Shown here: piece by piece, positions 1 through 64,000 of the stretch
Layout: every line of letters starts with the position of its first letter
Numbering within the stretch: the first letter of the stretch is position 1
Origin: Streptomyces sp. NBRC 109706
GTDB taxonomy: Bacteria; Actinomycetota; Actinomycetes; Streptomycetales; Streptomycetaceae
Reading direction: 5' to 3'
Length of the DNA stretch: 64,000 nt
Assembly: GCF_000974485.1 (NCBI RefSeq)
Contig: NZ_BBOM01000011.1
Coordinates: 310,001-374,000 of the forward strand
Position numbers and translations under genes: made by a program
The notes under the pieces: generated by a model
What the model was told of the DNA's origin: nothing
Seen by the model: the letters and a program-made list of their open reading frames with translations, nothing else
The model's database searches: none

Positions 1-3000
1 GTGCTGCTGCTGCGGCTCTGCCACGCCGAGGACATCGCGCTGGGCACGATCGTCTCCGGCCGTGACGATCCCCGACTGGCGCACTCCGTCGGGTTCTTCG
101 CCAACACCGTGGTGCTGCGCACCCGGGTGGATCCGGAGCGTGGCTTCGCCGATCTGGTCAGGGCGGTCGCCGAAACCGCCGGCGCGGCCCGCCCGCACCA
201 GGAGCTTCCGTTCGGCGAGCTGGTCGACGCCCTGGTGGACGATCGGGTCCCCGGGCGCAACCCGCTGTTCGACGTGCTGGTCGAGGCGCCGTTCGCCGGG
301 GTGCCCGGCGTCCTCGACGCCGATCGGCCCGCGCGCTGGGAGCATCTGCCGCTGGACGCGGGGGTCACCGGGTTCGATCTGACGATCGGCGTGACGGAGC
401 CGGCCGCCGGCGCCCCCGAGATCGTCCTGAGCTGTCCGCGCGATGTGTTCGACCACGCCACCGCACGCCGCCTGGCGGACCAACTGCGGGTGCTGCTGGC
501 CGAGTTGGTGGCCGATCCGATGGCGCCGGTCGGCGGTTTCCGTTCGCTGCCGGAGGACCAGACCGCCGAGCTGATCGCCGCCGGGACCGGCCCGGCGCTC
601 GCCGTCGACCGGGAGCTGACGCTGGTCGACCTCGTCGCCGAGCGGGTCGGCGTGAGCCCGGACGCGGTCGCCGTGGTGCACGGCGACCGTTCGCTCACCT
701 TCCGCGCCCTGGACGAGGCGGCCGGCCGGCTGGCCGCCAGAATCGCCGCCGCCGCGCCGGTCGGCCCCGACCGGATCGTGGGCGTGGTGTGCGAACGCAC
801 CGAGCGGATGGTGACCGCCCTCCTCGCCGTGGCCAGGACCGGCGCGGCCTTCCTGCCGCTCGACCCGGCCCAACCCGCCCTGCGACGCGCCGCGTTGCTG
901 CGCGACAGCGGGGCGGTCGCGGTGCTGACCGATCCCGGCGGCGAGGGAGCGGCGTTCGACGGACTCGGCGTGCCGGTGATCCCCCTCGACGACCGGCCGG
1001 GCCCCGACCTCCCCGCGCTGCCGCGCCCCTCGGCCGGCGACCTCGCCTATGTGGTCGCCACCTCGGGCTCCACCGGAACGCCCAAGGGCGTGATGGTCGA
1101 GCACCGGGCGATCGTCAACACCGTCCTGCACCGCGTCGGCCACTACGGCCTCACCGGGCGGGACGCCATGCTCCAGGTGGACCCGGTGCACTTCGACGCG
1201 GGCATCGCCGACGTGTTCACCGCCCTCACCGTCGGCTGCCCCCAGGTGGTGCTGGGGCGCGACCAACTGCTGGACCCGGCCGCGCTGTCGGCCGCGATCC
1301 GCCGCCATCGGATCAGCCACATGATGCTGGTGCCCAGCCTCTACGCGTTGCTGCTCGACACCGGGACGCCCGCGCCGCGCGCGCTGCGGCAGGTGGTGTT
1401 GGGCGGCGAGCGGGTGACGGAGGCACTGGTCGCCCGGCACCGGGCGCTGGCCCCCGACACCGAACTGCACAACGACTACGGCCCGGCGGAGAACGCGGTG
1501 ACCGCCACGCTCTGCCGGGTCGACGGGCTGACCGGCGAGGTGCCGATCGGCACGCCCGTCGCCAACCAGTGGGCCGATCTGCTCGACGCGGACGGCCGGC
1601 TCGTCCCGTTCGGCGCCGTGGGCGAGATCTGCCTGGGCGGTGCCGGGCTCGCGCGCGGCTATCTCGCGGATCCGGCGGGCACCGCGCGGCGGTTCGGGCC
1701 GAGCCCGGTGCGGAACGGCGCGCGGATGTACCGCACGGGCGATCTGGCCGTGCGGATGAGCGACGGTCGACTGCGGTACGTCGGACGGATGGACGACCAG
1801 GTCAAGATCCGTGGGCAGCGGGTCGAGCCGGGGGAGGTCGGCGCCGTCCTCGCCCGCGCCGACGGGGTGCGGCAGGCCGCCGTGCTGGCGCTGGGCGAGC
1901 CCGAGCCCCGGCTGGTGGCCTACTTCGCCGGCGACGCCGAACCGGCCGCGCTGCGGGCGTTCCTGGCCCAACGCCTCCCCCCGGCGATGGTCCCCGAGGT
2001 CTGTGTCCGGGTGGACGCGCTTCCCGTCACCGCCAACGGGAAGCTGGACCGCGCCGCGCTGCCCCCGCCGGCGGCCGCTCCCGCCGCTCCCGCCGGCCCG
2101 CCGTTCACCCCGGCGCAGCGGCGGGTCGCCGAGGTGTGGGCCGACCTCCTGGGCCGGCCCGTGACCGAGCTGGACGAGAGCCTGTTCCGGCTGGGCGGCC
2201 ACAGCCTGACCGCCGCCCGGATCGGCCTGCGGCTGGGCGTCCCGGTCAGCGAGGTCTTCGGCAACCCGACGGTCCGTCAGCTGGCCGCGGTGCTCCCGGA
2301 CCGGATCGCCGAGCCGGCCGTCCCGGCGCGCGGCGGCGCCGGACCGTTCCCGCTCTCCCACGCCCAACTCCGGGTGTGGCTGGCGGCGCGGCGGACGACG
2401 CCTGACCCGTTTGTCATCGCCACCGTCACCGCGACCGGCCGGCGGCTCGACCCCGACGTGCTCAGGACGGCGCTCGGCGCGGTGATGCGCCGCCAGCAGG
2501 TGCTGCGCCTGCGGGTGAAGGGAGAGGGGACGAGGGTGCGGCAGACCGTGCTGGACGAGGTCGAAGTGCCCCTGGTCGTCGTCGAGTTGCCCGGCGTCGC
2601 GCCGGACGGGCCGGAGGTCGACGCCGCCCTGCGGGCGGGCCGCGCCGTCTCCTTCGACCCGGGCCGCGCCCCGCTCTTCCAGCTGCGTCTCCTCACCGGC
2701 CCGGTGGGCGGCGACCTGCTGATGGTCACGGCGCACCATCTGATCCACGACGGCGCCAGCGGGCAGATCCTGCTCGACGACCTGTGGCGCGCCTACGACC
2801 GGGTGCTCGCCGGCGAGGACGCCACGCTGCCGCCGCTGTCCCACACCTTCCTGGACGAGGTGGCCGCCGAACGGACCTGGCTCGCCGGCGCGGAGGCCGC
2901 CGACGAGATCGCGTTCTGGCGCGACCGGCTCGCCGGCGCGCCCCCGTCGCCGGATCCGGTCGACCCCGCGCGGCGGGACGTCACCAGGGGAGACACCGGC

Positions 3001-3657
3001 CTCGCCCGCACCACGCTGCCCTGGGACGCCGTCGCCGGCGCCTCGGCGACGCCCTTCGCCCTCGTGGTCACCGCGTTCACGGCCGCCCTCGCCCGCGCCA
3101 CCGGCGTCCGCGATCTGGTGCTCGGCTTCGCGGCGGGACTGCGCCGCCACCCGGCGGCCGACGCGGTGGTCGGCTACCTCGCCAACGCCGTCCCGCTGCG
3201 CCTGCGCTACGGCGACCGGGCGTCGCTCGGCGAGCTGCTGGCTGAGGTCACCGCCCGCACCGCCGAGGCGTACCAGCACGGCCGCGTCCCGTTCGACGTG
3301 CTGGCCCAGCGGCTGGGGCTGCTCGCCCCGCCGGGCCGCAGCGTCCTGCTCGACCTGGGGGTGAGCTGGGAGAACGCCGTCGTCGGCGACGAACGCCACC
3401 AGCTGCGGGACGTGCTGCCCGAGCGGCTGCCGGCCACCAGCGACCTGTGGCTCTACGCGAGCCGGCGCGGCGACCGGCTCCGTCTCGACCTCACCTACGA
3501 CGACGCCCTGGTGCGCCCGGCCGAGGCCCGGGACCTCGTCGACCGGGTCCGTTCGCTCTGCACGGAGGCCGTGACCCGACCGGCCACCCCGGTCGACCCC
3601 GGAGCCCACTTCGACGATCGGCCATCCTCGTGGACGGGAACCCGCTATGACCTCTGA
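1..3657 (+). CDS. NRPS, partial: ..C-A-T-C
   Basis: The reading frame is open from base 1, so the N-terminus and the HHxxxDG active site of the first condensation domain lie outside the window; the GTG at base 1 is probably internal. The first ~190 residues are the C-terminal lobe of a C domain (VGFFANTVVLR, PGRNPLFDV). An adenylation domain follows (about 205-690; TSGSTGTPKG, final Lys in ANGKLDR), then a carrier domain with phosphopantetheine Ser near residue 735 (GGHSL), then a complete C domain (about 785-1195) with intact HHLIHDG near residue 912. Reading the pocket by eye gives D-A-A-L-V-G-D-V-T-K, which I cannot assign to an amino acid. It overlaps the next NRPS gene by 11 bp (translational coupling). 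A C domain at the C-terminus implies transfer onto a carrier supplied in trans by the next proteins. Confidence 0.95.
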   Translation: MLLLRLCHAEDIALGTIVSGRDDPRLAHSVGFFANTVVLRTRVDPERGFADLVRAVAETAGAARPHQELPFGELVDALVDDRVPGRNPLFDVLVEAPFAGVPGVLDADRPARWEHLPLDAGVTGFDLTIGVTEPAAGAPEIVLSCPRDVFDHATARRLADQLRVLLAELVADPMAPVGGFRSLPEDQTAELIAAGTGPALAVDRELTLVDLVAERVGVSPDAVAVVHGDRSLTFRALDEAAGRLAARIAAAAPVGPDRIVGVVCERTERMVTALLAVARTGAAFLPLDPAQPALRRAALLRDSGAVAVLTDPGGEGAAFDGLGVPVIPLDDRPGPDLPALPRPSAGDLAYVVATSGSTGTPKGVMVEHRAIVNTVLHRVGHYGLTGRDAMLQVDPVHFDAGIADVFTALTVGCPQVVLGRDQLLDPAALSAAIRRHRISHMMLVPSLYALLLDTGTPAPRALRQVVLGGERVTEALVARHRALAPDTELHNDYGPAENAVTATLCRVDGLTGEVPIGTPVANQWADLLDADGRLVPFGAVGEICLGGAGLARGYLADPAGTARRFGPSPVRNGARMYRTGDLAVRMSDGRLRYVGRMDDQVKIRGQRVEPGEVGAVLARADGVRQAAVLALGEPEPRLVAYFAGDAEPAALRAFLAQRLPPAMVPEVCVRVDALPVTANGKLDRAALPPPAAAPAAPAGPPFTPAQRRVAEVWADLLGRPVTELDESLFRLGGHSLTAARIGLRLGVPVSEVFGNPTVRQLAAVLPDRIAEPAVPARGGAGPFPLSHAQLRVWLAARRTTPDPFVIATVTATGRRLDPDVLRTALGAVMRRQQVLRLRVKGEGTRVRQTVLDEVEVPLVVVELPGVAPDGPEVDAALRAGRAVSFDPGRAPLFQLRLLTGPVGGDLLMVTAHHLIHDGASGQILLDDLWRAYDRVLAGEDATLPPLSHTFLDEVAAERTWLAGAEAADEIAFWRDRLAGAPPSPDPVDPARRDVTRGDTGLARTTLPWDAVAGASATPFALVVTAFTAALARATGVRDLVLGFAAGLRRHPAADAVVGYLANAVPLRLRYGDRASLGELLAEVTARTAEAYQHGRVPFDVLAQRLGLLAPPGRSVLLDLGVSWENAVVGDERHQLRDVLPERLPATSDLWLYASRRGDRLRLDLTYDDALVRPAEARDLVDRVRSLCTEAVTRPATPVDPGAHFDDRPSSWTGTRYDL

Positions 3658-6055
3658 ACCGGACCCGATTCCGACCCGGCTCCGCCCACGGCTCACCGCG
3701 CCCGCTTCGGGCCCGACACGCGCCGAGCTGCCGCTCTCCCCGGCGGCCTCGGCCGGCCTCGGCCGGGTGTCGGGCGGCCGGCCGCTGGAGGAGCTGGTCG
3801 TGCTCACCGCCGCCGCCGCGCTGGTGGTGGCCGCCGCCGAGGCCACCGAGACGCCCGGGCTTCTCGTGGTCGGCCCCGAAGGGCCCGTGACCTGCCAACT
3901 CGACCTGGCCGCACGGGAATCGGCCGGCGCGCTGGTGCGGGCCACCGATGCCGCGCTGCGCCGCGCGCCCGCCGCCCGGGGCGACCGCGTCGGCCTGACC
4001 GTGCGGTCCACCCGCATCGGCCCGAAGGACCCCGCCACGCTGGAGCTGACCCTGGACGGGGGCGTGCTCCGGCTGCGCGACGCCGAGGGCGCGCACGAGG
4101 AGTGGTTCCTCGGCGTGCTGGCGCGGGCGGTCGACACGGCGCTCGCCGACTTCGCCGACCCGGCCGGGCCCCCGGGCGGGATCCGCCGCGCCGCCCCCGA
4201 CGACATCGCCGCCGCCCTGCGCCTGGGCACCACGGGATATGTCGCCGAGGCCGCCGACGGCACCCTCCTCGCGCCGGTCGAGGCCGTCGTCCGGGACGCC
4301 CCCGACCGTCCGGCCGTGGTCGCCGGCAACGACACCCTGACCTATGGCCAGCTGTGGCACGCCGCCGGGCTGGTCGCCGCCCGGCTGCTGGCCCTCGGCA
4401 CCCGGCCGGGGGACCGGATCGGGGTGCTGACCGGCAAGTCGATCGAGGCGCTGCCCGCGCTCCTCGGCGTGCTGCGGGCCCGCGCCGCCTATGTGCCGCT
4501 CGACCCCCGCGCCCCGGGGCGCCGGCTCACCGACCAGGTCCGGGACGCCGGTTGCCGGACCGTCCTGACCACCGGTGACCTCGCCGGCAGACTGCCCGGG
4601 GTGGCGGTGACCGAGGTCGCCGAGGCGCTGCGCACCGAACCGGCCCGCTCTCTCCCCGCGCCGCGCCCCGACGATCTCGCCTATGTCATCTACACCTCGG
4701 GTTCCACCGGAACCCCCAAGGGCGTCCGGGTGACGCACCGGGCGAGCGCGAGCTATGTCCGCTGGAAGGTCGGCCACCACGCCATCGACAGCGACAGCCG
4801 GGTGCTGCAGATCCCGTCCCTGGCGTTCGACAGCTCCGTCTCCGACATCTTCCCCGCGCTCGCCGGCGGCGCCCTGCTGGTGCTGGTCGACGCCCACCGG
4901 GCGCTGCCCAGGGACCTCGCCGGGACGGCACGCGAGCACGCCGTCACCCATGCCACGATCCTGCCCAGCCTGTACCGGCTGCTGCTGCCCGAACTCGCCG
5001 GCACCACACTGCGGTTGGTGACGGTGGCGGGCGAGGCGACGCCGGCCGACCTGGTCGCGCGCCACCACGCGGAACTGCCCCGGGTCCGGCTGGTCAACGA
5101 GTACGGGCCGACCGAGAACTCCGTCTGCGCCACCGCGTTCGACCACGGCCCGGACGCGGGTCCCGGGCTCCCCGTCGGCCGGCCCATCGCCAACACGGTG
5201 GTCAGGGTCGCGGCTCCCGACGCGGGACCGCTGCCGCCCGGATTCGTCGGCGAGGTGCTGCTGGCCGGGCGCGGCCTGGCCGACGGCTACCACGCCAGGC
5301 CCGAGCTGACCGCCGCCGCCTTCCTCCCCTCGAAGGAGGCGCCCGGCGGCCGTTGGTACCGCACGGGGGACCTCGGCTGGTGGCGCCCGGACGGCGTTCT
5401 GGAGTTCTGCGGGCGCGCCGACGGCCAGGTCAAGATCCGGGGCCACCGGGTCGAGATCGGGGAGGTCGAGCATGTGCTGACCGGTCTCGACGGCGTCGAG
5501 GCGGCCGCGGTCGTCGCCGTCGCCGATCCGGGGGCCGACACCGCCCTGGTCGCGTTCGTGGAGACGTCCCGCGGCGCGGAGTCCGTCGCCCGCGCGCTGA
5601 CCGACCGGCTGCCCCCGGCGATGCTGCCCGCCCACCTGGTGCCGCTGCCCGCGATCCCACGCCTGGTCAGCGGCAAACCGGACGGCCCCCGGCTCGCCGA
5701 ACTGGCCCGGACGGAGCTGGCCCGCGCCGAGGGCGGACCCGCGCCCGGCGGTGACCCGCTGGTCGCCACCATCGGCGAGATCTTCCGTTCCGTCCTCGGG
5801 GGCGGGCCGTTCGGGCCCGATGACGACTTCTTCCTGCGCGGCGGACACAGCCTGGCGGCGATCGCCGTCATCGGCCGGGTCGAGGACCGGCTCGGCGTCC
5901 TTCTCGACCTCGGCGACTTCCTCGATCTCGGCACCGCCCGCGAGGTCGCCGACCTCGTCCGCGCGGCCGGCCCGGCCTCCGCGCCGGGCCCGACCACCGG
6001 CGACGACCAGGCCCTGTGGCGGCTGCTCGACGGCGACGCCGACTCCCATGGCTAG
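3647..6055 (+). CDS. NRPS: truncated C - A - T
   Basis: 802 aa. The first ~180 residues lack any HHxxxDG motif and look like only the C-terminal lobe of a condensation domain, so they are probably a non-catalytic remnant or a docking element. A full adenylation domain follows (about 205-700; YTSGSTGTPKG near residue 349, YGPTEN, A10 Lys in SGKPDG), then a carrier domain with Ser near residue 734 (GGHSL). The specificity residues read by eye are D-S-S-I-T-A-E-V-C-K, an unassigned code. The ATG lies inside the end of the previous NRPS gene, and the 3' end overlaps the next gene by 8 bp, so the three are one transcript. The protein would load an amino acid and depend on the C domain at the end of the upstream protein for condensation. 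Confidence 0.93.
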   Translation: MTSEPDPIPTRLRPRLTAPASGPTRAELPLSPAASAGLGRVSGGRPLEELVVLTAAAALVVAAAEATETPGLLVVGPEGPVTCQLDLAARESAGALVRATDAALRRAPAARGDRVGLTVRSTRIGPKDPATLELTLDGGVLRLRDAEGAHEEWFLGVLARAVDTALADFADPAGPPGGIRRAAPDDIAAALRLGTTGYVAEAADGTLLAPVEAVVRDAPDRPAVVAGNDTLTYGQLWHAAGLVAARLLALGTRPGDRIGVLTGKSIEALPALLGVLRARAAYVPLDPRAPGRRLTDQVRDAGCRTVLTTGDLAGRLPGVAVTEVAEALRTEPARSLPAPRPDDLAYVIYTSGSTGTPKGVRVTHRASASYVRWKVGHHAIDSDSRVLQIPSLAFDSSVSDIFPALAGGALLVLVDAHRALPRDLAGTAREHAVTHATILPSLYRLLLPELAGTTLRLVTVAGEATPADLVARHHAELPRVRLVNEYGPTENSVCATAFDHGPDAGPGLPVGRPIANTVVRVAAPDAGPLPPGFVGEVLLAGRGLADGYHARPELTAAAFLPSKEAPGGRWYRTGDLGWWRPDGVLEFCGRADGQVKIRGHRVEIGEVEHVLTGLDGVEAAAVVAVADPGADTALVAFVETSRGAESVARALTDRLPPAMLPAHLVPLPAIPRLVSGKPDGPRLAELARTELARAEGGPAPGGDPLVATIGEIFRSVLGGGPFGPDDDFFLRGGHSLAAIAVIGRVEDRLGVLLDLGDFLDLGTAREVADLVRAAGPASAPGPTTGDDQALWRLLDGDADSHG

Positions 6056-7595
6056 CCCGCCGGATCGTGTCGCGTCGCTGTGCGCGCTGTTCGCGGCGGA
6101 ACTGCGCCTGGACTCCGTGCCGCCCGACGCCGACTTCTTCCTCGCCGGCGGGCACAGCCTGAGCGCCCTGGCGCTGGCCATGTCCGTCGAACGCGCGCTG
6201 GGCGTCCCGGTGGGCGTGCGCGACCTCGTCGAGTGCCCGACGCCGGCGCTGCTCGCCGGGCGGCTGGCGGCGCGGAGCGCCCCGACGCGGCAACGGCGCG
6301 TGTCCCGCGCCGAGTTGGGGAACGAGACCCGATCGCTGTGGCTGGCCCGCCAGCGGGGCGAGATCCCGGCGACCGCCTACTCCGTGCCCTGTCTCCTCGA
6401 TGTGCTGGGCGCGTCGGACGTGGACCGGCTCGGCGCGGCCGTCCTGGCCGTCCAACTGCGCCACCCGCGGCTGCGCACGGTCTTTGTCGAGCGGAGCGGC
6501 GCCCCGCACGCCGTGACGAGGCCGGATCCCCCGCCGCTGACCGTCGTCGACGAGGTGCCGGATCCGGCGGCCGCCGTCCGCGCCGAGATCGACCGTCCCT
6601 TCGACCTCGCGCGGGGGCCGCTCTTCCGCGCCACACTGTTCCGGCACGGCGAGCGCATGTCGCTGCTGCTCCTCGCCGACCATCTGGTGTGCGACGGCAC
6701 CAGCCTGCGGGTGCTGGCGTCCGAGCTGGCGGCGGCCTACCGCGCCCCCGGGGCGGCCGCCGGTGTGCTCGCCCCCGCCGAACACGCCAGGGACGAGGGC
6801 GAGTTAGCGGACGCGCTGCGGTACTGGCGGCGGGTGCTGTCACCCCCGCCCGAACCCCTGGCGCTGCCCGTCAGCCGCCCCCGGCGCGGGCCGGTCGGCG
6901 CCAGGACCGGGATCGTCACCGAGGAGATCCAGCGCCCCACCGTCGAACGGCTGCGCGCGCTCGCCCGCGCGCGGCGCGCCGGGCTGTTCGTGCCCGCCGC
7001 CACGGCGGTCGCCGGCGCCCTCGCCCGGCTCACCGGCGCGCGCGATATCTGCCTGGGCACCGCCGTGGACCGGCGGGCGCGCCTCGGCCTGACCGACGCC
7101 GTCGGCTTCCATGTGGTCACCGTGCCGCTGCGGATCGCCGTCGACCCCGACACCGGATGGCACCGGCTGCTCGCCGAGGTGGCCTCCGCCACCGTCGACG
7201 CCGTGGACCACAGCGCCGCGTCGTTCGACGAGATCGTCGCGGCCGTCGAACCACCCCGCCGCCCCTGGCGCACCCCGCTGTTCGACGTGTTCGCCACCGT
7301 GTACCCGCATATCGACACGGGCGAGGCCGGGGACGGCATCCGGCTGCGCGGGGGCCCGGTGCCGCTGCGCCAGGGCATCGTCGAGCTGTCGTTCCAGTTC
7401 GTCGAACACGCCCACGGGCTGCGCCTGGTGCTCCAACACGACACCGCCCGCTACGACCGCGACACCGCCGAACGCATCGCGCGCCGCGTCGTCGACGCCG
7501 CCGACCGCATCGCCGATTCCGATCCCGAGTCCGAGCCCGCCGCTGCCAGCCTGCCCGGCCCCGCCGTGTTCGACGGTTTCCGCTTCGGCACCTGA
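6048..7595 (+). CDS. NRPS: T - C didomain
   Basis: 515 aa, starting at an ATG that overlaps the stop of the previous NRPS gene. An N-terminal carrier domain (GGHSLSAL, Ser about residue 38) is followed by one condensation domain (about 85-510). The C-domain core motif reads DHLVCDG (His212 to Gly217) instead of HHxxxDG: the first His is Asp but the second, catalytic His and the Asp-Gly are kept, so activity is plausible. There is no adenylation domain, so the carrier must be charged in trans or receive the chain from the carrier of the preceding protein. Carrier-carrier adjacency across two proteins is unusual and may mark a skipped or modification-only station, for example the substrate platform of the hydroxylase encoded next. 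Confidence 0.93.
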   Translation: MASPPDRVASLCALFAAELRLDSVPPDADFFLAGGHSLSALALAMSVERALGVPVGVRDLVECPTPALLAGRLAARSAPTRQRRVSRAELGNETRSLWLARQRGEIPATAYSVPCLLDVLGASDVDRLGAAVLAVQLRHPRLRTVFVERSGAPHAVTRPDPPPLTVVDEVPDPAAAVRAEIDRPFDLARGPLFRATLFRHGERMSLLLLADHLVCDGTSLRVLASELAAAYRAPGAAAGVLAPAEHARDEGELADALRYWRRVLSPPPEPLALPVSRPRRGPVGARTGIVTEEIQRPTVERLRALARARRAGLFVPAATAVAGALARLTGARDICLGTAVDRRARLGLTDAVGFHVVTVPLRIAVDPDTGWHRLLAEVASATVDAVDHSAASFDEIVAAVEPPRRPWRTPLFDVFATVYPHIDTGEAGDGIRLRGGPVPLRQGIVELSFQFVEHAHGLRLVLQHDTARYDRDTAERIARRVVDAADRIADSDPESEPAAASLPGPAVFDGFRFGT

Positions 7596-7649
7596 GCGGC
7601 CACCGGCATCCGCACCGGGGACCGCCCCCACGCAGAGAGGACAGAGACC

Positions 7650-9236
7650 GTGGGAAAGCGCTACTTGTCGTCCGCAGTGAGCCCCCAACCGCTCCTCCAC
7701 CGCTGGTACGCCTGGCCTCATATGATCAACCCGCTCACGGCGGGGCTCAACCTCCGCGAACGGCAGCTGGCGACCCTCCGCAGCTATCTCGCCGACCCCG
7801 ATCTGCACACCAGGGCGGTGGCCGACCCGGGCAACTACGGCCGCCCCTTCCTCAACCCGTCGGGGGCGGGCTTCGAGCGGCTGAAGACCTTCCACGAGGA
7901 GGTCACGGTCGACGCGGCACCGCTGATCGACCTCGCCGACGATTTCACCGCCGCCCGCGTTCTGGTGGAGGAGCACGCCGACGGAGGCGCGCTCGCCCCC
8001 CTCTACGGCCAACTCCCCGCATCGCTGCGGGGGATCGTCGAGCTGGTCTACGACGACGTCAACCGCGCGTCGATCCGGATCCTCGAACCGGTGCTGTACC
8101 GGTCGTTCCGCGACACGATGGCCCGGGCGCAGCGGATCTCGCTGCTGCCGAGGCCCGACCGGGCGCAGCCGTACATCTTCAACAGCCCGATCCTGCCCGA
8201 CGCGTCCCGGTTCGACCTGGCGGTGCCGTTCGACGCGCCCGCCCTGGACGCACTCTTCGCGGCCCGCTGGTCGTCGGTCGACGTCCCCGAGCTGGGGGAG
8301 CGGCTGGGACTCGCCCCCGAACGGCTGGCGCGGTTCGCCGAGTTCTTCACCGAGACCGAGCCGGCCACCCCGCCGCCGGTACCGGACGGCACCGTGCGCG
8401 TCCGGTTCTTCGGCCATGCCTCGGTGCTGCTGGAGTCCGCGCACGCGGCGGTGCTCCTCGACCCGCTGCTCGGCTACACCGACGACGGCATCGACCACTT
8501 CACCGTCAGCGACCTGCCGCGCCGGCTGGACGCGATCGTGCTCAGCCACGCCCACTGCGACCATGTGTCGGTGGAGACGCTGCTCCAGCTGCGTCGCGTC
8601 GTGGACACCGTGGTCGTCCCCGGATCGGCCTCGGGATCGGTGCTCGACCCCAGCCTCGGGCAGCTGCTGACCGCCCTGGGGTTCCGCGCCGTGACCAGGC
8701 TGGAGGAGCTGGAGAGCGCCACGGTGGGGCACCGGCTCACCGTCACCTCGCTGCCCTTCCTGGGCGAGCACGCCGATCTCGACATCAGGGCGAAGATGGT
8801 GCCGCTGGTGGAGATCGAGGGCCGCCGGTTTGTCTTCGCCACCGACACCACCCCCATCGAGCCGGAGCTGTACCGCCGGCTCGGGGACCTTCTCACCGGG
8901 GTGGACGCGCTGTTCATCGGCCTCGAATGCGTCGGCGCGCCGCTGTCCTGGCTCTACGGGCCGCTGATGGGCCGCATGCCCGACCGCAGGCACAACCGGG
9001 GACGCCGGTTGAACGGTGCCGACGCGGCGATGGCCGAACAGCTGGCCAGGGCCATCGGCGTGCGGCGGATCTTCACCTATGCGATGGGGTTCGACCCCTG
9101 GCTCAAACACCTCACCGGCTCCGACTACGACCCCGCGTCCCCACAGAAGCGGGAGTGCGACCGGCTGGAGGCGAGCTGCGCGCGCTGGGGCGCCCGGGCG
9201 GAGCTGCTGCACCTGCGCGCGGAGCACACCTTCTGA
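7650..9236 (+). CDS. CmlA-type diiron beta-hydroxylase (MBL fold)
   Basis: 528 aa, GTG start with a good ribosome site (AGAGAGG at 7634-7640). The N-terminal ~240 residues form a separate domain and the C-terminal half is a metallo-beta-lactamase fold with HAHCDH (H300, H302, D304, H305). The length, the bipartite layout and the presence of a Glu (E373, in GEH), Asp399 (ATDTTP) and Glu426 match CmlA of chloramphenicol biosynthesis, whose iron ligands I recall as H305, H307, D309, H310, E377 and D403, with a constant offset of 4-5. CmlA-family enzymes (CmlA, FrsH) use a diiron centre and O2 to hydroxylate the beta-carbon of an aminoacyl group held on an NRPS carrier. The location inside the NRPS operon fits. 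The alternative is an ordinary UlaG-like MBL hydrolase; the Glu at the position of the usual metal His argues against that. Confidence 0.8.
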   Translation: MGKRYLSSAVSPQPLLHRWYAWPHMINPLTAGLNLRERQLATLRSYLADPDLHTRAVADPGNYGRPFLNPSGAGFERLKTFHEEVTVDAAPLIDLADDFTAARVLVEEHADGGALAPLYGQLPASLRGIVELVYDDVNRASIRILEPVLYRSFRDTMARAQRISLLPRPDRAQPYIFNSPILPDASRFDLAVPFDAPALDALFAARWSSVDVPELGERLGLAPERLARFAEFFTETEPATPPPVPDGTVRVRFFGHASVLLESAHAAVLLDPLLGYTDDGIDHFTVSDLPRRLDAIVLSHAHCDHVSVETLLQLRRVVDTVVVPGSASGSVLDPSLGQLLTALGFRAVTRLEELESATVGHRLTVTSLPFLGEHADLDIRAKMVPLVEIEGRRFVFATDTTPIEPELYRRLGDLLTGVDALFIGLECVGAPLSWLYGPLMGRMPDRRHNRGRRLNGADAAMAEQLARAIGVRRIFTYAMGFDPWLKHLTGSDYDPASPQKRECDRLEASCARWGARAELLHLRAEHTF

Positions 9237-9281
9237 TTCCGACCGCCACCGGCTTTCCGACCGCGACAAGGGAGTGCGGCG

Positions 9282-12200
9282 ATGGGACACAGGGGACAAG
9301 GGGTCTTCGAGCGCTATACCGGCCTGTCCACCGAGGGGCGCGCCGAACTGCTCGCCGCGATCCTCCGCGACCCCCTCGCCCGCCGGCGGGTCGCGCCCTC
9401 GGCCGCCCAGCGGCGGATGTGGTTCCTCCACCGCGCGGGCCTGGACCGCAGCGACTACAACGCGCCGGCCGCCTACCTGTTCCGTGGCCCGTTGGACGTC
9501 GAGGCGCTGCGCCGCGCGTTCGCCGCCCTGTGCCGCCGGCACCGGGCGCTCGCCTCGCGCTTTGTGGACGCCGCAGGGGAACCGTTGGTGCTCACCTCCG
9601 CCGCGCCACCGCCGTTCCGGTACGAGGAGCTGCGCGGGACCGCCCGGGGGAGCGGCCGGGAACCCTGGCGCCCGCTGGTCGACGCCGAGGCGCGCCGCCC
9701 CTTCGAGCTGGCGGGCGGCCCGCTGGCCCGCTGTCTGGTGGTGGCGAGCGACCCGGACGAGTTCGCCGTCGTCATCACCGCGCACCACACGGTGGTCGAC
9801 GGCTGGTCGCTGGGGGTGCTGCTGCGCGATCTGTCGGCGCTCTACCGGGCGGAGACCGGCGGCGCACCGGTGACGCTGCCCGAACTCGCCCACGACTACC
9901 AGGACTTCGTCGCCTGGCAGGAGGAGAGGCTGGGCGGCGAAGGATACGCCAGGGCGGTCGAGCACCTGACGGCGCGGTTGGCGGGCGCGCCGGCCGTGCT
10001 CGACCTGCCGGCCGACCGGCCGCCCCCGCCCCGGCCGACGCTGCGCGGCGGCACGGTGACCGCCACCCTGCCGGCGGAGCTGACCGGCCGGCTCGGCGCG
10101 CTCGGACGGCGGGTGGGCGCCACGTCGTTCATGGCCCACCAGGCGCTCTACGCGGCCACGTTGGCGCACCACTCCGGCCAGCGCGATCTGCTGATCGGCG
10201 TCCCCTACGCCGGCCGGGAGCGGCACGCGTTCGCCTCGGTGGTGGGGAACTTCGTCAATACGGTGGTCCTGCGGGCCGATCTCTCCGGCGATCCGTCGTT
10301 CCACGATCTGCTGACCCGGACCAGGCGTGACGCGATCGACGCCTACCGGCACGCCGCCGTGCCGTTCGACCGTCTCGTCGAGGCCCTGGACGCGCCGAGG
10401 GCGCCCGGACGCAACCCGCTCTTCCAGGCGTTCTTCGCCCACGAGCCCGCCGGGAGCGGCGGCGCGTCCGGTGGGCTGGAACTCGGCGGGGTCGTCGGGG
10501 AACCCCTCGTCGTCGAACGCACCACCACGGCGCTGGATCTGGACCTGCATGTCGGCGAGCGGCCGGACGGCACGGTGGAACTCGCCCTCACCCACGCCCT
10601 GGACCTCGTCGACCCCACCACCGCGCGGCGGCTGCTGCGCCATCTGACCCGGCTCGCCGTCGCGGCGGCGGCGGCGCCCGACACCCCGCTGGGCGATCTG
10701 CCGCTGCTGCCCGAGGCCGAGCGCGCCGCGCTGCTGGGCGCCCGGCAGCCCGCGCTGGAACCGGCCGCCGAACTGCTGCACCGCTGTGTGGAAGGGGCCG
10801 TGGCGGCGCATCCGGACGCGGTCGCGGCGAAGCGCGGCGCGGAACGGCTCAGCTACCGGGCGTTGGACGCCTCCGCCAACCGACTGGCCCGGCGGCTGCG
10901 CGCGGCGGGTGTCGGCCCCGAGGTGCCGGTCGGCGTCTGCCTGTCGCGCGGCCCCGCGCTGCTGGTCGCGATTCTCGCCGTGCTCAAGGCGGGCGGCGGC
11001 TATGTCCCGATGGAGGCCACCCTCTCCGACGAACGCCTCGCCACCCTGGTCGCCGACACCCGGATGCCCGTTCTGGTCACCGACGACCGGCACCTGCCCC
11101 GGCACACGCGGTTCCCCGGCCGGGTGGTGTCCGTGGACGACGCCGCCCTCGCGGCGCTGCCCGCCTCGCCGCCCCCGGTCGCGGTCGGCCCCGCGAACAT
11201 GGCCTACATCATGTACACCTCGGGTTCCACCGGCTCGCCCAAGGGCGTTGTGGTGGAGCACCGTCAGGTGGTGCGGCTGGTCGAGTTCTACCGGTCGGCG
11301 CTGGAACCGGAGGAGGTGTCCGGGGTGCTGGCGTCGACCCCGGTCGGCTTCGACGCGACGATCCAGGAGTACTTCGCGACACTGCTGCTGGGCGGGACGG
11401 TGCTGTTCGTCGACTCGGTCTTCGATCTGCGCACCCTGCCGGAACGGGAGTCGGTGACGCTGGTGCAGGGCGTGCCCAGCCTGCTCCAGGAGCTGCTGGC
11501 CGGCGGGCCGCTGCCCGGCGGGGTCACCACGGTCATGCTCAGCGGGGAGCCGCTGCCGGGCGAACTGGTCGAGCGCCTGTACGCGTCGGGCTCGGTGAAA
11601 CGGGTCTACAACGTCTACGGCGTCACCGAGTGCACCGCCGACGCTTCCTGGTGCCTGGTGGAACGCGGCACCCGGCAGGCGGGCCTGGGCGAGCCGCTGC
11701 CGGGGATGCGGCGCTATGTGCTGGACGCGCGCCACCGCCCCGTGCCGGTCGGCGCCAGAGGCGAGCTGTATCTGGCGGGGCCCGGGCTGTCCCGTGGCTA
11801 TCTGGGCCGCGAGGAGCTGACCGGGGAACGGTTCCCGCCCGACCCGTTTGTGCCCGGCGAACGGATGTACCGCACCGGCGATCTGGTGCGGTACCGGGCC
11901 GACGGGCAACTCGTCTGTCTGGGCCGGGTCGACCGTCAGATCAAGGTGAACGGCTGCCGGGTCGAACCGGCCGAGGTGGAGGCCGCGTTACGCGCCCATC
12001 CGGCGGTCGACCAGGCCGCCGTGGTGGCGCACCGGGTCGGCGACGACAACCGGCTCGCCGCCTATGTGGTCCTCGCCGCCGGGCGGCGGCTGCCCCGGGA
12101 CCTGCGGAGATCGCTGGCGCGGCGGCTGCCGCCCGCCCTGGTGCCGAGCACCGTGACCGCGCTCGACGCGCTCCCGCTCAACGCCAACGGAAAGCTCGAC

Positions 12201-13298
12201 ACCCGCGCGCTGCCGCGCCCGAGGCGGCCACAGCCCTCGGGCCCGGCCGCGCCGGGCACCCCGGCCGAGGAACGGCTGCTGGCCATCTGGCGCCGGATCC
12301 TCGGCCGGGAGGACTTCGGCGTCAGCGACGACTTCTTCGCGCTGGGCGGGCAGTCCCTGACCGCGCTGCGGATGACCGCGCTGGTCAAGGCCGAGTTCGG
12401 CGTCGAGCCCGGGGTGGCGGCGCTGTTCGAGGCGCCCACCGTCGCCGAACTCGCCGCGCTGCTCGGCTCGTCGACGCCCGGGCGCGGTGGCGGGGCGCTG
12501 GTGGAGCTGCGCGCCGGCGTGGGCACGCCCATGGTGCTGGTCCACGCCGTGGGCGGCGGCGTCGTCGGCTACGCGGACCTGTGCGCCGCGTTCTCCTCGG
12601 ACCGGCCGGTGTTCGGCGTCGAGGCCGAGGGACTGACCGGCGGCGGGCCCCCGCCGGACGATGTCGGCGAGCTGGCCGGCCGCTATCTGGACCGGTTGGA
12701 CGCCGGGTTGGGCGCCGGCCCCGTGGTGCTCGCCGGCTGGTCGATGGGCGGCCTGGTCGCCTATGAGATGGCCGCGCGGGCCCGGGAACGCGGCCGCGAC
12801 GTCGAGGCGCTGGTGCTGGTCGACACGGCGCCGGAGGCCGAGCGGGCGCCCGTCGACGAGGCGGAACTCGCCGCGCTGCACAGCCGGTACCTCGCCGCCG
12901 CGGCCGGCCTCGATGCCGGGCTCACGGCGCGGGAGGCGCGGGGCCGCCCGATGGCGGCGCTGCTCGACTGGGCCAGGGCCCGGGGCGTGCTGGGCCAGGA
13001 GACCTCGATCGCCGAACTGCGGCGGATCTTCGATGTCTTCGCCGCCAACCTGCGGGCCTTCGACGCCTACCGGCCCACGCCGCTGCGGGTGCCGAGCCTC
13101 CTGGTCGCCGCGCGGGCCGGCGACCCCGCCGGGCGCGGCGCGGCCTTCCGCGCACTGCTGGGCGACTCCCTCACGGTGGAGGTCGTCGACGGCGACCACC
13201 ACACCGTGCTGCGCCCCCCGCACTGCCGGGAGCTGGCCGGGACCATCGAACGCTGGCTGGCCGCCGACCACCCCCGGACGGGCCCCAACACGCCGTAG
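9282..13298 (+). CDS. NRPS termination module: C-A-T-TE
   Basis: 1338 aa with ATG after AAGGGAG at 9268-9274. Domains: C (about 35-460; PSAAQRRMWFL, intact HHTVVDG near residue 168), A (about 485-985; YTSGSTGSPKG, NGKLDTR), carrier (Ser about 1023; GGQSL, where Gln replaces the usual His) and a type I thioesterase (about 1085-1330; Ser in GWSMG near 1151, His in GDHH near 1303). The pocket read by eye is D-A-Q-G-M-S-V-A-D-K, with partial resemblance to the Gln-type code DAQDLGVVDK, so a polar side chain is possible but not secure. The TE marks this as the last station of the line, releasing the peptide by hydrolysis or cyclisation. The next gene starts 92 bp later and is functionally unrelated, so the cluster probably ends here. 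Confidence 0.95.
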   Translation: MGHRGQGVFERYTGLSTEGRAELLAAILRDPLARRRVAPSAAQRRMWFLHRAGLDRSDYNAPAAYLFRGPLDVEALRRAFAALCRRHRALASRFVDAAGEPLVLTSAAPPPFRYEELRGTARGSGREPWRPLVDAEARRPFELAGGPLARCLVVASDPDEFAVVITAHHTVVDGWSLGVLLRDLSALYRAETGGAPVTLPELAHDYQDFVAWQEERLGGEGYARAVEHLTARLAGAPAVLDLPADRPPPPRPTLRGGTVTATLPAELTGRLGALGRRVGATSFMAHQALYAATLAHHSGQRDLLIGVPYAGRERHAFASVVGNFVNTVVLRADLSGDPSFHDLLTRTRRDAIDAYRHAAVPFDRLVEALDAPRAPGRNPLFQAFFAHEPAGSGGASGGLELGGVVGEPLVVERTTTALDLDLHVGERPDGTVELALTHALDLVDPTTARRLLRHLTRLAVAAAAAPDTPLGDLPLLPEAERAALLGARQPALEPAAELLHRCVEGAVAAHPDAVAAKRGAERLSYRALDASANRLARRLRAAGVGPEVPVGVCLSRGPALLVAILAVLKAGGGYVPMEATLSDERLATLVADTRMPVLVTDDRHLPRHTRFPGRVVSVDDAALAALPASPPPVAVGPANMAYIMYTSGSTGSPKGVVVEHRQVVRLVEFYRSALEPEEVSGVLASTPVGFDATIQEYFATLLLGGTVLFVDSVFDLRTLPERESVTLVQGVPSLLQELLAGGPLPGGVTTVMLSGEPLPGELVERLYASGSVKRVYNVYGVTECTADASWCLVERGTRQAGLGEPLPGMRRYVLDARHRPVPVGARGELYLAGPGLSRGYLGREELTGERFPPDPFVPGERMYRTGDLVRYRADGQLVCLGRVDRQIKVNGCRVEPAEVEAALRAHPAVDQAAVVAHRVGDDNRLAAYVVLAAGRRLPRDLRRSLARRLPPALVPSTVTALDALPLNANGKLDTRALPRPRRPQPSGPAAPGTPAEERLLAIWRRILGREDFGVSDDFFALGGQSLTALRMTALVKAEFGVEPGVAALFEAPTVAELAALLGSSTPGRGGGALVELRAGVGTPMVLVHAVGGGVVGYADLCAAFSSDRPVFGVEAEGLTGGGPPPDDVGELAGRYLDRLDAGLGAGPVVLAGWSMGGLVAYEMAARARERGRDVEALVLVDTAPEAERAPVDEAELAALHSRYLAAAAGLDAGLTAREARGRPMAALLDWARARGVLGQETSIAELRRIFDVFAANLRAFDAYRPTPLRVPSLLVAARAGDPAGRGAAFRALLGDSLTVEVVDGDHHTVLRPPHCRELAGTIERWLAADHPRTGPNTP

Positions 13299-13390
13299 CA
13301 GCAAGGCCGTTGCGATCCGGGACGGTCGCTTCACCCGTTGGCCACCTTCCCGACGCCCGGTGGTGGCCCCGGCTGAGGAAGCTTCACATC

Positions 13391-14482
13391 GTGAGACGGC
13401 TATGGGGGATCGTGCTGGGAGTGCTGCTGTTGGCCGGCGTCGCGACGGCGGTGGTCGTCGGACGTGACACCGGCGGCGGGGGCGGTGGCGCTGGATCGGT
13501 CACGGTCAGCGGGGTGATCGGCTCGGAGAAGGCGGAGTTCTTCGCCGACCCCGAGGTGGTGGCCGCGCTGGCCGACCGGGGGCTCACCGTGCGGGCCCAG
13601 TCCGTCGGTTCCTGGGCGATGGACGAGGTGGACCTGGCGGGCTACGACTTCGCGTTCCCGTCCAGCCAGGGCCCCGCCGACGCGCTGCGCCGCGAGGCCG
13701 GGGATCCCGGCGCCCCGCTGCGGCCGTTCTACTCGCCCCTGGTGGTGCTCGCCCACCGCGAGGCCGCCGAGGTGCTGGCCGCCAACGGACTGGCCACGCT
13801 GGACGCCGACAACATGGGACGGCTGTTCCTGGCCGACTATCTGGCCGCCGTCGAGGACGGCCGCACCTGGCAGGAACTGGACGGCGCCATGCCGCAGGAC
13901 GGCCTCAGCGGCGCCCTCTATGTCTCCAGCACCGACCCCCTCACCTCCAACTCGGGCGCGCTCTACCTCGCCGCCGCCTCCTTCGTCGCCAACGACGGAC
14001 AGGTCGTCGCCGACGAGGCGGCCGTCGAACGCACCGCGCCGCTGCTGCGCGCCCTGGTGCGGGTCCAGGGCACCCAACAGTCCAGCTCCGACGGCCCGTT
14101 CCGGGACTTCGTCAGCGGCGTCGGCAACCCGCTGGTGCTGGTCTACGAGTCGCAGGTCGCGGCGCTGCTGTTCGGCGGCGCGGAACCGGGGACCGCCGAC
14201 GGCGTCGTGGTGCTCTACCCGGACACCACGGCGACCAGCGACCACACGCTGGTGCCGCTCACCGAGGACGGCCGGCGGCTGGGCGAGGTGCTGACCGACG
14301 ATCCCGAACTGCGGCGCCTCGCCGTCCGGCACGGCTTCCGGCCGCAGGGCGCCACCGCCGAGTTCACCGAGGCGGCGGCGGCGCACCCCGCCCATCTCAG
14401 GGACGGACTCGACGGGATCCGGCAGGCGCCCGTGCCCACCGCCGACCTGCTCCGTGCCATGGCCGAACGCGCCAGGGGCTGA
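13391..14482 (+). CDS. Membrane-anchored substrate-binding-like protein
   Basis: 363 aa. I chose GTG 13391 because it has GAGGAAG at 13375-13381 and places a transmembrane segment (about residues 5-24) right at the N-terminus; earlier starts give an Arg/Pro-rich leader. The exported part resembles an ABC-type periplasmic binding domain: alternating beta/alpha pattern, DPLTSNSGALYLA motif, late YESQ. No permease or ATPase is nearby, so it probably does not feed a transporter. The DPxxSNSG motif also occurs in the lipoprotein two genes downstream, so the two binding domains are related. It is the first gene of a four-gene operon with TelA and VWA proteins, suggesting an extracytoplasmic sensor in a Ter/TelA-type envelope stress system. 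Ligand unknown. Confidence 0.75.
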   Translation: MRRLWGIVLGVLLLAGVATAVVVGRDTGGGGGGAGSVTVSGVIGSEKAEFFADPEVVAALADRGLTVRAQSVGSWAMDEVDLAGYDFAFPSSQGPADALRREAGDPGAPLRPFYSPLVVLAHREAAEVLAANGLATLDADNMGRLFLADYLAAVEDGRTWQELDGAMPQDGLSGALYVSSTDPLTSNSGALYLAAASFVANDGQVVADEAAVERTAPLLRALVRVQGTQQSSSDGPFRDFVSGVGNPLVLVYESQVAALLFGGAEPGTADGVVVLYPDTTATSDHTLVPLTEDGRRLGEVLTDDPELRRLAVRHGFRPQGATAEFTEAAAAHPAHLRDGLDGIRQAPVPTADLLRAMAERARG

Positions 14483-14513
14483 CATCCGTGCGGAAGCTCA
14501 CCGAGGGGGAGCC

Positions 14514-15704
14514 ATGACAGACAACGAGAACCCACTGGTCCTCACCCCACCCGAACCCGTCGCGCCGGTCAGGGCCGAGCAGGCGTCGGGTCTGGTGCCG
14601 CTGGACGAGGCGACCCGGGAGGAGCTGAGCCGCCGCGCCGTCAGCTATGTCGACTCGCTCGCCGAACTGGACGCGCGCTCCCCGGAGTTCTCCAGCCGGG
14701 TCGGCGAGGTCACCTCGCTCGGCTCCGCCGAGATGCGCTCGGCGGCCCAGCAATCCAACCGGATGCTGGACCGCAGCGTCCGCTCGCTCGCCGGCGCCGC
14801 CGGCGGCGAGGCGGCCGACGCCCAGACCCGGGTCTCCTCCTCGCTGCTGGACCTGCGCCGCACCGTGGAGGACCTCGACCCGCGCGAATCGTCCGCCGGC
14901 GGGGTGAAGCGGCTGCTGTCCCGGCTGCCGGGCGGCAACCGGTTCCGCGACCATGTGGCGCGCTACGCCACCGCCCAGGGCACGCTCCAGAAGATCGTGG
15001 CCACCCTCCGCGCCGGCCAGGACGAACTGCGCCGCGACAGCGCCACCCTGCACACCGAACGCGCCCGCCTGTGGGACACCATGGGCAAGCTCCAGGAGTA
15101 CGCGGTCCTCACCGAGGCGCTGGACGACGAACTGCAGCGGCGCGTCGAACGGCTGGAGGCGACCGACCCCGAGCAGGCCACCGCGCTGCGCGCCGACATC
15201 CTCTTCCCCGTCCGGCAGAAGCACCAGGACCTGCTGACCCAACTCGCGGTGTGCGCCCAGGGCTACCTCGCCATGGACGTGGTGCGCCGCAACAACGAGG
15301 AACTGGTCAAGGGCGTCGACCGCGCCGCCACCACCACCGTCACCGCGCTGCGCATCGGCGTGATGCTCTCCGCCGCGCTGGAGAACCAGCGCAAGGTCGG
15401 CGAGCAGGTCACCGCGCTGCGCACCACCACCGAGGAACTGGTGCGCGGCAACGCGGAGATGCTGGCCACCCAGAGTGGCGAGATCCAGAAGATGGCCGCC
15501 GACCCCGCCGTCGGCACCGAGACGCTGCGCGCCGCGTTCCAGCAGATCTACCGCACCCTGGACACCATCGACAGCTACAAGGCGCAGGCCACCGAGGCCA
15601 TGGCGGCCACCGCCCGCGCCCTGTCCGACGAACTGGGCCACGCCGCCGGCCATCTGGAGCGCTCCCGCGCCGCCGACCGGCGTGAGGAGGGGGGCCTCGC
15701 ATGA
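14514..15704 (+). CDS. Toxic anion resistance protein, TelA/YceH family
   Basis: 396 aa, largely alpha-helical, no membrane segment or signal peptide. The pattern of long amphipathic helices (SYVDSLAELDARSPEF, RSAAQQSNRMLDRS, later MLSAALENQRKVGEQV) is that of TelA/KlaA. These cytoplasmic proteins are linked to tellurite, bacteriocin and phage-type stress phenotypes; their biochemical function is unknown. The start is ATG 14514 after GAGGGGGA at 14502-14509; an upstream in-frame ATG at 14454 lies in the preceding gene. The stop overlaps the next ATG (ATGA), so it is translationally coupled to the VWA lipoprotein. Within the operon it would be the cytoplasmic partner of two extracytoplasmic binding proteins. 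A TerD-domain protein, another member of the same stress network, is encoded at 52.4 kb. Confidence 0.88.
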   Translation: MTDNENPLVLTPPEPVAPVRAEQASGLVPLDEATREELSRRAVSYVDSLAELDARSPEFSSRVGEVTSLGSAEMRSAAQQSNRMLDRSVRSLAGAAGGEAADAQTRVSSSLLDLRRTVEDLDPRESSAGGVKRLLSRLPGGNRFRDHVARYATAQGTLQKIVATLRAGQDELRRDSATLHTERARLWDTMGKLQEYAVLTEALDDELQRRVERLEATDPEQATALRADILFPVRQKHQDLLTQLAVCAQGYLAMDVVRRNNEELVKGVDRAATTTVTALRIGVMLSAALENQRKVGEQVTALRTTTEELVRGNAEMLATQSGEIQKMAADPAVGTETLRAAFQQIYRTLDTIDSYKAQATEAMAATARALSDELGHAAGHLERSRAADRREEGGLA

Positions 15705-17299
15705 GGGCACGCGCACGACTGGCCGCCCTGTTCGGCGCCCTCGCCCTGGTCGCCGCCTGCAGCGGCGGCTCGGACGACGGGGACGGCCCGGACGGCGAAG
15801 GGGACGGCGTCGCCGCCGCCGAAACCGTCAGGATCCTGGCCGGCAGCGAGCTGGCCGACATGGAGTTCCTGTGGGAACGGGCCGCGGAGGAGACCGGCGT
15901 CACGGTGGAGATCACCCATGTCGGCACCCTCGACGCCACCCGGACGGTCCTCTCCGGCGAGGCCGACGGCGCCTATGACGCCGTATGGCTAGCCACCAAC
16001 GACTACCTCAGGCTGCATCCCGAGGCCGACCGGCGCATCCTCACCGAAACCTCGATCATGACCTCGCCCGTCGCCCTCGGCCTGCGCCCCGAGGCCCTGG
16101 ACCGGCTGGGCTGGCAGCCCGACGAGATCACCTGGTCCCAGGTCCACGAGGCGGCCGCCACGGACCGGCTGACCTTCGGGATGACGGACCCGACCCGTTC
16201 CAACTCCGGTTACAGCGCGCTGATCTCGGTGACCTCCGCGCTCTCAGGCGCCCAGTCCGCGCTCACCGCCGATGACGTCGCCGGCAGCGCCGACCGGCTG
16301 CGGGAGCTGTTCGCCGGACAGCGGCTCACCTCCGGCTCCTCCGGATGGCTCGCCGAGGCGTTCGCCGGGCGCGACGACGTGGACGCGTTGATCAACTACG
16401 AGTCGGTGCTGCTCGGCCTCGACCGGGACGGCGTCGCCGATCTGACGGTGGTCCGCCCCCTGGACGGGGTGGTCACCGCCCGCTACCCGCTCACCACGCT
16501 CGTCTCCGCCTCCCCCGAGGCCGGCGAGGCGCTGCGCCTCCTCGGCGCGTATCTGCGCGGCGCCGACGCCCAACGCGCCCTCACCGAGGAGACGTTGCGC
16601 CGTCCGGTCGCCACCGGGGTCACGGCCGCCGACGCCGTTCCCGAGGGGCAGCGCCGCGAACTGCCCTACCCCGGCTCGCTCGATGTCGCCGACGCCCTGC
16701 TCGACGCCTACGACAGCGAACTGCGCCGCCCGTCCCGCACGCTCTATGTGCTGGACACCTCGGCCTCGATGGAGGGCGAACGACTGGCCGCCCTCCAGGA
16801 CGCCCTGCGCCGCCTCACCGGCGCCGACAACCCGGCGGGCCAGCGGTTCAGGGACCGCGAGGAGGTGACGCTGCTGCCGTTCGACAACACGGTGGTCTCC
16901 AGCGAGACCTGGACGGTCACGGCGGACGGCCGCGACGAGGCCCTGGCCGGGATCCGCTCCGGGATCGACGCCCTGGACGCCGGCGGCGGCACCGCCGTCT
17001 ACGCCAGCCTGATCGAGGCGTACCGGCTGCTGGCCGACGAGGGGGAACGGGACGCGTTCACCTCCATCGTGCTGATGACGGACGGCGAGAACACCGAACC
17101 CGTCGGGGCCGAGGACTTCCGGGTCTTCCACCGGGAACTCGACGAGGAACAGCGGCGGATACCGGTGTTCACCATCCTGTTCGGCGACTCCGACCGGGCC
17201 GAGCTGCGAGGGATCGCCGACCGCACCGGCGGCGAGCTGTTCGACGCCGTCAACAGCCCCCTTGAGCATGCCTTCCAGGAGATCCGTGGCTACCAGTAG
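15701..17299 (+). CDS. Lipoprotein with solute-binding and VWA domains
   Basis: 532 aa. A lipoprotein signal peptide ends in LVAAC (Cys20), followed by an acidic Gly/Asp linker. Residues about 40-330 form a bacterial extracellular solute-binding domain (TDPTRSNSGYSAL, DALINYESVL). Residues about 345-530 form a von Willebrand A domain with a complete MIDAS: DTSAS (Asp352, Ser354, Ser356), Thr431 in GGGTAVY and Asp461 in MTDGEN. It should therefore bind Mg2+/Mn2+ and make metal-dependent protein contacts on the outer face of the membrane. The start overlaps the TelA stop by 4 bp, and the stop overlaps the next gene. A fusion of ligand binding and an adhesion-type domain, without transporter genes, points to sensing or assembly rather than uptake. 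Confidence 0.9.
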   Translation: MRARARLAALFGALALVAACSGGSDDGDGPDGEGDGVAAAETVRILAGSELADMEFLWERAAEETGVTVEITHVGTLDATRTVLSGEADGAYDAVWLATNDYLRLHPEADRRILTETSIMTSPVALGLRPEALDRLGWQPDEITWSQVHEAAATDRLTFGMTDPTRSNSGYSALISVTSALSGAQSALTADDVAGSADRLRELFAGQRLTSGSSGWLAEAFAGRDDVDALINYESVLLGLDRDGVADLTVVRPLDGVVTARYPLTTLVSASPEAGEALRLLGAYLRGADAQRALTEETLRRPVATGVTAADAVPEGQRRELPYPGSLDVADALLDAYDSELRRPSRTLYVLDTSASMEGERLAALQDALRRLTGADNPAGQRFRDREEVTLLPFDNTVVSSETWTVTADGRDEALAGIRSGIDALDAGGGTAVYASLIEAYRLLADEGERDAFTSIVLMTDGENTEPVGAEDFRVFHRELDEEQRRIPVFTILFGDSDRAELRGIADRTGGELFDAVNSPLEHAFQEIRGYQ

Positions 17300-17936
17300 C
17301 GGCCCGGCGGCCCGGACGCTGGCCTATCTGGAGTCGCGGAGGAACCTGACCGGCTGCGCCTGCGGACTGGCCGGCCTGGCGGCGGTGTTCACCGGGCTGG
17401 CCGGCGCCTACTGGCCGGTGGTGGTCGCCGGCCTGTACGGCGCCGGCGCGCTGCTCGCCCCGCCCGAGCGGACCGCGCCCCCGCCGTTCGCGGGACCGGC
17501 CGCTCCCGGCGGCGAACTGGACGCCATCCGCGCCGACTTCGCCACCCTGCGGGACTATGTCGCCGGCCTGGAGCTGCCCGCAGGGGCCACCGGGCCGGCC
17601 GCCGAACTCGACGCCCTGCTGGCCGCCCTCCTCGAACCCGGCTGGGTGGCGGAGGAGATCGCCGCCGACCCCGAGGCGGTGCACATCCTGGGCCGGGCGG
17701 TGCGGGTGGACGTCCCCGAGGCGTGGGACGCCTACCAACGCACCCGCTGGTGGGCCAGGCTGCAGCCAGGCGCCGATTCGGCCGAACGCCACCTCAGCCG
17801 CCAACTTGAGCTGCTGAACCGGGAGTTGCGCACGGTCGCCGCCTCGGTCCGAGCAGCGGTCGAACGCCGCCAGCGGACCCACACCACCTATCTGGAGTCC
17901 AGGACCGAACCCCCGGAGCCGCCGGACAAGTCCTAG
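17286..17936 (+). CDS. Small membrane protein of the TelA operon
   Basis: 216 aa. GTG 17286 is chosen because AGGAG sits at 17276-17280; it begins 14 bp inside the previous gene. ATG 17268 and TTG 17262 are alternatives. Two closely spaced hydrophobic segments (about residues 20-60) form a helical hairpin, followed by a proline-rich linker and a cytoplasmic alpha-helical domain of ~140 residues with no motif I recognise. As the last gene of the SBP-TelA-VWA operon it is a candidate membrane link between TelA in the cytoplasm and the binding proteins outside. Function unknown. Confidence 0.75.
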   Translation: MATSSGPAARTLAYLESRRNLTGCACGLAGLAAVFTGLAGAYWPVVVAGLYGAGALLAPPERTAPPPFAGPAAPGGELDAIRADFATLRDYVAGLELPAGATGPAAELDALLAALLEPGWVAEEIAADPEAVHILGRAVRVDVPEAWDAYQRTRWWARLQPGADSAERHLSRQLELLNRELRTVAASVRAAVERRQRTHTTYLESRTEPPEPPDKS

Positions 17937-17937
17937 G

Positions 17938-19107
17938 TCATGGCCGGCCAGCCGCGCCCCGGGAGTTGAGCCGGGCGGCCTGGCGGGTCAGATGGTGGCG
18001 TTCGGCGAGGTTGGGCGCCTTCAGGGCCGCCTCGGCGTAGAGCCGCGCGGCCGTCGTCGGATCGCCGTCGCGTTCGTGCAGATACGCCGCCACGGCGGTA
18101 TGGCGCGGCAGCGCGTCGTCGATCGCAGCGAGCGCCGCCAGCCCGGCGCGTGGCCCGTCGGCCTCGCCGACGGCGACCGCGCGGTTGAGCCGGACCACCG
18201 GGCTGTCGGTCAGCCGCGCCAACTCGTCGTACCACTCGACGATCTGCACCCAGTCGGTCTCCTCGGCGGTGGGCGCGTCGGCGTGCAGCGCCGCGATGGC
18301 GGCCTGGGCCTGGAACTCGCCCAGCCGGTCGCGGGCGAGGGCGGCCCGCAGGATGTCGATGCCCTCGACGATCGCGCCGGTGTCCCACCTGGCCCTGTCC
18401 TGTTCGGCGAGCGGCACCAGACTCCCGTCGGGCGCGGTCCTGGAGGCCCGCCGCGCGTGGTGCAGCAGCATCAGGGCGAGCAGCCCCGCCACCTCGGGGT
18501 GGTCGATCGCGGCCGCGAGGCGCCGGGTGATCCTGATGGCCTCGGCCGCCAGATCCACATCGCCCGCGTAGCCCTCGTTGAAGACCAGATAGAGCACCCG
18601 CAGCACGGTGGCGACATCGCCCGGCTGGTCGAACCGCACGCCGGAGACGGTGCGTTTGGCGCGACTGATCCGCTGCGCCATGGTCGCCTCAGGGACCAGA
18701 TACGCCGCGGCGATCTGCCGGGTGGTCAGCCCGCCGACGGCCCGCAGCGTGAGCGCCACCGCGGACGCCGGGGTCAGCGACGGGTGGGCGCACAGGAAGT
18801 ACAGCTGAAGCGTGTCGTCCACGGCCGCCGCGGGACCCGGCGCCGGCTCGGCCTCCACCACGTCCTCGCGTCGGCGGCGGGCGACGTCCGCCCGGGTCGC
18901 GTCGAGGAAGCGGCGCCAGGCCACGGTGACCAGCCACCCCTTCGGATCGCGCGGAGGGGCGGTCGGCCAGACGCGGACCGCCTCCACCAGCGCGTCCTGC
19001 ACGGCGTCCTCGGCCGCCGCGAAGTCGGCCCCACGGCGGACGAGGACACCGAGCACGCCCGGCGTGAGGCTTCTCAGCAGGGCTTCGTCCATCGGTATGT
19101 CACTCAC
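17938..19107 (-). CDS. ECF42-group RNA polymerase sigma factor
   Basis: 389 aa, about twice the length of a simple ECF sigma factor. Region 2 (AEDAVQDALVEAV) and region 4 (TTRQIAAAYLVPEATMAQRISRAK) lie in the first ~165 residues. The remaining ~220 residues are a helical TPR-like extension, the hallmark of ECF42; in that group the extension is needed for activity. It is encoded just downstream of a DGPF (YCII-related) protein, the standard ECF42 partner, overlapping it by 8 bp. The GTG at 19107 is used; an in-frame ATG five codons later is an alternative. A TGTCGA-N17-CGTC element upstream of the partner gene fits ECF42 autoregulation. No anti-sigma factor gene is nearby. Confidence 0.9.
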   Translation of the reverse strand: MSDIPMDEALLRSLTPGVLGVLVRRGADFAAAEDAVQDALVEAVRVWPTAPPRDPKGWLVTVAWRRFLDATRADVARRRREDVVEAEPAPGPAAAVDDTLQLYFLCAHPSLTPASAVALTLRAVGGLTTRQIAAAYLVPEATMAQRISRAKRTVSGVRFDQPGDVATVLRVLYLVFNEGYAGDVDLAAEAIRITRRLAAAIDHPEVAGLLALMLLHHARRASRTAPDGSLVPLAEQDRARWDTGAIVEGIDILRAALARDRLGEFQAQAAIAALHADAPTAEETDWVQIVEWYDELARLTDSPVVRLNRAVAVGEADGPRAGLAALAAIDDALPRHTAVAAYLHERDGDPTTAARLYAEAALKAPNLAERHHLTRQAARLNSRGAAGRP

Positions 19108-19507
19108 CGACGGCGGGCATCTCGGTCAGGAACGGGCGCAGCTCCAGCCACTCGTGGATCGGCTTCCCGCCGGCCCCCGGGGCGGCCGACAGCTCCCCGG
19201 CCAGCTCGACGGCCCGCTCGTGGCTGTCGACATCGATCACCATCCAGCCGGCGATCAGGTCCTTGGTCTCGGCGAACGGACCGTCGGTGACCGGCGGACG
19301 CCCCTCGCCGTCATAGCGGACGAACGTGCCCTCCTGGGCGAGCGCCTGGGCGTCGACGAACTCCCCGGTCTCCCTCAGCCGGTCCGCGAAGTCGTTCATG
19401 TACCGGATGTGCGCCGAGACCTCCTCGGGCGCCCACCGGTCCATGGGCACGTCGTTGACCGCCTCGGGGGCGCCCCGGTAGTGCTTGAGCAGCAGGTACT
19501 TGGCCAT
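19100..19507 (-). CDS. DGPF/YCII-related protein, ECF42 partner
   Basis: 135 aa; ATG with GAGGAG seven bases upstream. It belongs to the YciI-like ferredoxin-fold family and carries the TDGPFAETK motif that names the DGPF group. Such proteins are commonly encoded beside ECF42 sigma factors, and their enzymatic role is not established. The stop overlaps the sigma-factor start by 8 bp, so both are made from one message. Its promoter is likely the ECF42-type element at 19561-19587, making it a probable target of the sigma factor. Confidence 0.9.
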   Translation of the reverse strand: MAKYLLLKHYRGAPEAVNDVPMDRWAPEEVSAHIRYMNDFADRLRETGEFVDAQALAQEGTFVRYDGEGRPPVTDGPFAETKDLIAGWMVIDVDSHERAVELAGELSAAPGAGGKPIHEWLELRPFLTEMPAVGE

Positions 19508-19560
19508 GGTGGTACTCCTCGGTGCTGTGCGGGAACCATTGTGGTCACCCTCACCCAGGA

Positions 19561-19587
19561 GACGGAGCCGGGTACGGGTTCTCGACA
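19561..19587 (-). promoter_or_regulatory. ECF42-type promoter of the DGPF-sigma operon
   Basis: On the minus strand TGTCGA (plus positions 19582-19587) is followed after 17 bp by CGTC (19561-19564). This matches the ECF42 target signature as I remember it (TGTCGA at -35, CGA/TC at -10). Transcription would start near 19553, about 46 bases before the ATG of the DGPF gene. Confidence 0.7.
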
Positions 19588-19653
19588 TCGCCCAGCAGAT
19601 TTCTCCGGGTTTCCCGACCCGACCGGCCGAGCCCGGCACCGCCGCCCCGTCCG

Positions 19654-20976
19654 TCAGCCCTCCGCTGGCCGTGGCACCCGCAGCCGTCGCCAGCTCACTA
19701 GGGCGAAGAGAAGGACGAGGACCTGGCCGAGTGCCACGGCCCAGAGCAGGCCACGCGGCCCGGCCGCCCCGATGACGACCCCGCCGACGGCCAGGCCCAG
19801 CGGTTCCACGCCGAACGACAGGGTGCGGAAGGCACTGTTGACCCGGCCCTGGAGATGGTCGGGCGTGACGGAGAGCCGGTAGGTGATCAGCGACACCGCG
19901 AAGACCGGCCACAGCGCGTTGGTGATCAGCAGTCCGACGGTCAGCGGAAGCATCGAGGGGGCCGCCGCCATCATGGCCGCCGCGACCGACCACAGGAGGA
20001 CCGAGACCACCGCCAGCGTCGCCAGGTCCACCCGTTCCCGCAGCCAGGACGCGGCCAGGGCGCTGAGCACCGTGCCCAGGCCGACCGCCGCCAGGACCAG
20101 GCCGACCAGACCGGCGCCGACGCCCAGCTCGTCGGTGGCCAACACGATGACGGCGAGGTCCAGCGGGGCCTGCAGCAGATTGACCAGGGTGACCGTCACC
20201 AGCAGCATCCGCAGCAGACGCCGCCGCCACAGGAAGCCGACGCCCTCCGTCAGATCGGCCAGCAGGGAGGTGCGGGCCCGCTCCGCGCGGTCCTCCTGGA
20301 AGGACGCGCGGACGAAAAGCAGCGAGGCGCCGGAGACCAGATAGGTGAACCCGTTGACCAGATAGGCGAGGATCGCGCCCAGCGTCGACGTCCTGGCCAG
20401 GCCCAACAGCAGCCCGGTGAGCGCGGATCCGCCGACGCCGGCGGCGGATTCGCCGATCTCGTTGAGCGCGTTGGCGGTCGGCAGATCGGCGTCCGGGACC
20501 AGCTTGGGGAGCGCCGAGAGCCGGGAGACGGCCGAGAAGACATGCCCGACGCCCTCCAGAAAGGCGACCACCGCCAACTGGGCGACGGTCAGGGTGCCCA
20601 GGGCGTAGGCGAGCGGCACGCTGGCCAGCGCGGCGAACCGGCCCAGATCGGCGACGATCATCACCGTGCGCCGGTTCCACCGGTCGATGAACACGCCCGC
20701 CAGCAGGTTCAGCAGCAGATAGGGCGCCACCCTGGCCGCCCCGACCAGACCCGCCATGGCGGGCGACCCCGAGATGCCGAGGGCGAGCACGGGGATGGCC
20801 AGGTTGGCCATGGCCGTGCCCATCGACGAGACGGTGAACCCGCCCCACAGAACCATGAAGTCCCGGTTGGTCAACACCCCGCGCCAGCGCCCGCGCCTCC
20901 CGCGCCCACGCGGGAGCGGTAACGCCCCCTCGGCGCCGCACGGTTCGGAGACGGGAGGCGGCGACGGGTCGTCCAT
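19654..20976 (-). CDS. MFS transporter, EntS-like
   Basis: 440 aa with a ~35-residue cytoplasmic N-terminus and about 12 hydrophobic segments in two bundles. The loop between TM2 and TM3 carries FIDRWNRRTVM, the MFS signature A position, and VTPDHLQGRVNSAFR follows the tenth segment, as in the MFS_3/enterobactin-exporter group common in actinomycetes. Substrate unknown; export of a small molecule driven by the proton gradient is likely. There is no Shine-Dalgarno sequence: a TAGGAT box lies 6 bases before the ATG, so the message is probably leaderless. It is divergent from the VTT-domain gene with overlapping -10 boxes. Confidence 0.9.
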   Translation of the reverse strand: MDDPSPPPVSEPCGAEGALPLPRGRGRRGRWRGVLTNRDFMVLWGGFTVSSMGTAMANLAIPVLALGISGSPAMAGLVGAARVAPYLLLNLLAGVFIDRWNRRTVMIVADLGRFAALASVPLAYALGTLTVAQLAVVAFLEGVGHVFSAVSRLSALPKLVPDADLPTANALNEIGESAAGVGGSALTGLLLGLARTSTLGAILAYLVNGFTYLVSGASLLFVRASFQEDRAERARTSLLADLTEGVGFLWRRRLLRMLLVTVTLVNLLQAPLDLAVIVLATDELGVGAGLVGLVLAAVGLGTVLSALAASWLRERVDLATLAVVSVLLWSVAAAMMAAAPSMLPLTVGLLITNALWPVFAVSLITYRLSVTPDHLQGRVNSAFRTLSFGVEPLGLAVGGVVIGAAGPRGLLWAVALGQVLVLLFALVSWRRLRVPRPAEG

Positions 20977-20982
20977 GGGCCG

Positions 20983-20992
20983 ATCCTAGGGT
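20983..20992. promoter_or_regulatory. Overlapping divergent -10 boxes
   Basis: The palindrome CCTAGG at 20985-20990 is part of two -10 elements. TAGGAT on the minus strand (20983-20988) lies 6 bases before the transporter ATG. TAGGGT on the plus strand (20987-20992) lies 7 bases before GTG 21000. Only 23 bp separate the two start codons and neither gene has a ribosome site, so both are probably leaderless and cannot be initiated at the same moment. Confidence 0.65.
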
Positions 20993-20999
20993 GGGTGCC

Positions 21000-21716
21000 G
21001 TGAAAGACGAGGTCGGGGTGCGGGGGGAGTCCGACCGCCGGTGGCCGCGTGCCGTGCCGCGGGTGGTGGTGGCGGCCGTGCTGTCGCCCTGGGGCCGGCT
21101 GCTGCTGCTGATCCCGCTGGTGGCCGGCGCCTGGGCCGCCGCCACGCTGCTGGGCGTGGACCGGCTGGCCCGCGCCGAGCCCGCCGCGCTGGGCTCCACG
21201 GTCTGGTCGGGGCCGTTTTTTGTCGCGCTCTACGCGCTGGGCACGACGGCCTTCGTGCCCAAGCCGGCGCTGAGCGCCGCCGCCGGCGCGCTCTTCGGCG
21301 CCGGTCAGGGGCTGCTGCTGACCGTTCTCGGCACCGTGCTGGGGGCGCTGCTCGGCTTCGCCGCCGGGCGTCTGCTGGGCCGCGAGGCGCTGGGCCCGAT
21401 GACCCGGTCCGGGGCGCTGGCCGGCGTCGAACGGCGGCTGTCCGAACGGCCGTTCCGCGGGGTGCTGTTGGCGCGGCTGTTGCCGGTGGTGCCCTTCGCC
21501 GTGGTCAATCTGGGCTCCGCCGTCGCCCGCGTCGGCTGGGCACCGTTCGCCGCCGCCACCGCGCTGGGCACCCTGCCGGGCAACGCGGCCTGGGTGCTGG
21601 CCGGGGTGTCCGCGTCCACCCCCTCCGCCGCCTGGCTCTGGCTGCCGGCCGCCGGCTGCGGCGCGCTGCTGGGCGGGGCCGCGCTGTGGCGCGCCGCGCG
21701 CCGCCGCCGCGCCTGA
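21000..21716 (+). CDS. VTT (TVP38/DedA-like) membrane protein
   Basis: 238 aa, five or six hydrophobic segments. The central GTTAFVPKPALSAAAGALFG followed by a Gly-rich helix and an ARLLPVVPFAVVN motif is the VTT/SNARE-associated domain of TMEM64/TVP38 proteins. DedA-superfamily members are linked to lipid carrier recycling and envelope homeostasis, but the function of this branch is unknown. GTG 21000 is preferred over GTG 20991 because a TAGGGT box ends 7 bases before it, the usual geometry of a leaderless actinobacterial gene. Confidence 0.85.
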   Translation: MKDEVGVRGESDRRWPRAVPRVVVAAVLSPWGRLLLLIPLVAGAWAAATLLGVDRLARAEPAALGSTVWSGPFFVALYALGTTAFVPKPALSAAAGALFGAGQGLLLTVLGTVLGALLGFAAGRLLGREALGPMTRSGALAGVERRLSERPFRGVLLARLLPVVPFAVVNLGSAVARVGWAPFAAATALGTLPGNAAWVLAGVSASTPSAAWLWLPAAGCGALLGGAALWRAARRRRA

Positions 21717-21868
21717 TCCCCGAGTCCGGCCGCCGCTTGCGCTGGAGCGCGCTTCAACCGCCATGCTGACGGACAGCACGGGAAACCCGGCGAACACCGG
21801 GCAAACCGTGCTGAGTTACCAGAAATATCTCGGCATCTGAGAAAAGGCAGACAGAGGGGGAAAGTTCC

Positions 21869-22819
21869 ATGTCGGAATCGACGGGGGTACCGCTCGCGCT
21901 GGGCACCATGTACTTCGGCACCAGGACGGACGAGGCGACGGCGTTCGACCTGCTGGACCGGTTCGTGGACGCCGGCGGCACGCTGATCGACACCGCCGAC
22001 TGCTACACCTTCTGGCACGAGCCGGACGGCCGGGGCGGCGAGAGCGAGACGGTCATCGGCCGGTGGCTGGCGGCCCGCCCCGGCATGCGCGACCGGGTGT
22101 CCCTCAGCACCAAGACGGGCGCCCAGCCGCAGGGCGAGGGGGAGTGGCCGGCCAACCGGCAGGGACTGTCGGGCGACGCGGTCGGGGCCGCCGCGCGGGG
22201 CAGTCTCCGCCGGCTCGGCACCGACCGGATCGACCTCTACTGGACCCATACCGAGGACCGGGGCGTCCCCCTTGAGGAGACGGCCCAGGCGCTCGCCGGG
22301 CTGGTCGCCGACGGAACGGTCGCCAGGATCGGCGCCTCCAACCACGCGCTGTGGCGGGTGGAGCGGGCCCGTGGCATCGCCGAGCGGCACGGCTGGGCCG
22401 GGTACACCGCGCTGCAACTGCGCCACTCCTACCTCAAGCCCCGCCCCGGCGTCCCCGCCCTGCCGCACCGGTTCGGCTGGGTCACGGACGAGACCCTCGA
22501 CTATGTCGAGACCGAGCCTGGGCTGAGCCTGTGGGTCTACACCGTCCTGCTGAACGGCTACTACGCCAGGACCGACCGGCCCCTGGGCGAGGAGTTCGAA
22601 CACCCGGGCAACACCCGGCGGTTGGCCGCCCTGGAGCGGGTGGCGACGGACCTCGGGGTGAGCCGTAACCAGGTCGTCCTGGCCTGGCTCACCGGCGGCC
22701 GGCCGCCCCTCGTCCCGGTGGTCGGCGTCAGCAGCCCCGAGCAGCTGGACGAGGCGCTCGCCGGCGTCGCCCTTGAGCTGTCGGCCGAACACCGCCGACT
22801 CCTCGACGAGGCGGCCTGA
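21869..22819 (+). CDS. Aldo/keto reductase
   Basis: 316 aa TIM-barrel oxidoreductase. The AKR tetrad is visible: Asp41 (LIDTADCY), Tyr46, Lys82 (STKTG) and His127 (YWTHTED). NADPH binding is suggested by the late GVSSPEQLDEAL segment. The start ATG follows AGAGGGGG. Substrate is unknown; members of this group reduce aldehydes and ketones of carbohydrates or xenobiotics. It converges with an FMN-dependent oxidoreductase gene, and a strong hairpin separates the two. Confidence 0.92.
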   Translation: MSESTGVPLALGTMYFGTRTDEATAFDLLDRFVDAGGTLIDTADCYTFWHEPDGRGGESETVIGRWLAARPGMRDRVSLSTKTGAQPQGEGEWPANRQGLSGDAVGAAARGSLRRLGTDRIDLYWTHTEDRGVPLEETAQALAGLVADGTVARIGASNHALWRVERARGIAERHGWAGYTALQLRHSYLKPRPGVPALPHRFGWVTDETLDYVETEPGLSLWVYTVLLNGYYARTDRPLGEEFEHPGNTRRLAALERVATDLGVSRNQVVLAWLTGGRPPLVPVVGVSSPEQLDEALAGVALELSAEHRRLLDEAA

Positions 22820-22858
22820 CCGGCCGGCCGCCCCCCGACCGGACGCCACGCGCCCGCA

Positions 22859-22890
22859 CGCCGGCCGGCGCGCCCTAACGCCGGCCGGCG
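22859..22890. terminator. Hairpin between convergent genes
   Basis: Two copies of CGCCGGCCGGCG (22859-22870 and 22879-22890) can form a 12-bp stem with an 8-base loop. It overlaps the stop codon of the minus-strand oxidoreductase and lies 40 bp after the aldo/keto reductase stop, so it could terminate both. No T tract, which is usual in this group. Confidence 0.6.
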
Positions 22891-23540
22891 CCGAGCCGTT
22901 CGCCGAGTTCGGTGGCCAGCGACAGCGCGCTCTTCAGCTCGCGGGCGGCCCGGTCGGCATGCCGGGCGAGGGCGGGCGTCCGGTTGGCCAGGGTCAGGTT
23001 GGCGGCGATCACCGTCACGGACATCCCCATCTCCTCGCCGAGCACCAGCTCCAGCACCGGGGTCGCGTGGTCGCGCTGCCGGTTCACCCCACGGGTGCCG
23101 TACTCGCCGCCCCGCGCCGTGGCCAGCACCACGGGACGTCCGGCCAGCGGGGCACCCGAGATCGCCGAGGGGGCGGTCCACCCCGGGACATGCACATGGT
23201 CGAGCCATGCCTTGACGGTCGAGGGCAGCGCGTAGTTGTAGAGCGGGAACCCGATCAACACCACGTCGGCGGCGAGGAGTTCGGAGATGAGGATCCGTTG
23301 CATCTCCGCCGCGGCCCACCCCGGGCGCTCGCCCGGCTCCCGCAGCCCCGGCGCCCAGTGCAGTCCGGCGTCGGGCAGATGGGGCGGCGGATCGGCGTGC
23401 AGGTCACGGCGGAGCACCACGTTGTCCATGTGCGCGGCGCGAAACGCCGAGGCGAAGGCCGCGGTGATGGCCCGCGACTCCGAAGCCCCGTCCCGGGCCG
23501 AGGAATCAAGGTGTAGCAGTGTCGACATGCCGGACATCAT
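22875..23540 (-). CDS. FMN-dependent NADH-azoreductase-like oxidoreductase
   Basis: About 221 aa of flavodoxin fold. The N-terminal LLHLDSSARDGASESR is the FMN phosphate-binding loop; FPLYNYALPSTVKAWLDHV and ATARGGEYG are typical of the AzoR/MdaB-like quinone or azo reductases. Such enzymes do two-electron reduction of quinones or azo compounds with NAD(P)H. ATG 23540 has GGAG six bases upstream; ATG 23528 is the start usual in homologues. It converges with the aldo/keto reductase, so two redox genes share this locus. Confidence 0.88.
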   Translation of the reverse strand: MMSGMSTLLHLDSSARDGASESRAITAAFASAFRAAHMDNVVLRRDLHADPPPHLPDAGLHWAPGLREPGERPGWAAAEMQRILISELLAADVVLIGFPLYNYALPSTVKAWLDHVHVPGWTAPSAISGAPLAGRPVVLATARGGEYGTRGVNRQRDHATPVLELVLGEEMGMSVTVIAANLTLANRTPALARHADRAARELKSALSLATELGERLGAGRR

Positions 23541-23714
23541 GGCGCGCTCCGGACCCGTCGACCACGCCGGGGGGTCGCCCGAACGCCGTCGGGATCCCTC
23601 CCGCTCACCGCCGTTCGGCCGCTTCGCCGGGCACTCGCACTCCAGTCGGGAGGGGGAGTGGCCGATGTCCGGAGGAGCCACATCGGCACGGATCCGACGA
23701 GAGGGAGAGCCCGG

Positions 23715-24092
23715 ATGGCGACCTGGACAAGCGACGAGTTGGACACCATCGGCACCGCAGACGAACTGGAGATCGCCCCGCTGCGCGAGGACGGCACCGC
23801 CCACGGCCCGGTGACGATCTGGGTGGTGCGGCACGACGACGATCTCTACGTTCGCTCCTATCGGGGACGCGACGGCGTCTGGTTCCAAACCACCCGGGCG
23901 CGTGGCGAGGGGCATGTCCAGGCCGGCGGGATCGACCGCGACGTGCGCTTCGCCGAGGAGACCGACCCGGCGGCCATCGAGGCGATCGACGCGGCCTACC
24001 GCAGCAAGTACCAGCGCTACGGCAGCGCCTATGTCGATCCGATGGTCGCCGGACCGGCGCGGGAGGCCACCATCAGGCTGCTGCCGCGCTGA
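23715..24092 (+). CDS. DUF2255-family protein
   Basis: 125 aa. ATG preceded by GAGGGAGA. The sequence (WVVRHDDDLYVRSYRGRDG, VWFQTTRARGEGHV) matches the DUF2255 family as I recall it, a split-barrel fold related to pyridoxamine-phosphate-oxidase-like flavoproteins; ligand and function are unknown. It is a single-gene unit ended by a 14-bp hairpin. Confidence 0.8.
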   Translation: MATWTSDELDTIGTADELEIAPLREDGTAHGPVTIWVVRHDDDLYVRSYRGRDGVWFQTTRARGEGHVQAGGIDRDVRFAEETDPAAIEAIDAAYRSKYQRYGSAYVDPMVAGPAREATIRLLPR

Positions 24093-24107
24093 GCGGGTGC
24101 CCGGCAT

Positions 24108-24140
24108 CCGGCGCCCGGCGGCACGCCCGCCGGGCGCCGG
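24108..24140 (+). terminator. Strong hairpin terminator
   Basis: CCGGCGCCCGGCGG (24108-24121) and its exact complement (24127-24140) form a perfect 14-bp stem with a 5-base loop, 15 bp after the DUF2255 stop. No T tract. It isolates that gene from the leaderless gene that begins 36 bp downstream. Confidence 0.75.
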
Positions 24141-24162
24141 CGTCGGGGGCCCGGCGGGAGCC

Positions 24163-24168
24163 TAAGCT
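24163..24168 (+). promoter_or_regulatory. -10 box of a leaderless gene
   Basis: TAAGCT ends 7 bases before ATG 24176, with no Shine-Dalgarno sequence between; transcription should begin at or next to the start codon. Confidence 0.6.
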
Positions 24169-24175
24169 CGGGCGC

Positions 24176-24796
24176 ATGGCGAAATACTTCGACGTGCACC
24201 CGGAGAACCCACAGCGTCGCGTGATCGACCAGGCGGTTCAGATCCTCGGCGACGGAGGACTCATCGTCTATCCCACGGACTCCTGTTTCGCCCTCGGCTG
24301 TCTGCCGGGGGACAGCCGGGGCGTGGACCGGATCCGTTCCATCAGGCAGCTCGACAGCCGGCACCACTTCACCCTGGTCTGCCGGGACTTCGCCCAGCTG
24401 GGCCAGTTCGCGCGGATAGACAACACGGTGTTCCGCGCGGTGCGGGCCGCCACCCCCGGCAGCTACACCTTCATCCTGCCGGCCACCAAGGAGGCGCCGC
24501 GCCGGCTGCTGCACCCCAAGCGGCGCACCATCGGCGTGCGGATTCCCGAACACCCCGTCGCCCAGGCGCTGTTGGCCGCGCTCGACGGGCCGCTGCTCTC
24601 CAGCACCCTGCTGCTGCCGGACCAGGAGGAGCCGTTGACCCAGGGGTGGGAGATCAAGGAACGGCTCGACCATGTCGTGGACGCCGTGCTCGACTCGGGG
24701 GACTGCGGGACGGTGCCCACCACGGTGGTCGACTTCTCGCAGGGCGAGGCGGAGATCGTGCGCCGGGGCGCCGGCGACCCCGACCGCTTCGCCTGA
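24176..24796 (+). CDS. YrdC-domain protein, YciO-like (Sua5 family)
   Basis: 206 aa. Residues 10-195 are a YrdC domain (IVYPTDSCFALGC, FILPATKEAPRRLL, GVRIPEHPVAQALL, SSTLLLP). The family includes Sua5/TsaC, which make threonylcarbamoyl-AMP for the t6A modification of tRNA. The N-terminus (YFDVHPENPQRRVIDQAVQI) is closest in style to E. coli YciO, a relative whose activity is less certain. It has no C-terminal Sua5 domain. The gene is monocistronic and probably leaderless. Confidence 0.85.
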   Translation: MAKYFDVHPENPQRRVIDQAVQILGDGGLIVYPTDSCFALGCLPGDSRGVDRIRSIRQLDSRHHFTLVCRDFAQLGQFARIDNTVFRAVRAATPGSYTFILPATKEAPRRLLHPKRRTIGVRIPEHPVAQALLAALDGPLLSSTLLLPDQEEPLTQGWEIKERLDHVVDAVLDSGDCGTVPTTVVDFSQGEAEIVRRGAGDPDRFA

Positions 24797-24896
24797 GGCC
24801 GGGCCCCGCTCCCTCCGCCTTCCGGAAACGGCCGGACCACGGCCCGAGTCGGACGGTCGTGGGCCGCCCTGCCCGGAACCGGACGAGAGGGACCCC

Positions 24897-25037
24897 GTGA
24901 ACGCACCACCCGCGCGGCGGACCTGGCTCGCCGTCCCGGCCCGCGTCGCCCTGCGCCAGATCGGCGCCGCCGGCCCCGAGGAGCCGGCGGCGGCGCCGCC
25001 CGCCCCGGCGGACGCGCCGGAGCGCGCGCCCTCCTGA
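24897..25037 (+). CDS. Possible small protein (46 aa)
   Basis: A short frame from GTG 24897, with GAGAGGGA upstream, encodes a 46-residue basic then Pro/Ala-rich peptide (PPARRTWLAVPARVALRQIG). The first half could be an amphipathic helix. No family is recognised; it may be spurious, though the ribosome site is good. Confidence 0.3.
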   Translation: MNAPPARRTWLAVPARVALRQIGAAGPEEPAAAPPAPADAPERAPS

Positions 25038-25472
25038 CGCGCCGTTGGCCAGCGCCCCGCGCGTGGCATCGCCGACCGTCGGGATCGCCTACCCTGTCCT
25101 GGCCGGCGCCGGCCTGGAGCGCCGGGCGCGGAGCGGCGCGGGCGGGAGGCCCAGAGATGGCAGAGGTGGCACGGGCGGCAGCACCCGTGAGCCGCGGGCC
25201 GTCACCGAGGGCCCGGACGATCCGCTCGACGGTCATGCCGCGTTTCTCGCCGCCGGCCACCCCGGGTGCCCGGGCCGACCCGCCGGGGGCGCGCCCGCCG
25301 GCGGAGGGTTGAACAGGTGTGCCAGGGGGCGCGCGTCGCCGCGCCGGGCGCTGGGCATGATCGGCCTACCGAGGCGAGATCCCCGGAACATTTTTCGGAC
25401 CACTTTTCGGACCCTGAGAAAGGCGGAACAGATGCACGAGCGTGGGCGGTTGACGGCCGGAGGAGGACGTTG
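25038..25472. other. 435-bp gap upstream of the cupin gene
   Basis: No convincing gene on either strand. Most is typical high-GC filler. The last 90 bp are AT-richer and contain an imperfect direct repeat (TTTTTCGGACC at about 25389 and CTTTTCGGACC about 12 bp later), probably part of the cupin gene's promoter or leader. Confidence 0.5.
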
Positions 25473-25946
25473 ATGCGGGGCGGACGTCCCATCAGGCGGG
25501 CCGGCACCTTCGCCGCGCTGGCCGGGCCCTTAGTGCTGGTCGCCTTCCCCTCCGCGTCCGTCGCCGGCTCCGGTGGGACCCAGCGGGTGCAGTCGGAGAC
25601 GCTGGCCGAGGGCGTCGCGCCGCACGGGGTGCGGATCGACACCGAGGGCCCGACGGACGTGGTGCACCGGGTGATCACCATCGAGCCCGGCGGCTCCACC
25701 GGCTGGCACTACCACGACGGTCCGCTGCTGGCCGTGATCGCCTCCGGCACCCTCACCCGCACCCTGGACGACTGCACGGTCGAGGTGTCCCACGCCGGCG
25801 ACTCGTTCGTCGAACCCCACGGCCCCGGGCACGTCCATGTGGGGCGCAACCTCGGCGACGAGCCGGTGGTCCTCTACGCCACCTATATGGTCCCTCAGGG
25901 AGCACCCCTCTCGGTGGAAGCCGAGAACCCCGGCTGCCCCGAGTAG
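25473..25946 (+). CDS. Secreted cupin-domain protein
   Basis: 157 aa. A Sec signal peptide with twin Arg near the start (residues 1-31; cleavage probably after ASVA) precedes a single cupin barrel: first motif GGSTGWHYHDGPLLAVIASG and second motif around GPGHVHVGRNLGDEP. His residues in both motifs could bind a metal. The ribosome site is GGAGGA. A conserved-barrel protein in the extracellular space; substrate unknown. No operon partner. Confidence 0.85.
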   Translation: MRGGRPIRRAGTFAALAGPLVLVAFPSASVAGSGGTQRVQSETLAEGVAPHGVRIDTEGPTDVVHRVITIEPGGSTGWHYHDGPLLAVIASGTLTRTLDDCTVEVSHAGDSFVEPHGPGHVHVGRNLGDEPVVLYATYMVPQGAPLSVEAENPGCPE

Positions 25947-26055
25947 CGCGCGGCACCGCCGCATCCATCCGTTGATCGTCATCCGCTCGCCCACCGGCCA
26001 TCGCCGGCGCGAGGGGCACGGCGGGCCACTCGTACCCGCCACGCATGGAGGAGTT

Positions 26056-27243
26056 ATGGCCACCACCACTCGGAACGGCCCAGCCGGTCCGCCCACCGGG
26101 CCTCTCGGGCTCACCGACGAGGCCGGCGAACTGCTCGGCCTGGCCCGGGAGTTCGCAACCAAGGAGATCCAGCCGCCGGCCGCGGAGCAGGAGGCGGCCG
26201 GGGTCTTCCCGCGGGCGACCTTCGCCGCGATGTCCCGGCTCGGGCTCCTCGCCCTGCCCTACCCGTCGGAGTACGGCGGCGGCGACCAGCCCTACGAGGT
26301 CTATCTGCGGGTCCTGGAGGAGCTGGCGGCGGCGCGGCTGACCGTCGGCATGGGCGTCAGCGTGCACAGCCTCGCCTGCCACGCGCTGGCCCGGTTCGGC
26401 GACACGTCCCAGCGGGCCGAGTGGCTGCCCGCCATGCTGGAGGGCGAACTGCTGGGCGGCTACTGCCTGTCGGAGCCCACCGCCGGCTCCGACGCGGCGA
26501 GCCTGCGCACCCGCGCCGTGCGGGACGGCGACGACTGGGTCATCACCGGCACCAAGGCGTGGATCACCCACGGCGGGATCGCCGACTTCTACACCGTGCT
26601 GGCCCGCACCGGCGAGGACGGGCCCAAGGGGATCACCGCCTTCCTGGTCCCCGGCGACGCCCCGGGGCTCACCGCCGCACCCCCCGAACGCAAGATGGGA
26701 CTCTCCGGATCCCCCACCGCCCAGCTGCACTTCGACGGGGTGCGGATCCCGGACACCCGTCGCATCGGGGAGCTGGGGCGCGGCCTGCCCATCGCCCTGG
26801 CCGCGCTGGACGCCGGCCGTCTCGGCATCGCCGCCTGCGCCGTCGGGCTGGCCCGCGCCGCCTGGCAGGAGGCGGCGGCCTTCACCGCGCGCCGCCGGCA
26901 GTTCGGCCGGCCGATCGCCGACTTCCAGGGCACCAAGTTCCTGTTGGCCGAGCTGGCCACCCAGATCGAGGCGGGCCGCGCCCTCTGCCTCGCCGCCGCC
27001 CGGCTGAGCGACGCGGGCGCGCCGTTCACCGCCCAGGCCGCGATGGCCAAGCTGTTCTGCACCGACGCGGCGATGCGGGTCACCGTGGACGCGGTGCAGT
27101 TGATGGGCGGTTACGGCTACAGCGCCGACTACCCGGCGGAACGCTATCTGCGCGAGGCGAAGGTGCTGCAGATCGTCGAGGGCACCAACCAGATACAACG
27201 CCTGGTCATCGCTCGCGAGTTGCTGAAGGACGCGGCCGGCTAG
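26056..27243 (+). CDS. Acyl-CoA dehydrogenase
   Basis: 395 aa, full-length family member. Typical signatures: YCLSEPTAGSDAAS (FAD/substrate loop), WITHGGIADFY, RRRQFGRPIADFQ and the C-terminal REAKVLQIVEGTNQIQR, whose Glu is the catalytic base position of short/branched-chain enzymes. It would oxidise acyl-CoA to enoyl-CoA, passing electrons to ETF. The start is ATG 26056 next to GGAGGAG. It stands alone, convergent with a small minus-strand gene 22 bp away. Confidence 0.93.
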   Translation: MATTTRNGPAGPPTGPLGLTDEAGELLGLAREFATKEIQPPAAEQEAAGVFPRATFAAMSRLGLLALPYPSEYGGGDQPYEVYLRVLEELAAARLTVGMGVSVHSLACHALARFGDTSQRAEWLPAMLEGELLGGYCLSEPTAGSDAASLRTRAVRDGDDWVITGTKAWITHGGIADFYTVLARTGEDGPKGITAFLVPGDAPGLTAAPPERKMGLSGSPTAQLHFDGVRIPDTRRIGELGRGLPIALAALDAGRLGIAACAVGLARAAWQEAAAFTARRRQFGRPIADFQGTKFLLAELATQIEAGRALCLAAARLSDAGAPFTAQAAMAKLFCTDAAMRVTVDAVQLMGGYGYSADYPAERYLREAKVLQIVEGTNQIQRLVIARELLKDAAG

Positions 27244-27265
27244 CGGAGGAGCGGCGGCGGGCCCC

Positions 27266-27604
27266 TCAGGCGGCCTGCCGCAGCGCCGGCGCCGGGCCCG
27301 CGGCGTGCGAGAACGGCTGGAGACGCCAGTCCAGGCCGTCGGGGAGCGCGGCCAGGGACAGCGCCTCGCCCACGGACGGCAGCGCCACCTGCGCCACCCA
27401 GCCGGTCTCGCCGGGCTCGACACCCGAGCCGGAACAGACCGTCAGGCCGAACGGGTTGAACGGAGTGGAGCAGAGCGCGTGCTGGGGCAGCGGCTCGTCG
27501 TGTGCGGCCAGCGCGATGGAGCGGTTGCACTCCGGGCAGACCACCCGCAGCGCCTCCACCTCAGCAAGCTCGTCGAGCCCATCGGGGCGATAATCGTCAC
27601 CCAT
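27266..27604 (-). CDS. Hypothetical protein with CPEC motif
   Basis: 112 aa from ATG 27604; an in-frame TTG 11 codons upstream could extend it. CPECN and a later CS/CSGSG pair suggest a small zinc-ribbon-like fold (VVCPECNRSIALAAHDEPLP), followed by a C-terminal beta-rich segment. I do not know its function; it looks like a conserved actinomycete protein of unknown role. Upstream lie the Lrp regulator's control region and an AT-rich stretch that probably carries its promoter. Confidence 0.65.
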   Translation of the reverse strand: MGDDYRPDGLDELAEVEALRVVCPECNRSIALAAHDEPLPQHALCSTPFNPFGLTVCSGSGVEPGETGWVAQVALPSVGEALSLAALPDGLDWRLQPFSHAAGPAPALRQAA

Positions 27605-27801
27605 CTCCTGGTCGGTCTCCTCAAGAATCGTCAACGTGGCGCCGCTCCGGGCACGTCCGGGTGGCTGAAGCCGGTGCATACATCCCCCTTGGACGGCACA
27701 GATATCGGCCACTGCAAGAGTTGCCCGTGGCGATCGGCGGATAATCGTGCGACCCCAGGACGCGTGGGGCAGCGTTTGTGGTCTTCATCACAGTTCGGCG
27801 A

Positions 27802-27820
27802 CGAACGGATGTACCGTTCG
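27802..27820. promoter_or_regulatory. Inverted repeat upstream of Lrp gene
   Basis: CGAACGG-5-CCGTTCG is a perfect 7-bp inverted repeat, ending 47 bp before the -10 box of the Lrp/AsnC gene. The size and position suit an operator for that regulator or for the divergent small gene. Confidence 0.45.
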
Positions 27821-27867
27821 ACCGCTCCAGGCGCCCCAGGGGTGCCGCACCCCGTCGACGGTACGGG

Positions 27868-27873
27868 TAGGTT
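27868..27873 (+). promoter_or_regulatory. -10 box of leaderless Lrp gene
   Basis: TAGGTT ends 8 bases before GTG 27882, without a Shine-Dalgarno sequence. Confidence 0.55.
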
Positions 27874-27881
27874 ACGGAATC

Positions 27882-28322
27882 GTGGAGGAACTGGACCGGC
27901 ACATCGTGGAACTGCTCGTCAAGGACGGGCGGATGAGCTACACCGACCTGGGCAAGGCCACCGGCCTGTCCACCTCCGCCGTCCACCAACGAGTACGCCG
28001 CCTGGAACAGCGTGGCGTGATCAGAGGTTACGCCGCCATCGTGGACCCCGACGCCGTGGGGCTGCCGATGACGGCCTTCATCTCCGTCAAACCGTTCGAC
28101 CCCAGCGCCCCGGACGACATCGCCGACCGGCTCGCCGGGGTCGCCGAGATCGAGGCCTGCCACAGCGTCGCCGGCGACGAGAGCTACATCCTCAAGGTAC
28201 GGGTCGGCGCCCCGGTCGAGCTGGAGCACCTGCTGGCCCGCATCCGCACCCTGGCCGGCGTCTCCACCCGCACCACGGTGGTGCTCTCCACCCCCTACGA
28301 GGCCAGGCCGCCCCGGATCTGA
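27882..28322 (+). CDS. Lrp/AsnC-family regulator
   Basis: 146 aa. An N-terminal winged HTH (LDRHIVELLVKDGRMSYTDL, STSAVHQRVRRLEQRGVIRG) is followed by an AsnC/RAM effector domain (ACHSVAGDESYILKVRV). Such proteins form dimers to hexadecamers that bind DNA in response to amino acids. The GTG start is leaderless-type. It directly precedes a YtcJ-like amidohydrolase, 47 bp downstream, which may be co-transcribed and regulated by it. An inverted repeat at 27802-27820 is a candidate binding site. Confidence 0.92.
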   Translation: MEELDRHIVELLVKDGRMSYTDLGKATGLSTSAVHQRVRRLEQRGVIRGYAAIVDPDAVGLPMTAFISVKPFDPSAPDDIADRLAGVAEIEACHSVAGDESYILKVRVGAPVELEHLLARIRTLAGVSTRTTVVLSTPYEARPPRI

Positions 28323-28369
28323 CGACCCCGGCGCCGCCCGCACCCCCGGCGAGCCGGGAGACTTGGGCC

Positions 28370-30010
28370 ATGACCCCACGCACCACCTCCGACGCGCGCC
28401 CGGCCTCCGTGCTGCTGCGCCGGGGCGAGATCCACAGCCCGGCCGATCCGTTCGCCACCGCCATGCTGGTCACCGGGGACCGCGTCGCCTGGCTCGGCTC
28501 CGAAGCGGCGGCCGACGCGCTCGCCGACTCCGCCGACGAGACGGTGGACCTGGCGGGCGCCCTCGTCACCCCCGCCTTCACGGACGCCCATGTGCACACC
28601 ACCGCGACCGGGCTCGCCCTCACCGGCCTCGACCTCGGCGAGGCGCCCGACCTGGACGCCGCGCTGGCCGCCGTCGCCGCCTACGCCGAGGGCCGCCCGG
28701 CCGACGAGGTGCTGCTCGGCCACGGCTGGGACGCCGCCCGCTGGCCCGAGCGCCGCCCGCCGGGCCGCGCCGAACTCGACCGCGCCGCCGGCGGCCGACC
28801 GCTCTACCTCTCCCGCGTCGACGCGCACTCGGCGCTGGCCACCACCGCCCTCCTCGATCTGGTCCCCGGCATCGCCGGCCGCGCCGGCTGGGCCGAGGAC
28901 CAGCCGCTGACCGGCGACGCCCACCACGCGGTCCGCCGGGCCGCCTACGGCACCCTCGGCCCCCGCCAGCGCGCCGAGGCCCAGCGCGCCGCCCGGAACC
29001 GCGCCGCCGCCCAGGGCATCGGCGCCCTCCACGAATGCGCCGGGCCCGAGATCTCCAGCGAGGAGGACCTGGTCGCGCTGCTGGCCCTCACCGACGCCGA
29101 ACCAGGACCCCGCGTCATCGGCTACTGGGCGGAAGCCGTCACCGACCCCGAGGACGTCCGCCGCATCCGCGAACTGGGCGCCCTCGGCGCCGCCGGCGAC
29201 CTCTTCGCCGACGGCTCCCTCGGCTCGCACACCGCCCACCTCTGCCGGCCCTACGCCGACGCCCCCGGCACCGGCGTCGCCCACCTCACCGCGGAGGAGA
29301 TCGCCACCCATGTCGCGGTCTGCACCGAGGCGGGCCTCCAGGCCGGCTTCCACGCCATCGGCGACGCGGCCGTCGACACCGTGCTGCGCGGCACCAGGGC
29401 CGCCGCCGAACGGGTCGGCCCGGACCGGGTCCGGGCCCTGCGCCACCGGGTCGAACACGCCGAGTTGCTGACCGACGCGCTGATCGGCGAGCTGGTCGCG
29501 CTCGGCATGACCGCCTCCGTCCAGCCCGCCTTCGACGCGACCTGGGGCGGCCCGGACGGCATGTACGCCGCCCGGCTGGGCGCCGAACGCGCCGCCGCGC
29601 TCAACCCGTTCGCGGCCCTCGCCCGCGCCGGCGTGCCGCTCGCCTTCGGCTCCGACGCGCCCGTCACCCCGCTCGACCCCTGGGGCGCGGTGCGCGCCGC
29701 CGCCCACCACCGCACCCCGGCGCACCGGATCTCGGTGCGCGCCGCCTTCACCGCCCACACCAGGGGCGGCTGGCGGGCCGTCGGCCGGGACGACGCCGGC
29801 GTTCTGGTGCCGGGCGCACCGGCCGACTACGCGGTCTGGCACACCGGCGAACTCCTCGTCCAGGCCCCCGACGACCGGGTCGCCCGCTGGTCCACCGACC
29901 CCAGGTCCGGCACCCCGGGGCTGCCCGACCTGACCCCCGGGACGCCGCTGCCCGAGTGTCAACGCACCGTGGTCGGCGGGCAGATCGTGTACGACCGGCT
30001 GAACGAGTGA
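28370..30010 (+). CDS. YtcJ-like amidohydrolase
   Basis: 546 aa, metal-dependent hydrolase of the amidohydrolase_3 group. Metal ligands are recognisable: HVH (in FTDAHVHTTATG), His in GFHAIGD, the His of RHRVEHAELL, and Asp in FGSDAPVTPLDPW. A composite beta-sandwich is formed by the two ends (LLRRGEIHSP; VVGGQIVYDR). Substrates of YtcJ proteins are mostly unknown; amide or carbamate hydrolysis is likely. It follows the Lrp gene and has GGGAG before the ATG. Confidence 0.9.
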   Translation: MTPRTTSDARPASVLLRRGEIHSPADPFATAMLVTGDRVAWLGSEAAADALADSADETVDLAGALVTPAFTDAHVHTTATGLALTGLDLGEAPDLDAALAAVAAYAEGRPADEVLLGHGWDAARWPERRPPGRAELDRAAGGRPLYLSRVDAHSALATTALLDLVPGIAGRAGWAEDQPLTGDAHHAVRRAAYGTLGPRQRAEAQRAARNRAAAQGIGALHECAGPEISSEEDLVALLALTDAEPGPRVIGYWAEAVTDPEDVRRIRELGALGAAGDLFADGSLGSHTAHLCRPYADAPGTGVAHLTAEEIATHVAVCTEAGLQAGFHAIGDAAVDTVLRGTRAAAERVGPDRVRALRHRVEHAELLTDALIGELVALGMTASVQPAFDATWGGPDGMYAARLGAERAAALNPFAALARAGVPLAFGSDAPVTPLDPWGAVRAAAHHRTPAHRISVRAAFTAHTRGGWRAVGRDDAGVLVPGAPADYAVWHTGELLVQAPDDRVARWSTDPRSGTPGLPDLTPGTPLPECQRTVVGGQIVYDRLNE

Positions 30011-30508
30011 TCTCACCGCCGGTGATACCGCCGAACGACGTGTGCTCCGCCGGTCGAACGAGCGCCCCCACTCCGCACTGACCAGCCGCTTTAAGGGGAA
30101 AACGCAGGTCAGAGGTGTGTTGACAGCCAGCGGTCGGCAACGGGTAGGTTCGGCCGGGTCCACCACAGGACGTCCGGCCGGCGCTCCTTCGCGCAGTCGT
30201 CGAACGCTGCTGGGCCAGAGGGCGGGTGCCACGCCGGCATCCCGCCACCGGGAGCCAGGTCCAGTGTCCGCGGCACGGGGGCGGGAGGTTTCGCCCGGCC
30301 GGCGGGTGCGACCCGGGGCGGGGCCCGGACGCTCAGTAGACAACGGCTTTCGGTCGACCCGCAGCCAGCGGGTCCCGGGTCGGACCGAAGGGCGCCGGGT
30401 CCCGATCCGCAGCCGGGCCCGCCCCCGGAGCCGGACCGTGTGACCGGTCGTCGTGGCATTCGAGGTACGGTCGTTCATCATCGCCCGTTCCCCAGAGAGG
30501 CCACGACC
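30011..30508. other. 498-bp gap upstream of lnt
   Basis: No credible gene. It holds a short TCACCG/CGGTGA inverted repeat right after the amidohydrolase stop, a strong promoter-like element at 30120-30150, and a second -10-like TACGGT about 38 bp before the lnt start. About 350 bp between the first promoter and lnt are unexplained: a long leader, an sRNA or filler. Confidence 0.5.
30120..30150 (+). promoter_or_regulatory. TTGACA-N19-TAGGTT promoter-like element
   Basis: A perfect -35 (TTGACA, 30120-30125) and TAGGTT (30145-30150) are separated by 19 bp, close to the housekeeping (HrdB) consensus. It points toward lnt, whose start is about 350 bp away. Confidence 0.5.
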
Positions 30509-32242
30509 GTGGTGCCACCGGGCCCAGAGACGACCGCGACGGACGATTCCCCCGGGATCCGCCCGGGTTCCGTCGCGCCCGCCGAGCCGGCCGGCGACCA
30601 GCCGCCGGCCGCCACCCCCGTGTCGTCACACCGCCCCGGGCGGCTGCGGCGCCTGGTCGCCGCGCTGCGACACGACTGGCCCGCCACCCTGCTCGCCGCC
30701 CTGGCGGGGCTCGCCCTCGTGCCGGCGTTCCCGCCCTACGACATCTGGCCGCTCTCGCTGCTCGCGGTGGCCGCGCTCTCGCTGCTCACCCGGGGCAGGA
30801 GCGCGGGGCGCGGCGGCTGGCTGGGCTTCGTCATGGGCGTGCCGTTCTTCGTCGGCCTGCTCAGCTGGCTGCGGGTGATCGGCTGGGACGCCACGATCGG
30901 CCTCTCGGTGATCGAGGCGCTGTTCTTCATCCCGCTGGGCGCCGGTCTCGCCGCGACGGCCAGGCTGCGGCTCTGGCCGCTGTGGGCCGCCTGCCTCTGG
31001 GTCGCCGAGGAATGGGCGCGCGACCGCGTCCCGTTCGGCGGGTTCCCCTGGGGACGGATCGCCTTCGCCAACACCAGCACCCCGTTCACGCCGCTGGCCG
31101 CCATCGGCGGCGCCCCGCTGGTCACCTTCGCGGTCGCGCTCGCCGCCGCCCTGCTGGCCTGGACGGCGCTGCGGCTGCGCGCCACCCTCGGGGCCGGCGC
31201 GCGCGGCCCGCGCGCGCTGCTGCCGGCGCTGGGCGGCGCGGGCCTGGCCGTGGCCGTCGGCGCCGGCGGCTACGCCGTCCCGGTGCCCACGGCCGCCGCC
31301 GACACCGTCACGGTCGCGGTGGTGCAGGGCAATGTGCAGCAGGCCGGAATGGACTTCCTCGGCCGGCCCATGATGATCCTCAACAACCATGTGGAGGCCA
31401 CCCTCGAACTGGCCGACGACGTCGCCGCCGGCCGCGCCGAGCGCCCCGACCTGGTGCTCTGGCCGGAGAACGCCTCCGACCTCGACCCCTACCGCCGGCC
31501 CGAGGCCCATGCGGCGATCGACCAGGCCGCCCGCGCCGTCGGGGTGCCCATCCTGGTGGGCGCCCTGGTCGACCACCCCACCCGGGAGGGCTATGTCGAG
31601 AACCAGGGCATCGTCTGGGACCCGGAGACCGGCCCCGGCGACTCGTACACCAAGCAGCATCCGGTGCCGTTCGGCGAGTATGTGCCCTTCCGCGACCAGC
31701 TGAGCAAGGTGATCTCCCGCCTGGAGCGGGTCCCGCGCGACTTCTGGCCCGGCGAGAGCTCCGGCGTGCTGGACGTCGGCCCGGCCAGGATCGGCGATGT
31801 GATCTGCTTCGAGGTGGCCTACGACGACATCGTCAGGGACACCGTCAACGACGGCGCCCGCGCGCTGGTCGTGCAGACCAACAACGCCACCTACGGCAGG
31901 ACGGGACAGCCGGAACAGCAGCTGGCGATGTCCCAGCTGCGCGCGGTGGAGCACGGCCGGGCCATCGTCACCGTGGCGACCAGCGGCATCAGCGCCGTGG
32001 TCGCCCCCGACGGCACCATCGAGCAGCGCACCGAGGAGTTCACCCAGGACGTTCTGGTGGCCGAGCTGCCGCTCCGCGACGACCGTACGGTTGCCGACCG
32101 GGTGGGCGCCGCCCCCGAGTGGGCGCTGGCCGTCGGCGGCCTGCTGGCGTGGGCCTGGACGGGCGCGGGCCCGAGGCTGGCCCGCCGCCGGGCGGGCGCG
32201 GACGGTGCCGGGACGGAGAACGCGGGGGAGCGGAAGGAGTGA
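30509..32242 (+). CDS. lnt: Apolipoprotein N-acyltransferase
   Basis: 577 aa from GTG 30509 (AGAGAGG at 30494-30500). A ~50-residue Pro-rich cytoplasmic tail precedes about six or seven membrane segments, then a nitrilase-type domain with the Glu-Lys-Cys triad: Glu near 320 (LWPEN), Lys near 381 (TKQHPVPFGEYVPF) and Cys near 433 (VICFEVAYDD). The spacing resembles that of E. coli Lnt (267/335/387). It would add the third acyl chain to the N-terminal Cys of lipoproteins on the outer membrane face. It is followed at 4 bp by the polyprenol-phosphate mannose synthase gene; in mycobacteria the two are fused as Ppm1, and in Streptomyces the separate proteins are reported to interact. Confidence 0.93.
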   Translation: MVPPGPETTATDDSPGIRPGSVAPAEPAGDQPPAATPVSSHRPGRLRRLVAALRHDWPATLLAALAGLALVPAFPPYDIWPLSLLAVAALSLLTRGRSAGRGGWLGFVMGVPFFVGLLSWLRVIGWDATIGLSVIEALFFIPLGAGLAATARLRLWPLWAACLWVAEEWARDRVPFGGFPWGRIAFANTSTPFTPLAAIGGAPLVTFAVALAAALLAWTALRLRATLGAGARGPRALLPALGGAGLAVAVGAGGYAVPVPTAAADTVTVAVVQGNVQQAGMDFLGRPMMILNNHVEATLELADDVAAGRAERPDLVLWPENASDLDPYRRPEAHAAIDQAARAVGVPILVGALVDHPTREGYVENQGIVWDPETGPGDSYTKQHPVPFGEYVPFRDQLSKVISRLERVPRDFWPGESSGVLDVGPARIGDVICFEVAYDDIVRDTVNDGARALVVQTNNATYGRTGQPEQQLAMSQLRAVEHGRAIVTVATSGISAVVAPDGTIEQRTEEFTQDVLVAELPLRDDRTVADRVGAAPEWALAVGGLLAWAWTGAGPRLARRRAGADGAGTENAGERKE

Positions 32243-32246
32243 ACCG

Positions 32247-33029
32247 GTGAGGGACGGCGCACGCGCCCACCCGCCGCTGGGCCGGGTCCTGGTGATCATC
32301 CCGACCTACAACGAGGCCGACAACCTGCCACCGCTGGTCGAGCGGCTGCGGGCCACCATGCCGGAGTGCGACCTGCTGATCGCCGACGACGACAGCCCGG
32401 ACGGCACGGGCAAGCTCGCCGACGAGCTGGCCGCCGCCGACCCCGGCGTGCATGTCCTGCACCGGCCGGGCAAGGAGGGCCTGGGCGCCGCCTATCTGGC
32501 CGGCTTCCGCTGGGGCCTGGAACGCGGCTACGGTGTGCTGGTCGAGATGGACGGTGACGGCTCCCACCAGCCCGAGGAGCTGCCCCGGCTGCTGACCGCG
32601 CTGGCCGGCGCCGATGTGGTGCTCGGCTCCCGCTGGGTGCCGGGCGGCCGGATCGTCAACTGGCCGCGCTACCGTCAGCTGCTCTCCCGGGGCGGCAGCG
32701 CCTACTCCCGGCTGGTGCTCGGCCTCCCGATCCGCGATGTCACCGGCGGCTTCCGCGCCTTCCGCGCCCGGGTGCTGGACGGCGCCTTCCTCACCGATGT
32801 CGCCTCCCAGGGGTACTGCTTCCAGGTCGATCTGGCCCACCGGGCGATCAGATCAGGACATCGCGTGGTCGAAGTGCCCATCACCTTTGTCGAACGCGCC
32901 CATGGCAACAGCAAGATGAGCCGCGACATCGTGATCGAGGCGCTCTGGCGGGTCACGGCCTGGGGGGTGGCCACCCGCATCGGAAAAATCTTCCGACGGC
33001 AGGCACACTTGCACCATGACAACCGGTAG
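32247..33029 (+). CDS. ppm1: Polyprenol monophosphomannose synthase
   Basis: 260 aa GT2 glycosyltransferase with IIPTYNEADNL, IADDDSPDGTG and VEMDGDGSHQPEEL (metal-binding Asp near residue 101), then VGSR-type loop and RDVTGGFRAFR. No C-terminal membrane segments, as in the soluble dolichol-phosphate mannose synthases. It transfers mannose from GDP-mannose to polyprenol phosphate; the product is the donor for protein O-mannosylation and for phage receptor glycans in Streptomyces. GTG start after GGAAGGA. It sits in an operon with lnt upstream and fxsA overlapping by 14 bp downstream. Confidence 0.94.
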   Translation: MRDGARAHPPLGRVLVIIPTYNEADNLPPLVERLRATMPECDLLIADDDSPDGTGKLADELAAADPGVHVLHRPGKEGLGAAYLAGFRWGLERGYGVLVEMDGDGSHQPEELPRLLTALAGADVVLGSRWVPGGRIVNWPRYRQLLSRGGSAYSRLVLGLPIRDVTGGFRAFRARVLDGAFLTDVASQGYCFQVDLAHRAIRSGHRVVEVPITFVERAHGNSKMSRDIVIEALWRVTAWGVATRIGKIFRRQAHLHHDNR

Positions 33030-33591
33030 TCCTGACCCGTACCGAGCCCGGCACACCGGTGCCACCCGCGCGGCCCGCCGCAGACGCGGCCCGCTGGCGC
33101 TGCTGCCCGTCGCGGTCGCCGCGCTGGCCCTGCTGGAGATCTGGCTGTTGACGCTGCTGGGCCGCGCGGCCGGCGGACTGACCGTCTTCCTGGTGCTGGC
33201 CGCCGGCGTGGTGGTGGGCGCCCTGGTGATCCGCCACGCGGGGCGGCGCGCCTGGCACCGGCTGGCGGCCCAGGCCAAGGGCGAACCCGAGCCCCAGGGC
33301 GCCTCGCCCGCCGGCGGCGGGGTGCTCACCATGCTGGGCGGCCTGCTGCTGATGATCCCCGGCCTGATCAGCGACGCGCTGGGGCTGCTCTGCCTCTTCC
33401 CGCCCACCGCCCGCCTGATGCGGCGCGGCGTCGCCCGTTCGGTGGAACGCCGCACCTGGCCCGTCGGCCCGGCCTTCCGCCAGGCCACGGACGAGGCCCG
33501 CCGCAGGCAGGGCCGGCGGCCCGACGACCGCGTCGTTCCCGGCGAGGTCGTCCGCGACGACGACCCCCCGTCCGGCGACGACAACAACTGA
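33016..33591 (+). CDS. fxsA: FxsA family membrane protein
   Basis: 191 aa. Basic N-terminus, two adjacent membrane helices (about 28-70), a third hydrophobic helix pair with GGVLTMLGGLLLMIPGLISD, the FxsA signature, and a charged Arg/Asp-rich tail. E. coli FxsA suppresses F exclusion of phage T7; its molecular role is unknown. The ATG lies 14 bp inside ppm1, so the lnt-ppm1-fxsA genes are one operon. In S. coelicolor the same gene lies next to rbpA, consistent with rbpA being only a few genes away here. Confidence 0.9.
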   Translation: MTTGSPDPYRARHTGATRAARRRRGPLALLPVAVAALALLEIWLLTLLGRAAGGLTVFLVLAAGVVVGALVIRHAGRRAWHRLAAQAKGEPEPQGASPAGGGVLTMLGGLLLMIPGLISDALGLLCLFPPTARLMRRGVARSVERRTWPVGPAFRQATDEARRRQGRRPDDRVVPGEVVRDDDPPSGDDNN

Positions 33592-33628
33592 CCGCTCACG
33601 CGCCGCCCGCTCACCATGCCGCGCCGCG

Positions 33629-33634
33629 TAAGGT
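33629..33634 (+). promoter_or_regulatory. -10 box of a leaderless gene
   Basis: TAAGGT ends 8 bases before ATG 33643; no Shine-Dalgarno sequence. Confidence 0.6.
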
Positions 33635-33642
33635 GCCCCCGC

Positions 33643-34554
33643 ATGAGCGAAACCGAAACCGAAACCGAGATCGAGATCAGCGAGCACCTGGTCCGCGAGC
33701 TGCTGCGGGACCAGCATCCGGACCTGGCCGCGCTGCCCGTCCGCGAGGTGGTGGGCGGCTGGGGCAACCAGATGTGGCGCCTCGGGGACGAGTTGGTGGT
33801 CCGGATGCAGCGGATGGACACCACCGCGGATCCGCAGCTCAAGGAACGCCGGTGGCTGCCCGCCCTGGCCTCGCGCCTGCCGCTGCCGATCCCGACCCCG
33901 GTGCGGGACGGTGCGCCCTCCGAGCGCTTCCCCAAGATCTGGACCGTCATGACATGGGTCGAGGGCACGCCGCTGGAGCACGGCTCGATCACCCGGGTCG
34001 ACCACGCGGCCGACACCCTGGCGGCCTTCCTCGGGGCGCTGCATGTGGCGGCGCCCGCCGAAGCGCCGGACGCCCTGGACGGTCGCGGTCACCCCAAGGA
34101 GTCCACGGCGGGCTTCGAGTACTTCCTGGAGGCCGTGGACCTCGGCCGCTTCTCCGGGGGCGACATCCAGGCCGTATGGGACGAAGCGGCCGCGGCGCCC
34201 GGGTGGGAGGGCCCCCGCGTGTGGGTTCACGGCGACCTGCATCCCGCGAACGTCGTCGTCGCGGACGGGACGTTGGCGGGCGTCATCGACTTCGGGGACG
34301 TCTTCGCCGGCGACCCGGCCTGGGACCTCGCGGCCGCCTGGGTGCTGCTCCCGGCGGGCGGCGCCTCGCGGTTCTTCGACCGCTATGCGCGGGCGGACGA
34401 GGCGGCGGTCCGGCGGGCGCGGGGGCTGGCCGCGATGAAGAGCCTGTTCCTGATGCTGATGGGCCAGAACGGGGAGCGGGGCCTGCCCGGCGGGAAGCCG
34501 CACTGGGGGCCGGCGGGGCGCGCGGCACTCGATCGGGTGCTGAAGGGCCTCTGA
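33643..34554 (+). CDS. Aminoglycoside phosphotransferase-family protein
   Basis: 303 aa APH/choline-kinase fold. The catalytic loop is intact: HGDLHPANVVV (Asp near residue 197, Asn five on) and the metal-binding VIDFGDVFAGDPAWDLA. The N-terminus has an odd acidic Glu/Thr repeat (SETETETEIEIS). These enzymes phosphorylate small molecules; many in actinomycetes are not antibiotic kinases, so I do not infer resistance. The gene is leaderless-type and ends at a strong hairpin. Confidence 0.9.
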   Translation: MSETETETEIEISEHLVRELLRDQHPDLAALPVREVVGGWGNQMWRLGDELVVRMQRMDTTADPQLKERRWLPALASRLPLPIPTPVRDGAPSERFPKIWTVMTWVEGTPLEHGSITRVDHAADTLAAFLGALHVAAPAEAPDALDGRGHPKESTAGFEYFLEAVDLGRFSGGDIQAVWDEAAAAPGWEGPRVWVHGDLHPANVVVADGTLAGVIDFGDVFAGDPAWDLAAAWVLLPAGGASRFFDRYARADEAAVRRARGLAAMKSLFLMLMGQNGERGLPGGKPHWGPAGRAALDRVLKGL

Positions 34555-34563
34555 CATCGGCGG

Positions 34564-34594
34564 CGAACGACCGGTCCCGGAGACCGGTCGTTCG
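34564..34594. terminator. Hairpin after phosphotransferase gene
   Basis: CGAACGACCGGT (34564-34575) and its exact complement (34583-34594) form a 12-bp stem with a 7-base loop, 10 bp after the stop. It lies between convergent genes and could serve both. Confidence 0.7.
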
Positions 34595-34669
34595 ACCACG
34601 TCGGCGAGGCCACCCCCCGCTGATCGCCGCCGGTCCGTCGCGCTCGACCCACCACGCGTGTCACCGACG

Positions 34670-35296
34670 TCAGGGGACAACCCGCCCGGGCCCGGCTGGT
34701 CCGGGGCCGCGGCGGAGGGTGGCGATCCCCTCGTCGAGGGCCGCGCGGAGGTGGTCGGAGCGGCCGGTGGAGAGAAGGATCGCCACGCCGCCCTGGAGGC
34801 CGGCCAGCAGGGCCGCCGCGCTGCGGTCGATGTCGAAGTCGGCGGGCAGGCGCCCCGCGTCGCGCAGCGCCCGCATGCCGGTGGCCAGCTGCTCCTGCCA
34901 GCGGTGCAGCAGATTGACCACGATCGCCCTGGCGCCCGGTGTGTCCCGGCCGACCTGGAGGAACAGCGAACCGAGCGGGCACCGTTCGCCCTGCTCCTCG
35001 TAGCGTTCGACGACCCGGTCCCGCCACCGGTACCACGCCTCCCAGGAGTCCAGGGAGCCGAGGTAGGGCTGTTGGTCGGCGAGCACCTGGTCGGCCTCGA
35101 AGTGGGCGACGGCGAGGAGCAGTTCGTCCTTGCCGCCGGGGAAGTAGTGGAACAGCTGGCTCTTGCTGGTGCGCGTGTGGGACAGGATGTCGTCCAGCGT
35201 CGTCAGCCCGACGCCCTTCTCCCGGAGCACCGTCGCGGCCCCGCGCACGATGCGGTCGCGGGTGGCCCGTCCCTTGGCCGTCAACGTCGCAGGCAT
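34670..35296 (-). CDS. TetR-family repressor
   Basis: 208 aa. The HTH is at residues 12-58 (DRIVRGAATVLREKGVGLTT, SKSQLFHYFPGGKDEL). The C-terminal ligand domain resembles the AcuR/YxaF-like subgroup (CPLGSLFLQVG). ATG follows GGAAGGAG. It is divergent from an SDR gene across a 141-bp region holding palindromes, so it most likely represses that gene and itself and is released by a small molecule the SDR acts on. Confidence 0.92.
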   Translation of the reverse strand: MPATLTAKGRATRDRIVRGAATVLREKGVGLTTLDDILSHTRTSKSQLFHYFPGGKDELLLAVAHFEADQVLADQQPYLGSLDSWEAWYRWRDRVVERYEEQGERCPLGSLFLQVGRDTPGARAIVVNLLHRWQEQLATGMRALRDAGRLPADFDIDRSAAALLAGLQGGVAILLSTGRSDHLRAALDEGIATLRRGPGPAGPGRVVP

Positions 35297-35353
35297 CGCT
35301 CTCCTTCCGCCGGCGCCCGGTCGGATGTCCGGTGCGTCCCGATGCCCAGGCTA

Positions 35354-35376
35354 ACCAGACTGGACTTGCGGGTCCA
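35354..35376. promoter_or_regulatory. Palindromes in the TetR-SDR divergent region
   Basis: Two overlapping palindromes: CCAG-A-CTGG (35354-35362) and TGGAC-6-GTCCA (35361-35376). They lie in the middle of the 141-bp divergent region, in the AT-richest part, and are the best candidate TetR operator. Confidence 0.55.
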
Positions 35377-35437
35377 TTTTTCCGGAGCGACCATCGGCTG
35401 CGAACGACCCCCTGTGACCCTTGGAGAAGAGCCCATC

Positions 35438-36214
35438 GTGAGTGTGACCGACCGACTTTCGCAGAAGACCGCCCTGGTGACCGGGGCCACCAGCAATATC
35501 GGCCAGGCAGTGGCCTCGGCCCTCGCCGCCGAAGGCGCCCATGTCGCGGTGTCCGGACGGAACAAGGAACGGGGCGAGGACGTCGTCGCCGCGATCCGCG
35601 CGGCCGGCGGTCGGGCGGACTTCGTGCCCGCCGACCTCGACGGCAGTGCCGACGCCTCCCGGGCGTTGGCCGCCGAGGCCCGCCGGGTGCTGGGGGGCCG
35701 CGTCGACATCCTGGTGAACAGCGCCGGCATCTACCCGATGCACACCACACCCGACACCGACGAGGAGCTGTTCGACCGGATCATCGGGGTCAACGTCAAG
35801 GCGCCGTTCTTCCTCACCGCCGCGCTGGCGCCCGCGATGGCCGAGGCGGGTGGGGGCGCGGTGATCAACCTGGGCTCCTGGATCGTCCGGCTCGGCGTCC
35901 CGGTCTCGCCGGTCTACAGCGCCTCCAAGGGCGCGGTCGAGACCCTCACCCGCGCATGGGCCGCCGAGTTTGGGCCGCGTGGGGTCCGGGTCAACACGAT
36001 CTCGCCCGGGGTGGTCCATCCGCCGCTGCCGGCGAGCGCCGATGCGCACCCGGGCGACGTCATGATGAACGGCACCCCGGCCGGCGGCCATGGCCTGCCG
36101 GACGCCATCGGCCGGGCCGCGGTCTATCTGGCCTCGGACGACGCGGCGTTTGTGCACGGCACCGTGCTGGACGTGGACGGCGGACGCACCACCGCCGCGG
36201 TCATCGCCCCCTAG
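35438..36214 (+). CDS. SDR-family oxidoreductase
   Basis: 258 aa classical short-chain dehydrogenase. The cofactor motif is TGATSNIG (Asn-Ile-Gly where Gly-Ile-Gly is usual), then NSAGIY, Ser of NLGSW, and the YSASK catalytic Tyr/Lys pair. The SGRNK after strand 2 favours NADP(H). GTG start after TTGGAGAAG. Divergent from the TetR gene and ended by an 18-bp hairpin, so it is a single-gene target of that regulator. Confidence 0.92.
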   Translation: MSVTDRLSQKTALVTGATSNIGQAVASALAAEGAHVAVSGRNKERGEDVVAAIRAAGGRADFVPADLDGSADASRALAAEARRVLGGRVDILVNSAGIYPMHTTPDTDEELFDRIIGVNVKAPFFLTAALAPAMAEAGGGAVINLGSWIVRLGVPVSPVYSASKGAVETLTRAWAAEFGPRGVRVNTISPGVVHPPLPASADAHPGDVMMNGTPAGGHGLPDAIGRAAVYLASDDAAFVHGTVLDVDGGRTTAAVIAP

Positions 36215-36248
36215 GGCGGGACCGGAGACGGTCCGGCGGGGGAAAGCC

Positions 36249-36286
36249 GAGAGGCCCGCGTCACCACTTGGTGACGCGGGCCTCTC
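36249..36286. terminator. 18-bp bidirectional hairpin terminator
   Basis: GAGAGGCCCGCGTCACCA (36249-36266) is followed after 2 bases by its exact complement (36269-36286), giving an essentially perfect stem. It lies 34 bp after the SDR stop and 35 bp before the rbpA stop, so it separates these convergent genes. Confidence 0.85.
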
Positions 36287-36321
36287 TCGGGTGTGTGGCA
36301 ACCGCCGATCGGCGGGTCGGG

Positions 36322-36696
36322 CTAAGCGGACTTGCGGCTGTCCCGGGGATGCACGGCGATGTTCATCGCCCCCGAGCGCAGGACCGCCAGCCGTTCGGCC
36401 AGCACCTCTTCCAATTCCTCTCGGGTGCGCCGCTCCATCAGCATGTCCCAGTGCGTTCGTGCGGGCTTTCCCTTCTTCTCCTCCGGGCCCTCGCCGTCAA
36501 CCAGCAGGGCCTGGGCGCCGCAGACCTTGCACTCCCATTCCGGAGGAATTTCGGCCTCGACCGAGAAGGGCATCTCGAACCGATGCCCGTTCTGGCATTG
36601 GTACTCCACCGCCTGACGCGGCGCGAGGTCGATGCCGCGGTCCGTCTCGTAGCTGGTCACCACGAGCCGCGTGCCGCGCAGAGCTCGCTCACTCAT
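36322..36696 (-). CDS. rbpA: RNA polymerase-binding protein RbpA
   Basis: 124 aa, the usual length. Zinc ligands are Cys34, His38, Cys56 and Cys59 (YQCQNGH, WECKVCG). The basic linker and the C-terminal sigma-interacting helix (RTREELEEVLAERLAVLR) are present. RbpA binds RNA polymerase and the principal sigma factors and stabilises the open complex; it is an actinobacterial-specific essential or near-essential factor. A perfect sigma-R promoter lies upstream. GGGAGG precedes the ATG. Confidence 0.97.
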   Translation of the reverse strand: MSERALRGTRLVVTSYETDRGIDLAPRQAVEYQCQNGHRFEMPFSVEAEIPPEWECKVCGAQALLVDGEGPEEKKGKPARTHWDMLMERRTREELEEVLAERLAVLRSGAMNIAVHPRDSRKSA

Positions 36697-36758
36697 GAAT
36701 CGTGCCTCCCGGGCTGGTCGCCCACAGGACAGGTGTCGCTGTCATCATCAATCCGGTC

Positions 36759-36785
36759 AACGTCCGGTCGGCGGTGAAGATTCCC
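36759..36785 (-). promoter_or_regulatory. Sigma-R promoter of rbpA
   Basis: On the minus strand GGGAAT (plus 36780-36785) is followed after exactly 18 bp by GTT (36759-36761), the consensus of the thiol-oxidative-stress sigma factor SigR. rbpA is a known SigR target in S. coelicolor. The leader would be about 55 bases. Confidence 0.88.
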
Positions 36786-36866
36786 GTTGTAGGTCATGCG
36801 TCGCCCGTCGTACCGCCCCTTCTTGTACCCACCACCGCCCGGTTTGTCACATCTGAGAGGGGGATG

Positions 36867-37604
36867 TCACCCGGCGTCCATCGAGGATGGCTCGCGGTCA
36901 CGGTCCATCCGGCGGGACCAAGGGCGTAGAATACCCCGCTGTCGCCGGACTTCGAAATCCATTCCGGCCGACGCGTCGGGGATCGTCAGCACCCGCAGGA
37001 AGTACTGCGCCAGGGGGCCGATCGCGAGGGCGTAGACCACGGTACCGACTCCGGCCGTGCCGCCGAGAAGGATTCCCGTCAGCAGCACCACCAACTCGAT
37101 GCTGGTGCGCACCAGTCGGATCGAGCGGCCGGTGCGCCGGCTCAGCCCGATCATCAGCCCGTCGCGCGGCCCCGAGCCGAAGGCGGCGGAGATGTAGAGG
37201 CCGGTGGCGAGCCCGTTGAGCAGCACGGCGAACAGCATCAGCGGTATCCGCGCCGCCAGCCCCCCGGGCGTCGGCACCAGGGCCAGGGTGGCGTCCATCG
37301 AGAGTCCGACCAGCACCACATTGGAGACCGTGCCCAGGCCGGGGCGCTCGCGGAGCGGGATCCAGAGCAGCAGCACCAGGGCGCCCGTGATGATGCTCAC
37401 CATGCCGATGGAGATCGCTGTGTGTTCGCTCACCCCCTGGTGGAAGACGTCCCAGGGGTCGAGCCCGAGCCCGGCCCGCAGCAGCAGGGCGGCGCTGGCG
37501 CCGTAGAGCAGCAGTCCGGCGTAGAGCCGGACCAGGCGACGTGGCAACTGGCGTGGGTCGTGGCGTGGGAGCCGGCGAGGGATTCGGCGAGGGAAAGGGC
37601 GCAT
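36867..37604 (-). CDS. YczE/YitT-type membrane protein
   Basis: 245 aa with an Arg-rich N-terminus and five or six membrane helices (LYAGLLLYGASAALLLRAGL, TGLYISAAFGSGPRDGLMIG). This matches the YczE/YyaS/YitT family; in Bacillus the yczE gene pairs with the MocR regulator YczR, and the same divergent pair is seen here. Transport function is unproven. The C-terminal ~35 residues are charged and cytoplasmic. Confidence 0.85.
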   Translation of the reverse strand: MRPFPRRIPRRLPRHDPRQLPRRLVRLYAGLLLYGASAALLLRAGLGLDPWDVFHQGVSEHTAISIGMVSIITGALVLLLWIPLRERPGLGTVSNVVLVGLSMDATLALVPTPGGLAARIPLMLFAVLLNGLATGLYISAAFGSGPRDGLMIGLSRRTGRSIRLVRTSIELVVLLTGILLGGTAGVGTVVYALAIGPLAQYFLRVLTIPDASAGMDFEVRRQRGILRPWSRRMDRDREPSSMDAG

Positions 37605-37640
37605 CGGTGGGTGACCCCCTTGGTGGCGAAGGTGCTTGAA

Positions 37641-37663
37641 TTGGACTGGTGCCCCGAGTCCAA
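37641..37663. promoter_or_regulatory. Inverted repeat, candidate MocR operator
   Basis: TTGGACT-9-AGTCCAA is a perfect 7-bp inverted repeat in the 124-bp space between yczE-like and yczR-like genes, with a further ATTGG at about 37681. Arrangements of repeats like this are typical of MocR regulators. Confidence 0.55.
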
Positions 37664-37728
37664 GTGCACTCTCCGGCGCGGATTGGCGCCTTGGGTACGG
37701 CCAATGCGGGAAAGGTGGACTGAATCTG

Positions 37729-39231
37729 ATGCCCGAGTGGACCTCAACGGTCGGAACGGGGCAGCTGGCACGGCTGCTGACCTCCCAGGAGCGCTATGAG
37801 CGGTCGCCGGGCGCGCGGCGGACCCCCGCCTACCGGGCGCTCGCCGACGGGGTACGGCTGCTGGTGCTGGAGGGACGGGTGCCGGTCGGCGCCCGGCTGC
37901 CGGCGGAACGCGAGTTGGCCGGCGCGCTCGCCGTCAGCCGCACCACGGTCGCCGCCGCCTTCGACGCGCTGCGCGCCGACGGCTTTCTGGAGTCCAGGCG
38001 CGGCGCCGGCAGTTGGACGGCGGTGCCGGCCGGCCGACCGCTGCCGGCCCGGGGCCTGGAGCCGCTGCCACCGGAGGCCGTCGGCTCGATGATCGACCTC
38101 GGCTGCGCCGCGCTGCCGGCGCCCGAGCCCTGGCTCACCCGCGCCTGCCAGGCCGCGCTGGCCGCGCTGCCGCCGGCCGCGCGCACCCATGGCGACTTCC
38201 CCGCCGGGCTGCCGGCGCTGCGACAGGCGCTCGCCGACCGCTACACCGCGCGCGGTGTGCCCACCATGCCGGAGCAGATCATGGTCACCACCGGCGCGAT
38301 GGGCGCGATGGCCGCGCTCTGCCGGATGTTCGCCGCCGGGGAACGGGTCGCTGTCGAGCATCCGTCCTACGCCAATGTGCTCCAGCTGATGCGGGACGCC
38401 GGGGCGCGGCTGGTGCCGGTGCCGATGACCGAGGGCACCCCCGGCTGGGATCTGGCGGCCTGGCGCCGCACCCTGACCGAGGCGGCGCCCAGGATGGCCT
38501 ATGTGGTCGCCGACTTCCACAACCCGACGGGCGCCCTGGCCGACGACGACCAGCGACGCGAGTTGGTGGCCGCCGCCCGGGCCGCCGGGACGGTGCTGGT
38601 GGTCGACGAGACCATGGTCGACCTGGCGTTGGACGAGGAGCCCGCGCGCCGGCCGCCGCGTCCGATGAGCGCCTTCGACCACGGCGGGGCCGGCGTGATC
38701 ACCGTCGGCTCGGCCAGCAAGACCTTCTGGGCCGGGCTGCGCATCGGCTGGGTGCGCGCCGCCCCCGAGGTGATCAGAGGGCTGATCTCCCGCCGGGCCT
38801 ATGCCGACCTCGGCAGCCCGGTCCTCGAACAGCTCGCGGTGGCCTGGCTGTTGACCTCCGGCGGCTGGCAGGGCGCGATCGAGCAGCGCCGCGACGAGAT
38901 CAGGGCCAGCCGTGACGACATGGTCCGCGCCCTGCGGGAGCACCTGCCCACCTGGGAGTTCACCGTGCCGGCCGGCGGGCTGACCCTCTGGGTGCGCACC
39001 GGCGGGCTCTCCGGATCCCGGATCGCCGAGGCCGGCGAACGGTGTGGCGTCCGGCTGCCGTCGGGCCCGCGCTTCGGCGTGGGCGGAGCGTTCGAGGGCT
39101 ATGTGCGGGTGCCGTTCACCGTGCGGGGCCCGGTGGCGGAGCAGGCCGCGGTGCGGATGGCCGCCGCCGTCGACCTCGTCGCCCGGCACGGCGCCCAGGG
39201 CCAGGAGCTGCCGCCCGGCTACACCAGCTGA
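37729..39231 (+). CDS. MocR/GntR-type PLP-dependent regulator (YczR-like)
   Basis: 500 aa. Residues about 35-95 are a GntR winged HTH (LPAERELAGALAVSRTTVAAAF). The remainder is an aminotransferase class I fold with ADFHNPTGAL and the PLP-binding Lys near residue 331 (GSASKTFWAGLRIGW). MocR proteins sense PLP or amino acids and control adjacent genes. It is divergent from the YczE-like membrane gene, and the intergenic inverted repeat is the likely site. ATG 37729 is the first ATG with a GGGAAAGG upstream, although the spacing is long. Confidence 0.93.
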   Translation: MPEWTSTVGTGQLARLLTSQERYERSPGARRTPAYRALADGVRLLVLEGRVPVGARLPAERELAGALAVSRTTVAAAFDALRADGFLESRRGAGSWTAVPAGRPLPARGLEPLPPEAVGSMIDLGCAALPAPEPWLTRACQAALAALPPAARTHGDFPAGLPALRQALADRYTARGVPTMPEQIMVTTGAMGAMAALCRMFAAGERVAVEHPSYANVLQLMRDAGARLVPVPMTEGTPGWDLAAWRRTLTEAAPRMAYVVADFHNPTGALADDDQRRELVAAARAAGTVLVVDETMVDLALDEEPARRPPRPMSAFDHGGAGVITVGSASKTFWAGLRIGWVRAAPEVIRGLISRRAYADLGSPVLEQLAVAWLLTSGGWQGAIEQRRDEIRASRDDMVRALREHLPTWEFTVPAGGLTLWVRTGGLSGSRIAEAGERCGVRLPSGPRFGVGGAFEGYVRVPFTVRGPVAEQAAVRMAAAVDLVARHGAQGQELPPGYTS

Positions 39232-39250
39232 CCCCGGGCCGCCACACGGC

Positions 39251-39625
39251 TCAGGAGCCCTTCGGCCCCTGGATGAGCTGGAGGTAGTTGCCGTCCGGGT
39301 CCTCGACGGTGGAGAAGAGCCAGCCGCCGCCGTTGTCCTCCACGGGGCGTACCCAGGTGACGCCCAGGGAGTCGAGGTGTTCCTGGGCGGCCCTGATGTC
39401 GCGCACGGAGATGTTGACCAGATGGCGCCCCGGCTCGGCCGCCTTCGGCGCCACATCGTCCCGCTGGTCGAAGCCGATGATGGCCCCCGGGCCGACCATC
39501 AGCAGATGCTCCTCCCAACGGGCACCCAGCGGTTCGAGCGCGGCGCGGTACCAGGCGATCAGCGGTTCGATATCTGTGCTGCCGATCAGCACGCCGAGGC
39601 CCTCGATGTTCTGTGCGGATGCCAT
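39251..39625 (-). CDS. VOC/glyoxalase-fold protein
   Basis: 124 aa, two beta-alpha-beta-beta-beta units (LGVLIGSTDIEPLIAWYRAA and LVNISVRDIRAAQEHLDSLG). The late STVEDPDGNYLQLIQGP is the VOC signature with a metal-ligand Glu/Gln position. Possible roles are dioxygenase, glyoxalase or binding protein; substrate unknown. GGAGG precedes the ATG. A ~1-kb repeat mosaic lies upstream, so its promoter must be in or just before that region. Confidence 0.88.
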   Translation of the reverse strand: MASAQNIEGLGVLIGSTDIEPLIAWYRAALEPLGARWEEHLLMVGPGAIIGFDQRDDVAPKAAEPGRHLVNISVRDIRAAQEHLDSLGVTWVRPVEDNGGGWLFSTVEDPDGNYLQLIQGPKGS

Positions 39626-40599
39626 GGGGATCCACCTCCGGTGGGTTCGATTGAGTGTTCTTCGGTCCCAGGGCAGACCACCCCCAACCCCAGAACTCAT
39701 CGCCACCCGCCCTGCCCCTGCGGCCCGCCCCCGCCTCTCCCCACGGGAGCCTGGCCAGGCAGCGCCGCGCGGCCCCTGGCAAGGGCCCCGCGCTGGGCGG
39801 CGTTGCCGCACCCGGCAGGGGCCGGCGGTTGACACTCGCGGGGCTTGGCGTTGCCCCGTGCGTGGGTCGGGGCGTTGCACTCGGCGGCTGTCGTGGGTGT
39901 GGTCCTGGTGGGGTTTCGTCTCTGCCGTCTCGCGCTGGGGTCGCGTTGCCCGCGCCCCGGCAGCGGGCCGATGACGCGGGCCTCGCGCCGCCCGCGCGGC
40001 CCCTGGCGGGGCCCCCACGCTGGGCGGCGTTGCCGCGCCCCGGCGGTGGGCCGTTGACGCTCACCGGGCTCGCGCAGTTCCCTGGCGGGGCCCCGCGCTG
40101 GGGTCGCGTTGCCGCGCCCCGGCGGCGGGCCACTGATGCGGGCCTCGCGCCGCCCGCGCGGCCCCCTGGCAGGGCCCCGCTCTTGGCGGTTGTCGCCGGT
40201 GCCGTCTCGGCGGGTGTCCCGCGTTGTCCGAGTTGGGCGGCCTTGCCGGAGCAGGCGGCCGGCCGTGCACGCTCGCGGGGCTTGGCGTTGCCCCGTGCGT
40301 GGGTCGGGCCGTTGCACTCGGCGGCTGTCGTGGGTGTGGTCCTGGCAGGGTTGCGCCTCCCGCCGCCCGCGCAGGGCCCCGCGCTTGGCAGTTGTTGTCA
40401 GTGTTACCGTCGCGGCGGGGCTGGCCGGGCTGCTGCGCCCGGTGATCGTCGTCTGTGCTGTCTCGGCTGGGCTCCGCCCTTGCCGCGCCCCGCTGCCCGC
40501 GAAGGGCTTCGCCTTTGCCGCCCAGCGCCGCCCGCGAAGGGCTCCGCGAAGGGCTCCGCGAAGGGCTTGGGTCCGTGGCCTGACGTCGCCCGAGTAGGG
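39626..40599. repeat. 974-bp intergenic mosaic of GC-rich repeats
   Basis: No convincing gene. The region is built from repeated modules. A 74-nt unit occurs at 39835-39908 and 40272-40345 with one mismatch. An ~85-nt unit occurs at 39931-40015 and 40094-40178 with a few changes. A third module beginning CGCTGGGCGGCGTTGCCG occurs near 39791 and 40018. A CGCGCAGTTCCC phrase of the kind common between Streptomyces genes is present at 40070. Near the DNA polymerase stop a 12-mer (CCGCGAAGGGCT) occurs three times in tandem at 40532-40567 and once at 40497. Parts can fold into hairpins such as GCGAAGGGCTTCGC. Confidence 0.8.
40532..40567. repeat. Three perfect tandem copies of a 12-mer
   Basis: CCGCGAAGGGCT repeated three times without mismatch, 32 bp downstream of the minus-strand polymerase gene's stop; a fourth copy is at 40497-40508. 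Confidence 0.85.
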
Positions 40600-42243
40600 C
40601 TACTTGGCGTCCGCGTAAGTCTCGACGGCGGTTGTGGTGAAGGGGAAGACGACCGGTGTCTCGCCGAAGGCGAGGCGGGCGGCGGAGGAGGAGGCGGCTG
40701 TGATGGCGGTGGTGACTTCGGGGACCTCCTCGTGTGGGCAGTGCACCAGGACCTCGTCGTGTTGGAAGAAGACCAGCTCGGCGCGGAGCTCGCGCAGGCT
40801 TCCCCGGAGCGCGGCCAGCATCAGCAGGGCCCATTCGGCCGCCGTGCCCTGGACCACGAAGTTGCGGGTGAAGCGGCCCCTGGCGCGGGCCGCCGGGCCC
40901 GAGGGGGCCGTGCCGTCCTCGTCCTCCGCCGGGCAGGTGCGGCCCAGCCAGGTGCGCACCGACTCGCCGCGCTCGCCGGCGAGGGCCGCGTCGTCGACGC
41001 AGGCCACGGCCGCCGGGAAGCGGCGGCGCAGATCGGCGAGATGGCGCAGCCCGTCGCCCGAGGTCTGCCCGTACATCGCGCCCAGCAGGCTGAGCTTGGC
41101 GGCATCCCGCTCGCCGGAGAAGCCCTGCCGGGCGAGCCTGGTGTAGAGGTCGTCCGGGCTGCCGGCCACCGTCATCAGCCCGCGGTCCCCGGAGATCGCG
41201 GCCAGCACCCGGGGCTCCAGCTGTGCGGCGTCGGCGACCACCAGACGCCAGCCGGGATCGGCCACCACCGCCCGGCGCACCACCCGGGGGATCTGCAGGG
41301 CCCCGCCGCCGTGGGTGGTCCAACGCCCCGACGCCGTGCCGCCGACGACATACTCCGTGCGGAAGCGGCCGTCCCGCACCCAGGTGCGCAGCCAGGACCA
41401 GCCGTGTGCCGTCCAGATGCGGTAGAGCCGTTTGTACTCCAGCAGCGGCGCCACCGCCGGGTGGTCGATCCGCCGCAGCTCCCAGGCCCTGGTGCTCTCC
41501 ACCCGCACGCCGGCCCGGCCGAAGGCCCGGATCACCTCGGCCGGCAGATCGGGCCGCACCCGGGCGCCGCCGAACGCGGTGGAGATCTCCTCGGCCAGCT
41601 CCGTCAGCCGCCTCGGCTCGGCGCCGCCCGGATAGCGCTCGCCCAACAGCTCGTCCAGCAGCCGGCGATGGATATCGGCCCGCCAGGGCAGCCCGGCCCT
41701 GCGCAGCTCGGCGGCCACCAGCGTGCCGGCGGACTCGGCGGCCAGCAACAGCCGCATCCGGCCCGGGTGTTCGGTGAGCGCGATCCGCTCCCGCTGCGCC
41801 GCGTACACGGCGAGCAGCGCGGCCAGTGGGTCGGCGTCGCCCGGCAGCGGGGCCGGGGCCGTGTCGAAGAGGGAGGGCTGGTCGGTCGGCGACGGCGGGG
41901 GCGAATCGGCCGGCTCGGGCTGCCGGGTGAGCCGGGCCAGCGCGGCGGCCAGCGAACGCGGCCGGCCCCGGGCGCCCTCGTACGCCAGCAGCACCGCCTC
42001 GGCCGCCTCCACGTCGTGGCACCGCTCGACCCGGCCACCGGCGGCCAGCACCGCCGGATAGACCGAGGCCGTGGACCGCCAGATCCAGCGCGTCACCCAG
42101 GGCCTGGCCCCGACCGCCTCGGCGGCGCCGGGCGCGGCCTCCTCGGCGCCGGCCCGCCGCCCGGCGGCGTCCAGCGGGACGATCCGCACGGAGCCGTCCG
42201 GATACTCGGCCAGCGCGCAGTGCGCCACCCGCTCTTCGTTCAT
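40600..42243 (-). CDS. Family A DNA polymerase-like protein
   Basis: 547 aa, shorter than PolA. The C-terminal half has the three polymerase motifs: A (VVADAAQLEPRVLAA, Asp and Arg kept), B (RDAAKLSLLGAMYGQ) and C (FFQHDEVLVH). The N-terminal region corresponds to the exonuclease-like domain of proteins annotated as bifunctional 3'-5' exonuclease/DNA polymerase, but I do not see the DEDD residues clearly. Probably an accessory repair polymerase alongside true PolA. ATG 42243 is chosen; GTG 42267 is an upstream option. It lies downstream of the DeoR gene on the same strand in reading order reversed, so each is a separate unit. Confidence 0.88.
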   Translation of the reverse strand: MNEERVAHCALAEYPDGSVRIVPLDAAGRRAGAEEAAPGAAEAVGARPWVTRWIWRSTASVYPAVLAAGGRVERCHDVEAAEAVLLAYEGARGRPRSLAAALARLTRQPEPADSPPPSPTDQPSLFDTAPAPLPGDADPLAALLAVYAAQRERIALTEHPGRMRLLLAAESAGTLVAAELRRAGLPWRADIHRRLLDELLGERYPGGAEPRRLTELAEEISTAFGGARVRPDLPAEVIRAFGRAGVRVESTRAWELRRIDHPAVAPLLEYKRLYRIWTAHGWSWLRTWVRDGRFRTEYVVGGTASGRWTTHGGGALQIPRVVRRAVVADPGWRLVVADAAQLEPRVLAAISGDRGLMTVAGSPDDLYTRLARQGFSGERDAAKLSLLGAMYGQTSGDGLRHLADLRRRFPAAVACVDDAALAGERGESVRTWLGRTCPAEDEDGTAPSGPAARARGRFTRNFVVQGTAAEWALLMLAALRGSLRELRAELVFFQHDEVLVHCPHEEVPEVTTAITAASSSAARLAFGETPVVFPFTTTAVETYADAK

Positions 42244-42301
42244 ATGAGCGATTCTGGCAGGGGGCACTGACAGTCGCCCGGGACGCGCCGGGCCCTTCCG
42301 G

Positions 42302-43147
42302 TCAGGCCGGGCGTTCTTCCAGCGACTCGCCGCCGGCGATCAGCAGCTCGGCCAGATGCTCGGCGATCTCCTCCCGGTCGGCGTCCGGCAGCCCGGCGTC
42401 CGTCACCAGGGTGTCCACCTCGTCCAGCGAGGCGAACGAACTCAGGCCCGTGGTACCCCACTTGGTGTGGTCGGCGACGACCACCACGCGCCGCGCCGAG
42501 CGGATGAAGTGGCGGTTGGTCTCGGCCTCGGCCAGGTTGGGCGTGGAGAGCCCCGCCTCGACGGAGATGCCGTGCACGCCCAGGAAGAGCACATCGAAGT
42601 GGAGTGAGGCGATCGCCGCGTCGGCCACCGGGCCCACCAGCGCGTCGGACGGCGTGCGCACGCCGCCCGTCAACACCACCCGGGCCGCGTCCACGGCCTC
42701 GGGCCCGCCCGGCTCGGCGGCCTGCCGGGCGTGGTGGAACACGTCGGCCACCCGCACCGAGTTCGTCACCACCGTCAACTCCGGTACTTCCAACAGCTCA
42801 TGGGCCAGGGCGAAGGTGGTGGTGCCGCCCGAGAGGGCCACCGCGCTGCCCGGGCTGGCCAGGCCGGCCGCCGTCCGCGCGATGGCGCTCTTGGCGGACA
42901 GCTCCAACGCGGACTTCGCCTCGAACCCGGGCTCGTGCGTGCGTCGCTCCGCCACCGGCACGGCCCCGCCGTGTACCTTCTCCAACGCCCCTTGGCGGGC
43001 CAGCACATCGAGGTCCCGCCGCACCGTCATGTCCGAGACCTGAAGCATGCGCGTCAGCTCACTCACCCGGATGCCACCCCTGCGGCGCACCTCGTCCAGG
43101 ATGAGCGCCCGCCGCTGGCCGGCCAGCAGGTTCTGGTTGTCGCTCAC
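42302..43147 (-). CDS. DeoR-family transcriptional regulator
   Basis: 281 aa from GTG 43147 (GGGAGG five bases before). The N-terminal DeoR HTH (RRALILDEVRRRGGIRVSEL, VSDMTVRRDLDVL) is followed by a sugar-phosphate-sensing domain (ALSGGTTTFALAHEL, VVTNSVRVADV, VLTGG, VVVADHTKWG). Regulators of this type usually control sugar or polyol catabolism; no such operon is adjacent, although dhaKLM lies 12 kb away. A longer start at 43216 is possible but has a poor N-terminus. Confidence 0.92.
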   Translation of the reverse strand: MSDNQNLLAGQRRALILDEVRRRGGIRVSELTRMLQVSDMTVRRDLDVLARQGALEKVHGGAVPVAERRTHEPGFEAKSALELSAKSAIARTAAGLASPGSAVALSGGTTTFALAHELLEVPELTVVTNSVRVADVFHHARQAAEPGGPEAVDAARVVLTGGVRTPSDALVGPVADAAIASLHFDVLFLGVHGISVEAGLSTPNLAEAETNRHFIRSARRVVVVADHTKWGTTGLSSFASLDEVDTLVTDAGLPDADREEIAEHLAELLIAGGESLEERPA

Positions 43148-43287
43148 AGGACCTCCCACGTCCTCGCTGCGGTTCATCCTGTCATGCTCAACATCCACAC
43201 TTCCGGGGTGGTTCACAAGGCCACGGCCGGAAAGGGTTCTGTCGAGGAGGCGCGCGGGACGTGCGCCGTGGGTGGGGGAGCGGGCTG

Positions 43288-45621
43288 ATGGCCGAGGGCG
43301 GCGTGCGCGAGGCGGCGGGGCAGGACAGCCGGCCGCCCGCCATGGAGTTACTGGTGCACGGGGTCGGCGGGGCCACGCCGACCGAGATGCTGGAGGACGC
43401 CCGCACCACCCGGATCACGGGCGACGCCACCGCCAGCATCCACCGCAGGACGGACGATCTCGACGACCGTCCCTGGAGCGACAGCAGGCCGGTCCGGGAG
43501 GCGTACTCCTGGTCCAACCTCACCTCGGGCAACGGCGCCCGTGCGCTCTGGCTGCTGTTGCTGCCCTTTATGATCGTCAATGTCGCGCACTGGATGCGGC
43601 CCGCCCGCCGGGAGGCCAGCCGGGCGCACCGCCCCTACGATCTGCTGGTGCGGCTCACCGCGCTCTCGTTGACGGTGCTCTTCGCCGCCGGGGCCTGCGC
43701 GGTCGCGCTCGATCTGGTGGCCTGGCAGTGCGCCGGGTCCGCCGAGTGCGCGGCCGGCGCCGCCTGGATCGAGCCCTGGGCCGGGCACGACTGGTGGGGG
43801 CAGCCGGGCCGCCGGCTGATGCTGGCCACGGTCCTGCCGCTGGCCCTGCTGGGGCTGCTGTGGTGGCTCTCGCACCGCACCTGGAGCGCCTACGAGTCGG
43901 CCTCGCCGCCGGTGCGTCCCCGCACGGACGGCGAGGAGGCGGTGCTGAGCCGCCCCGGGTTCTGGTACGGCCGGGTGCTGGTCGCCAGGCTGCGCGCCGC
44001 GCATGTGGCGGCCGGTCTGCTGACGGTGGCCAGCGCGCTCGCCCTGGCCACCGCGGAACACGACCGGGGCGCGGACGGCGAGCCGGCGCTGGCCGGCGCC
44101 GGTCTGGCGCTGCTGGGGCTGATCGGGGCGGGTTGGCTGGTTCTGATCGTTCAGCAGGTCAGGCACGGCCGCAGCGAGTGGGAGCCGGACGACCGTCCCG
44201 AGCCGCCCGTGGGGCGCGCGCTGCCCTGGGGCGCGATGGCCCTGCTGGCGCTGGTGCTCGCGCACACCGCCTGGAGCCGTCCTGAGTGGCGGACGGAGGG
44301 CAGGATGCCCGCCGGCAGCGAGGTCTTCCCCGCCCTGGTGGTGGTCCAGGGGCTGCTGGTGACGGGGGTCGCCCTGGCCGCCTACCGGCTGCACCGTTCG
44401 ACCGACGAGGGGGAACGGGGCGCCGTCGCCGGTCTGGCCGGCGCCGCCGTGGCGCTGCTGGCCTGTGCGTTGGCGGGGGTGTTCACCGGGGGAGTGGCGC
44501 AGCGGATAGCGGACTGGCTCGATCCGTCCGCCGTGCCGGGGGCGCCGGAGGCGCGGATCGCCGGCCCGCCGGTGATGCTCAGCTGGGAGGCCGCGGCCAT
44601 CCCGCCGCTGCTGCTGGTGCTGCTCGGGTTGGCGATGGCCGGCGTGCTGCGGGTGCTGCGGCGGCGGCGCGAGCTGGAGCCCACCGTCAGGGGCCGCTAC
44701 CCGGGGGAGAAGGGCCCGGCCGACCGGGACCGCAGCCGGCGGATCGCCTCCGCCATAGCGCGCGCCGAACTGACGGAGTCCGCCGGCCCGTTGGTCGGCT
44801 GGATCGCCGGCGCCAGCCTGCTCCTCGGGGTGGGCACGGTGGCCGGATCGCTCGGCAGGGAGACGCCGTCCCAGGCCGCGGACGGCGCGCCCGCGCTGGT
44901 CGAGGCGGTCGCCGACGCCTGTCAGGGGCTGGGCTCCTGGCTGATGGGCGCCGGCGTGGTGCTGCTGCTGGCGCTGGGCCGCCGGGCGTACCGGGACGCC
45001 GGCGCCCGCCGCACCGTCGGCATCCTCTGGGACGTGGGCACGTTCTGGCCCCGTGCGGCGCATCCGTTCGCCCCGCCCTGCTACGCGGAGCGCGCGGTGC
45101 CCGACCTGTCCTGGCGGATGAGCACCTGGATCGACGCCACCGGCGGCCGGTTGGTGATCTCCGGCCACTCGCAGGGCAGCGTGCTGGCCGCCGCCGCGGT
45201 CTGGCAGGTGGACAACGCGACGCGCAGCCGGATCGCGCTCCTCACCCATGGCTCGCCGCTGGAACGCCTCTACGGGCGGTGGTTTCCGGCCTACTTCGGG
45301 CCCGGTGCGCTGCGCGCGCTGGACGAGGACCTTCGCTGCTGGCGCAACCTGTGGCGCGAGACCGACCCCATCGGCGGGCCGATCGGCGTCGCGGTGCCGG
45401 GGCGGGTGCCGGTGGACCGGCCGGCGTTGGCCGATCCGCTGCACTACGGCCGCAATCTGCGGTCCCCGCTGCCCGAGCCGATCCTCGGACACGGCGACTA
45501 CGCGGCCGATCCCGCGTTCGCCGAGGAACGCTCGGCCCTGATGCACCGGTTGCCGAGGGACGTCGAGGCCCCGCTGCCCGGGCAGCCGTCGGGTCCGGCG
45601 TGGGAGAGCGCCCCCGGCTGA
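43288..45621 (+). CDS. Multi-pass membrane protein with lipase-like GHSQG motif
   Basis: 777 aa. It begins with MELLVHGVGGATPTEML, like the oxyanion strand of an alpha/beta hydrolase. There follow about eight hydrophobic segments scattered between residues 90 and 570, then a soluble C-terminal region with RLVISGHSQGSVLAAAAVW (nucleophile Ser near residue 628) and a distal LHYGRNL...GHGDY. The hydrolase fold thus seems split around a large membrane region. It looks like a conserved actinomycete protein; a lipid or ester substrate is possible but unproven. It converges with the AAA gene with 1 bp between stops. Confidence 0.8.
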   Translation: MAEGGVREAAGQDSRPPAMELLVHGVGGATPTEMLEDARTTRITGDATASIHRRTDDLDDRPWSDSRPVREAYSWSNLTSGNGARALWLLLLPFMIVNVAHWMRPARREASRAHRPYDLLVRLTALSLTVLFAAGACAVALDLVAWQCAGSAECAAGAAWIEPWAGHDWWGQPGRRLMLATVLPLALLGLLWWLSHRTWSAYESASPPVRPRTDGEEAVLSRPGFWYGRVLVARLRAAHVAAGLLTVASALALATAEHDRGADGEPALAGAGLALLGLIGAGWLVLIVQQVRHGRSEWEPDDRPEPPVGRALPWGAMALLALVLAHTAWSRPEWRTEGRMPAGSEVFPALVVVQGLLVTGVALAAYRLHRSTDEGERGAVAGLAGAAVALLACALAGVFTGGVAQRIADWLDPSAVPGAPEARIAGPPVMLSWEAAAIPPLLLVLLGLAMAGVLRVLRRRRELEPTVRGRYPGEKGPADRDRSRRIASAIARAELTESAGPLVGWIAGASLLLGVGTVAGSLGRETPSQAADGAPALVEAVADACQGLGSWLMGAGVVLLLALGRRAYRDAGARRTVGILWDVGTFWPRAAHPFAPPCYAERAVPDLSWRMSTWIDATGGRLVISGHSQGSVLAAAAVWQVDNATRSRIALLTHGSPLERLYGRWFPAYFGPGALRALDEDLRCWRNLWRETDPIGGPIGVAVPGRVPVDRPALADPLHYGRNLRSPLPEPILGHGDYAADPAFAEERSALMHRLPRDVEAPLPGQPSGPAWESAPG

Positions 45622-45622
45622 G

Positions 45623-48049
45623 TCAGGGCAGCGGCGGCAGATCGGCCGGGTGGAGCAGCGTCAGCTCCTCCGTGCTCGGATCGGGCAGCCTGGCCACCCG
45701 GCCTGCGTGGCTCTCCACCATGGACTCGAACGTCTGCCGGGCGGTCCTGCCGTTGCCGAACGAGGGGCCCCGGTCCATCGCGGTGAAGTGCTTCACCAGC
45801 GCGTCCTCGGTGCCCTCGGCCAGGTCGTACTCCTGCTCCCTGGCCTGCTGGCGCACGATGCTGAGCAGTTCCTCGGGGGCGTAGTCGCCGAAGGCGATGG
45901 TGCGGGAGAAGCGCGAGGCGACCCCGGGGTTGGTGGCCAGAAAGCGTCGCATCTCCTCGGTGTAGCCGGCGACGATCACCACCACCGACTCCCGGTGGTC
46001 CTCCATCAGCTTGACCAGGGTGTCGATCGCCTCCCTGCCGAAGTCCCGGCCGCCGTCCTCGGGCGAGAGCGCATACGCCTCGTCGATGAACAGCACGCCG
46101 CCCTTGGCCCGTTCGAAGACCTCCTGGGTGCGGATCGCCGTCGAACCGATGTGCTCACCCACCAGGTCGACCCGGGACACCTCGATCAGATGCCCGCTCC
46201 CGAGCACCCCGAGCGAGGCCAGGATCTCCCCGTAGAGCCGCGCCACCGTGGTCTTGCCGGTGCCGGGGGAGCCGGTGAACACCAGATGGCGGCGGACCGA
46301 GGCGGCCTTGAGGCCCGCCTTCACCCGGCGCCGTCCCACCTCGATCATGTCGATCAGCGCCCGCACCTCCGTCTTGACGGTGTCCAGGCCCACCAGGGAG
46401 TCGAGTTCGGCCAGCACCTCGTCCGCCGGCCGGCTCCCCGACTCGTCGGACGTCGGCTCGTCGGCCGGCGTCGGCTCGGGCGCGGCCGGGGGCGGCGGCG
46501 TTGGTGCCGGTGCCGGTGTCGTCGAACGGGCGGTCTCCGGGGCGGGCGCGGGGTCCGTGGCGGCTTCCGCGCCGGGGGGCGTCGCCTCGTCGCTCTGGCA
46601 GTCGTTCACCACCGGGCTTCCCTCGGCGAACACATAGCCGCCCCGGGTGCAGCGTTCGGTGCGGCAGCGGGTCAACTCGGCGCGGCAGCCGTCGATCACA
46701 TGGAAGCCGTAGCCGCCGGAGTCCGCGACCCGGCAGCGGGTGAAGCGGCCCACGCCGCCGGCCGAGACATAGACCCCGGCCTCGGACGGCGCCAGCACGG
46801 TGGTGTCGGAGACGGCCGGATCCGCGCCCTTGGTGACGATCAGGCCCGTCCTGGCCCGCTCGATGGTGCAGCCGGTGACCGAGCCGCCGCTGCCCTCGTC
46901 CCGGAACCAGGCGCCGGTGCCGACCTCGGTGATCCGGCAGGTGTCCAGACGGGCGGTCGCCCCGTCGCTGACCGAGACCGCGGAGCCGCGCACCTCGTCG
47001 ATGGTGCTGTCCACCACGTCGACGCGGGATCCGGTGTCCAGCACGAACAGCGCGTCCGGCACCGCGCGCAGCGCGCAGGACTCCAGCACCACCGTCGCGC
47101 CGTCGCTCACCCAGACCGCCGGATAGTCGCCGGTGCCCTCCGCTATCTCGCAGTCGTGCGCATCGGCGTGGGTGCCCGGGTCCCAGGCCGAGACGCCGTT
47201 GCGGCCGAACCGGGTCACCCGGGTGCGCATCAGCGTCAGCACCGAACGGGAGCGCAGGTCCAGGGCGTTCTCCGGGATGTCGGTGACCCGGCTGTCGGCC
47301 AGGGTGAGGACCGCGTCCCGCTCCAGGGTGATCCCGTCGCCCGTGGTCCCGCCGATCCGGCAGTCCGTCAGATGGGCCGTCGCCCGGTCGGCGAGGCTGA
47401 CGCCCGCGCCCTTGATCTGCTCGACCACCAGGCCGAGCGCGTCCACCGCGCTGCCGTCGCCGGTCACCGCGAGGCCGGCTCCCGAGGCCCGCTCCACCCG
47501 GCAGTTCTCCAGCCGCAGATGGGCAGGGCCCCGCACGGTGATGCCGGCCTGCCCCGACTCGGTGATCCGGCAGTCCTCGAAGAGCCCGCCCGCCTGGTCG
47601 GTGACGTTGACCCCGACCCCGGTGGCGTTGCCGACCGCGCAGCCCCGCACCGTGGGCCGCGCCCCGGCCCGCACCTCGATGCCGGCGGACGAGGTGGTGC
47701 GCACCCGCAGCCCGGTCAGCTCGGGGGTGCTGCTCTCCACCAACACGGCCGGCGCGGTGGTGTCCTGGCCCTCGATCAGCAGATCCCGCACGGTCGCCGA
47801 ACCCCGGACCGTCAGCGGGACGCCCTCGGCCGGTGCGATCCGGGCCGGTCCGTCCCGGTCGTCCTGGGGGCCGCGCACCGTCACGGCCTGCTCGATCACC
47901 AGGTTCTCGCGGTAGGTGCCGGGGCCGAGCAGCAGCACATCGCCGTCCGCCGCGGCGGCCAGGGCCTCGGCGACCGAGCCGTAGACGGCCGTCCGGCGCC
48001 GCCAGCGTGCAGTTCCGGTGTGCGTGACCTGGACCGAGCCCTTAGCCAT
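45623..48049 (-). CDS. Right-handed beta-helix / AAA ATPase fusion
   Basis: 808 aa. Residues about 20-460 are pectate-lyase-like parallel beta-helix repeats of ~22-24 residues (VRDLLIEGQDTTAPAVLVES, LRLENCRVERASGAGLAVTG and so on). A Pro/Ala/Glu linker (about 465-540) leads to a CbbX/SpoVK-type AAA domain: Walker A GSPGTGKTT near 593, Walker B LFIDEAYAL near 653, and a helical lid. CbbX-like AAA proteins remodel protein complexes; the beta-helix may recognise the target or a polymer. No signal peptide. Start ATG 48049 is inferred from the conserved-looking MAKGSVQVTHTG; there is little ribosome site. It is divergent from the encapsulin genes across 504 bp. Confidence 0.88.
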   Translation of the reverse strand: MAKGSVQVTHTGTARWRRRTAVYGSVAEALAAAADGDVLLLGPGTYRENLVIEQAVTVRGPQDDRDGPARIAPAEGVPLTVRGSATVRDLLIEGQDTTAPAVLVESSTPELTGLRVRTTSSAGIEVRAGARPTVRGCAVGNATGVGVNVTDQAGGLFEDCRITESGQAGITVRGPAHLRLENCRVERASGAGLAVTGDGSAVDALGLVVEQIKGAGVSLADRATAHLTDCRIGGTTGDGITLERDAVLTLADSRVTDIPENALDLRSRSVLTLMRTRVTRFGRNGVSAWDPGTHADAHDCEIAEGTGDYPAVWVSDGATVVLESCALRAVPDALFVLDTGSRVDVVDSTIDEVRGSAVSVSDGATARLDTCRITEVGTGAWFRDEGSGGSVTGCTIERARTGLIVTKGADPAVSDTTVLAPSEAGVYVSAGGVGRFTRCRVADSGGYGFHVIDGCRAELTRCRTERCTRGGYVFAEGSPVVNDCQSDEATPPGAEAATDPAPAPETARSTTPAPAPTPPPPAAPEPTPADEPTSDESGSRPADEVLAELDSLVGLDTVKTEVRALIDMIEVGRRRVKAGLKAASVRRHLVFTGSPGTGKTTVARLYGEILASLGVLGSGHLIEVSRVDLVGEHIGSTAIRTQEVFERAKGGVLFIDEAYALSPEDGGRDFGREAIDTLVKLMEDHRESVVVIVAGYTEEMRRFLATNPGVASRFSRTIAFGDYAPEELLSIVRQQAREQEYDLAEGTEDALVKHFTAMDRGPSFGNGRTARQTFESMVESHAGRVARLPDPSTEELTLLHPADLPPLP

Positions 48050-48553
48050 GGACTGATGTGCCCCAACCTCGTGCGTAATCGACTCGTGCGTGTGCGGAAG
48101 GCGCTGTACCACGCGCACCTGGCCGCTCCACGGTAGCGCGCCGTGAACCGATGGAATGACCGGTTCCTTCGGGGGATCCGCGCACGCCATGGGCGTGCGC
48201 CGGCGCGTGGTCCGCGCGCCCGAGCGCCCCCACCCTAGCCGCTGGCCGGTCCGCCACCGGCCCCAGGGCGGGGGCGCTCCCGGGGAGTTCCCGCCGCTCG
48301 GGACGGGTCGGCGACCCACCGGGGAACCACCGGGGAACCATCGGCGACCCACCGGCGGCGTCCGGGGGCAGCCGGCGCGTCCCGGGGAGCGAATCCCCGG
48401 GAGCTACCCATCAATTCGCCTCAGAAATCCGGGAGTTGGCCTCACTTTTGAGTGATTGCGGCCCGTTGCCATCAGCCCTTAGTTTCATGGCGGCCCCGTC
48501 CCTCGGATGGCCCCATGGCCGCTGGCACAACCGCAGATTGGGTACGTTTCCGC
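48050..48553. other. 504-bp divergent regulatory region
   Basis: No gene seen. Near the AAA start there are two copies of CTCGTGCGT (48068-48076 and 48083-48091, 15 bp apart). The middle has a tandem ACCGGGGAACC repeat at about 48319-48341. The last 140 bp are AT-richer and carry the encapsulin promoter region. Confidence 0.6.
48456..48484 (+). promoter_or_regulatory. Promoter of the first encapsulin gene
   Basis: TTGCGG (48456-48461), a 17-bp spacer and TTAGTT (48479-48484) resemble a housekeeping promoter, giving a ~63-base leader. A second -10-like TACGTT at 48543-48548 just before ATG 48554, with no ribosome site, would allow a leaderless message instead. Confidence 0.5.
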
Positions 48554-49975
48554 ATGACGACTTCTGTCGAACCGACTTCCGAAAGCCAGGCCGCTCCCGT
48601 CGAAACCCCCCGACTGAGCCTGGACACCACCGCCGCACGCAATCTGGCGACCACCACCAAGACACCACCGCAGATGCAGGCCATCACCTCCCGGTGGTTG
48701 CTGAAGGTGCTGCCCTGGGTGCAGGTCTCCGGTGGCACGTTCCGGGTGAACCGCCGGCTCAGCCACACCGTGGGGAACGGCCGGGTCGAATTCTTTTCGA
48801 CCGGTCCGGAAATTCGTGTGATTCCCGCCGAGCTGGCGGAACTTCCCGCGCTCGCCGGATTCGACGACCCCGAAACCCTCGACGCCCTCGCGGCGGCCTG
48901 CGTCCAGCGGGACTTCGCCCCCGGCGAGGTGGTGGTCCGCGCCGGCGACCCGGCCGACCGGCTGGTGCTGATCGCGCACGGCAAGCTCAGCCGACGCGGG
49001 GCCGGTGCCTATGACGGCGAGACCGAGTTCGGGGTGCTGGCCGACGGCGACTTCTTCGCCGACGACACCCTCACCGACGCCGAACCCGGCGCCTACGAGC
49101 ACGGCCTCACCGCGCTCACCAGCGGCACCGTACTCACCCTGGCCCGCGCCGACTTCGACCGCATCGGCGAGAACTCCCCGGCGCTGCGCGCCCATCTGGC
49201 CGCCGCCGACAGCCATCTCCCCGAACAGCGCAACGCCCAGGGGGAGTCGGCCATCGCGCTGGCCGCCGGCCATGTGGGGGAGCCGTCGCTGCCGGGCACC
49301 TTCGTGGACTACGAGGTGTCGCCCCGGGAGTACGAACTGAGCGTGGCACAGACGGTGTTGCGGGTGCATTCGCGGGTGGCGGATCTCTACAACGAGCCGA
49401 TGAGCCAGGTCGAGGAGCAACTGCGCCTGACGGTCGAGGCGTTGCGGGAGCGCCAGGAGCACGAGCTGGTGAACAACCGGGAGTTCGGGCTGCTGCACAA
49501 CGCCGACCCGCGCCAGCGCCTGCACACCCGCTCGGGCCCGCCCACCCCCGACGACCTCGACGAGCTGCTGGCCACCGTCTGGAAGGAGCCCAGCGTCCTG
49601 CTGGCGCACCCCCGGGCCATCGCCGCCTTCGGCCGGGAGTGCAACGCGCGCGGGCTCTACCCGGCGCCCACCGAGATCTCCGGGCACTCTGTGCCGTCCT
49701 GGCGCGGGGTGCCGCTGCTGCCCTGCGACAAGATCCCGGTGAACGCGGCGGGCTCCAGCTCCATTCTCGCCCTGCGCACCGGCTCCGAACGCCAGGGCGT
49801 GGTCGGCCTGCACCGCACCGGAATTCCCGACGAGTACCAGCCCAGCCTCTCCGTCCGGTTCATGGGCATCAGCGAACAGGCCATCATCTCCTATCTGGTG
49901 AGCGCCTATTACTCGGTGGCCGTACTCGTCCCCGACGCGCTGGGCATTCTTGAGGACGTGGAGATCGGTCACTGA
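48554..49975 (+). CDS. Family 2B encapsulin shell protein 1 (EshA-like)
   Basis: 473 aa. The N-terminal arm (about 1-75) holds [20 protein letters not shown] and [16 protein letters not shown], followed by a cyclic-nucleotide-binding-like domain (about 95-215; [20 protein letters not shown]). The HK97-type shell fold fills the rest ([60 protein letters not shown]). This is the EshA/Family 2B encapsulin layout; EshA of S. griseus and S. coelicolor forms ~20-nm particles and affects ppGpp and antibiotic production. The nucleotide domain lacks the usual phosphate-binding Glu and Arg, so it may not bind cAMP in the standard way. No known cargo gene (terpene cyclase, desulfurase, kinase) is adjacent. 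A paralogue follows. Confidence 0.92.
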
Positions 49976-50011
49976 GAAACCGCGCGACCGCCTTTTCGCC
50001 CGCCGTAGGAT

Positions 50012-50055
50012 CCGGTCTCCCGGTGCGCCCTTTTCCCGGGTGAGTGGGAGACCGG
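50012..50055 (+). promoter_or_regulatory. Inverted repeat after the first shell gene
   Basis: CCGGTCTCCC (50012-50021) and its exact complement (50046-50055) could pair around a 24-base loop. With the stronger hairpin downstream it forms a structured linker between the shell genes. Confidence 0.4.
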
Positions 50056-50100
50056 CCGACGGCCGGGCGGAAACGGTTCGTCGTCGGAATTTCCCGAACC

Positions 50101-50140
50101 GCCGCCGCCGCGCCCACCTCCGCCGCGCGGCGGCGGCTTT
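50101..50140 (+). terminator. Hairpin with TTT between the two shell genes
   Basis: GCCGCCGCCGCGC (50101-50113) and its exact complement (50125-50137) form a 13-bp stem with an 11-base loop, followed directly by TTT. It lies 40 bp before the second encapsulin start, so it is a terminator or attenuator that could reduce read-through into the second gene. Confidence 0.7.
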
Positions 50141-50179
50141 CCCCGTGTTCTCCCCAGCCCGCCCCAGGAAAGGCCGTCA

Positions 50180-51595
50180 GTGAATTCCCCGAACCCGCCC
50201 CCGAGCGCCGTCGCCGAGCGGACCGCAGAACCGACCGCGCTGGGCACCGAGGCCGCCGGCAAGCTGGCCGGCACCGTCAAGACACCGCCCCAGAGCCAGG
50301 GCATCACCCCACGGTGGCTGCTGCGGATGCTGCCCTGGGAAGAGGCCACCGGCGGCGCCTACCGGGTCAACCGCCGGCTCACCCACACCCTGGGCGACGG
50401 CCGCGTCGAGTTCTTCGCCGACGGGGGCCGACTCCGCGTGATCCCCGCCGAGTTGACCGAGCTGCCGGCGCTCGCCGGGCTCGCCGACCAGGAGGCGCTG
50501 GCCGCCCTCGCCGACCGCTGCGCGCACCGCGAGCACCAGGCCGGCGAGACCCTGGCCACCGCCGGCGCGCCCATCACCGAGGTGCTGTTGATCGCGCACG
50601 GCAAGGTGCGCCGGCTGGTGCCCGCCGCCTACGACGGCGAGGCCGCCGTCGCCGTCCTCGGCGGCGGCGCCTTCGCCGGCGACCAGGCGCTCGAAACGCC
50701 CCCGGCCGACCCTCCCGTCAACTGGCCGCACACCCTGCGCGCCACCACCCGCTGCACCGTGCTGGCGCTGCCGCTCAGCGCCGTCGCCGAGGTGGCCGAC
50801 CGTTCGCCCGCGCTGCGCGCGCACCTCGACGACGCCGCGCGGCGCCGCGCGGTCCCGCGCAACAGACGCGGCGAGGCCGATATCGCGCTGGCCGCCGGCC
50901 ATGTGGGGGAGCCGTCGCTGCCGGGCACCTTCGTGGACTACGAGACCTCGCCCCGGGAGTACGAACTGAGTGTGGCGCAGACGGTGTTGCGGGTGCATTC
51001 GCGGGTGGCGGATCTCTACAACGAGCCGATGAGCCAGGTCGAGGAGCAACTGCGCCTGACCGTGGAGGCGTTGCGGGAGCGCCAGGAGCACGAGCTGGTG
51101 AACAACCGGGAGTTCGGGCTGCTGCACAACGTCGACCCACGCCAGCGCCTGAGCACCCGCTCGGGCCCGCCCACCCCCGACGACCTGGACGAACTGGTCT
51201 CCCGGCGCCGCAACACCCACCTTCTGCTGGCCCATCCCCGAACCATCGCCGCCATCGGCCGCGCCTGCACCGCGCGCGGCGTCTACCCGTCCACCGCCGA
51301 GGTCGAGGGGACCCCCGTCCACGCCTGGCGCGGCATTCCCCTGTTGCCCTGCGACAAGATCCCGGTGTCCCCGACCCACACCAGCTCCGTCATCGCGCTC
51401 CGCCTCGGCGCCTCCCGTCAGGGAGTGGTCGGCCTGCACCGGACCGGCATCCCCGACGAGTACCAACCCGGCCTCAACGTGCGCTTCATGGGCGTCGACG
51501 ACCGGGCCGTGATCTCCTACCTGGTCAGCGCCTACCACTCCGTGGCCGTGCTGGTCCCCGACGCCCTCGGTGTGCTGGAGGATGTCGAGCTGTGA
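50180..51595 (+). CDS. Family 2B encapsulin shell protein 2 (EshA-like)
   Basis: 471 aa from GTG 50180 with AGGAAAGG upstream. Same architecture as the preceding protein: N-terminal arm ([20 protein letters not shown]), cyclic-nucleotide-binding-like domain (about 95-215, also without the normal phosphate-binding Glu/Arg pair) and HK97 shell domain. Outside the shared block the two are clearly diverged, especially in the nucleotide domain, but residues 235-339 are nearly identical to 234-338 of protein 1, including synonymous sites. Two shell proteins made side by side suggest a mixed, two-component shell or alternative shells with different sensor domains. It converges with the gene for a disordered protein, 49 bp between stops. 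Confidence 0.92.
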
Positions 51596-51644
51596 GCGCC
51601 GCGCGCTGTCGCCCTACTCCTGTGCGTCCCGGTGACCCCCGCGC

Positions 51645-52205
51645 TCAGGCCCCCTGTTCCGACCAGTAGCCGGGAGCCGGCGCCGGGGCCGGTGCCTGGG
51701 CCTGCTGGTGCTGGGGGTAGCCGCCGTTAGCCGGGTAGCCGCCGGGACGGGGCGCCGGCGGCCGGGGCGCGGCCGGACGCATCTGCTGCGGGGCGGCCGG
51801 CCGCATCTGCTGCGGCGAGGGCGCCTGGGGAGCCTGCGGGGCGGGGTAGGGACGTCCGCCGCCCGGCTGCTGCTGGTGGTGGCCGTAGCCACCGGGGCTC
51901 TGGTAGCTCGGCGCGGGCGCCGAGAGCGGCTGCCTGACCGGCATGGCCTGGTAGCCGGGGTAGCCTCCGCCGTGCTGCGCCGGAGCCGGCTGCGGGGGCG
52001 CCGACGAGGCCGAGGGAAGCGCCGGGAGAGCGGGCAACGACGGCTGGGGGGAGGGGTGTTGGTACCCCAGCGAGTCATAGGCGGCCGGCACCCGGATGGG
52101 GGCGATCTGCGGGGTTCCCCGCTCGGCCACCAGCCTGTCGTAGATGGGGGTGTCGGGGAAGGAAGGTGAGGAGTAGCCACCACCGTAGGGGCGCGGGAGG
52201 GTCAT
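51645..52205 (-). CDS. Pro/Gln/Gly-rich disordered protein (DUF6643-like)
   Basis: 186 aa. The first ~45 residues look conserved (PRPYGGGYSSPSFPDTPIYD, LVAERGTPQIAPIRVPAAYD). The rest is a low-complexity tail rich in Pro, Gln, Gly, Tyr and Ala, with a tandem PQQMRPAA repeat. The start motif recalls the DUF6643 family of Streptomyces, of unknown function. No signal peptide or membrane segment. A short conserved head and a long disordered region could be a scaffold, a condensate former or a cargo-type adaptor. It is convergent with the second encapsulin gene and divergent from the TerD gene. Confidence 0.8.
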   Translation of the reverse strand: MTLPRPYGGGYSSPSFPDTPIYDRLVAERGTPQIAPIRVPAAYDSLGYQHPSPQPSLPALPALPSASSAPPQPAPAQHGGGYPGYQAMPVRQPLSAPAPSYQSPGGYGHHQQQPGGGRPYPAPQAPQAPSPQQMRPAAPQQMRPAAPRPPAPRPGGYPANGGYPQHQQAQAPAPAPAPGYWSEQGA

Positions 52206-52442
52206 GCTCCATAAGTTAAGCCCACCATGTGGTCGTTGGGGAGACCGATTAGCCGCTGATTTCGCAGGCCGGACGGCACCGCGAACGGGCATTCCACCGG
52301 AATTCCGGAAAAAACGCCGATGCCCGGTCTCATGCCGTTGTATCAGGGGCCTGCCCGGGGGGACTTCGAGCGCGGGATGGCATAGTGGATCGTGCCAGTT
52401 GAACAGGTGGTTGAGGACGCCCACCCGACGGAGGAACCCACA

Positions 52443-53711
52443 ATGCTCAAAGGCTCTAATGTCCCCGTGCCTGCGCGGTCCGTCCGCGTCGAGATTGGCT
52501 GGAACACCTCGGCCGGCACACCGGATGTGGACGCCTCAGCGCTGCTGCTGACCGAGGGCCGGGTCCGCTCCGACGAGGACTTCGTCTTCTACAACCAGCC
52601 CCGGCACGCCTCGGGCGCCGTCCGCTACGAGGGCAAGCAGCCGCAGGGCGGTGGCTCCGTCGACCGCATCGAGGTCGATCTGACCTCCGTGGAGCCGGAG
52701 ATCGAGAAGGTCGTGCTGGCCGCGTCCGCCGACGGCGGCACCTTCGGCCAGGTCCCCGGTCTGCACATCCGGGTGCTCGACTCGGACAACGGCCAGGAGG
52801 TCGCCCGCTTCGACAGCCAGGACGCCACCAGCGAGACGGCCTTCGTCATCGGCGAGCTGTACCGGCGCCAGGGCGCGTGGAAGTTCCGCGCCGTGGGCCA
52901 GGGGTACGACAGCGGCCTCGCCGGGCTGGCCACGGACTTCGGCATCAGCGTCGACGACGAGCCCGCCCCCACCCCGCCGCCGGCTCCCGTCACGGTGCCG
53001 GCCCCCGCGCCGCCGGCCGCGCCGCCGGCGCCCGCCCAGCCGGCGGCCCCCGCCGGCGGCTCCCCGATCCGGCTGAGCAAGATCACGCTCACCAAGGACG
53101 CCCCCGCCATCTCGCTCGCCAAGCAGGGCGCCACCAGCGGGCGGATGCTGGTCAACCTCAACTGGCAGCAGCGCAACCAGCCGCAGCAGAAGCAGGGCGG
53201 CTGGAAGAACCGCATCGCCAAGGCCATGGGCGGCGGTCTCGACCTCGACCTGTGCGCCCTGTTCGAGCTGACCGACGGCCGCAAGGGCGTGATCCAGGCC
53301 CTCGGCAACGCCTTCGGCTCGCTCCACCAGCCGCCCTATATGCATCTGGACGGCGACGACCGCACCGGCGCGGTGGCCCAGGGCGAGAACCTCACGGTCA
53401 ACCTCGACCACGCCAGGGAACTGCGCCGGGTGGTCATCTTCGTGACCATCTACTCCGGCGCCAGCAGCTTCCAGGACCTCTCCGCCACGGTCACCCTCAC
53501 CCCGGAGAAGGGCGCGCCCATCGAGTTCTTCCTCGACGAGTGCAACGTCCCCTCCCCGGTCTGCGTTCTGGCCACCCTGGTCAACGAGGGCGGCGGGCTG
53601 ACGGTCAACCGTGAGGCCAGGTATCTGGTGCCGGACCGGGGCGTCAGCCCGCAGCGCACCGTGGACCACGCCTACGGCTTCGGCATGCAGTGGACGCCGG
53701 GCCGCAAGTGA
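52443..53711 (+). CDS. Protein with two TerD domains
   Basis: 422 aa. Two TerD-fold domains (about 5-180 and 215-420) are joined by a Pro/Ala-rich linker ([18 protein letters not shown]). Each has the TerD pattern; the second has [20 protein letters not shown], part of a Ca2+-binding bowl, and [17 protein letters not shown]. TerD proteins belong to tellurite and stress networks and bind Ca2+. The start ATG has GGAGGAA upstream. It relates functionally to the TelA operon at 14.5 kb, 37 kb away. Confidence 0.92.
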
Positions 53712-53743
53712 CCCGTCGGCCGGGGCCGGGGTCGGGGCGCGCG

Positions 53744-53749
53744 TAATCT
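53744..53749 (+). promoter_or_regulatory. -10 box of a leaderless gene
   Basis: TAATCT ends 8 bases before ATG 53758; no Shine-Dalgarno sequence. Confidence 0.6.
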
Positions 53750-53757
53750 GGCCTGTC

Positions 53758-54552
53758 ATGAGATCCGTGAGAATCGCCCTGCTCGACTCGGGCGTCGGCC
53801 TGCTGGCCACGGCCGCCGAACTGCGGCGGCTGCGGCCGGACGCCGCACTGGTGCTCTCATCCGACCCGGAGGGGATGCCCTGGGGGCCGCTCGACTCCCG
53901 GGGCATCGCCGAGCGGGCGTCGCGCTGCGCCGAGATCGCGGCGACCGAGCGTCCCGACGCGCTGATCGTCGCCTGCAACACCGCCTCGGTGCACGCGCTG
54001 CCCGCGCTGCGGGCGGCGCTTGAGCCGGCCATCCCGGTGATCGGCACGGTGCCGGCGATCAAGCCGGCCGCCGCCTCCGGCGCCCCGTTCGCCGTCTGGG
54101 CCACCCCTGCGACCACCGGCAGCCCGTACCAGCGCCGGCTGCTGGACGAGTTCGCCCGGGGCGCGCGGGCCACCGGGGTGCCCTGCCACGGGCTGGCCGG
54201 CGCCGTGGAGAGCGCCGACGAGGCGGGTGTGCGGGCCGCGATCAAGGCGGCGGCCGAGCTGACGCCCCCGGACATCACCGCCGTCGTACTGGGCTGCACC
54301 CACTACGAGTTGGTCGCCGACGAGATCGGCCGCCATCTCGCCGCCGTCACCGGCCGCGAGGTCACCCTCTTCGGCTCCGCCGCGGCCGTCGCCGCCCAGG
54401 CGCTGCGCCGGGTGGGCGCCGAGCCGGCCCCCAGCGCCCCGCCGACCGGCACCCTGACGGTCTTCGCCAGCGGCCGCCCCGCCACCCTCGCCGAGGCCGC
54501 CCGCCACTACCCGCAGGGGCGGGCGCTGCTGACGGCGGACGCGGCCGGTTAG
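53758..54552 (+). CDS. Glutamate/aspartate racemase-like protein
   Basis: 264 aa. Asp/Glu racemase fold with LLDSGVGLLATAAEL at the N-terminus and two catalytic Cys, Cys73 (VACNTASVHAL) and Cys180 (VLGCTHYELV). MurI supplies D-Glu for peptidoglycan, but this copy lacks some MurI landmarks (PYG is replaced by PWGPL) and could be an accessory racemase; the main murI is not in view. Leaderless-type start, followed 10 bp later by the Nudix gene. Confidence 0.85.
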   Translation: MRSVRIALLDSGVGLLATAAELRRLRPDAALVLSSDPEGMPWGPLDSRGIAERASRCAEIAATERPDALIVACNTASVHALPALRAALEPAIPVIGTVPAIKPAAASGAPFAVWATPATTGSPYQRRLLDEFARGARATGVPCHGLAGAVESADEAGVRAAIKAAAELTPPDITAVVLGCTHYELVADEIGRHLAAVTGREVTLFGSAAAVAAQALRRVGAEPAPSAPPTGTLTVFASGRPATLAEAARHYPQGRALLTADAAG

Positions 54553-54555
54553 GGT
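54550..54555 (+). promoter_or_regulatory. -10 box overlapping the racemase stop
   Basis: TAGGGT starts with the TAG stop codon of the racemase gene and ends 7 bases before the Nudix ATG, so the Nudix gene can have its own leaderless transcript. Confidence 0.55.
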
Positions 54556-54562
54556 CGCCCGC

Positions 54563-55051
54563 ATGGCTACTCCCGACTTCATCCGCGATCTGCGCACCCG
54601 TATCGGCCACCAACTGCTGCTCCTGCCCGGGGTGACGGCGGTCGTCCTCGACGACGAGGGCCGGGTGCTGCTGGTCCGGCGCGCGGACGACGGGCGCTGG
54701 ACGCTGGTCGGCGGTATCCCCGAGCCGGGTGAGCAGCCGGCGGAGACCGCCGTCCGCGAGGTCTTCGAGGAGACGGCGGTCCGCTGCGCCGTCGAGCGGG
54801 TGCTGCTGGTCGAGACCCTGGACGTGGTGCGCTACCCCAACCGGGACGAGTGCCAGTTCACCGACATCAGCCTGCACTGCCGGGCGCTCGGCGGCACGGC
54901 CAGGCCCAACGACGACGAGTCGGTCGAGGTCGGCTTCTTCCCCCTGGACGCGCTGCCCCCGCTCTCCGAACACGCCCTGCGACGGATCGAGTTGGCGACC
55001 TCGGACCGCCCCACCTGGTTCGCCCGGCCCGACCCCCCGGCCGCCGCCTAA
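54563..55051 (+). CDS. Nudix hydrolase
   Basis: 162 aa. The Nudix box is GIPEPGEQPAETAVREVFEE followed by TAV; the Gly usually after EEx is Ala. The domain is otherwise complete (VVLDDEGRVLLVRRADDGRW). It would hydrolyse a nucleoside-diphosphate-linked compound; substrate unknown. Its stop overlaps that of dhaM on the other strand. Confidence 0.92.
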   Translation: MATPDFIRDLRTRIGHQLLLLPGVTAVVLDDEGRVLLVRRADDGRWTLVGGIPEPGEQPAETAVREVFEETAVRCAVERVLLVETLDVVRYPNRDECQFTDISLHCRALGGTARPNDDESVEVGFFPLDALPPLSEHALRRIELATSDRPTWFARPDPPAAA

Positions 55052-55470
55052 CCCTTGCGGTACTCGTAGGCGTCGCCGGCCGCCGCCGCGACCGCGTCCA
55101 GATCCGCCCCGGTGGAAGCCGTCAACACGGCGGCCACCGCGCCCTCCACCAGGGGCGCGTCCACCAGCCGGGAGTCCGCCGGCAGCGCCCCCATGCCGTC
55201 CTCCTGGTCCTCGAGCATCGCCCGCACCGTGAGCACGGCGCTGCCCAGATCGACCAGCAGCGCCACGCCGGCGCCACCGTCGGCGCGTCGGGCCGCGGCG
55301 GCGATCAGCTCCGAGCTGGTGCCCAGGCCGCCGTCCGGGGTGCCGCCGGCGGGCACCACGGGGGCCAACCGCCCGTTGCCCGCGAGCCGGGACGCCATCT
55401 CGGCCACCGCGACGGCCACCTCGGCGCTGTGCGAGACCAGCACCACACCCACCAGCCCTGGTTCGCTCAT
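55048..55470 (-). CDS. dhaM: Dihydroxyacetone kinase phosphotransfer subunit DhaM
   Basis: 140 aa, only the EIIA(Man)-like domain, with the phosphorylatable His in LVSHSAEVAVAV and GGLGTSSE and VDLGSAVLTVR motifs. E. coli DhaM carries extra HPr and EI-like domains, absent here, so the general PTS must supply phosphate. The ATG overlaps the dhaL stop (ATGA). It passes phosphate to the ADP held by DhaL. Confidence 0.93.
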   Translation of the reverse strand: MSEPGLVGVVLVSHSAEVAVAVAEMASRLAGNGRLAPVVPAGGTPDGGLGTSSELIAAAARRADGGAGVALLVDLGSAVLTVRAMLEDQEDGMGALPADSRLVDAPLVEGAVAAVLTASTGADLDAVAAAAGDAYEYRKG

Positions 55471-56081
55471 CGCCCGGCCACCTCGTGCAGCGCCCGGAAG
55501 ATCAACGCCGCGGAGGCGGCGCCCGGATCCTCGTGGCTTACGCTGCGCTCGCCCAGATAGCTGGCCCGTCCCTTGTGCGCCCGCATCGGGATCGTCGCCC
55601 GCGAGCCCTCCTCGGCGGCCAGCACCGCCGCCGAGTAGTCCGGCAGCGCGTCGAGAGCCGGCAGCAGCGCGTCCAGCATGGTCTTGTCGCCGGCCGCCGC
55701 GCCGCCGAGCTGGCCCACCGCGCCGATCCCGGTCTCCAGCGCCACCCGCAGCTCCTCGTCGGTCGTCCGCTCGGAATCGCCCAGCGCCTTGCCGGTGCGG
55801 CGCAGCAGCGTGCCGAAGAGCGGGCCGGAGGCGCCGCCCACCGTGGAGACCAGCGTTCTGCCGCCCAGCAGCAGCACCGCCCCCGGCCGGTCGGGCCGTT
55901 CCTCCGCCAGCGCGGCGACCACCGCGGTGAAGCCGCGCCGCATGTTGTTGCCGTGGTCGGCGTCGCCGATCGCGGAGTCGAGCTCGGTCAGCCGGTCGGC
56001 GTTCGCCCGCACGGCGTCCGCCGTCGCCACCAGCCAGTCGTGGAAGAACGCGGCGTCCCGCTCCGTCGCCTGCCCTGTCAC
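55467..56081 (-). CDS. dhaL: Dihydroxyacetone kinase subunit DhaL
   Basis: 204 aa. The nucleotide-binding Asp cluster is LDSAIGDADHGNNM, and GGASGPLFGTL and GDKTMLDAL are typical of DhaL. It holds ADP permanently as a coenzyme, which is rephosphorylated by DhaM, and phosphorylates dihydroxyacetone bound to DhaK. GTG start after GAGAGGAG. Middle gene of dhaK-dhaL-dhaM. Confidence 0.94.
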   Translation of the reverse strand: MTGQATERDAAFFHDWLVATADAVRANADRLTELDSAIGDADHGNNMRRGFTAVVAALAEERPDRPGAVLLLGGRTLVSTVGGASGPLFGTLLRRTGKALGDSERTTDEELRVALETGIGAVGQLGGAAAGDKTMLDALLPALDALPDYSAAVLAAEEGSRATIPMRAHKGRASYLGERSVSHEDPGAASAALIFRALHEVAGR

Positions 56082-56093
56082 CTCGCGCTCCTC

Positions 56094-57092
56094 TCAACGA
56101 CCCCAGCGCAGCCCCGGCGTGGACACCGGCGCGTCCCACAGCCGCAGCAGCTCGTCGTCCAACCGGCACAGCGAAACGGAGCAGCCGGCCATGTCCAACG
56201 AGGTCACATAGTTGCCGACGAGGCTACGCGCCAGGGTGACTCCGCGCTCGCCCAGCGCCCTGACCACCTCGGCGTGGAATCCGTAGAGCTCGAGGAGGGG
56301 CGTGCCGCCCATGCCGTTGGTCAGGCAGAGCACCGGATCCGAAGGGGACAGCGGGAAGTCGGCGAGCAGCGCCTCCACCGTCACGTCGGCGATCTCGGCC
56401 GCGCTCAGCATGGCGCGGCGGTCCCGCCCCGGCTCGCCGTGGATGCCGATGCCCAGCTCCAGCTCGTCCGGCGGCAGATCGAAGGTGGGGCTGCCCTTGG
56501 CCGGAGTGGTCGGCCCGTGCAGCGCCACGCCGAAGCTGCGCGACGCCGCCGCCACCCGCCGGCCGACCTCGGCCACCCGGGACAGCGGCGCGCCCTCCTG
56601 GGCGACGGCACCGGCGAGCTTGTGCACGAAGAGCGTCCCGCCGACGCCCCGGCGGCCGGCAGTGAACGTGCTGTCGGTGACGGCGACATCGTCGTCGACC
56701 ACCACCTGGTCCACCGTGATGCCCTCGTCCTCGATCAGCTCGGCGGCCATATCGAAGTTGAGGACGTCCCCGGTGTAGTTCTTGACCACCATCAGCACGC
56801 CCTGGCCGGCGTCCACCGCGCCGGCGGCCCTGGTCATCTGGTCGGGGACGGGGGAGGTGAACACCTCGCCCGGGCAGGCGGCGTCCAGCATGCCGGGGCC
56901 GACGAAGCCCGCGTGCAGCGGCTCATGGCCGGAGCCCCCGCCGGAGATCAGCCCGACCTTCCCGTCGACCGGCGCGTCGGCGCGGAGCACCAGCCGGTGC
57001 TGCACCTCCACCCGGAGCCGCGGGTGCGCGGCGGCCATCCCGCGCAGTGCGTCGGCGACCACCCGGTCCGCCCCGTTGATCAGCATCTTCAC
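56094..57092 (-). CDS. dhaK: Dihydroxyacetone kinase subunit DhaK
   Basis: 332 aa. The substrate site SGGGSGHEPLHAGFV and the covalent hemiaminal His in IGIHGEPG are both present. The typical KMLINGADRVVADAL N-terminus supports GTG 57092, which also has GGAGGA 8 bases upstream. First gene of the operon, 12 bp before dhaL. No DhaR-type regulator is adjacent; the DeoR protein at 42.3 kb is a distant possibility only. Confidence 0.95.
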   Translation of the reverse strand: MKMLINGADRVVADALRGMAAAHPRLRVEVQHRLVLRADAPVDGKVGLISGGGSGHEPLHAGFVGPGMLDAACPGEVFTSPVPDQMTRAAGAVDAGQGVLMVVKNYTGDVLNFDMAAELIEDEGITVDQVVVDDDVAVTDSTFTAGRRGVGGTLFVHKLAGAVAQEGAPLSRVAEVGRRVAAASRSFGVALHGPTTPAKGSPTFDLPPDELELGIGIHGEPGRDRRAMLSAAEIADVTVEALLADFPLSPSDPVLCLTNGMGGTPLLELYGFHAEVVRALGERGVTLARSLVGNYVTSLDMAGCSVSLCRLDDELLRLWDAPVSTPGLRWGR

Positions 57093-57543
57093 GGCAACAG
57101 TCCTCCTGACCTCGGCGACGGGCCGGGCGGCCCCGGAAGAGGGGCGGGCGGCGACCATGCCGCGCCGCGCATCGGCGCACCAGCCTTCGGATCTTATAAG
57201 CGACCGGCCCGAAGCGCGCCCGGATCGCCCGGGCCGGCCCGCGCGAGTCGGGACCCGGCCGGCGGACGGTCACCGATCCCGGGGAGCGGCGGCGACGACG
57301 GATCCGCGCACCGACCGCCCGGCGCGCCAGGGCCGCGCCCCCGGCGCCCCGGGCGACGCGACACCGTGGCGCGGTCAGCGCCGTGCCCCGGTGAACACCC
57401 CTTTCAGCGACCCCGAATGACGGGAACGTTCATGCGATGGGTGGTTTTTGGCGAAGCGCTCCTTATGCGCGATAGCGTCCGGCTGGGCCGGGTTGTCTGG
57501 GCCCGTGCATCGCTCGTTGACTCATCACCCCGTGGAGCACCCC
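57093..57543. other. 451-bp divergent region dhaK / MMPL gene
   Basis: No gene. An AT patch at about 57190-57200 reads TAAGAT on the minus strand and could be the -10 of dhaKLM, with a ~90-base leader. A second AT-richer stretch at 57400-57480 (TTTTTGGCG, TTATGCGCGATAGCG) probably holds the MMPL promoter. Nothing else is recognised. Confidence 0.45.
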
Positions 57544-59757
57544 ATGGCCTCCCTCCTCTACCGGCTCGGCCGCGCGGCCTTCCGGCGTCGGCGACTCGTG
57601 CTCTCGCTCTGGCTCGGCGCGCTGGCCGTCCTGCTGACGGCGGTCGGCGTCTCGGGCGGCGCGCTGGACGACGAGTTCACCATTCCCGGCTCCGAGTCCC
57701 AACGGGCGCTGGACACCCTGGGGGAGGTGCTGCCCGCCGCCGGCGGCACCACCGCGCAACTGGTCTTCACCGCGCCCGAGGGCAGCGAGATCACCGACCC
57801 ACGCTGGGCGCGGCCCATCGCCGGCGCCCTGCGGGAGGCGGAGCGGGCACCCCAGGTGTCCGCCGTCATCTCCCCCGAGGAGGCCGGCACCATCTCCGCG
57901 GACGGGCGCACCGCGCTCGCAGTCGTCAACTACGCCGAGAGCACGGCCGATCTGGCGGACGGCAGCACCCGGGCGTTGGAGCGCGCCGTCGAACCGGCCG
58001 AGAGCGCCGGACTCACCGTCAGCGTCGGCGGCCAGGCGTTCTCCCCCACCGGCGTCGACATCAGCGCCAAGGAACTCTTCGGCGTGGTGGTCGCGTTGGT
58101 CGTGCTGGTGATCACCTTCGGCTCGCTGCTGGCCGCCGGAATGCCGCTGGTCTCCGCGCTCTTCGGGGTCGGCACCGCCGTCGGCGGGCTGCTGATCGGC
58201 GGTCACCTCTTCACGTTGTCCTCCACCGCCGTCACCCTCGCCGTGATGCTGGGGTTGGCCGTCGGCATCGACTACGCGCTCTTCATCCTCTCCCGCCACC
58301 GCTCCCAACTCGCCCAGGGCCTCGGCCCCGAGGAGTCGGCCGGCCGGGCCCTGGGCACCGCCGGCAGCGCCGTCGTCTTCGCCGGGCTCACCGTGGTCGT
58401 GGCGCTGTGCGGGCTCTCCGTGGTGGGCATCCCGTTCCTGACCGTGATGGGCCTGGGCGGCGCCGCCACCGTGGTGATCGCCGTGCTGGTCGCCGTCACC
58501 CTGCTGCCCGCGCTGCTCGGCTTCGCCGGCGCCCGGCTGACCCCGCGCCCCGGCTCCCGGGCCGCCCGCCGCGAAGCGCGCGCCGAACGGGCCGAGGCCG
58601 CCACGCTCGGCGGCCGCTGGGTGCGGCTGACCACCCGTCGGCCGTTGCTCACCGTGCTGGCCGTGGTGGTCGGCCTGGTGGTGATCGCGCTGCCCGCGCG
58701 CGAGCTGCGGCTCTCGCTGCCGGACAACGGATCGGCGCCCGCCGGCAGCGGCGAGCGGGAGACCTACGACACCGTCAGTGAACGTTTCGGCCCCGGGCTC
58801 AACGGGCCGCTGCTGGTGCTGGCCGACACCAGCCGGGTGGACGGCGATCCGCGCGCCGCGCTCACCGAGGTCACCGACCGGATCGAGGCGCTGCCGGGGA
58901 TGGCGCGGGTCGCCCCGGCACGGCCGACCGAGCGCGACACCGCCTGGCTGATCGAGGCGGTGCCCACCACCGGGCCCGACCAGGAGGGCACCGAACGGCT
59001 GGTGCACACCCTGCGGGACTGGGCCGAGGAACACGCCGAGGCCACCGGCGTCGGCCTCGCCGTGACCGGCAACACCGCCGTGGCGGTCGACGTGTCCACC
59101 CGACTCGGCGACTCCATGGTCCCGTTCGGCGCCGTGGTGGTCGGCCTCGGGCTGCTGATCCTGCTGCTGGTCTTCCGGTCCGTGGTGGTCCCCGTCAAGG
59201 CGACCCTGGGCTTTCTGCTCTCGGTGGCCGCCGCCTTCGGCGCGGTGGTGATGGTCTTCGACTGGGGCTGGCTGGCCGGCGCGCTGGACGTGGCCCGCAC
59301 CGGACCCGTCGTCAGCTTTCTGCCCATCATCCTGATGGCGGTGCTCTTCGGCCTCGCCATGGACTACGAGGTCTTTGTCGTCTCCCGGATCCACGAACGC
59401 CACGCGCGCGGCGCCTCGCCGACCGAAGCGGTCCGCGAGGGCGCCCCGTTGGCGTTCCGGGTGGTCACGGCGGCCGCGCTGATCATGTTCGCGGTCTTCG
59501 CGAGCTTTGTGACGATGGAGGACGCCATCGTCAAACCCATCGCCTTCGCGCTCGCCCTCGGCGTGCTGGTGGACGCGTTCCTGATCCGGATGACGCTGGT
59601 GCCGGCCGTGCTGGTGCTGGTCGGCCGCGCCGGCTGGTGGCTGCCGGGCGCGCTCGCCCGCCGGCTGCCGCATGTCGACATCGAGGGCAGCCGGCTGCCC
59701 GCCGCGCCGACCGGGAGCGGCACCGGAGCCACGGAACGCTCGCGCGCCCGGGTATGA
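57544..59757 (+). CDS. MMPL-family transporter
   Basis: 737 aa, RND-type. One N-terminal helix, an extracytoplasmic domain (about 40-175), a bundle of helices with GIDYALFIL near residue 241, a second extracytoplasmic domain (about 400-530) and a second bundle with AMDYEVFVV near 605. The two Asp-Tyr pairs carry the proton relay. Single-chain actinomycete MMPL proteins (like ActII-3) export lipids or antibiotics; substrate unknown. ATG 57544 has GGAG upstream. Confidence 0.93.
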   Translation: MASLLYRLGRAAFRRRRLVLSLWLGALAVLLTAVGVSGGALDDEFTIPGSESQRALDTLGEVLPAAGGTTAQLVFTAPEGSEITDPRWARPIAGALREAERAPQVSAVISPEEAGTISADGRTALAVVNYAESTADLADGSTRALERAVEPAESAGLTVSVGGQAFSPTGVDISAKELFGVVVALVVLVITFGSLLAAGMPLVSALFGVGTAVGGLLIGGHLFTLSSTAVTLAVMLGLAVGIDYALFILSRHRSQLAQGLGPEESAGRALGTAGSAVVFAGLTVVVALCGLSVVGIPFLTVMGLGGAATVVIAVLVAVTLLPALLGFAGARLTPRPGSRAARREARAERAEAATLGGRWVRLTTRRPLLTVLAVVVGLVVIALPARELRLSLPDNGSAPAGSGERETYDTVSERFGPGLNGPLLVLADTSRVDGDPRAALTEVTDRIEALPGMARVAPARPTERDTAWLIEAVPTTGPDQEGTERLVHTLRDWAEEHAEATGVGLAVTGNTAVAVDVSTRLGDSMVPFGAVVVGLGLLILLLVFRSVVVPVKATLGFLLSVAAAFGAVVMVFDWGWLAGALDVARTGPVVSFLPIILMAVLFGLAMDYEVFVVSRIHERHARGASPTEAVREGAPLAFRVVTAAALIMFAVFASFVTMEDAIVKPIAFALALGVLVDAFLIRMTLVPAVLVLVGRAGWWLPGALARRLPHVDIEGSRLPAAPTGSGTGATERSRARV

Positions 59758-59902
59758 CCCCGTATGCGGACACGTCAACCAGCGCCGCGAACACGCCCGT
59801 TCCACCTCTTTCCCGCCACTTGGCATAGGAACGTCCCGCTCGGGGCGCCATACTGGAGGCGGGGGTGACGAAGGGCCAACGACGGGGGGCGGGAATCGGA
59901 CC

Positions 59903-61723
59903 ATGGCGGAACGCGTGCTGCTGCATGGCCGCTACCAACTGCTCGAACTCATCGGGCGCGGCGGCATGGGGGAGGTCTGGCGAGCCCGGGACGAGGCGCT
60001 GAGCCGCCGGGTCGCCGTCAAGTGCCTGAAACCGCTGGGCACCCAGCAGGAGGAGTCGTTCCTCCGCGTGCTGCGGGAACGCTTCCGACGGGAGGCCAGG
60101 GTGGCCGCCGGCCTCCAGCACCGGGGCGTCACCGTGGTCCACGACTTCGGCGAATCGGACGGCATCCTCTATCTCGTCATGGAGCTGCTGGAGGGCCGCA
60201 ACCTCAGCGAACTGCTCCAGGCGGCGGGCCCGGGGCCGCTGACCGTCGACGAGGTCGTGGACATCGCCGAGCAGGTGGCCACCGCCCTGGCCTACACCCA
60301 CGAACAGGGCATCGTGCACCGGGATCTGAAGCCGGCCAACATCATGCGGCTCACCGACGGCACGGTGAAGATCTGCGACTTCGGGATCGCCAGGCTCGCC
60401 CAGGACATCGGTCTGAGCGCCAAGCTCACCAGCGCCGGCATGGCCATGGGCACCCCGCACTACATGTCGCCCGAACAGATCGCCGGCACCCATGTCGACG
60501 CCCGCAGCGATCTCTACTCCCTCGGCTGTGTGCTCTACGAGATCGCCACCGGCGTCCCCCCGTTCGACCTCGGCGACCCCTGGGCCATCCTGATCGGGCA
60601 CCGCGACACCCAGCCCGAGCCGCCGAGGACGCTGCGGCCCGAACTCCCCGAAGGGCTCGACCAGTTCATCCTGGCGCTGCTCGCCAAGGACGCGGACGAC
60701 CGCCCCGACGACGCCTCGGCGCTGGCCCGTACCCTGCTCGGCCCGCCCCGGCGCCCACCGGCCACCCGGCGGGTGCCCCGCCCGCGCGACACCGAGTCGA
60801 TGCCCGACTGGACGCGCGGCATGCGCGCCGGCTCCCGCGCCTCCGGCGCCTGGTCGCTGCGGCTCTCCCCGCCGGACCGCTCGGCCGGCCTCACCGGCCA
60901 GTGGACGGGGCTGACCGCCACCGCCCTCGCCCATCTGCCGGCCACCCGGCGCGGCCCCTCACCCGAACATCTCGCCGTGCTCGACAGCCGCCACCGGGCC
61001 GGCCTCAGCCTGGGTCGCCTCGGCCGCTGGGAGGAGGCCCACGCGGTGCACAGCGCGGTGGCCACCGAACGGCGCGCCGCCCTCGGCGAACACCACGAGG
61101 CCACCCTCACCAGCCAGTACGAGGCGGCCTACGCGCTGGCCAGGATGCGTCGCTGGGAGGAGGCCCTGGCCGGGCTGCGCCAGGCGGCCGACGCCCGCGC
61201 CCGGGTGCTGGGCCCCGAACACCCCGACACGCTCGATGCCCGCTACGAGGTGGGCATCTGCCTGGGGCGGCTGGGCCGCCAGGACGAGGCGCTGCCGCTC
61301 TACGAGCAGCTGATCGAGGCCCGCTCCCGCGCCCAGGGCCCGGGACACCCGGAGACGCTGCGCGCCCGGCACGGCCGGGGCATGACGCTGGGCCGGCTCG
61401 GGCGCTGGGCCGAGGCGCTGGTCGAGGCCGCCGAGGTGCGCGAGGCGCGGGCCGCCACGCTGGGCGCCGACCATCCGGACACCCTGGTCAGCGATCGGGA
61501 GGTGGCCATCGCCCTGGGCTGGCTGGGCCGTTGGGACGAGGCCCTGCAACGGTTCCAACGGGTCAGGGCGGACCGCGAACGGGTGCTGGGCGCCAGCCAT
61601 CCGGACGCGCTGACCAGCCGCAACGACGAGGCGCTCTGCCTGGAGCAGCTGGGCCGCGGCGCCGAGGCCGTCGAGCTCTACCGCCAGGTCGCCGCGCTGC
61701 GCGACGAGGCCGCCGATCCCTGA
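59903..61723 (+). CDS. Soluble Ser/Thr kinase with TPR domain
   Basis: 606 aa. The kinase domain (about 9-275) is complete: GRGGMGEVW, VAVKCLKP, HRDLKPANIM near residue 139, DFGIAR near 159, MSPEQ activation-segment end. A linker follows, then at least five ~42-residue tetratricopeptide repeats of the kinesin-light-chain type (each with a LGxxHPDTL-like phrase) to the C-terminus. There is no membrane segment and no PASTA domain, so it is cytosolic; the TPR part probably recruits substrates. Weak ribosome site. Confidence 0.93.
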   Translation: MAERVLLHGRYQLLELIGRGGMGEVWRARDEALSRRVAVKCLKPLGTQQEESFLRVLRERFRREARVAAGLQHRGVTVVHDFGESDGILYLVMELLEGRNLSELLQAAGPGPLTVDEVVDIAEQVATALAYTHEQGIVHRDLKPANIMRLTDGTVKICDFGIARLAQDIGLSAKLTSAGMAMGTPHYMSPEQIAGTHVDARSDLYSLGCVLYEIATGVPPFDLGDPWAILIGHRDTQPEPPRTLRPELPEGLDQFILALLAKDADDRPDDASALARTLLGPPRRPPATRRVPRPRDTESMPDWTRGMRAGSRASGAWSLRLSPPDRSAGLTGQWTGLTATALAHLPATRRGPSPEHLAVLDSRHRAGLSLGRLGRWEEAHAVHSAVATERRAALGEHHEATLTSQYEAAYALARMRRWEEALAGLRQAADARARVLGPEHPDTLDARYEVGICLGRLGRQDEALPLYEQLIEARSRAQGPGHPETLRARHGRGMTLGRLGRWAEALVEAAEVREARAATLGADHPDTLVSDREVAIALGWLGRWDEALQRFQRVRADRERVLGASHPDALTSRNDEALCLEQLGRGAEAVELYRQVAALRDEAADP

Positions 61724-61767
61724 CGAACGGGCGTCCCCGTGGACGTCGGCGCCCGGCCGGGCCCACG

Positions 61768-61773
61768 TACCAT
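61768..61773 (+). promoter_or_regulatory. -10 box of a leaderless gene
   Basis: TACCAT ends 7 bases before ATG 61781; no Shine-Dalgarno sequence. Confidence 0.5.
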
Positions 61774-61780
61774 GGCGGGC

Positions 61781-62278
61781 ATGTCCTTCCTCCGCCGCCG
61801 CAACGCAGCATCCCCCGCAGGGCCCGACTTCGACGTGCTGGCCATGGATCCGGGGGACTGGCCCGGGGTGCTCGGCGCCGGCCTGCTGCCGGCGCCGGAC
61901 GGAAGCTGCCAGGGCGTGGTGCTGCGCTACGACCTCTTCGGCGGACGCGGCCCCGCCATGGTCATCGGCAACCTCCCGGAGGGCTCCCCGGCGCGCGAAC
62001 GGGACGAGGACGATGTCCCGTTCGAGGTGCACCAGCTGCTCTCCGCGCTGGAGTTGGACGAGGAGGTCAGCTGCACGGGAACGGAGGAGGTGCCCGTGAT
62101 GCACGACGGGAACCTGCTGATCGTGCGGCGGGTGCTGTGCAGCGAGAGCCGGATCTCCTGCGTCCAGTTCGACCGCAACGACGGGGTGTTGGTCACCATC
62201 GCCAGCTGGGAGCGCCCCATCACGGACGAGCTGTACCAACTGCTCAAACCACTCCCGGCGGAGATGTTCCAACGCTGA
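61781..62278 (+). CDS. Hypothetical protein, actinomycete type
   Basis: 165 aa, soluble and acidic, no motif I recognise. Mixed alpha/beta with ARERDEDDVPFEVHQLLSAL and a paired strand section (VLVTIASWERPITDEL). An in-frame ATG three codons upstream exists, but the -10 spacing supports 61781. Function unknown. Confidence 0.7.
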   Translation: MSFLRRRNAASPAGPDFDVLAMDPGDWPGVLGAGLLPAPDGSCQGVVLRYDLFGGRGPAMVIGNLPEGSPARERDEDDVPFEVHQLLSALELDEEVSCTGTEEVPVMHDGNLLIVRRVLCSESRISCVQFDRNDGVLVTIASWERPITDELYQLLKPLPAEMFQR

Positions 62279-62303
62279 GCCCTCCCGGGCCGGGCAGGGC
62301 GGC

Positions 62304-63084
62304 TTATCGGTTGCCGCCGCCCGGTGGCCGTTCGGCGAGGCGGTGGAGAACGCCGGCGTAGGCGGCGGACTTGGCCTCCGGCGGGGCCGCCGAGGCCACG
62401 ACGGGGAAGGCACCCCGCAGGGCCGCGCGCAGGGCGGGGACCAGCTCCGGATGGGTGCGCCGGACCAGTCCGCCGGCGAGTACGACGACAGTCTCCGGCG
62501 GCAGTTCGGCCACACCGGCGATCGCGGAGGCGAGCAGTCGCACGATCCGCCGCCGGTCGGCGGGCAGCAACCGACGCGGCAGATACTCCCCGCCGACCCC
62601 CGCGTTCAGACACCCCCTGCGGCGGCAGCCGTGACAGACGCCGTCGCCGAAGCCGGTGCGATGGCTGAGGTCGAACGACGTCACCACCCGACCGCCCACC
62701 ACCAGCGCCCCGCCGAGACCGGTGCCGATCCCGGCGTAGAGCAGCGCGGCGGGCCTTTCGTCGCGCAGCAGCCACTCGCCGAGCGCGGCGGCGTGCGCGT
62801 CGTTCATCGAGACGGCGGGCGGCCGCCGATAGCCCAGCTCGCGCCAGGCCGCCACATCGTCCCAGCCCAGCTGGGTGGCGCCCCAGACACGTCCGTCGAT
62901 GACCAGGCCGGGGGGCGGTGAGGCCGAACACCCCGGGATTGTCCGTGAGTTGGGGCCCATCGGTGAAGCGGATGGCCCCCTCGGGGGTGAGCAATGTGCT
63001 CTGTACGGAGGAGCCGCCGACCTCCACGACATGGGTGACGCGGCGCGCCGCGAGTCGATCCGCCAGCGCCGACGGCAGCGTCAT
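62304..63084 (-). pseudogene. ROK-type sugar kinase-like gene with frameshift
   Basis: Residues 1-56 (VVEVGGSSVQSTLLTPEGAI, FTDGPQLTDNPGVFGLTAP) are in one frame. The rest (GLVIDGRVWGATQLGWDDV, AGIGTGLGGALVVGG, HRTGFGDGVCHGC, VVLAGGLVRR) is in another. They join if one base is removed from a run of six G on the plus strand (62910-62915). The joined ~259-residue product looks like a ROK/BadF-type kinase: phosphate loop at the N-terminus, GTGLGGA, and a Cys cluster (CHGCRRRGC) near the ROK zinc site. It is either a real pseudogene, a sequencing error in a homopolymer, or slippage. It follows the phosphotransferase gene by 20 bp. Confidence 0.7.
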
Positions 63085-63104
63085 GCCCACCCTTCCCGCA
63101 GGGG

Positions 63105-64000
63105 TCAGCGGGTGCCGACGGCGGCGCGGACTGCTCGGCGGGCTGTTGCCCAGTCGTCGTGCAGTCGCCGCAGCAGCAGCCGTTGTTCCTCACCGTACGC
63201 CGGGCCGCCCGCCGTCCGTTCCGCGGAGGCGGAGCCGGGGCGGTCCATCGCCCGGCGGACCGCCATGTCGCAGAGCCGGATCTCCCGGGTGAGCACCAGC
63301 ATCAGGTTGACCAGGAAGGCATCCCTGGCGTTCCGGCCGCCGGCCTGGGCGCGTTGGCTGATCTGGCGCCGCACCAGCGGCGATTCGCCGAGGGAGGCCC
63401 ACAGCGTGGCCAGATCGTAGTTGGGCAGGTACCAGCCGGCGGCCCCCCAACCGACGAGGACGGGGCCGGTCGGCGACAGCAGCACATGGGATAACAGGGC
63501 CTCACCGTGGCAGAACTGCCGGGTCGGCTCCTGCCTGGCGCGGCTGCGCACATCGTGCAGCAGGGTGTGCAGATCGCTCAGGTCACGGTCGGTCAGCAGC
63601 CCCAGGGCGTGGTAACGGGCCAGCTGGGCGCGGTAGTCGATGGCCTCGGGGAAGGCGTCCGGCGCCGGGCGCCAGGCGTTCAGCCGGGTCAGGGTGGCCA
63701 GGGTGGCGCGCAGGTCGGTCGCCGCCGGCGGCACCGAGGGATGGCGCCGCGCCGACGCGGCGCGCCCCGGCACGAACTCGGTGACCAGCGTGCGGGCCCC
63801 CGGATCGTCGGCGACCAGGCGCGGCAGCCGCACCGGCGGCCGATGCCGGACGAAGGCACGGTTGGCGGCTATTTCCCGATCGAGGCGGGTGCCCTCCTCC
63901 CCGTCGTCGAGAACGCACTTGGCGACGGCGGCGCGGCGGCCCGCCATGCCGGCCAGCACCACGGTGCCGCCGGCGTCCCGCAGCACCCGTGCCGGGCTGA
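63105..64000 (-). CDS. Phosphotransferase-fold protein, altered active site (partial)
   Basis: The 5' end runs off the window; the visible GTG at 63986 may be internal. APH-like fold, but the catalytic loop reads FCHGEALLSHVLL where related Streptomyces proteins have HGDALPRNVL-like sequence, and the metal-binding segment reads LVGWGAAGWYLPNYDLA instead of VDWEFAGW. So the catalytic Asp is Glu, the loop Asn is His, and the second metal Asp is Gly. It is probably a pseudokinase or a decaying gene. It lies upstream of the frameshifted ROK gene in the same direction. Confidence 0.8.
   Translation of the reverse strand, partial: SPARVLRDAGGTVVLAGMAGRRAAVAKCVLDDGEEGTRLDREIAANRAFVRHRPPVRLPRLVADDPGARTLVTEFVPGRAASARRHPSVPPAATDLRATLATLTRLNAWRPAPDAFPEAIDYRAQLARYHALGLLTDRDLSDLHTLLHDVRSRARQEPTRQFCHGEALLSHVLLSPTGPVLVGWGAAGWYLPNYDLATLWASLGESPLVRRQISQRAQAGGRNARDAFLVNLMLVLTREIRLCDMAVRRAMDRPGSASAERTAGGPAYGEEQRLLLRRLHDDWATARRAVRAAVGTR

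Follow-up and report, generated by a model that had tools for sequence, protein, structure and literature searches.

What would two encapsulin shell genes that lie side by side, with no recognizable cargo gene next to them, build, and what might they enclose? This question is raised by a tandem pair, termed Enc1 and Enc2 below, in a stretch of 64,000 nucleotides of Streptomyces DNA that is referred to as the window.

Shell genes and their surroundings

The pair and its neighbors are arranged as follows:

45623..48049, minus strand: right-handed beta-helix fused to a SpoVK/CbbX-like AAA ATPase, upstream neighbor, syntenic in 8 relatives
48554..49975, plus strand: Enc1, Family 2B encapsulin shell protein, 473 aa, ATG start
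48866..49198, plus strand: inserted cNMP-binding-like domain of Enc1, about residues 105-215
49976..50179, plus strand: Enc1-Enc2 intergenic spacer, 204 bp
50180..51595, plus strand: Enc2, Family 2B encapsulin shell protein, 471 aa, GTG start
51645..52205, minus strand: DUF6643 (proline-rich), downstream neighbor
52443-53711: TerD, which together with DUF6643 marks the local site

Both open reading frames are uninterrupted and share a strand, and their products are 66% identical over 453 aligned positions. Enc1 and Enc2 pass the NCBIfam equivalog model encap_f2b (NF041163) with 741 and 706 bits against a cut-off of 400, and match the Pfam SrpI-like family PF19307 with 454 and 446 bits (cut-off 22.8). 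Their closest matches among solved structures are PDB 9bix, 9bje and 9bhu (E 1e-172 to 1e-204), the last of which we take to be the 2-MIB synthase Family 2B shell. Pfam cNMP_binding (PF00027) is matched at residues 119-205 of Enc1 (44.6 bits) and 117-208 of Enc2 (37.8 bits), in both proteins between the N-arm and the remaining shell domain, as expected for an insertion in the E-loop. The original prediction of two complete, tandem EshA-type shell genes, related to the HK97 fold and each with a cyclic-nucleotide-binding-like insertion, is thus borne out. Its description of the inserted domains as sensors is doubtful, as the available part of PMC12407261, citing earlier work, states that the domain binds no cyclic nucleotides.

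The start of Enc1 at 48554 agrees with the N-termini of its relatives (MTTSVE...), of which those of Streptomyces triticirhizae and Streptomyces sp. MP131-18 are nearest by Enc1 sequence. In the 7.7 Mb genome, of which the window is C16:310001-374000, five places match the 2B model, and the two that pass its cut-off are Enc1 and Enc2. A scan for sigma-70 promoters and terminators detected no site, and the spacer is free of terminator-like sites. Two-component Family 2B systems are defined by two 2B genes within 10 kb, and the pair is one of these. Such operons account for 21% of 2B systems, and some are classed as "Other", with no obvious cargo (Dutcher et al. 2025, PMC12407261, as far as available). 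A tandem 2B pair that lacks obvious cargo is therefore of a kind already known.

To the left of the pair lie a DeoR regulator, a membrane protein and the beta-helix/AAA fusion, while DUF6643, TerD, an Asp/Glu racemase, a Nudix protein, EIIA-man (DhaM-like), Dak2 and Dak1 lie to the right. A survey of genomes for tandem pairs and conserved neighbors, as the original prediction had proposed, yielded 56 pairs and showed that the left neighbors are kept in the eight nearest relatives (L006-L013), except that L013 has no DeoR match and L010-L012 carry one extra gene before Enc1. Across Streptomyces pairs in general, the local neighbors vary by clade.

Within the window, tblastn (E<=1e-3) found no match to linked prenyltransferases (8 of 40 used as queries), linked terpene cyclases (8 of 32), xylulokinases (8 of 14), 2-MIB-type cyclases (6) or phosphoketolases (5). 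Pfam scans of 40 further window genes, at E cut-offs of 1e-3, 1e-3, 1e-10 and 1e-8 and with 8 called genes outside their scope, found none of those cargo families and no Aminotran_5 domain; cysteine desulfurase was sought by Pfam only. Together these searches uphold the claim that no known cargo gene adjoins the pair. Xylulokinase was rejected as cargo here, since the tblastn search of the window showed no xylB beside the pair and the FGGY kinase match on the same contig lies about 275 kb outside the window. A cyclase is also absent from the operon of the pair, the Terpene_syn_C_2 matches of the genome being confined to contigs C21 and C20.

Two probable subunits and a shared core

A guide to what the pair builds is its counterpart in Streptomyces lydicus. 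According to the accessible part of PMC12407261, Sl-Enc1 alone forms no regular shells, Sl-Enc2 alone does, and Sl-Enc1 enters Sl-Enc2 shells to give one mixed shell with irregular tiling; Family 2B relatives assemble into T=1 shells of about 28 nm. The same source describes a diagnostic motif 1 that reads TVWK in Enc1 and RRRK in Enc2. From this motif, the S. lydicus pair is taken to be PDB 9bje/9bix, the best PDB matches of the window pair. The two pairs are alike in family, Enc1-Enc2 order, motif 1, inserted domain and N-arm. They differ in that the S. lydicus pair is classed among the xylulokinase systems, whereas no xylulokinase is near the window pair, and the site of the latter (beta-helix/AAA, DUF6643, TerD) is not that of the former.

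Motif 1 and the segment that precedes it are located in the two genes as follows:

49271..49552, plus strand: converted core of Enc1, residues 240-333, 94% silent identity with Enc2
49574..49594, plus strand: diagnostic motif 1 of Enc1, TVWKEPS, residues 341-347
50900..51181, plus strand: converted core of Enc2, partner of the Enc1 core (coordinates via the Enc1/Enc2 alignment)
51203..51220, plus strand: diagnostic motif 1 of Enc2, RRRNTH, one residue shorter (read from the sequence)

Pairs were drawn from the window and 80 further loci; in 56 of these, both shell genes were present and exceeded 1000 nt in length. Five loci in which one partner is cut off or too short (L006, L008, L023, L062, L077) are omitted from the pair counts, and 20 are single-shell loci, among them L036, which lies 0.8 kb from a contig end so that its second shell gene could be missing. 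Residues 342-343 distinguish Enc1 from Enc2 in all 56 pairs, the window pair showing TVWK against RR-R, and Enc1 comes first in 55. Among the 20 single-shell loci, in which no cut-off partner was seen, two hold a gene of the Enc1 type. 2B shells as such occur in nearly the whole genus sample (147 of 150 genomes).

The window pair carries the type-fixed marker of S. lydicus, which makes one mixed shell by far likelier than two compartments. That Enc1 and Enc2 are two subunits of one such shell is, by analogy with S. lydicus, highly likely. A set of two independent compartments, with individual cargo and regulation, would fit the differences between the partners in inserted domain and luminal motif 2, but is very improbable given that the orthologous pair co-assembles, that Sl-Enc1 alone gives no regular shells (PMC12407261, available part) and that the Enc1/Enc2 core is held near-identical.

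This core spans about residues 231-334, over which the two genes are near-identical even at silent sites: where both encode the same amino acid, 85 of 90 codons are identical within residues 240-333, compared to 122 of 195 outside 231-334 (Fisher p 1.7e-9). The same pattern recurs across the pairs sampled. Median own-pair silent identity over the 56 pairs reaches 0.85 for the core, compared to 0.65-0.67 for three other segments. Paralogs of one locus are sisters in the core tree in 25 pairs, including that of the window (support 0.985), compared to 5, 7 and 4 pairs in the trees of the other segments. Similarly, at silent sites the own paralog is nearer than any ortholog in 24 of 56 pairs for the core, versus 5, 2 and 3.

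A run test was significant (p<=0.01) in 30 of the 56 own pairs and not in the other 26, compared to 11 of 200 cross-locus and 9 of 200 ortholog pairs; 16 own pairs exceeded the 99th percentile of cross-locus pairs. Seventeen of the 30 tracts end at residues 331-339, directly ahead of marker residues 341-347. Four others pass the marker by a few codons (ends 348-351) and that of L064 extends to the C-terminus (473), yet the marker itself still differs in all five. The tract of L055 spans residues 2 to 336, and two tracts lie elsewhere (residues 28-61 and 419-463). The signal is also present where a cyclase gene separates Enc1 from Enc2, with gaps of 2.26-2.30 kb (L020, L030, L050, L071).

These observations point very strongly to recurrent, lineage-specific, partial gene conversion between Enc1 and Enc2. 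Alternatively, constraint on the DNA or RNA of the core stretch could by itself have preserved silent sites there. Cross-locus silent identity is indeed higher in the core as well (0.69 versus 0.57-0.61), and 10 of the 11 significant cross-locus tracts fall within residues 274-377, so part of the silent-site signal in that region is constraint. As a full account, however, constraint has very little probability: the own-pair silent excess is +0.20 to +0.30 at residues 241-320 versus +0.02 to +0.19 elsewhere, own paralogs group as sisters in 25 of 56 core-tree pairs, and the cross-locus controls are significant in just those 11 of 200 cases. Conversion between two copies may, for its part, be a passive outcome of high similarity rather than of selection. 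In an AlphaFold model of Enc1 used only for rough secondary structure (mean pLDDT 65, pTM 0.43), the core corresponds to the last part of the E-loop together with the helices of the P-domain, as far as such a low-confidence model can be read. No report of gene conversion in encapsulins was found in the literature searched.

Candidate cargo

The original prediction allowed that cargo may be encoded elsewhere, and the genome offers one candidate. On C21, a contig other than that of the pair, positions 253633-255858 encode a geosmin-synthase-type cyclase of 741 aa. In such cyclases, a targeting motif, GPTGLGTSAAR, has been proposed both for the linker that joins the two cyclase domains and for the C-terminal end (PMC8346489, available part). 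The C21 cyclase carries the tag at both of these canonical places, as GPTGLGTAAAD in the linker and as GPRGIGTMAAR at the C-terminal end. It matches NF041168, "family 2 encapsulin cargo terpene cyclase", with 1181.7 bits over residues 3-722, just below the curated cut-off of 1200 bits. A tagged but unlinked cyclase supports the idea of cargo encoded elsewhere. A second cyclase (C20:432367-433365) has no tag in its frame of 446 residues. The motif LGTxAAR itself occurs at 6 places in the DNA of the genome, compared to 16 for a reversed-pattern control, and by gene calls none is in frame save one signal-peptide-like LGTPAAS; these places were rejected as cargo.

Comparison with other loci lends the C21 cyclase some weight. 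A cyclase of its cluster lies within 7 kb of 26 of the 56 pairs, 10 of the 26 having it between Enc1 and Enc2 and 20 having a prenyltransferase nearby too. In the Enc1-cyclase-Enc2 operons of L020 (Planotetraspora) and L045 (Actinomadura), both shell types and a cyclase of the same cluster are present as in the window genome, but the cyclase is inside the operon there and unlinked here; operon-linked cyclases carry the same tag in 30 of 32 cases by a loose pattern. The Family 2B systems of 2-MIB synthase share the shell fold and a related cargo tag, GPTGLGT (PMC8346489, available part), but have a single shell gene with adjacent cargo. None of the 21 Streptomyces pairs has a cyclase of this cluster within 7 kb. 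The tag was found in 0 of 14 xylulokinase-cluster proteins and in none of five shell-adjacent phosphoketolases, barring one internal chance match.

Co-occurrence adds little to this. In a class-wide sample of 216 genomes, 43 have the cyclase, 44 a full-length 2B gene and 41 both, but in many of the 41 the two are adjacent, so the association is partly linkage. In the genus sample, 147 of 150 genomes have the cyclase and 146 have both, which leaves little contrast.

The distribution of the C-terminal tag has a similar limit. Among 120 Streptomyces cyclases, the tag is present in 25 of 26 from genomes with a proven pair, 27 of 61 from those that have just one 2B gene, and 22 of 33 from those in which several 2B genes are unlinked or unresolved; in a set of 106, the counts are 25 of 26, 26 of 55 and 19 of 25. 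These numbers depend on the pattern, the strict one giving 20 of 51 for single and 22 of 29 for several, with a looser one used for the sets of 106 and 120. They draw on 80 cyclase C-termini from the genus sample and a few more, and omit L060 (gene broken), G035 (place identical to that of the L034 genome), a second copy in L043's genome, eight genomes known only from single-shell loci and G102 (no 2B match). A tree of the 106 cyclases has six changes of tag state and one untagged clade of 27 single-shell genomes, which means that few independent events lie behind the association of tag and pair. By this tree, the excess of the tag in pair genomes is due largely to that one clade. Clades that lack the C-terminal tag often retain a GPGTSAAD-like motif in the linker. 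Taken together, the C21 cyclase is the best cargo candidate, and its loading in trans is put at slightly less than an even chance.

Two other accounts of the contents are each rather unlikely. In the first, the mixed shell would hold an enzyme of xylulose 5-phosphate, with a phosphoketolase or xylulokinase that was lost locally and acts in trans. A phosphoketolase gene directly follows Enc2, facing it, in L010-L013, and another adjoins the single shell gene of L066. An Enc1 tree built without the core unites L010-L013 with the window group in a single clade (0.999) and nests the no-cargo group inside it (0.963). L013 groups with the window clade at supports of 0.75 and 0.84, and the phosphoketolase neighbor therefore looks ancestral to that clade. 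The genome also retains one phosphoketolase (C22:133464), 69-72% identical to the shell-adjacent ones, and xylulokinase, which produces the same intermediate, is encoded within 7 kb of 11 other pairs in Streptomyces. However, phosphoketolase is found beside shells in only 5 of 80 loci, on the strand opposite to Enc2 and with no terminal extension or tag seen, and the site lacks it in the window, L007 and L009 (the contigs of L006 and L008 end before its position). As it occurs in 128 of 150 genus genomes, where 2B shells are near-universal too, joint presence says little.

In the second account, the pair has no enzyme cargo and forms an EshA-like regulatory or scaffold particle. EshA has been studied as a regulator of growth and antibiotics, and no tagged gene was found adjoining the pair. 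Against this, linkage to a cargo gene is seen in many pairs of other actinobacteria and of cyanobacteria, and a tagged cyclase exists in the genome itself.

The tag of the candidate cyclase has a further property, in that it resembles the N-arm of the shell proteins:

48614..48661, plus strand: Enc1 N-arm motif (16 residues), like the cyclase cargo tag

The cargo tag LGTSAAR resembles the N-arm LGTAAAR, and the cyclase consensus GGPTGLGTSAARI was compared with a 17-residue consensus of the shell N-arm. Strict LGTxAAR lies within the N-terminal 70 residues in 51 of 137 shell proteins. It also occurs in 17 of 32 linked cyclases, in none of 40 prenyltransferases or 6 2-MIB-type cyclases, and in 1 of 1166 other neighbor proteins. 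Looser patterns discriminate less (126 of 137, 23 of 32, 2 of 40, 0 of 6 and 62 of 1166, respectively). The window shells have LDTTAAR and LGTEAAG, near the strict motif but not matching it. No mention of this resemblance was found in the literature searched, including the available parts of PMC12407261 and PMC8346489. Judged from these motifs, it is possible, though unlikely, that the tag is a copy of the N-arm, that it docks at the two-fold pore in the groove otherwise occupied by the Enc1 N-arm, and that orphan pairs are loaded in trans. In a 2A structure, the N-terminus runs to the outside, whereas cargo lies inside (PMC8346489, available part); this external N-terminus is a difficulty for mimicry of the arm.

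A probable mixed shell and its meaning

The preferred reading combines a mixed shell, a core kept common by conversion and a cyclase loaded in trans, and as a whole it is about as probable as its negation. Enc1 and Enc2 would form one mixed T=1 Family 2B shell of about 28 nm, in which Enc2 would be the self-sufficient shell former and Enc1 its obligate partner. Enc1 would be set apart from Enc2 by its A-domain motif, its N-arm and its inserted domain, and the partners would also differ at the five-fold interface and in a luminal loop. The P-domain and late E-loop segment would be repeatedly copied between the genes, whose A-domain marker and inserted domains would stay distinct, and because of this recopying the subunits would stay interchangeable. 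The tagged cyclase encoded on C21 would be taken up during shell assembly. Co-assembly of the window pair is carried over by orthology from S. lydicus, and we infer the identity of the cargo, the docking of the tag and the reason for conversion. For the xylulokinase-type two-component shell, no native cargo has been determined so far (PMC12407261, available part).

Conversion between paired shell genes, together with a tagged but unlinked cyclase, goes beyond what the literature searched offers. If the tag does copy the N-arm, loading and the opening of the pore would be governed by Enc1, with its ordered arm, and Enc2, with its free groove, tagged geosmin synthase would load orphan Streptomyces pairs in trans, and conversion would keep docking and the subunit interface common while selection protects the marker. 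The tagged, unlinked cyclase provides a direct test case for loading in trans. Segmental conversion also means that a tree built from full-length Enc1 and Enc2 genes can be chimeric, a point relevant to the published view that the two have separate histories. Finally, conversion that spares the marker separates the parts of a mixed HK97 shell that must stay common from those that must differ.

Shell types and their marker

Where a locus has one shell gene, its type is usually that of Enc2: two Nonomuraea loci (L014 and L017) each have an Enc1-type gene as the sole shell gene found, and the other 18 single-shell loci have an Enc2-type gene. In the tandem pair of Microtetraspora sp. NBRC 13810 (L055 10001-12971), the diagnostic motif that marks Enc1 and Enc2 is distinct despite a long converted-looking tract. 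Residues 2-336 look converted, including the inserted domain.

A short shell gene at another locus, L146, is too short to accommodate the cyclic-nucleotide-binding-like (cNMP-like) insert, and the RRRN marker is nonetheless present.

L146 465-1556, minus strand: short shell gene with RRRN marker, matched only by the second half of the 2B model
L146 1406-3730, minus strand: adjoining two-domain cyclase with GTAAAR/GLGTAAAH tags (proposed cargo motifs)

The short gene may encode a 2B shell lacking the insert; alternatively, the shell may be of type 2A and take a cyclase as cargo.

Neighbouring genes

Two features of the window lie to the left of the pair:

45623-48049, minus strand: fusion protein of a right-handed beta-helix and a SpoVK/EccA/CbbX-like AAA ATPase; its gene is conserved next to the pair in 8 relatives
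1-13298: left-edge stretch holding part of a nonribosomal peptide synthetase cluster, including a CmlA-like beta-hydroxylase

At some other loci, a neighbour is phosphoketolase (L010-L013 and L066) or, at xylulokinase-type loci, xylulokinase. Phosphoketolase consumes xylulose 5-phosphate and xylulokinase produces it. This shared substrate or product of both neighbour kinds of Streptomyces pairs may be a theme or a coincidence.

Antisense RNA matches

In an Rfam search, the opposite strand of both shell genes is matched by Sernc350, a Saccharopolyspora antisense RNA, with scores above the gathering threshold of 50 bits.

48601-49098, minus strand: Sernc350 match antisense to Enc1, 86 bits
50226-50721, minus strand: Sernc350 match antisense to Enc2, 71 bits

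These matches probably reflect coding homology, and they suggest that an antisense transcript across a 2B gene is on record.
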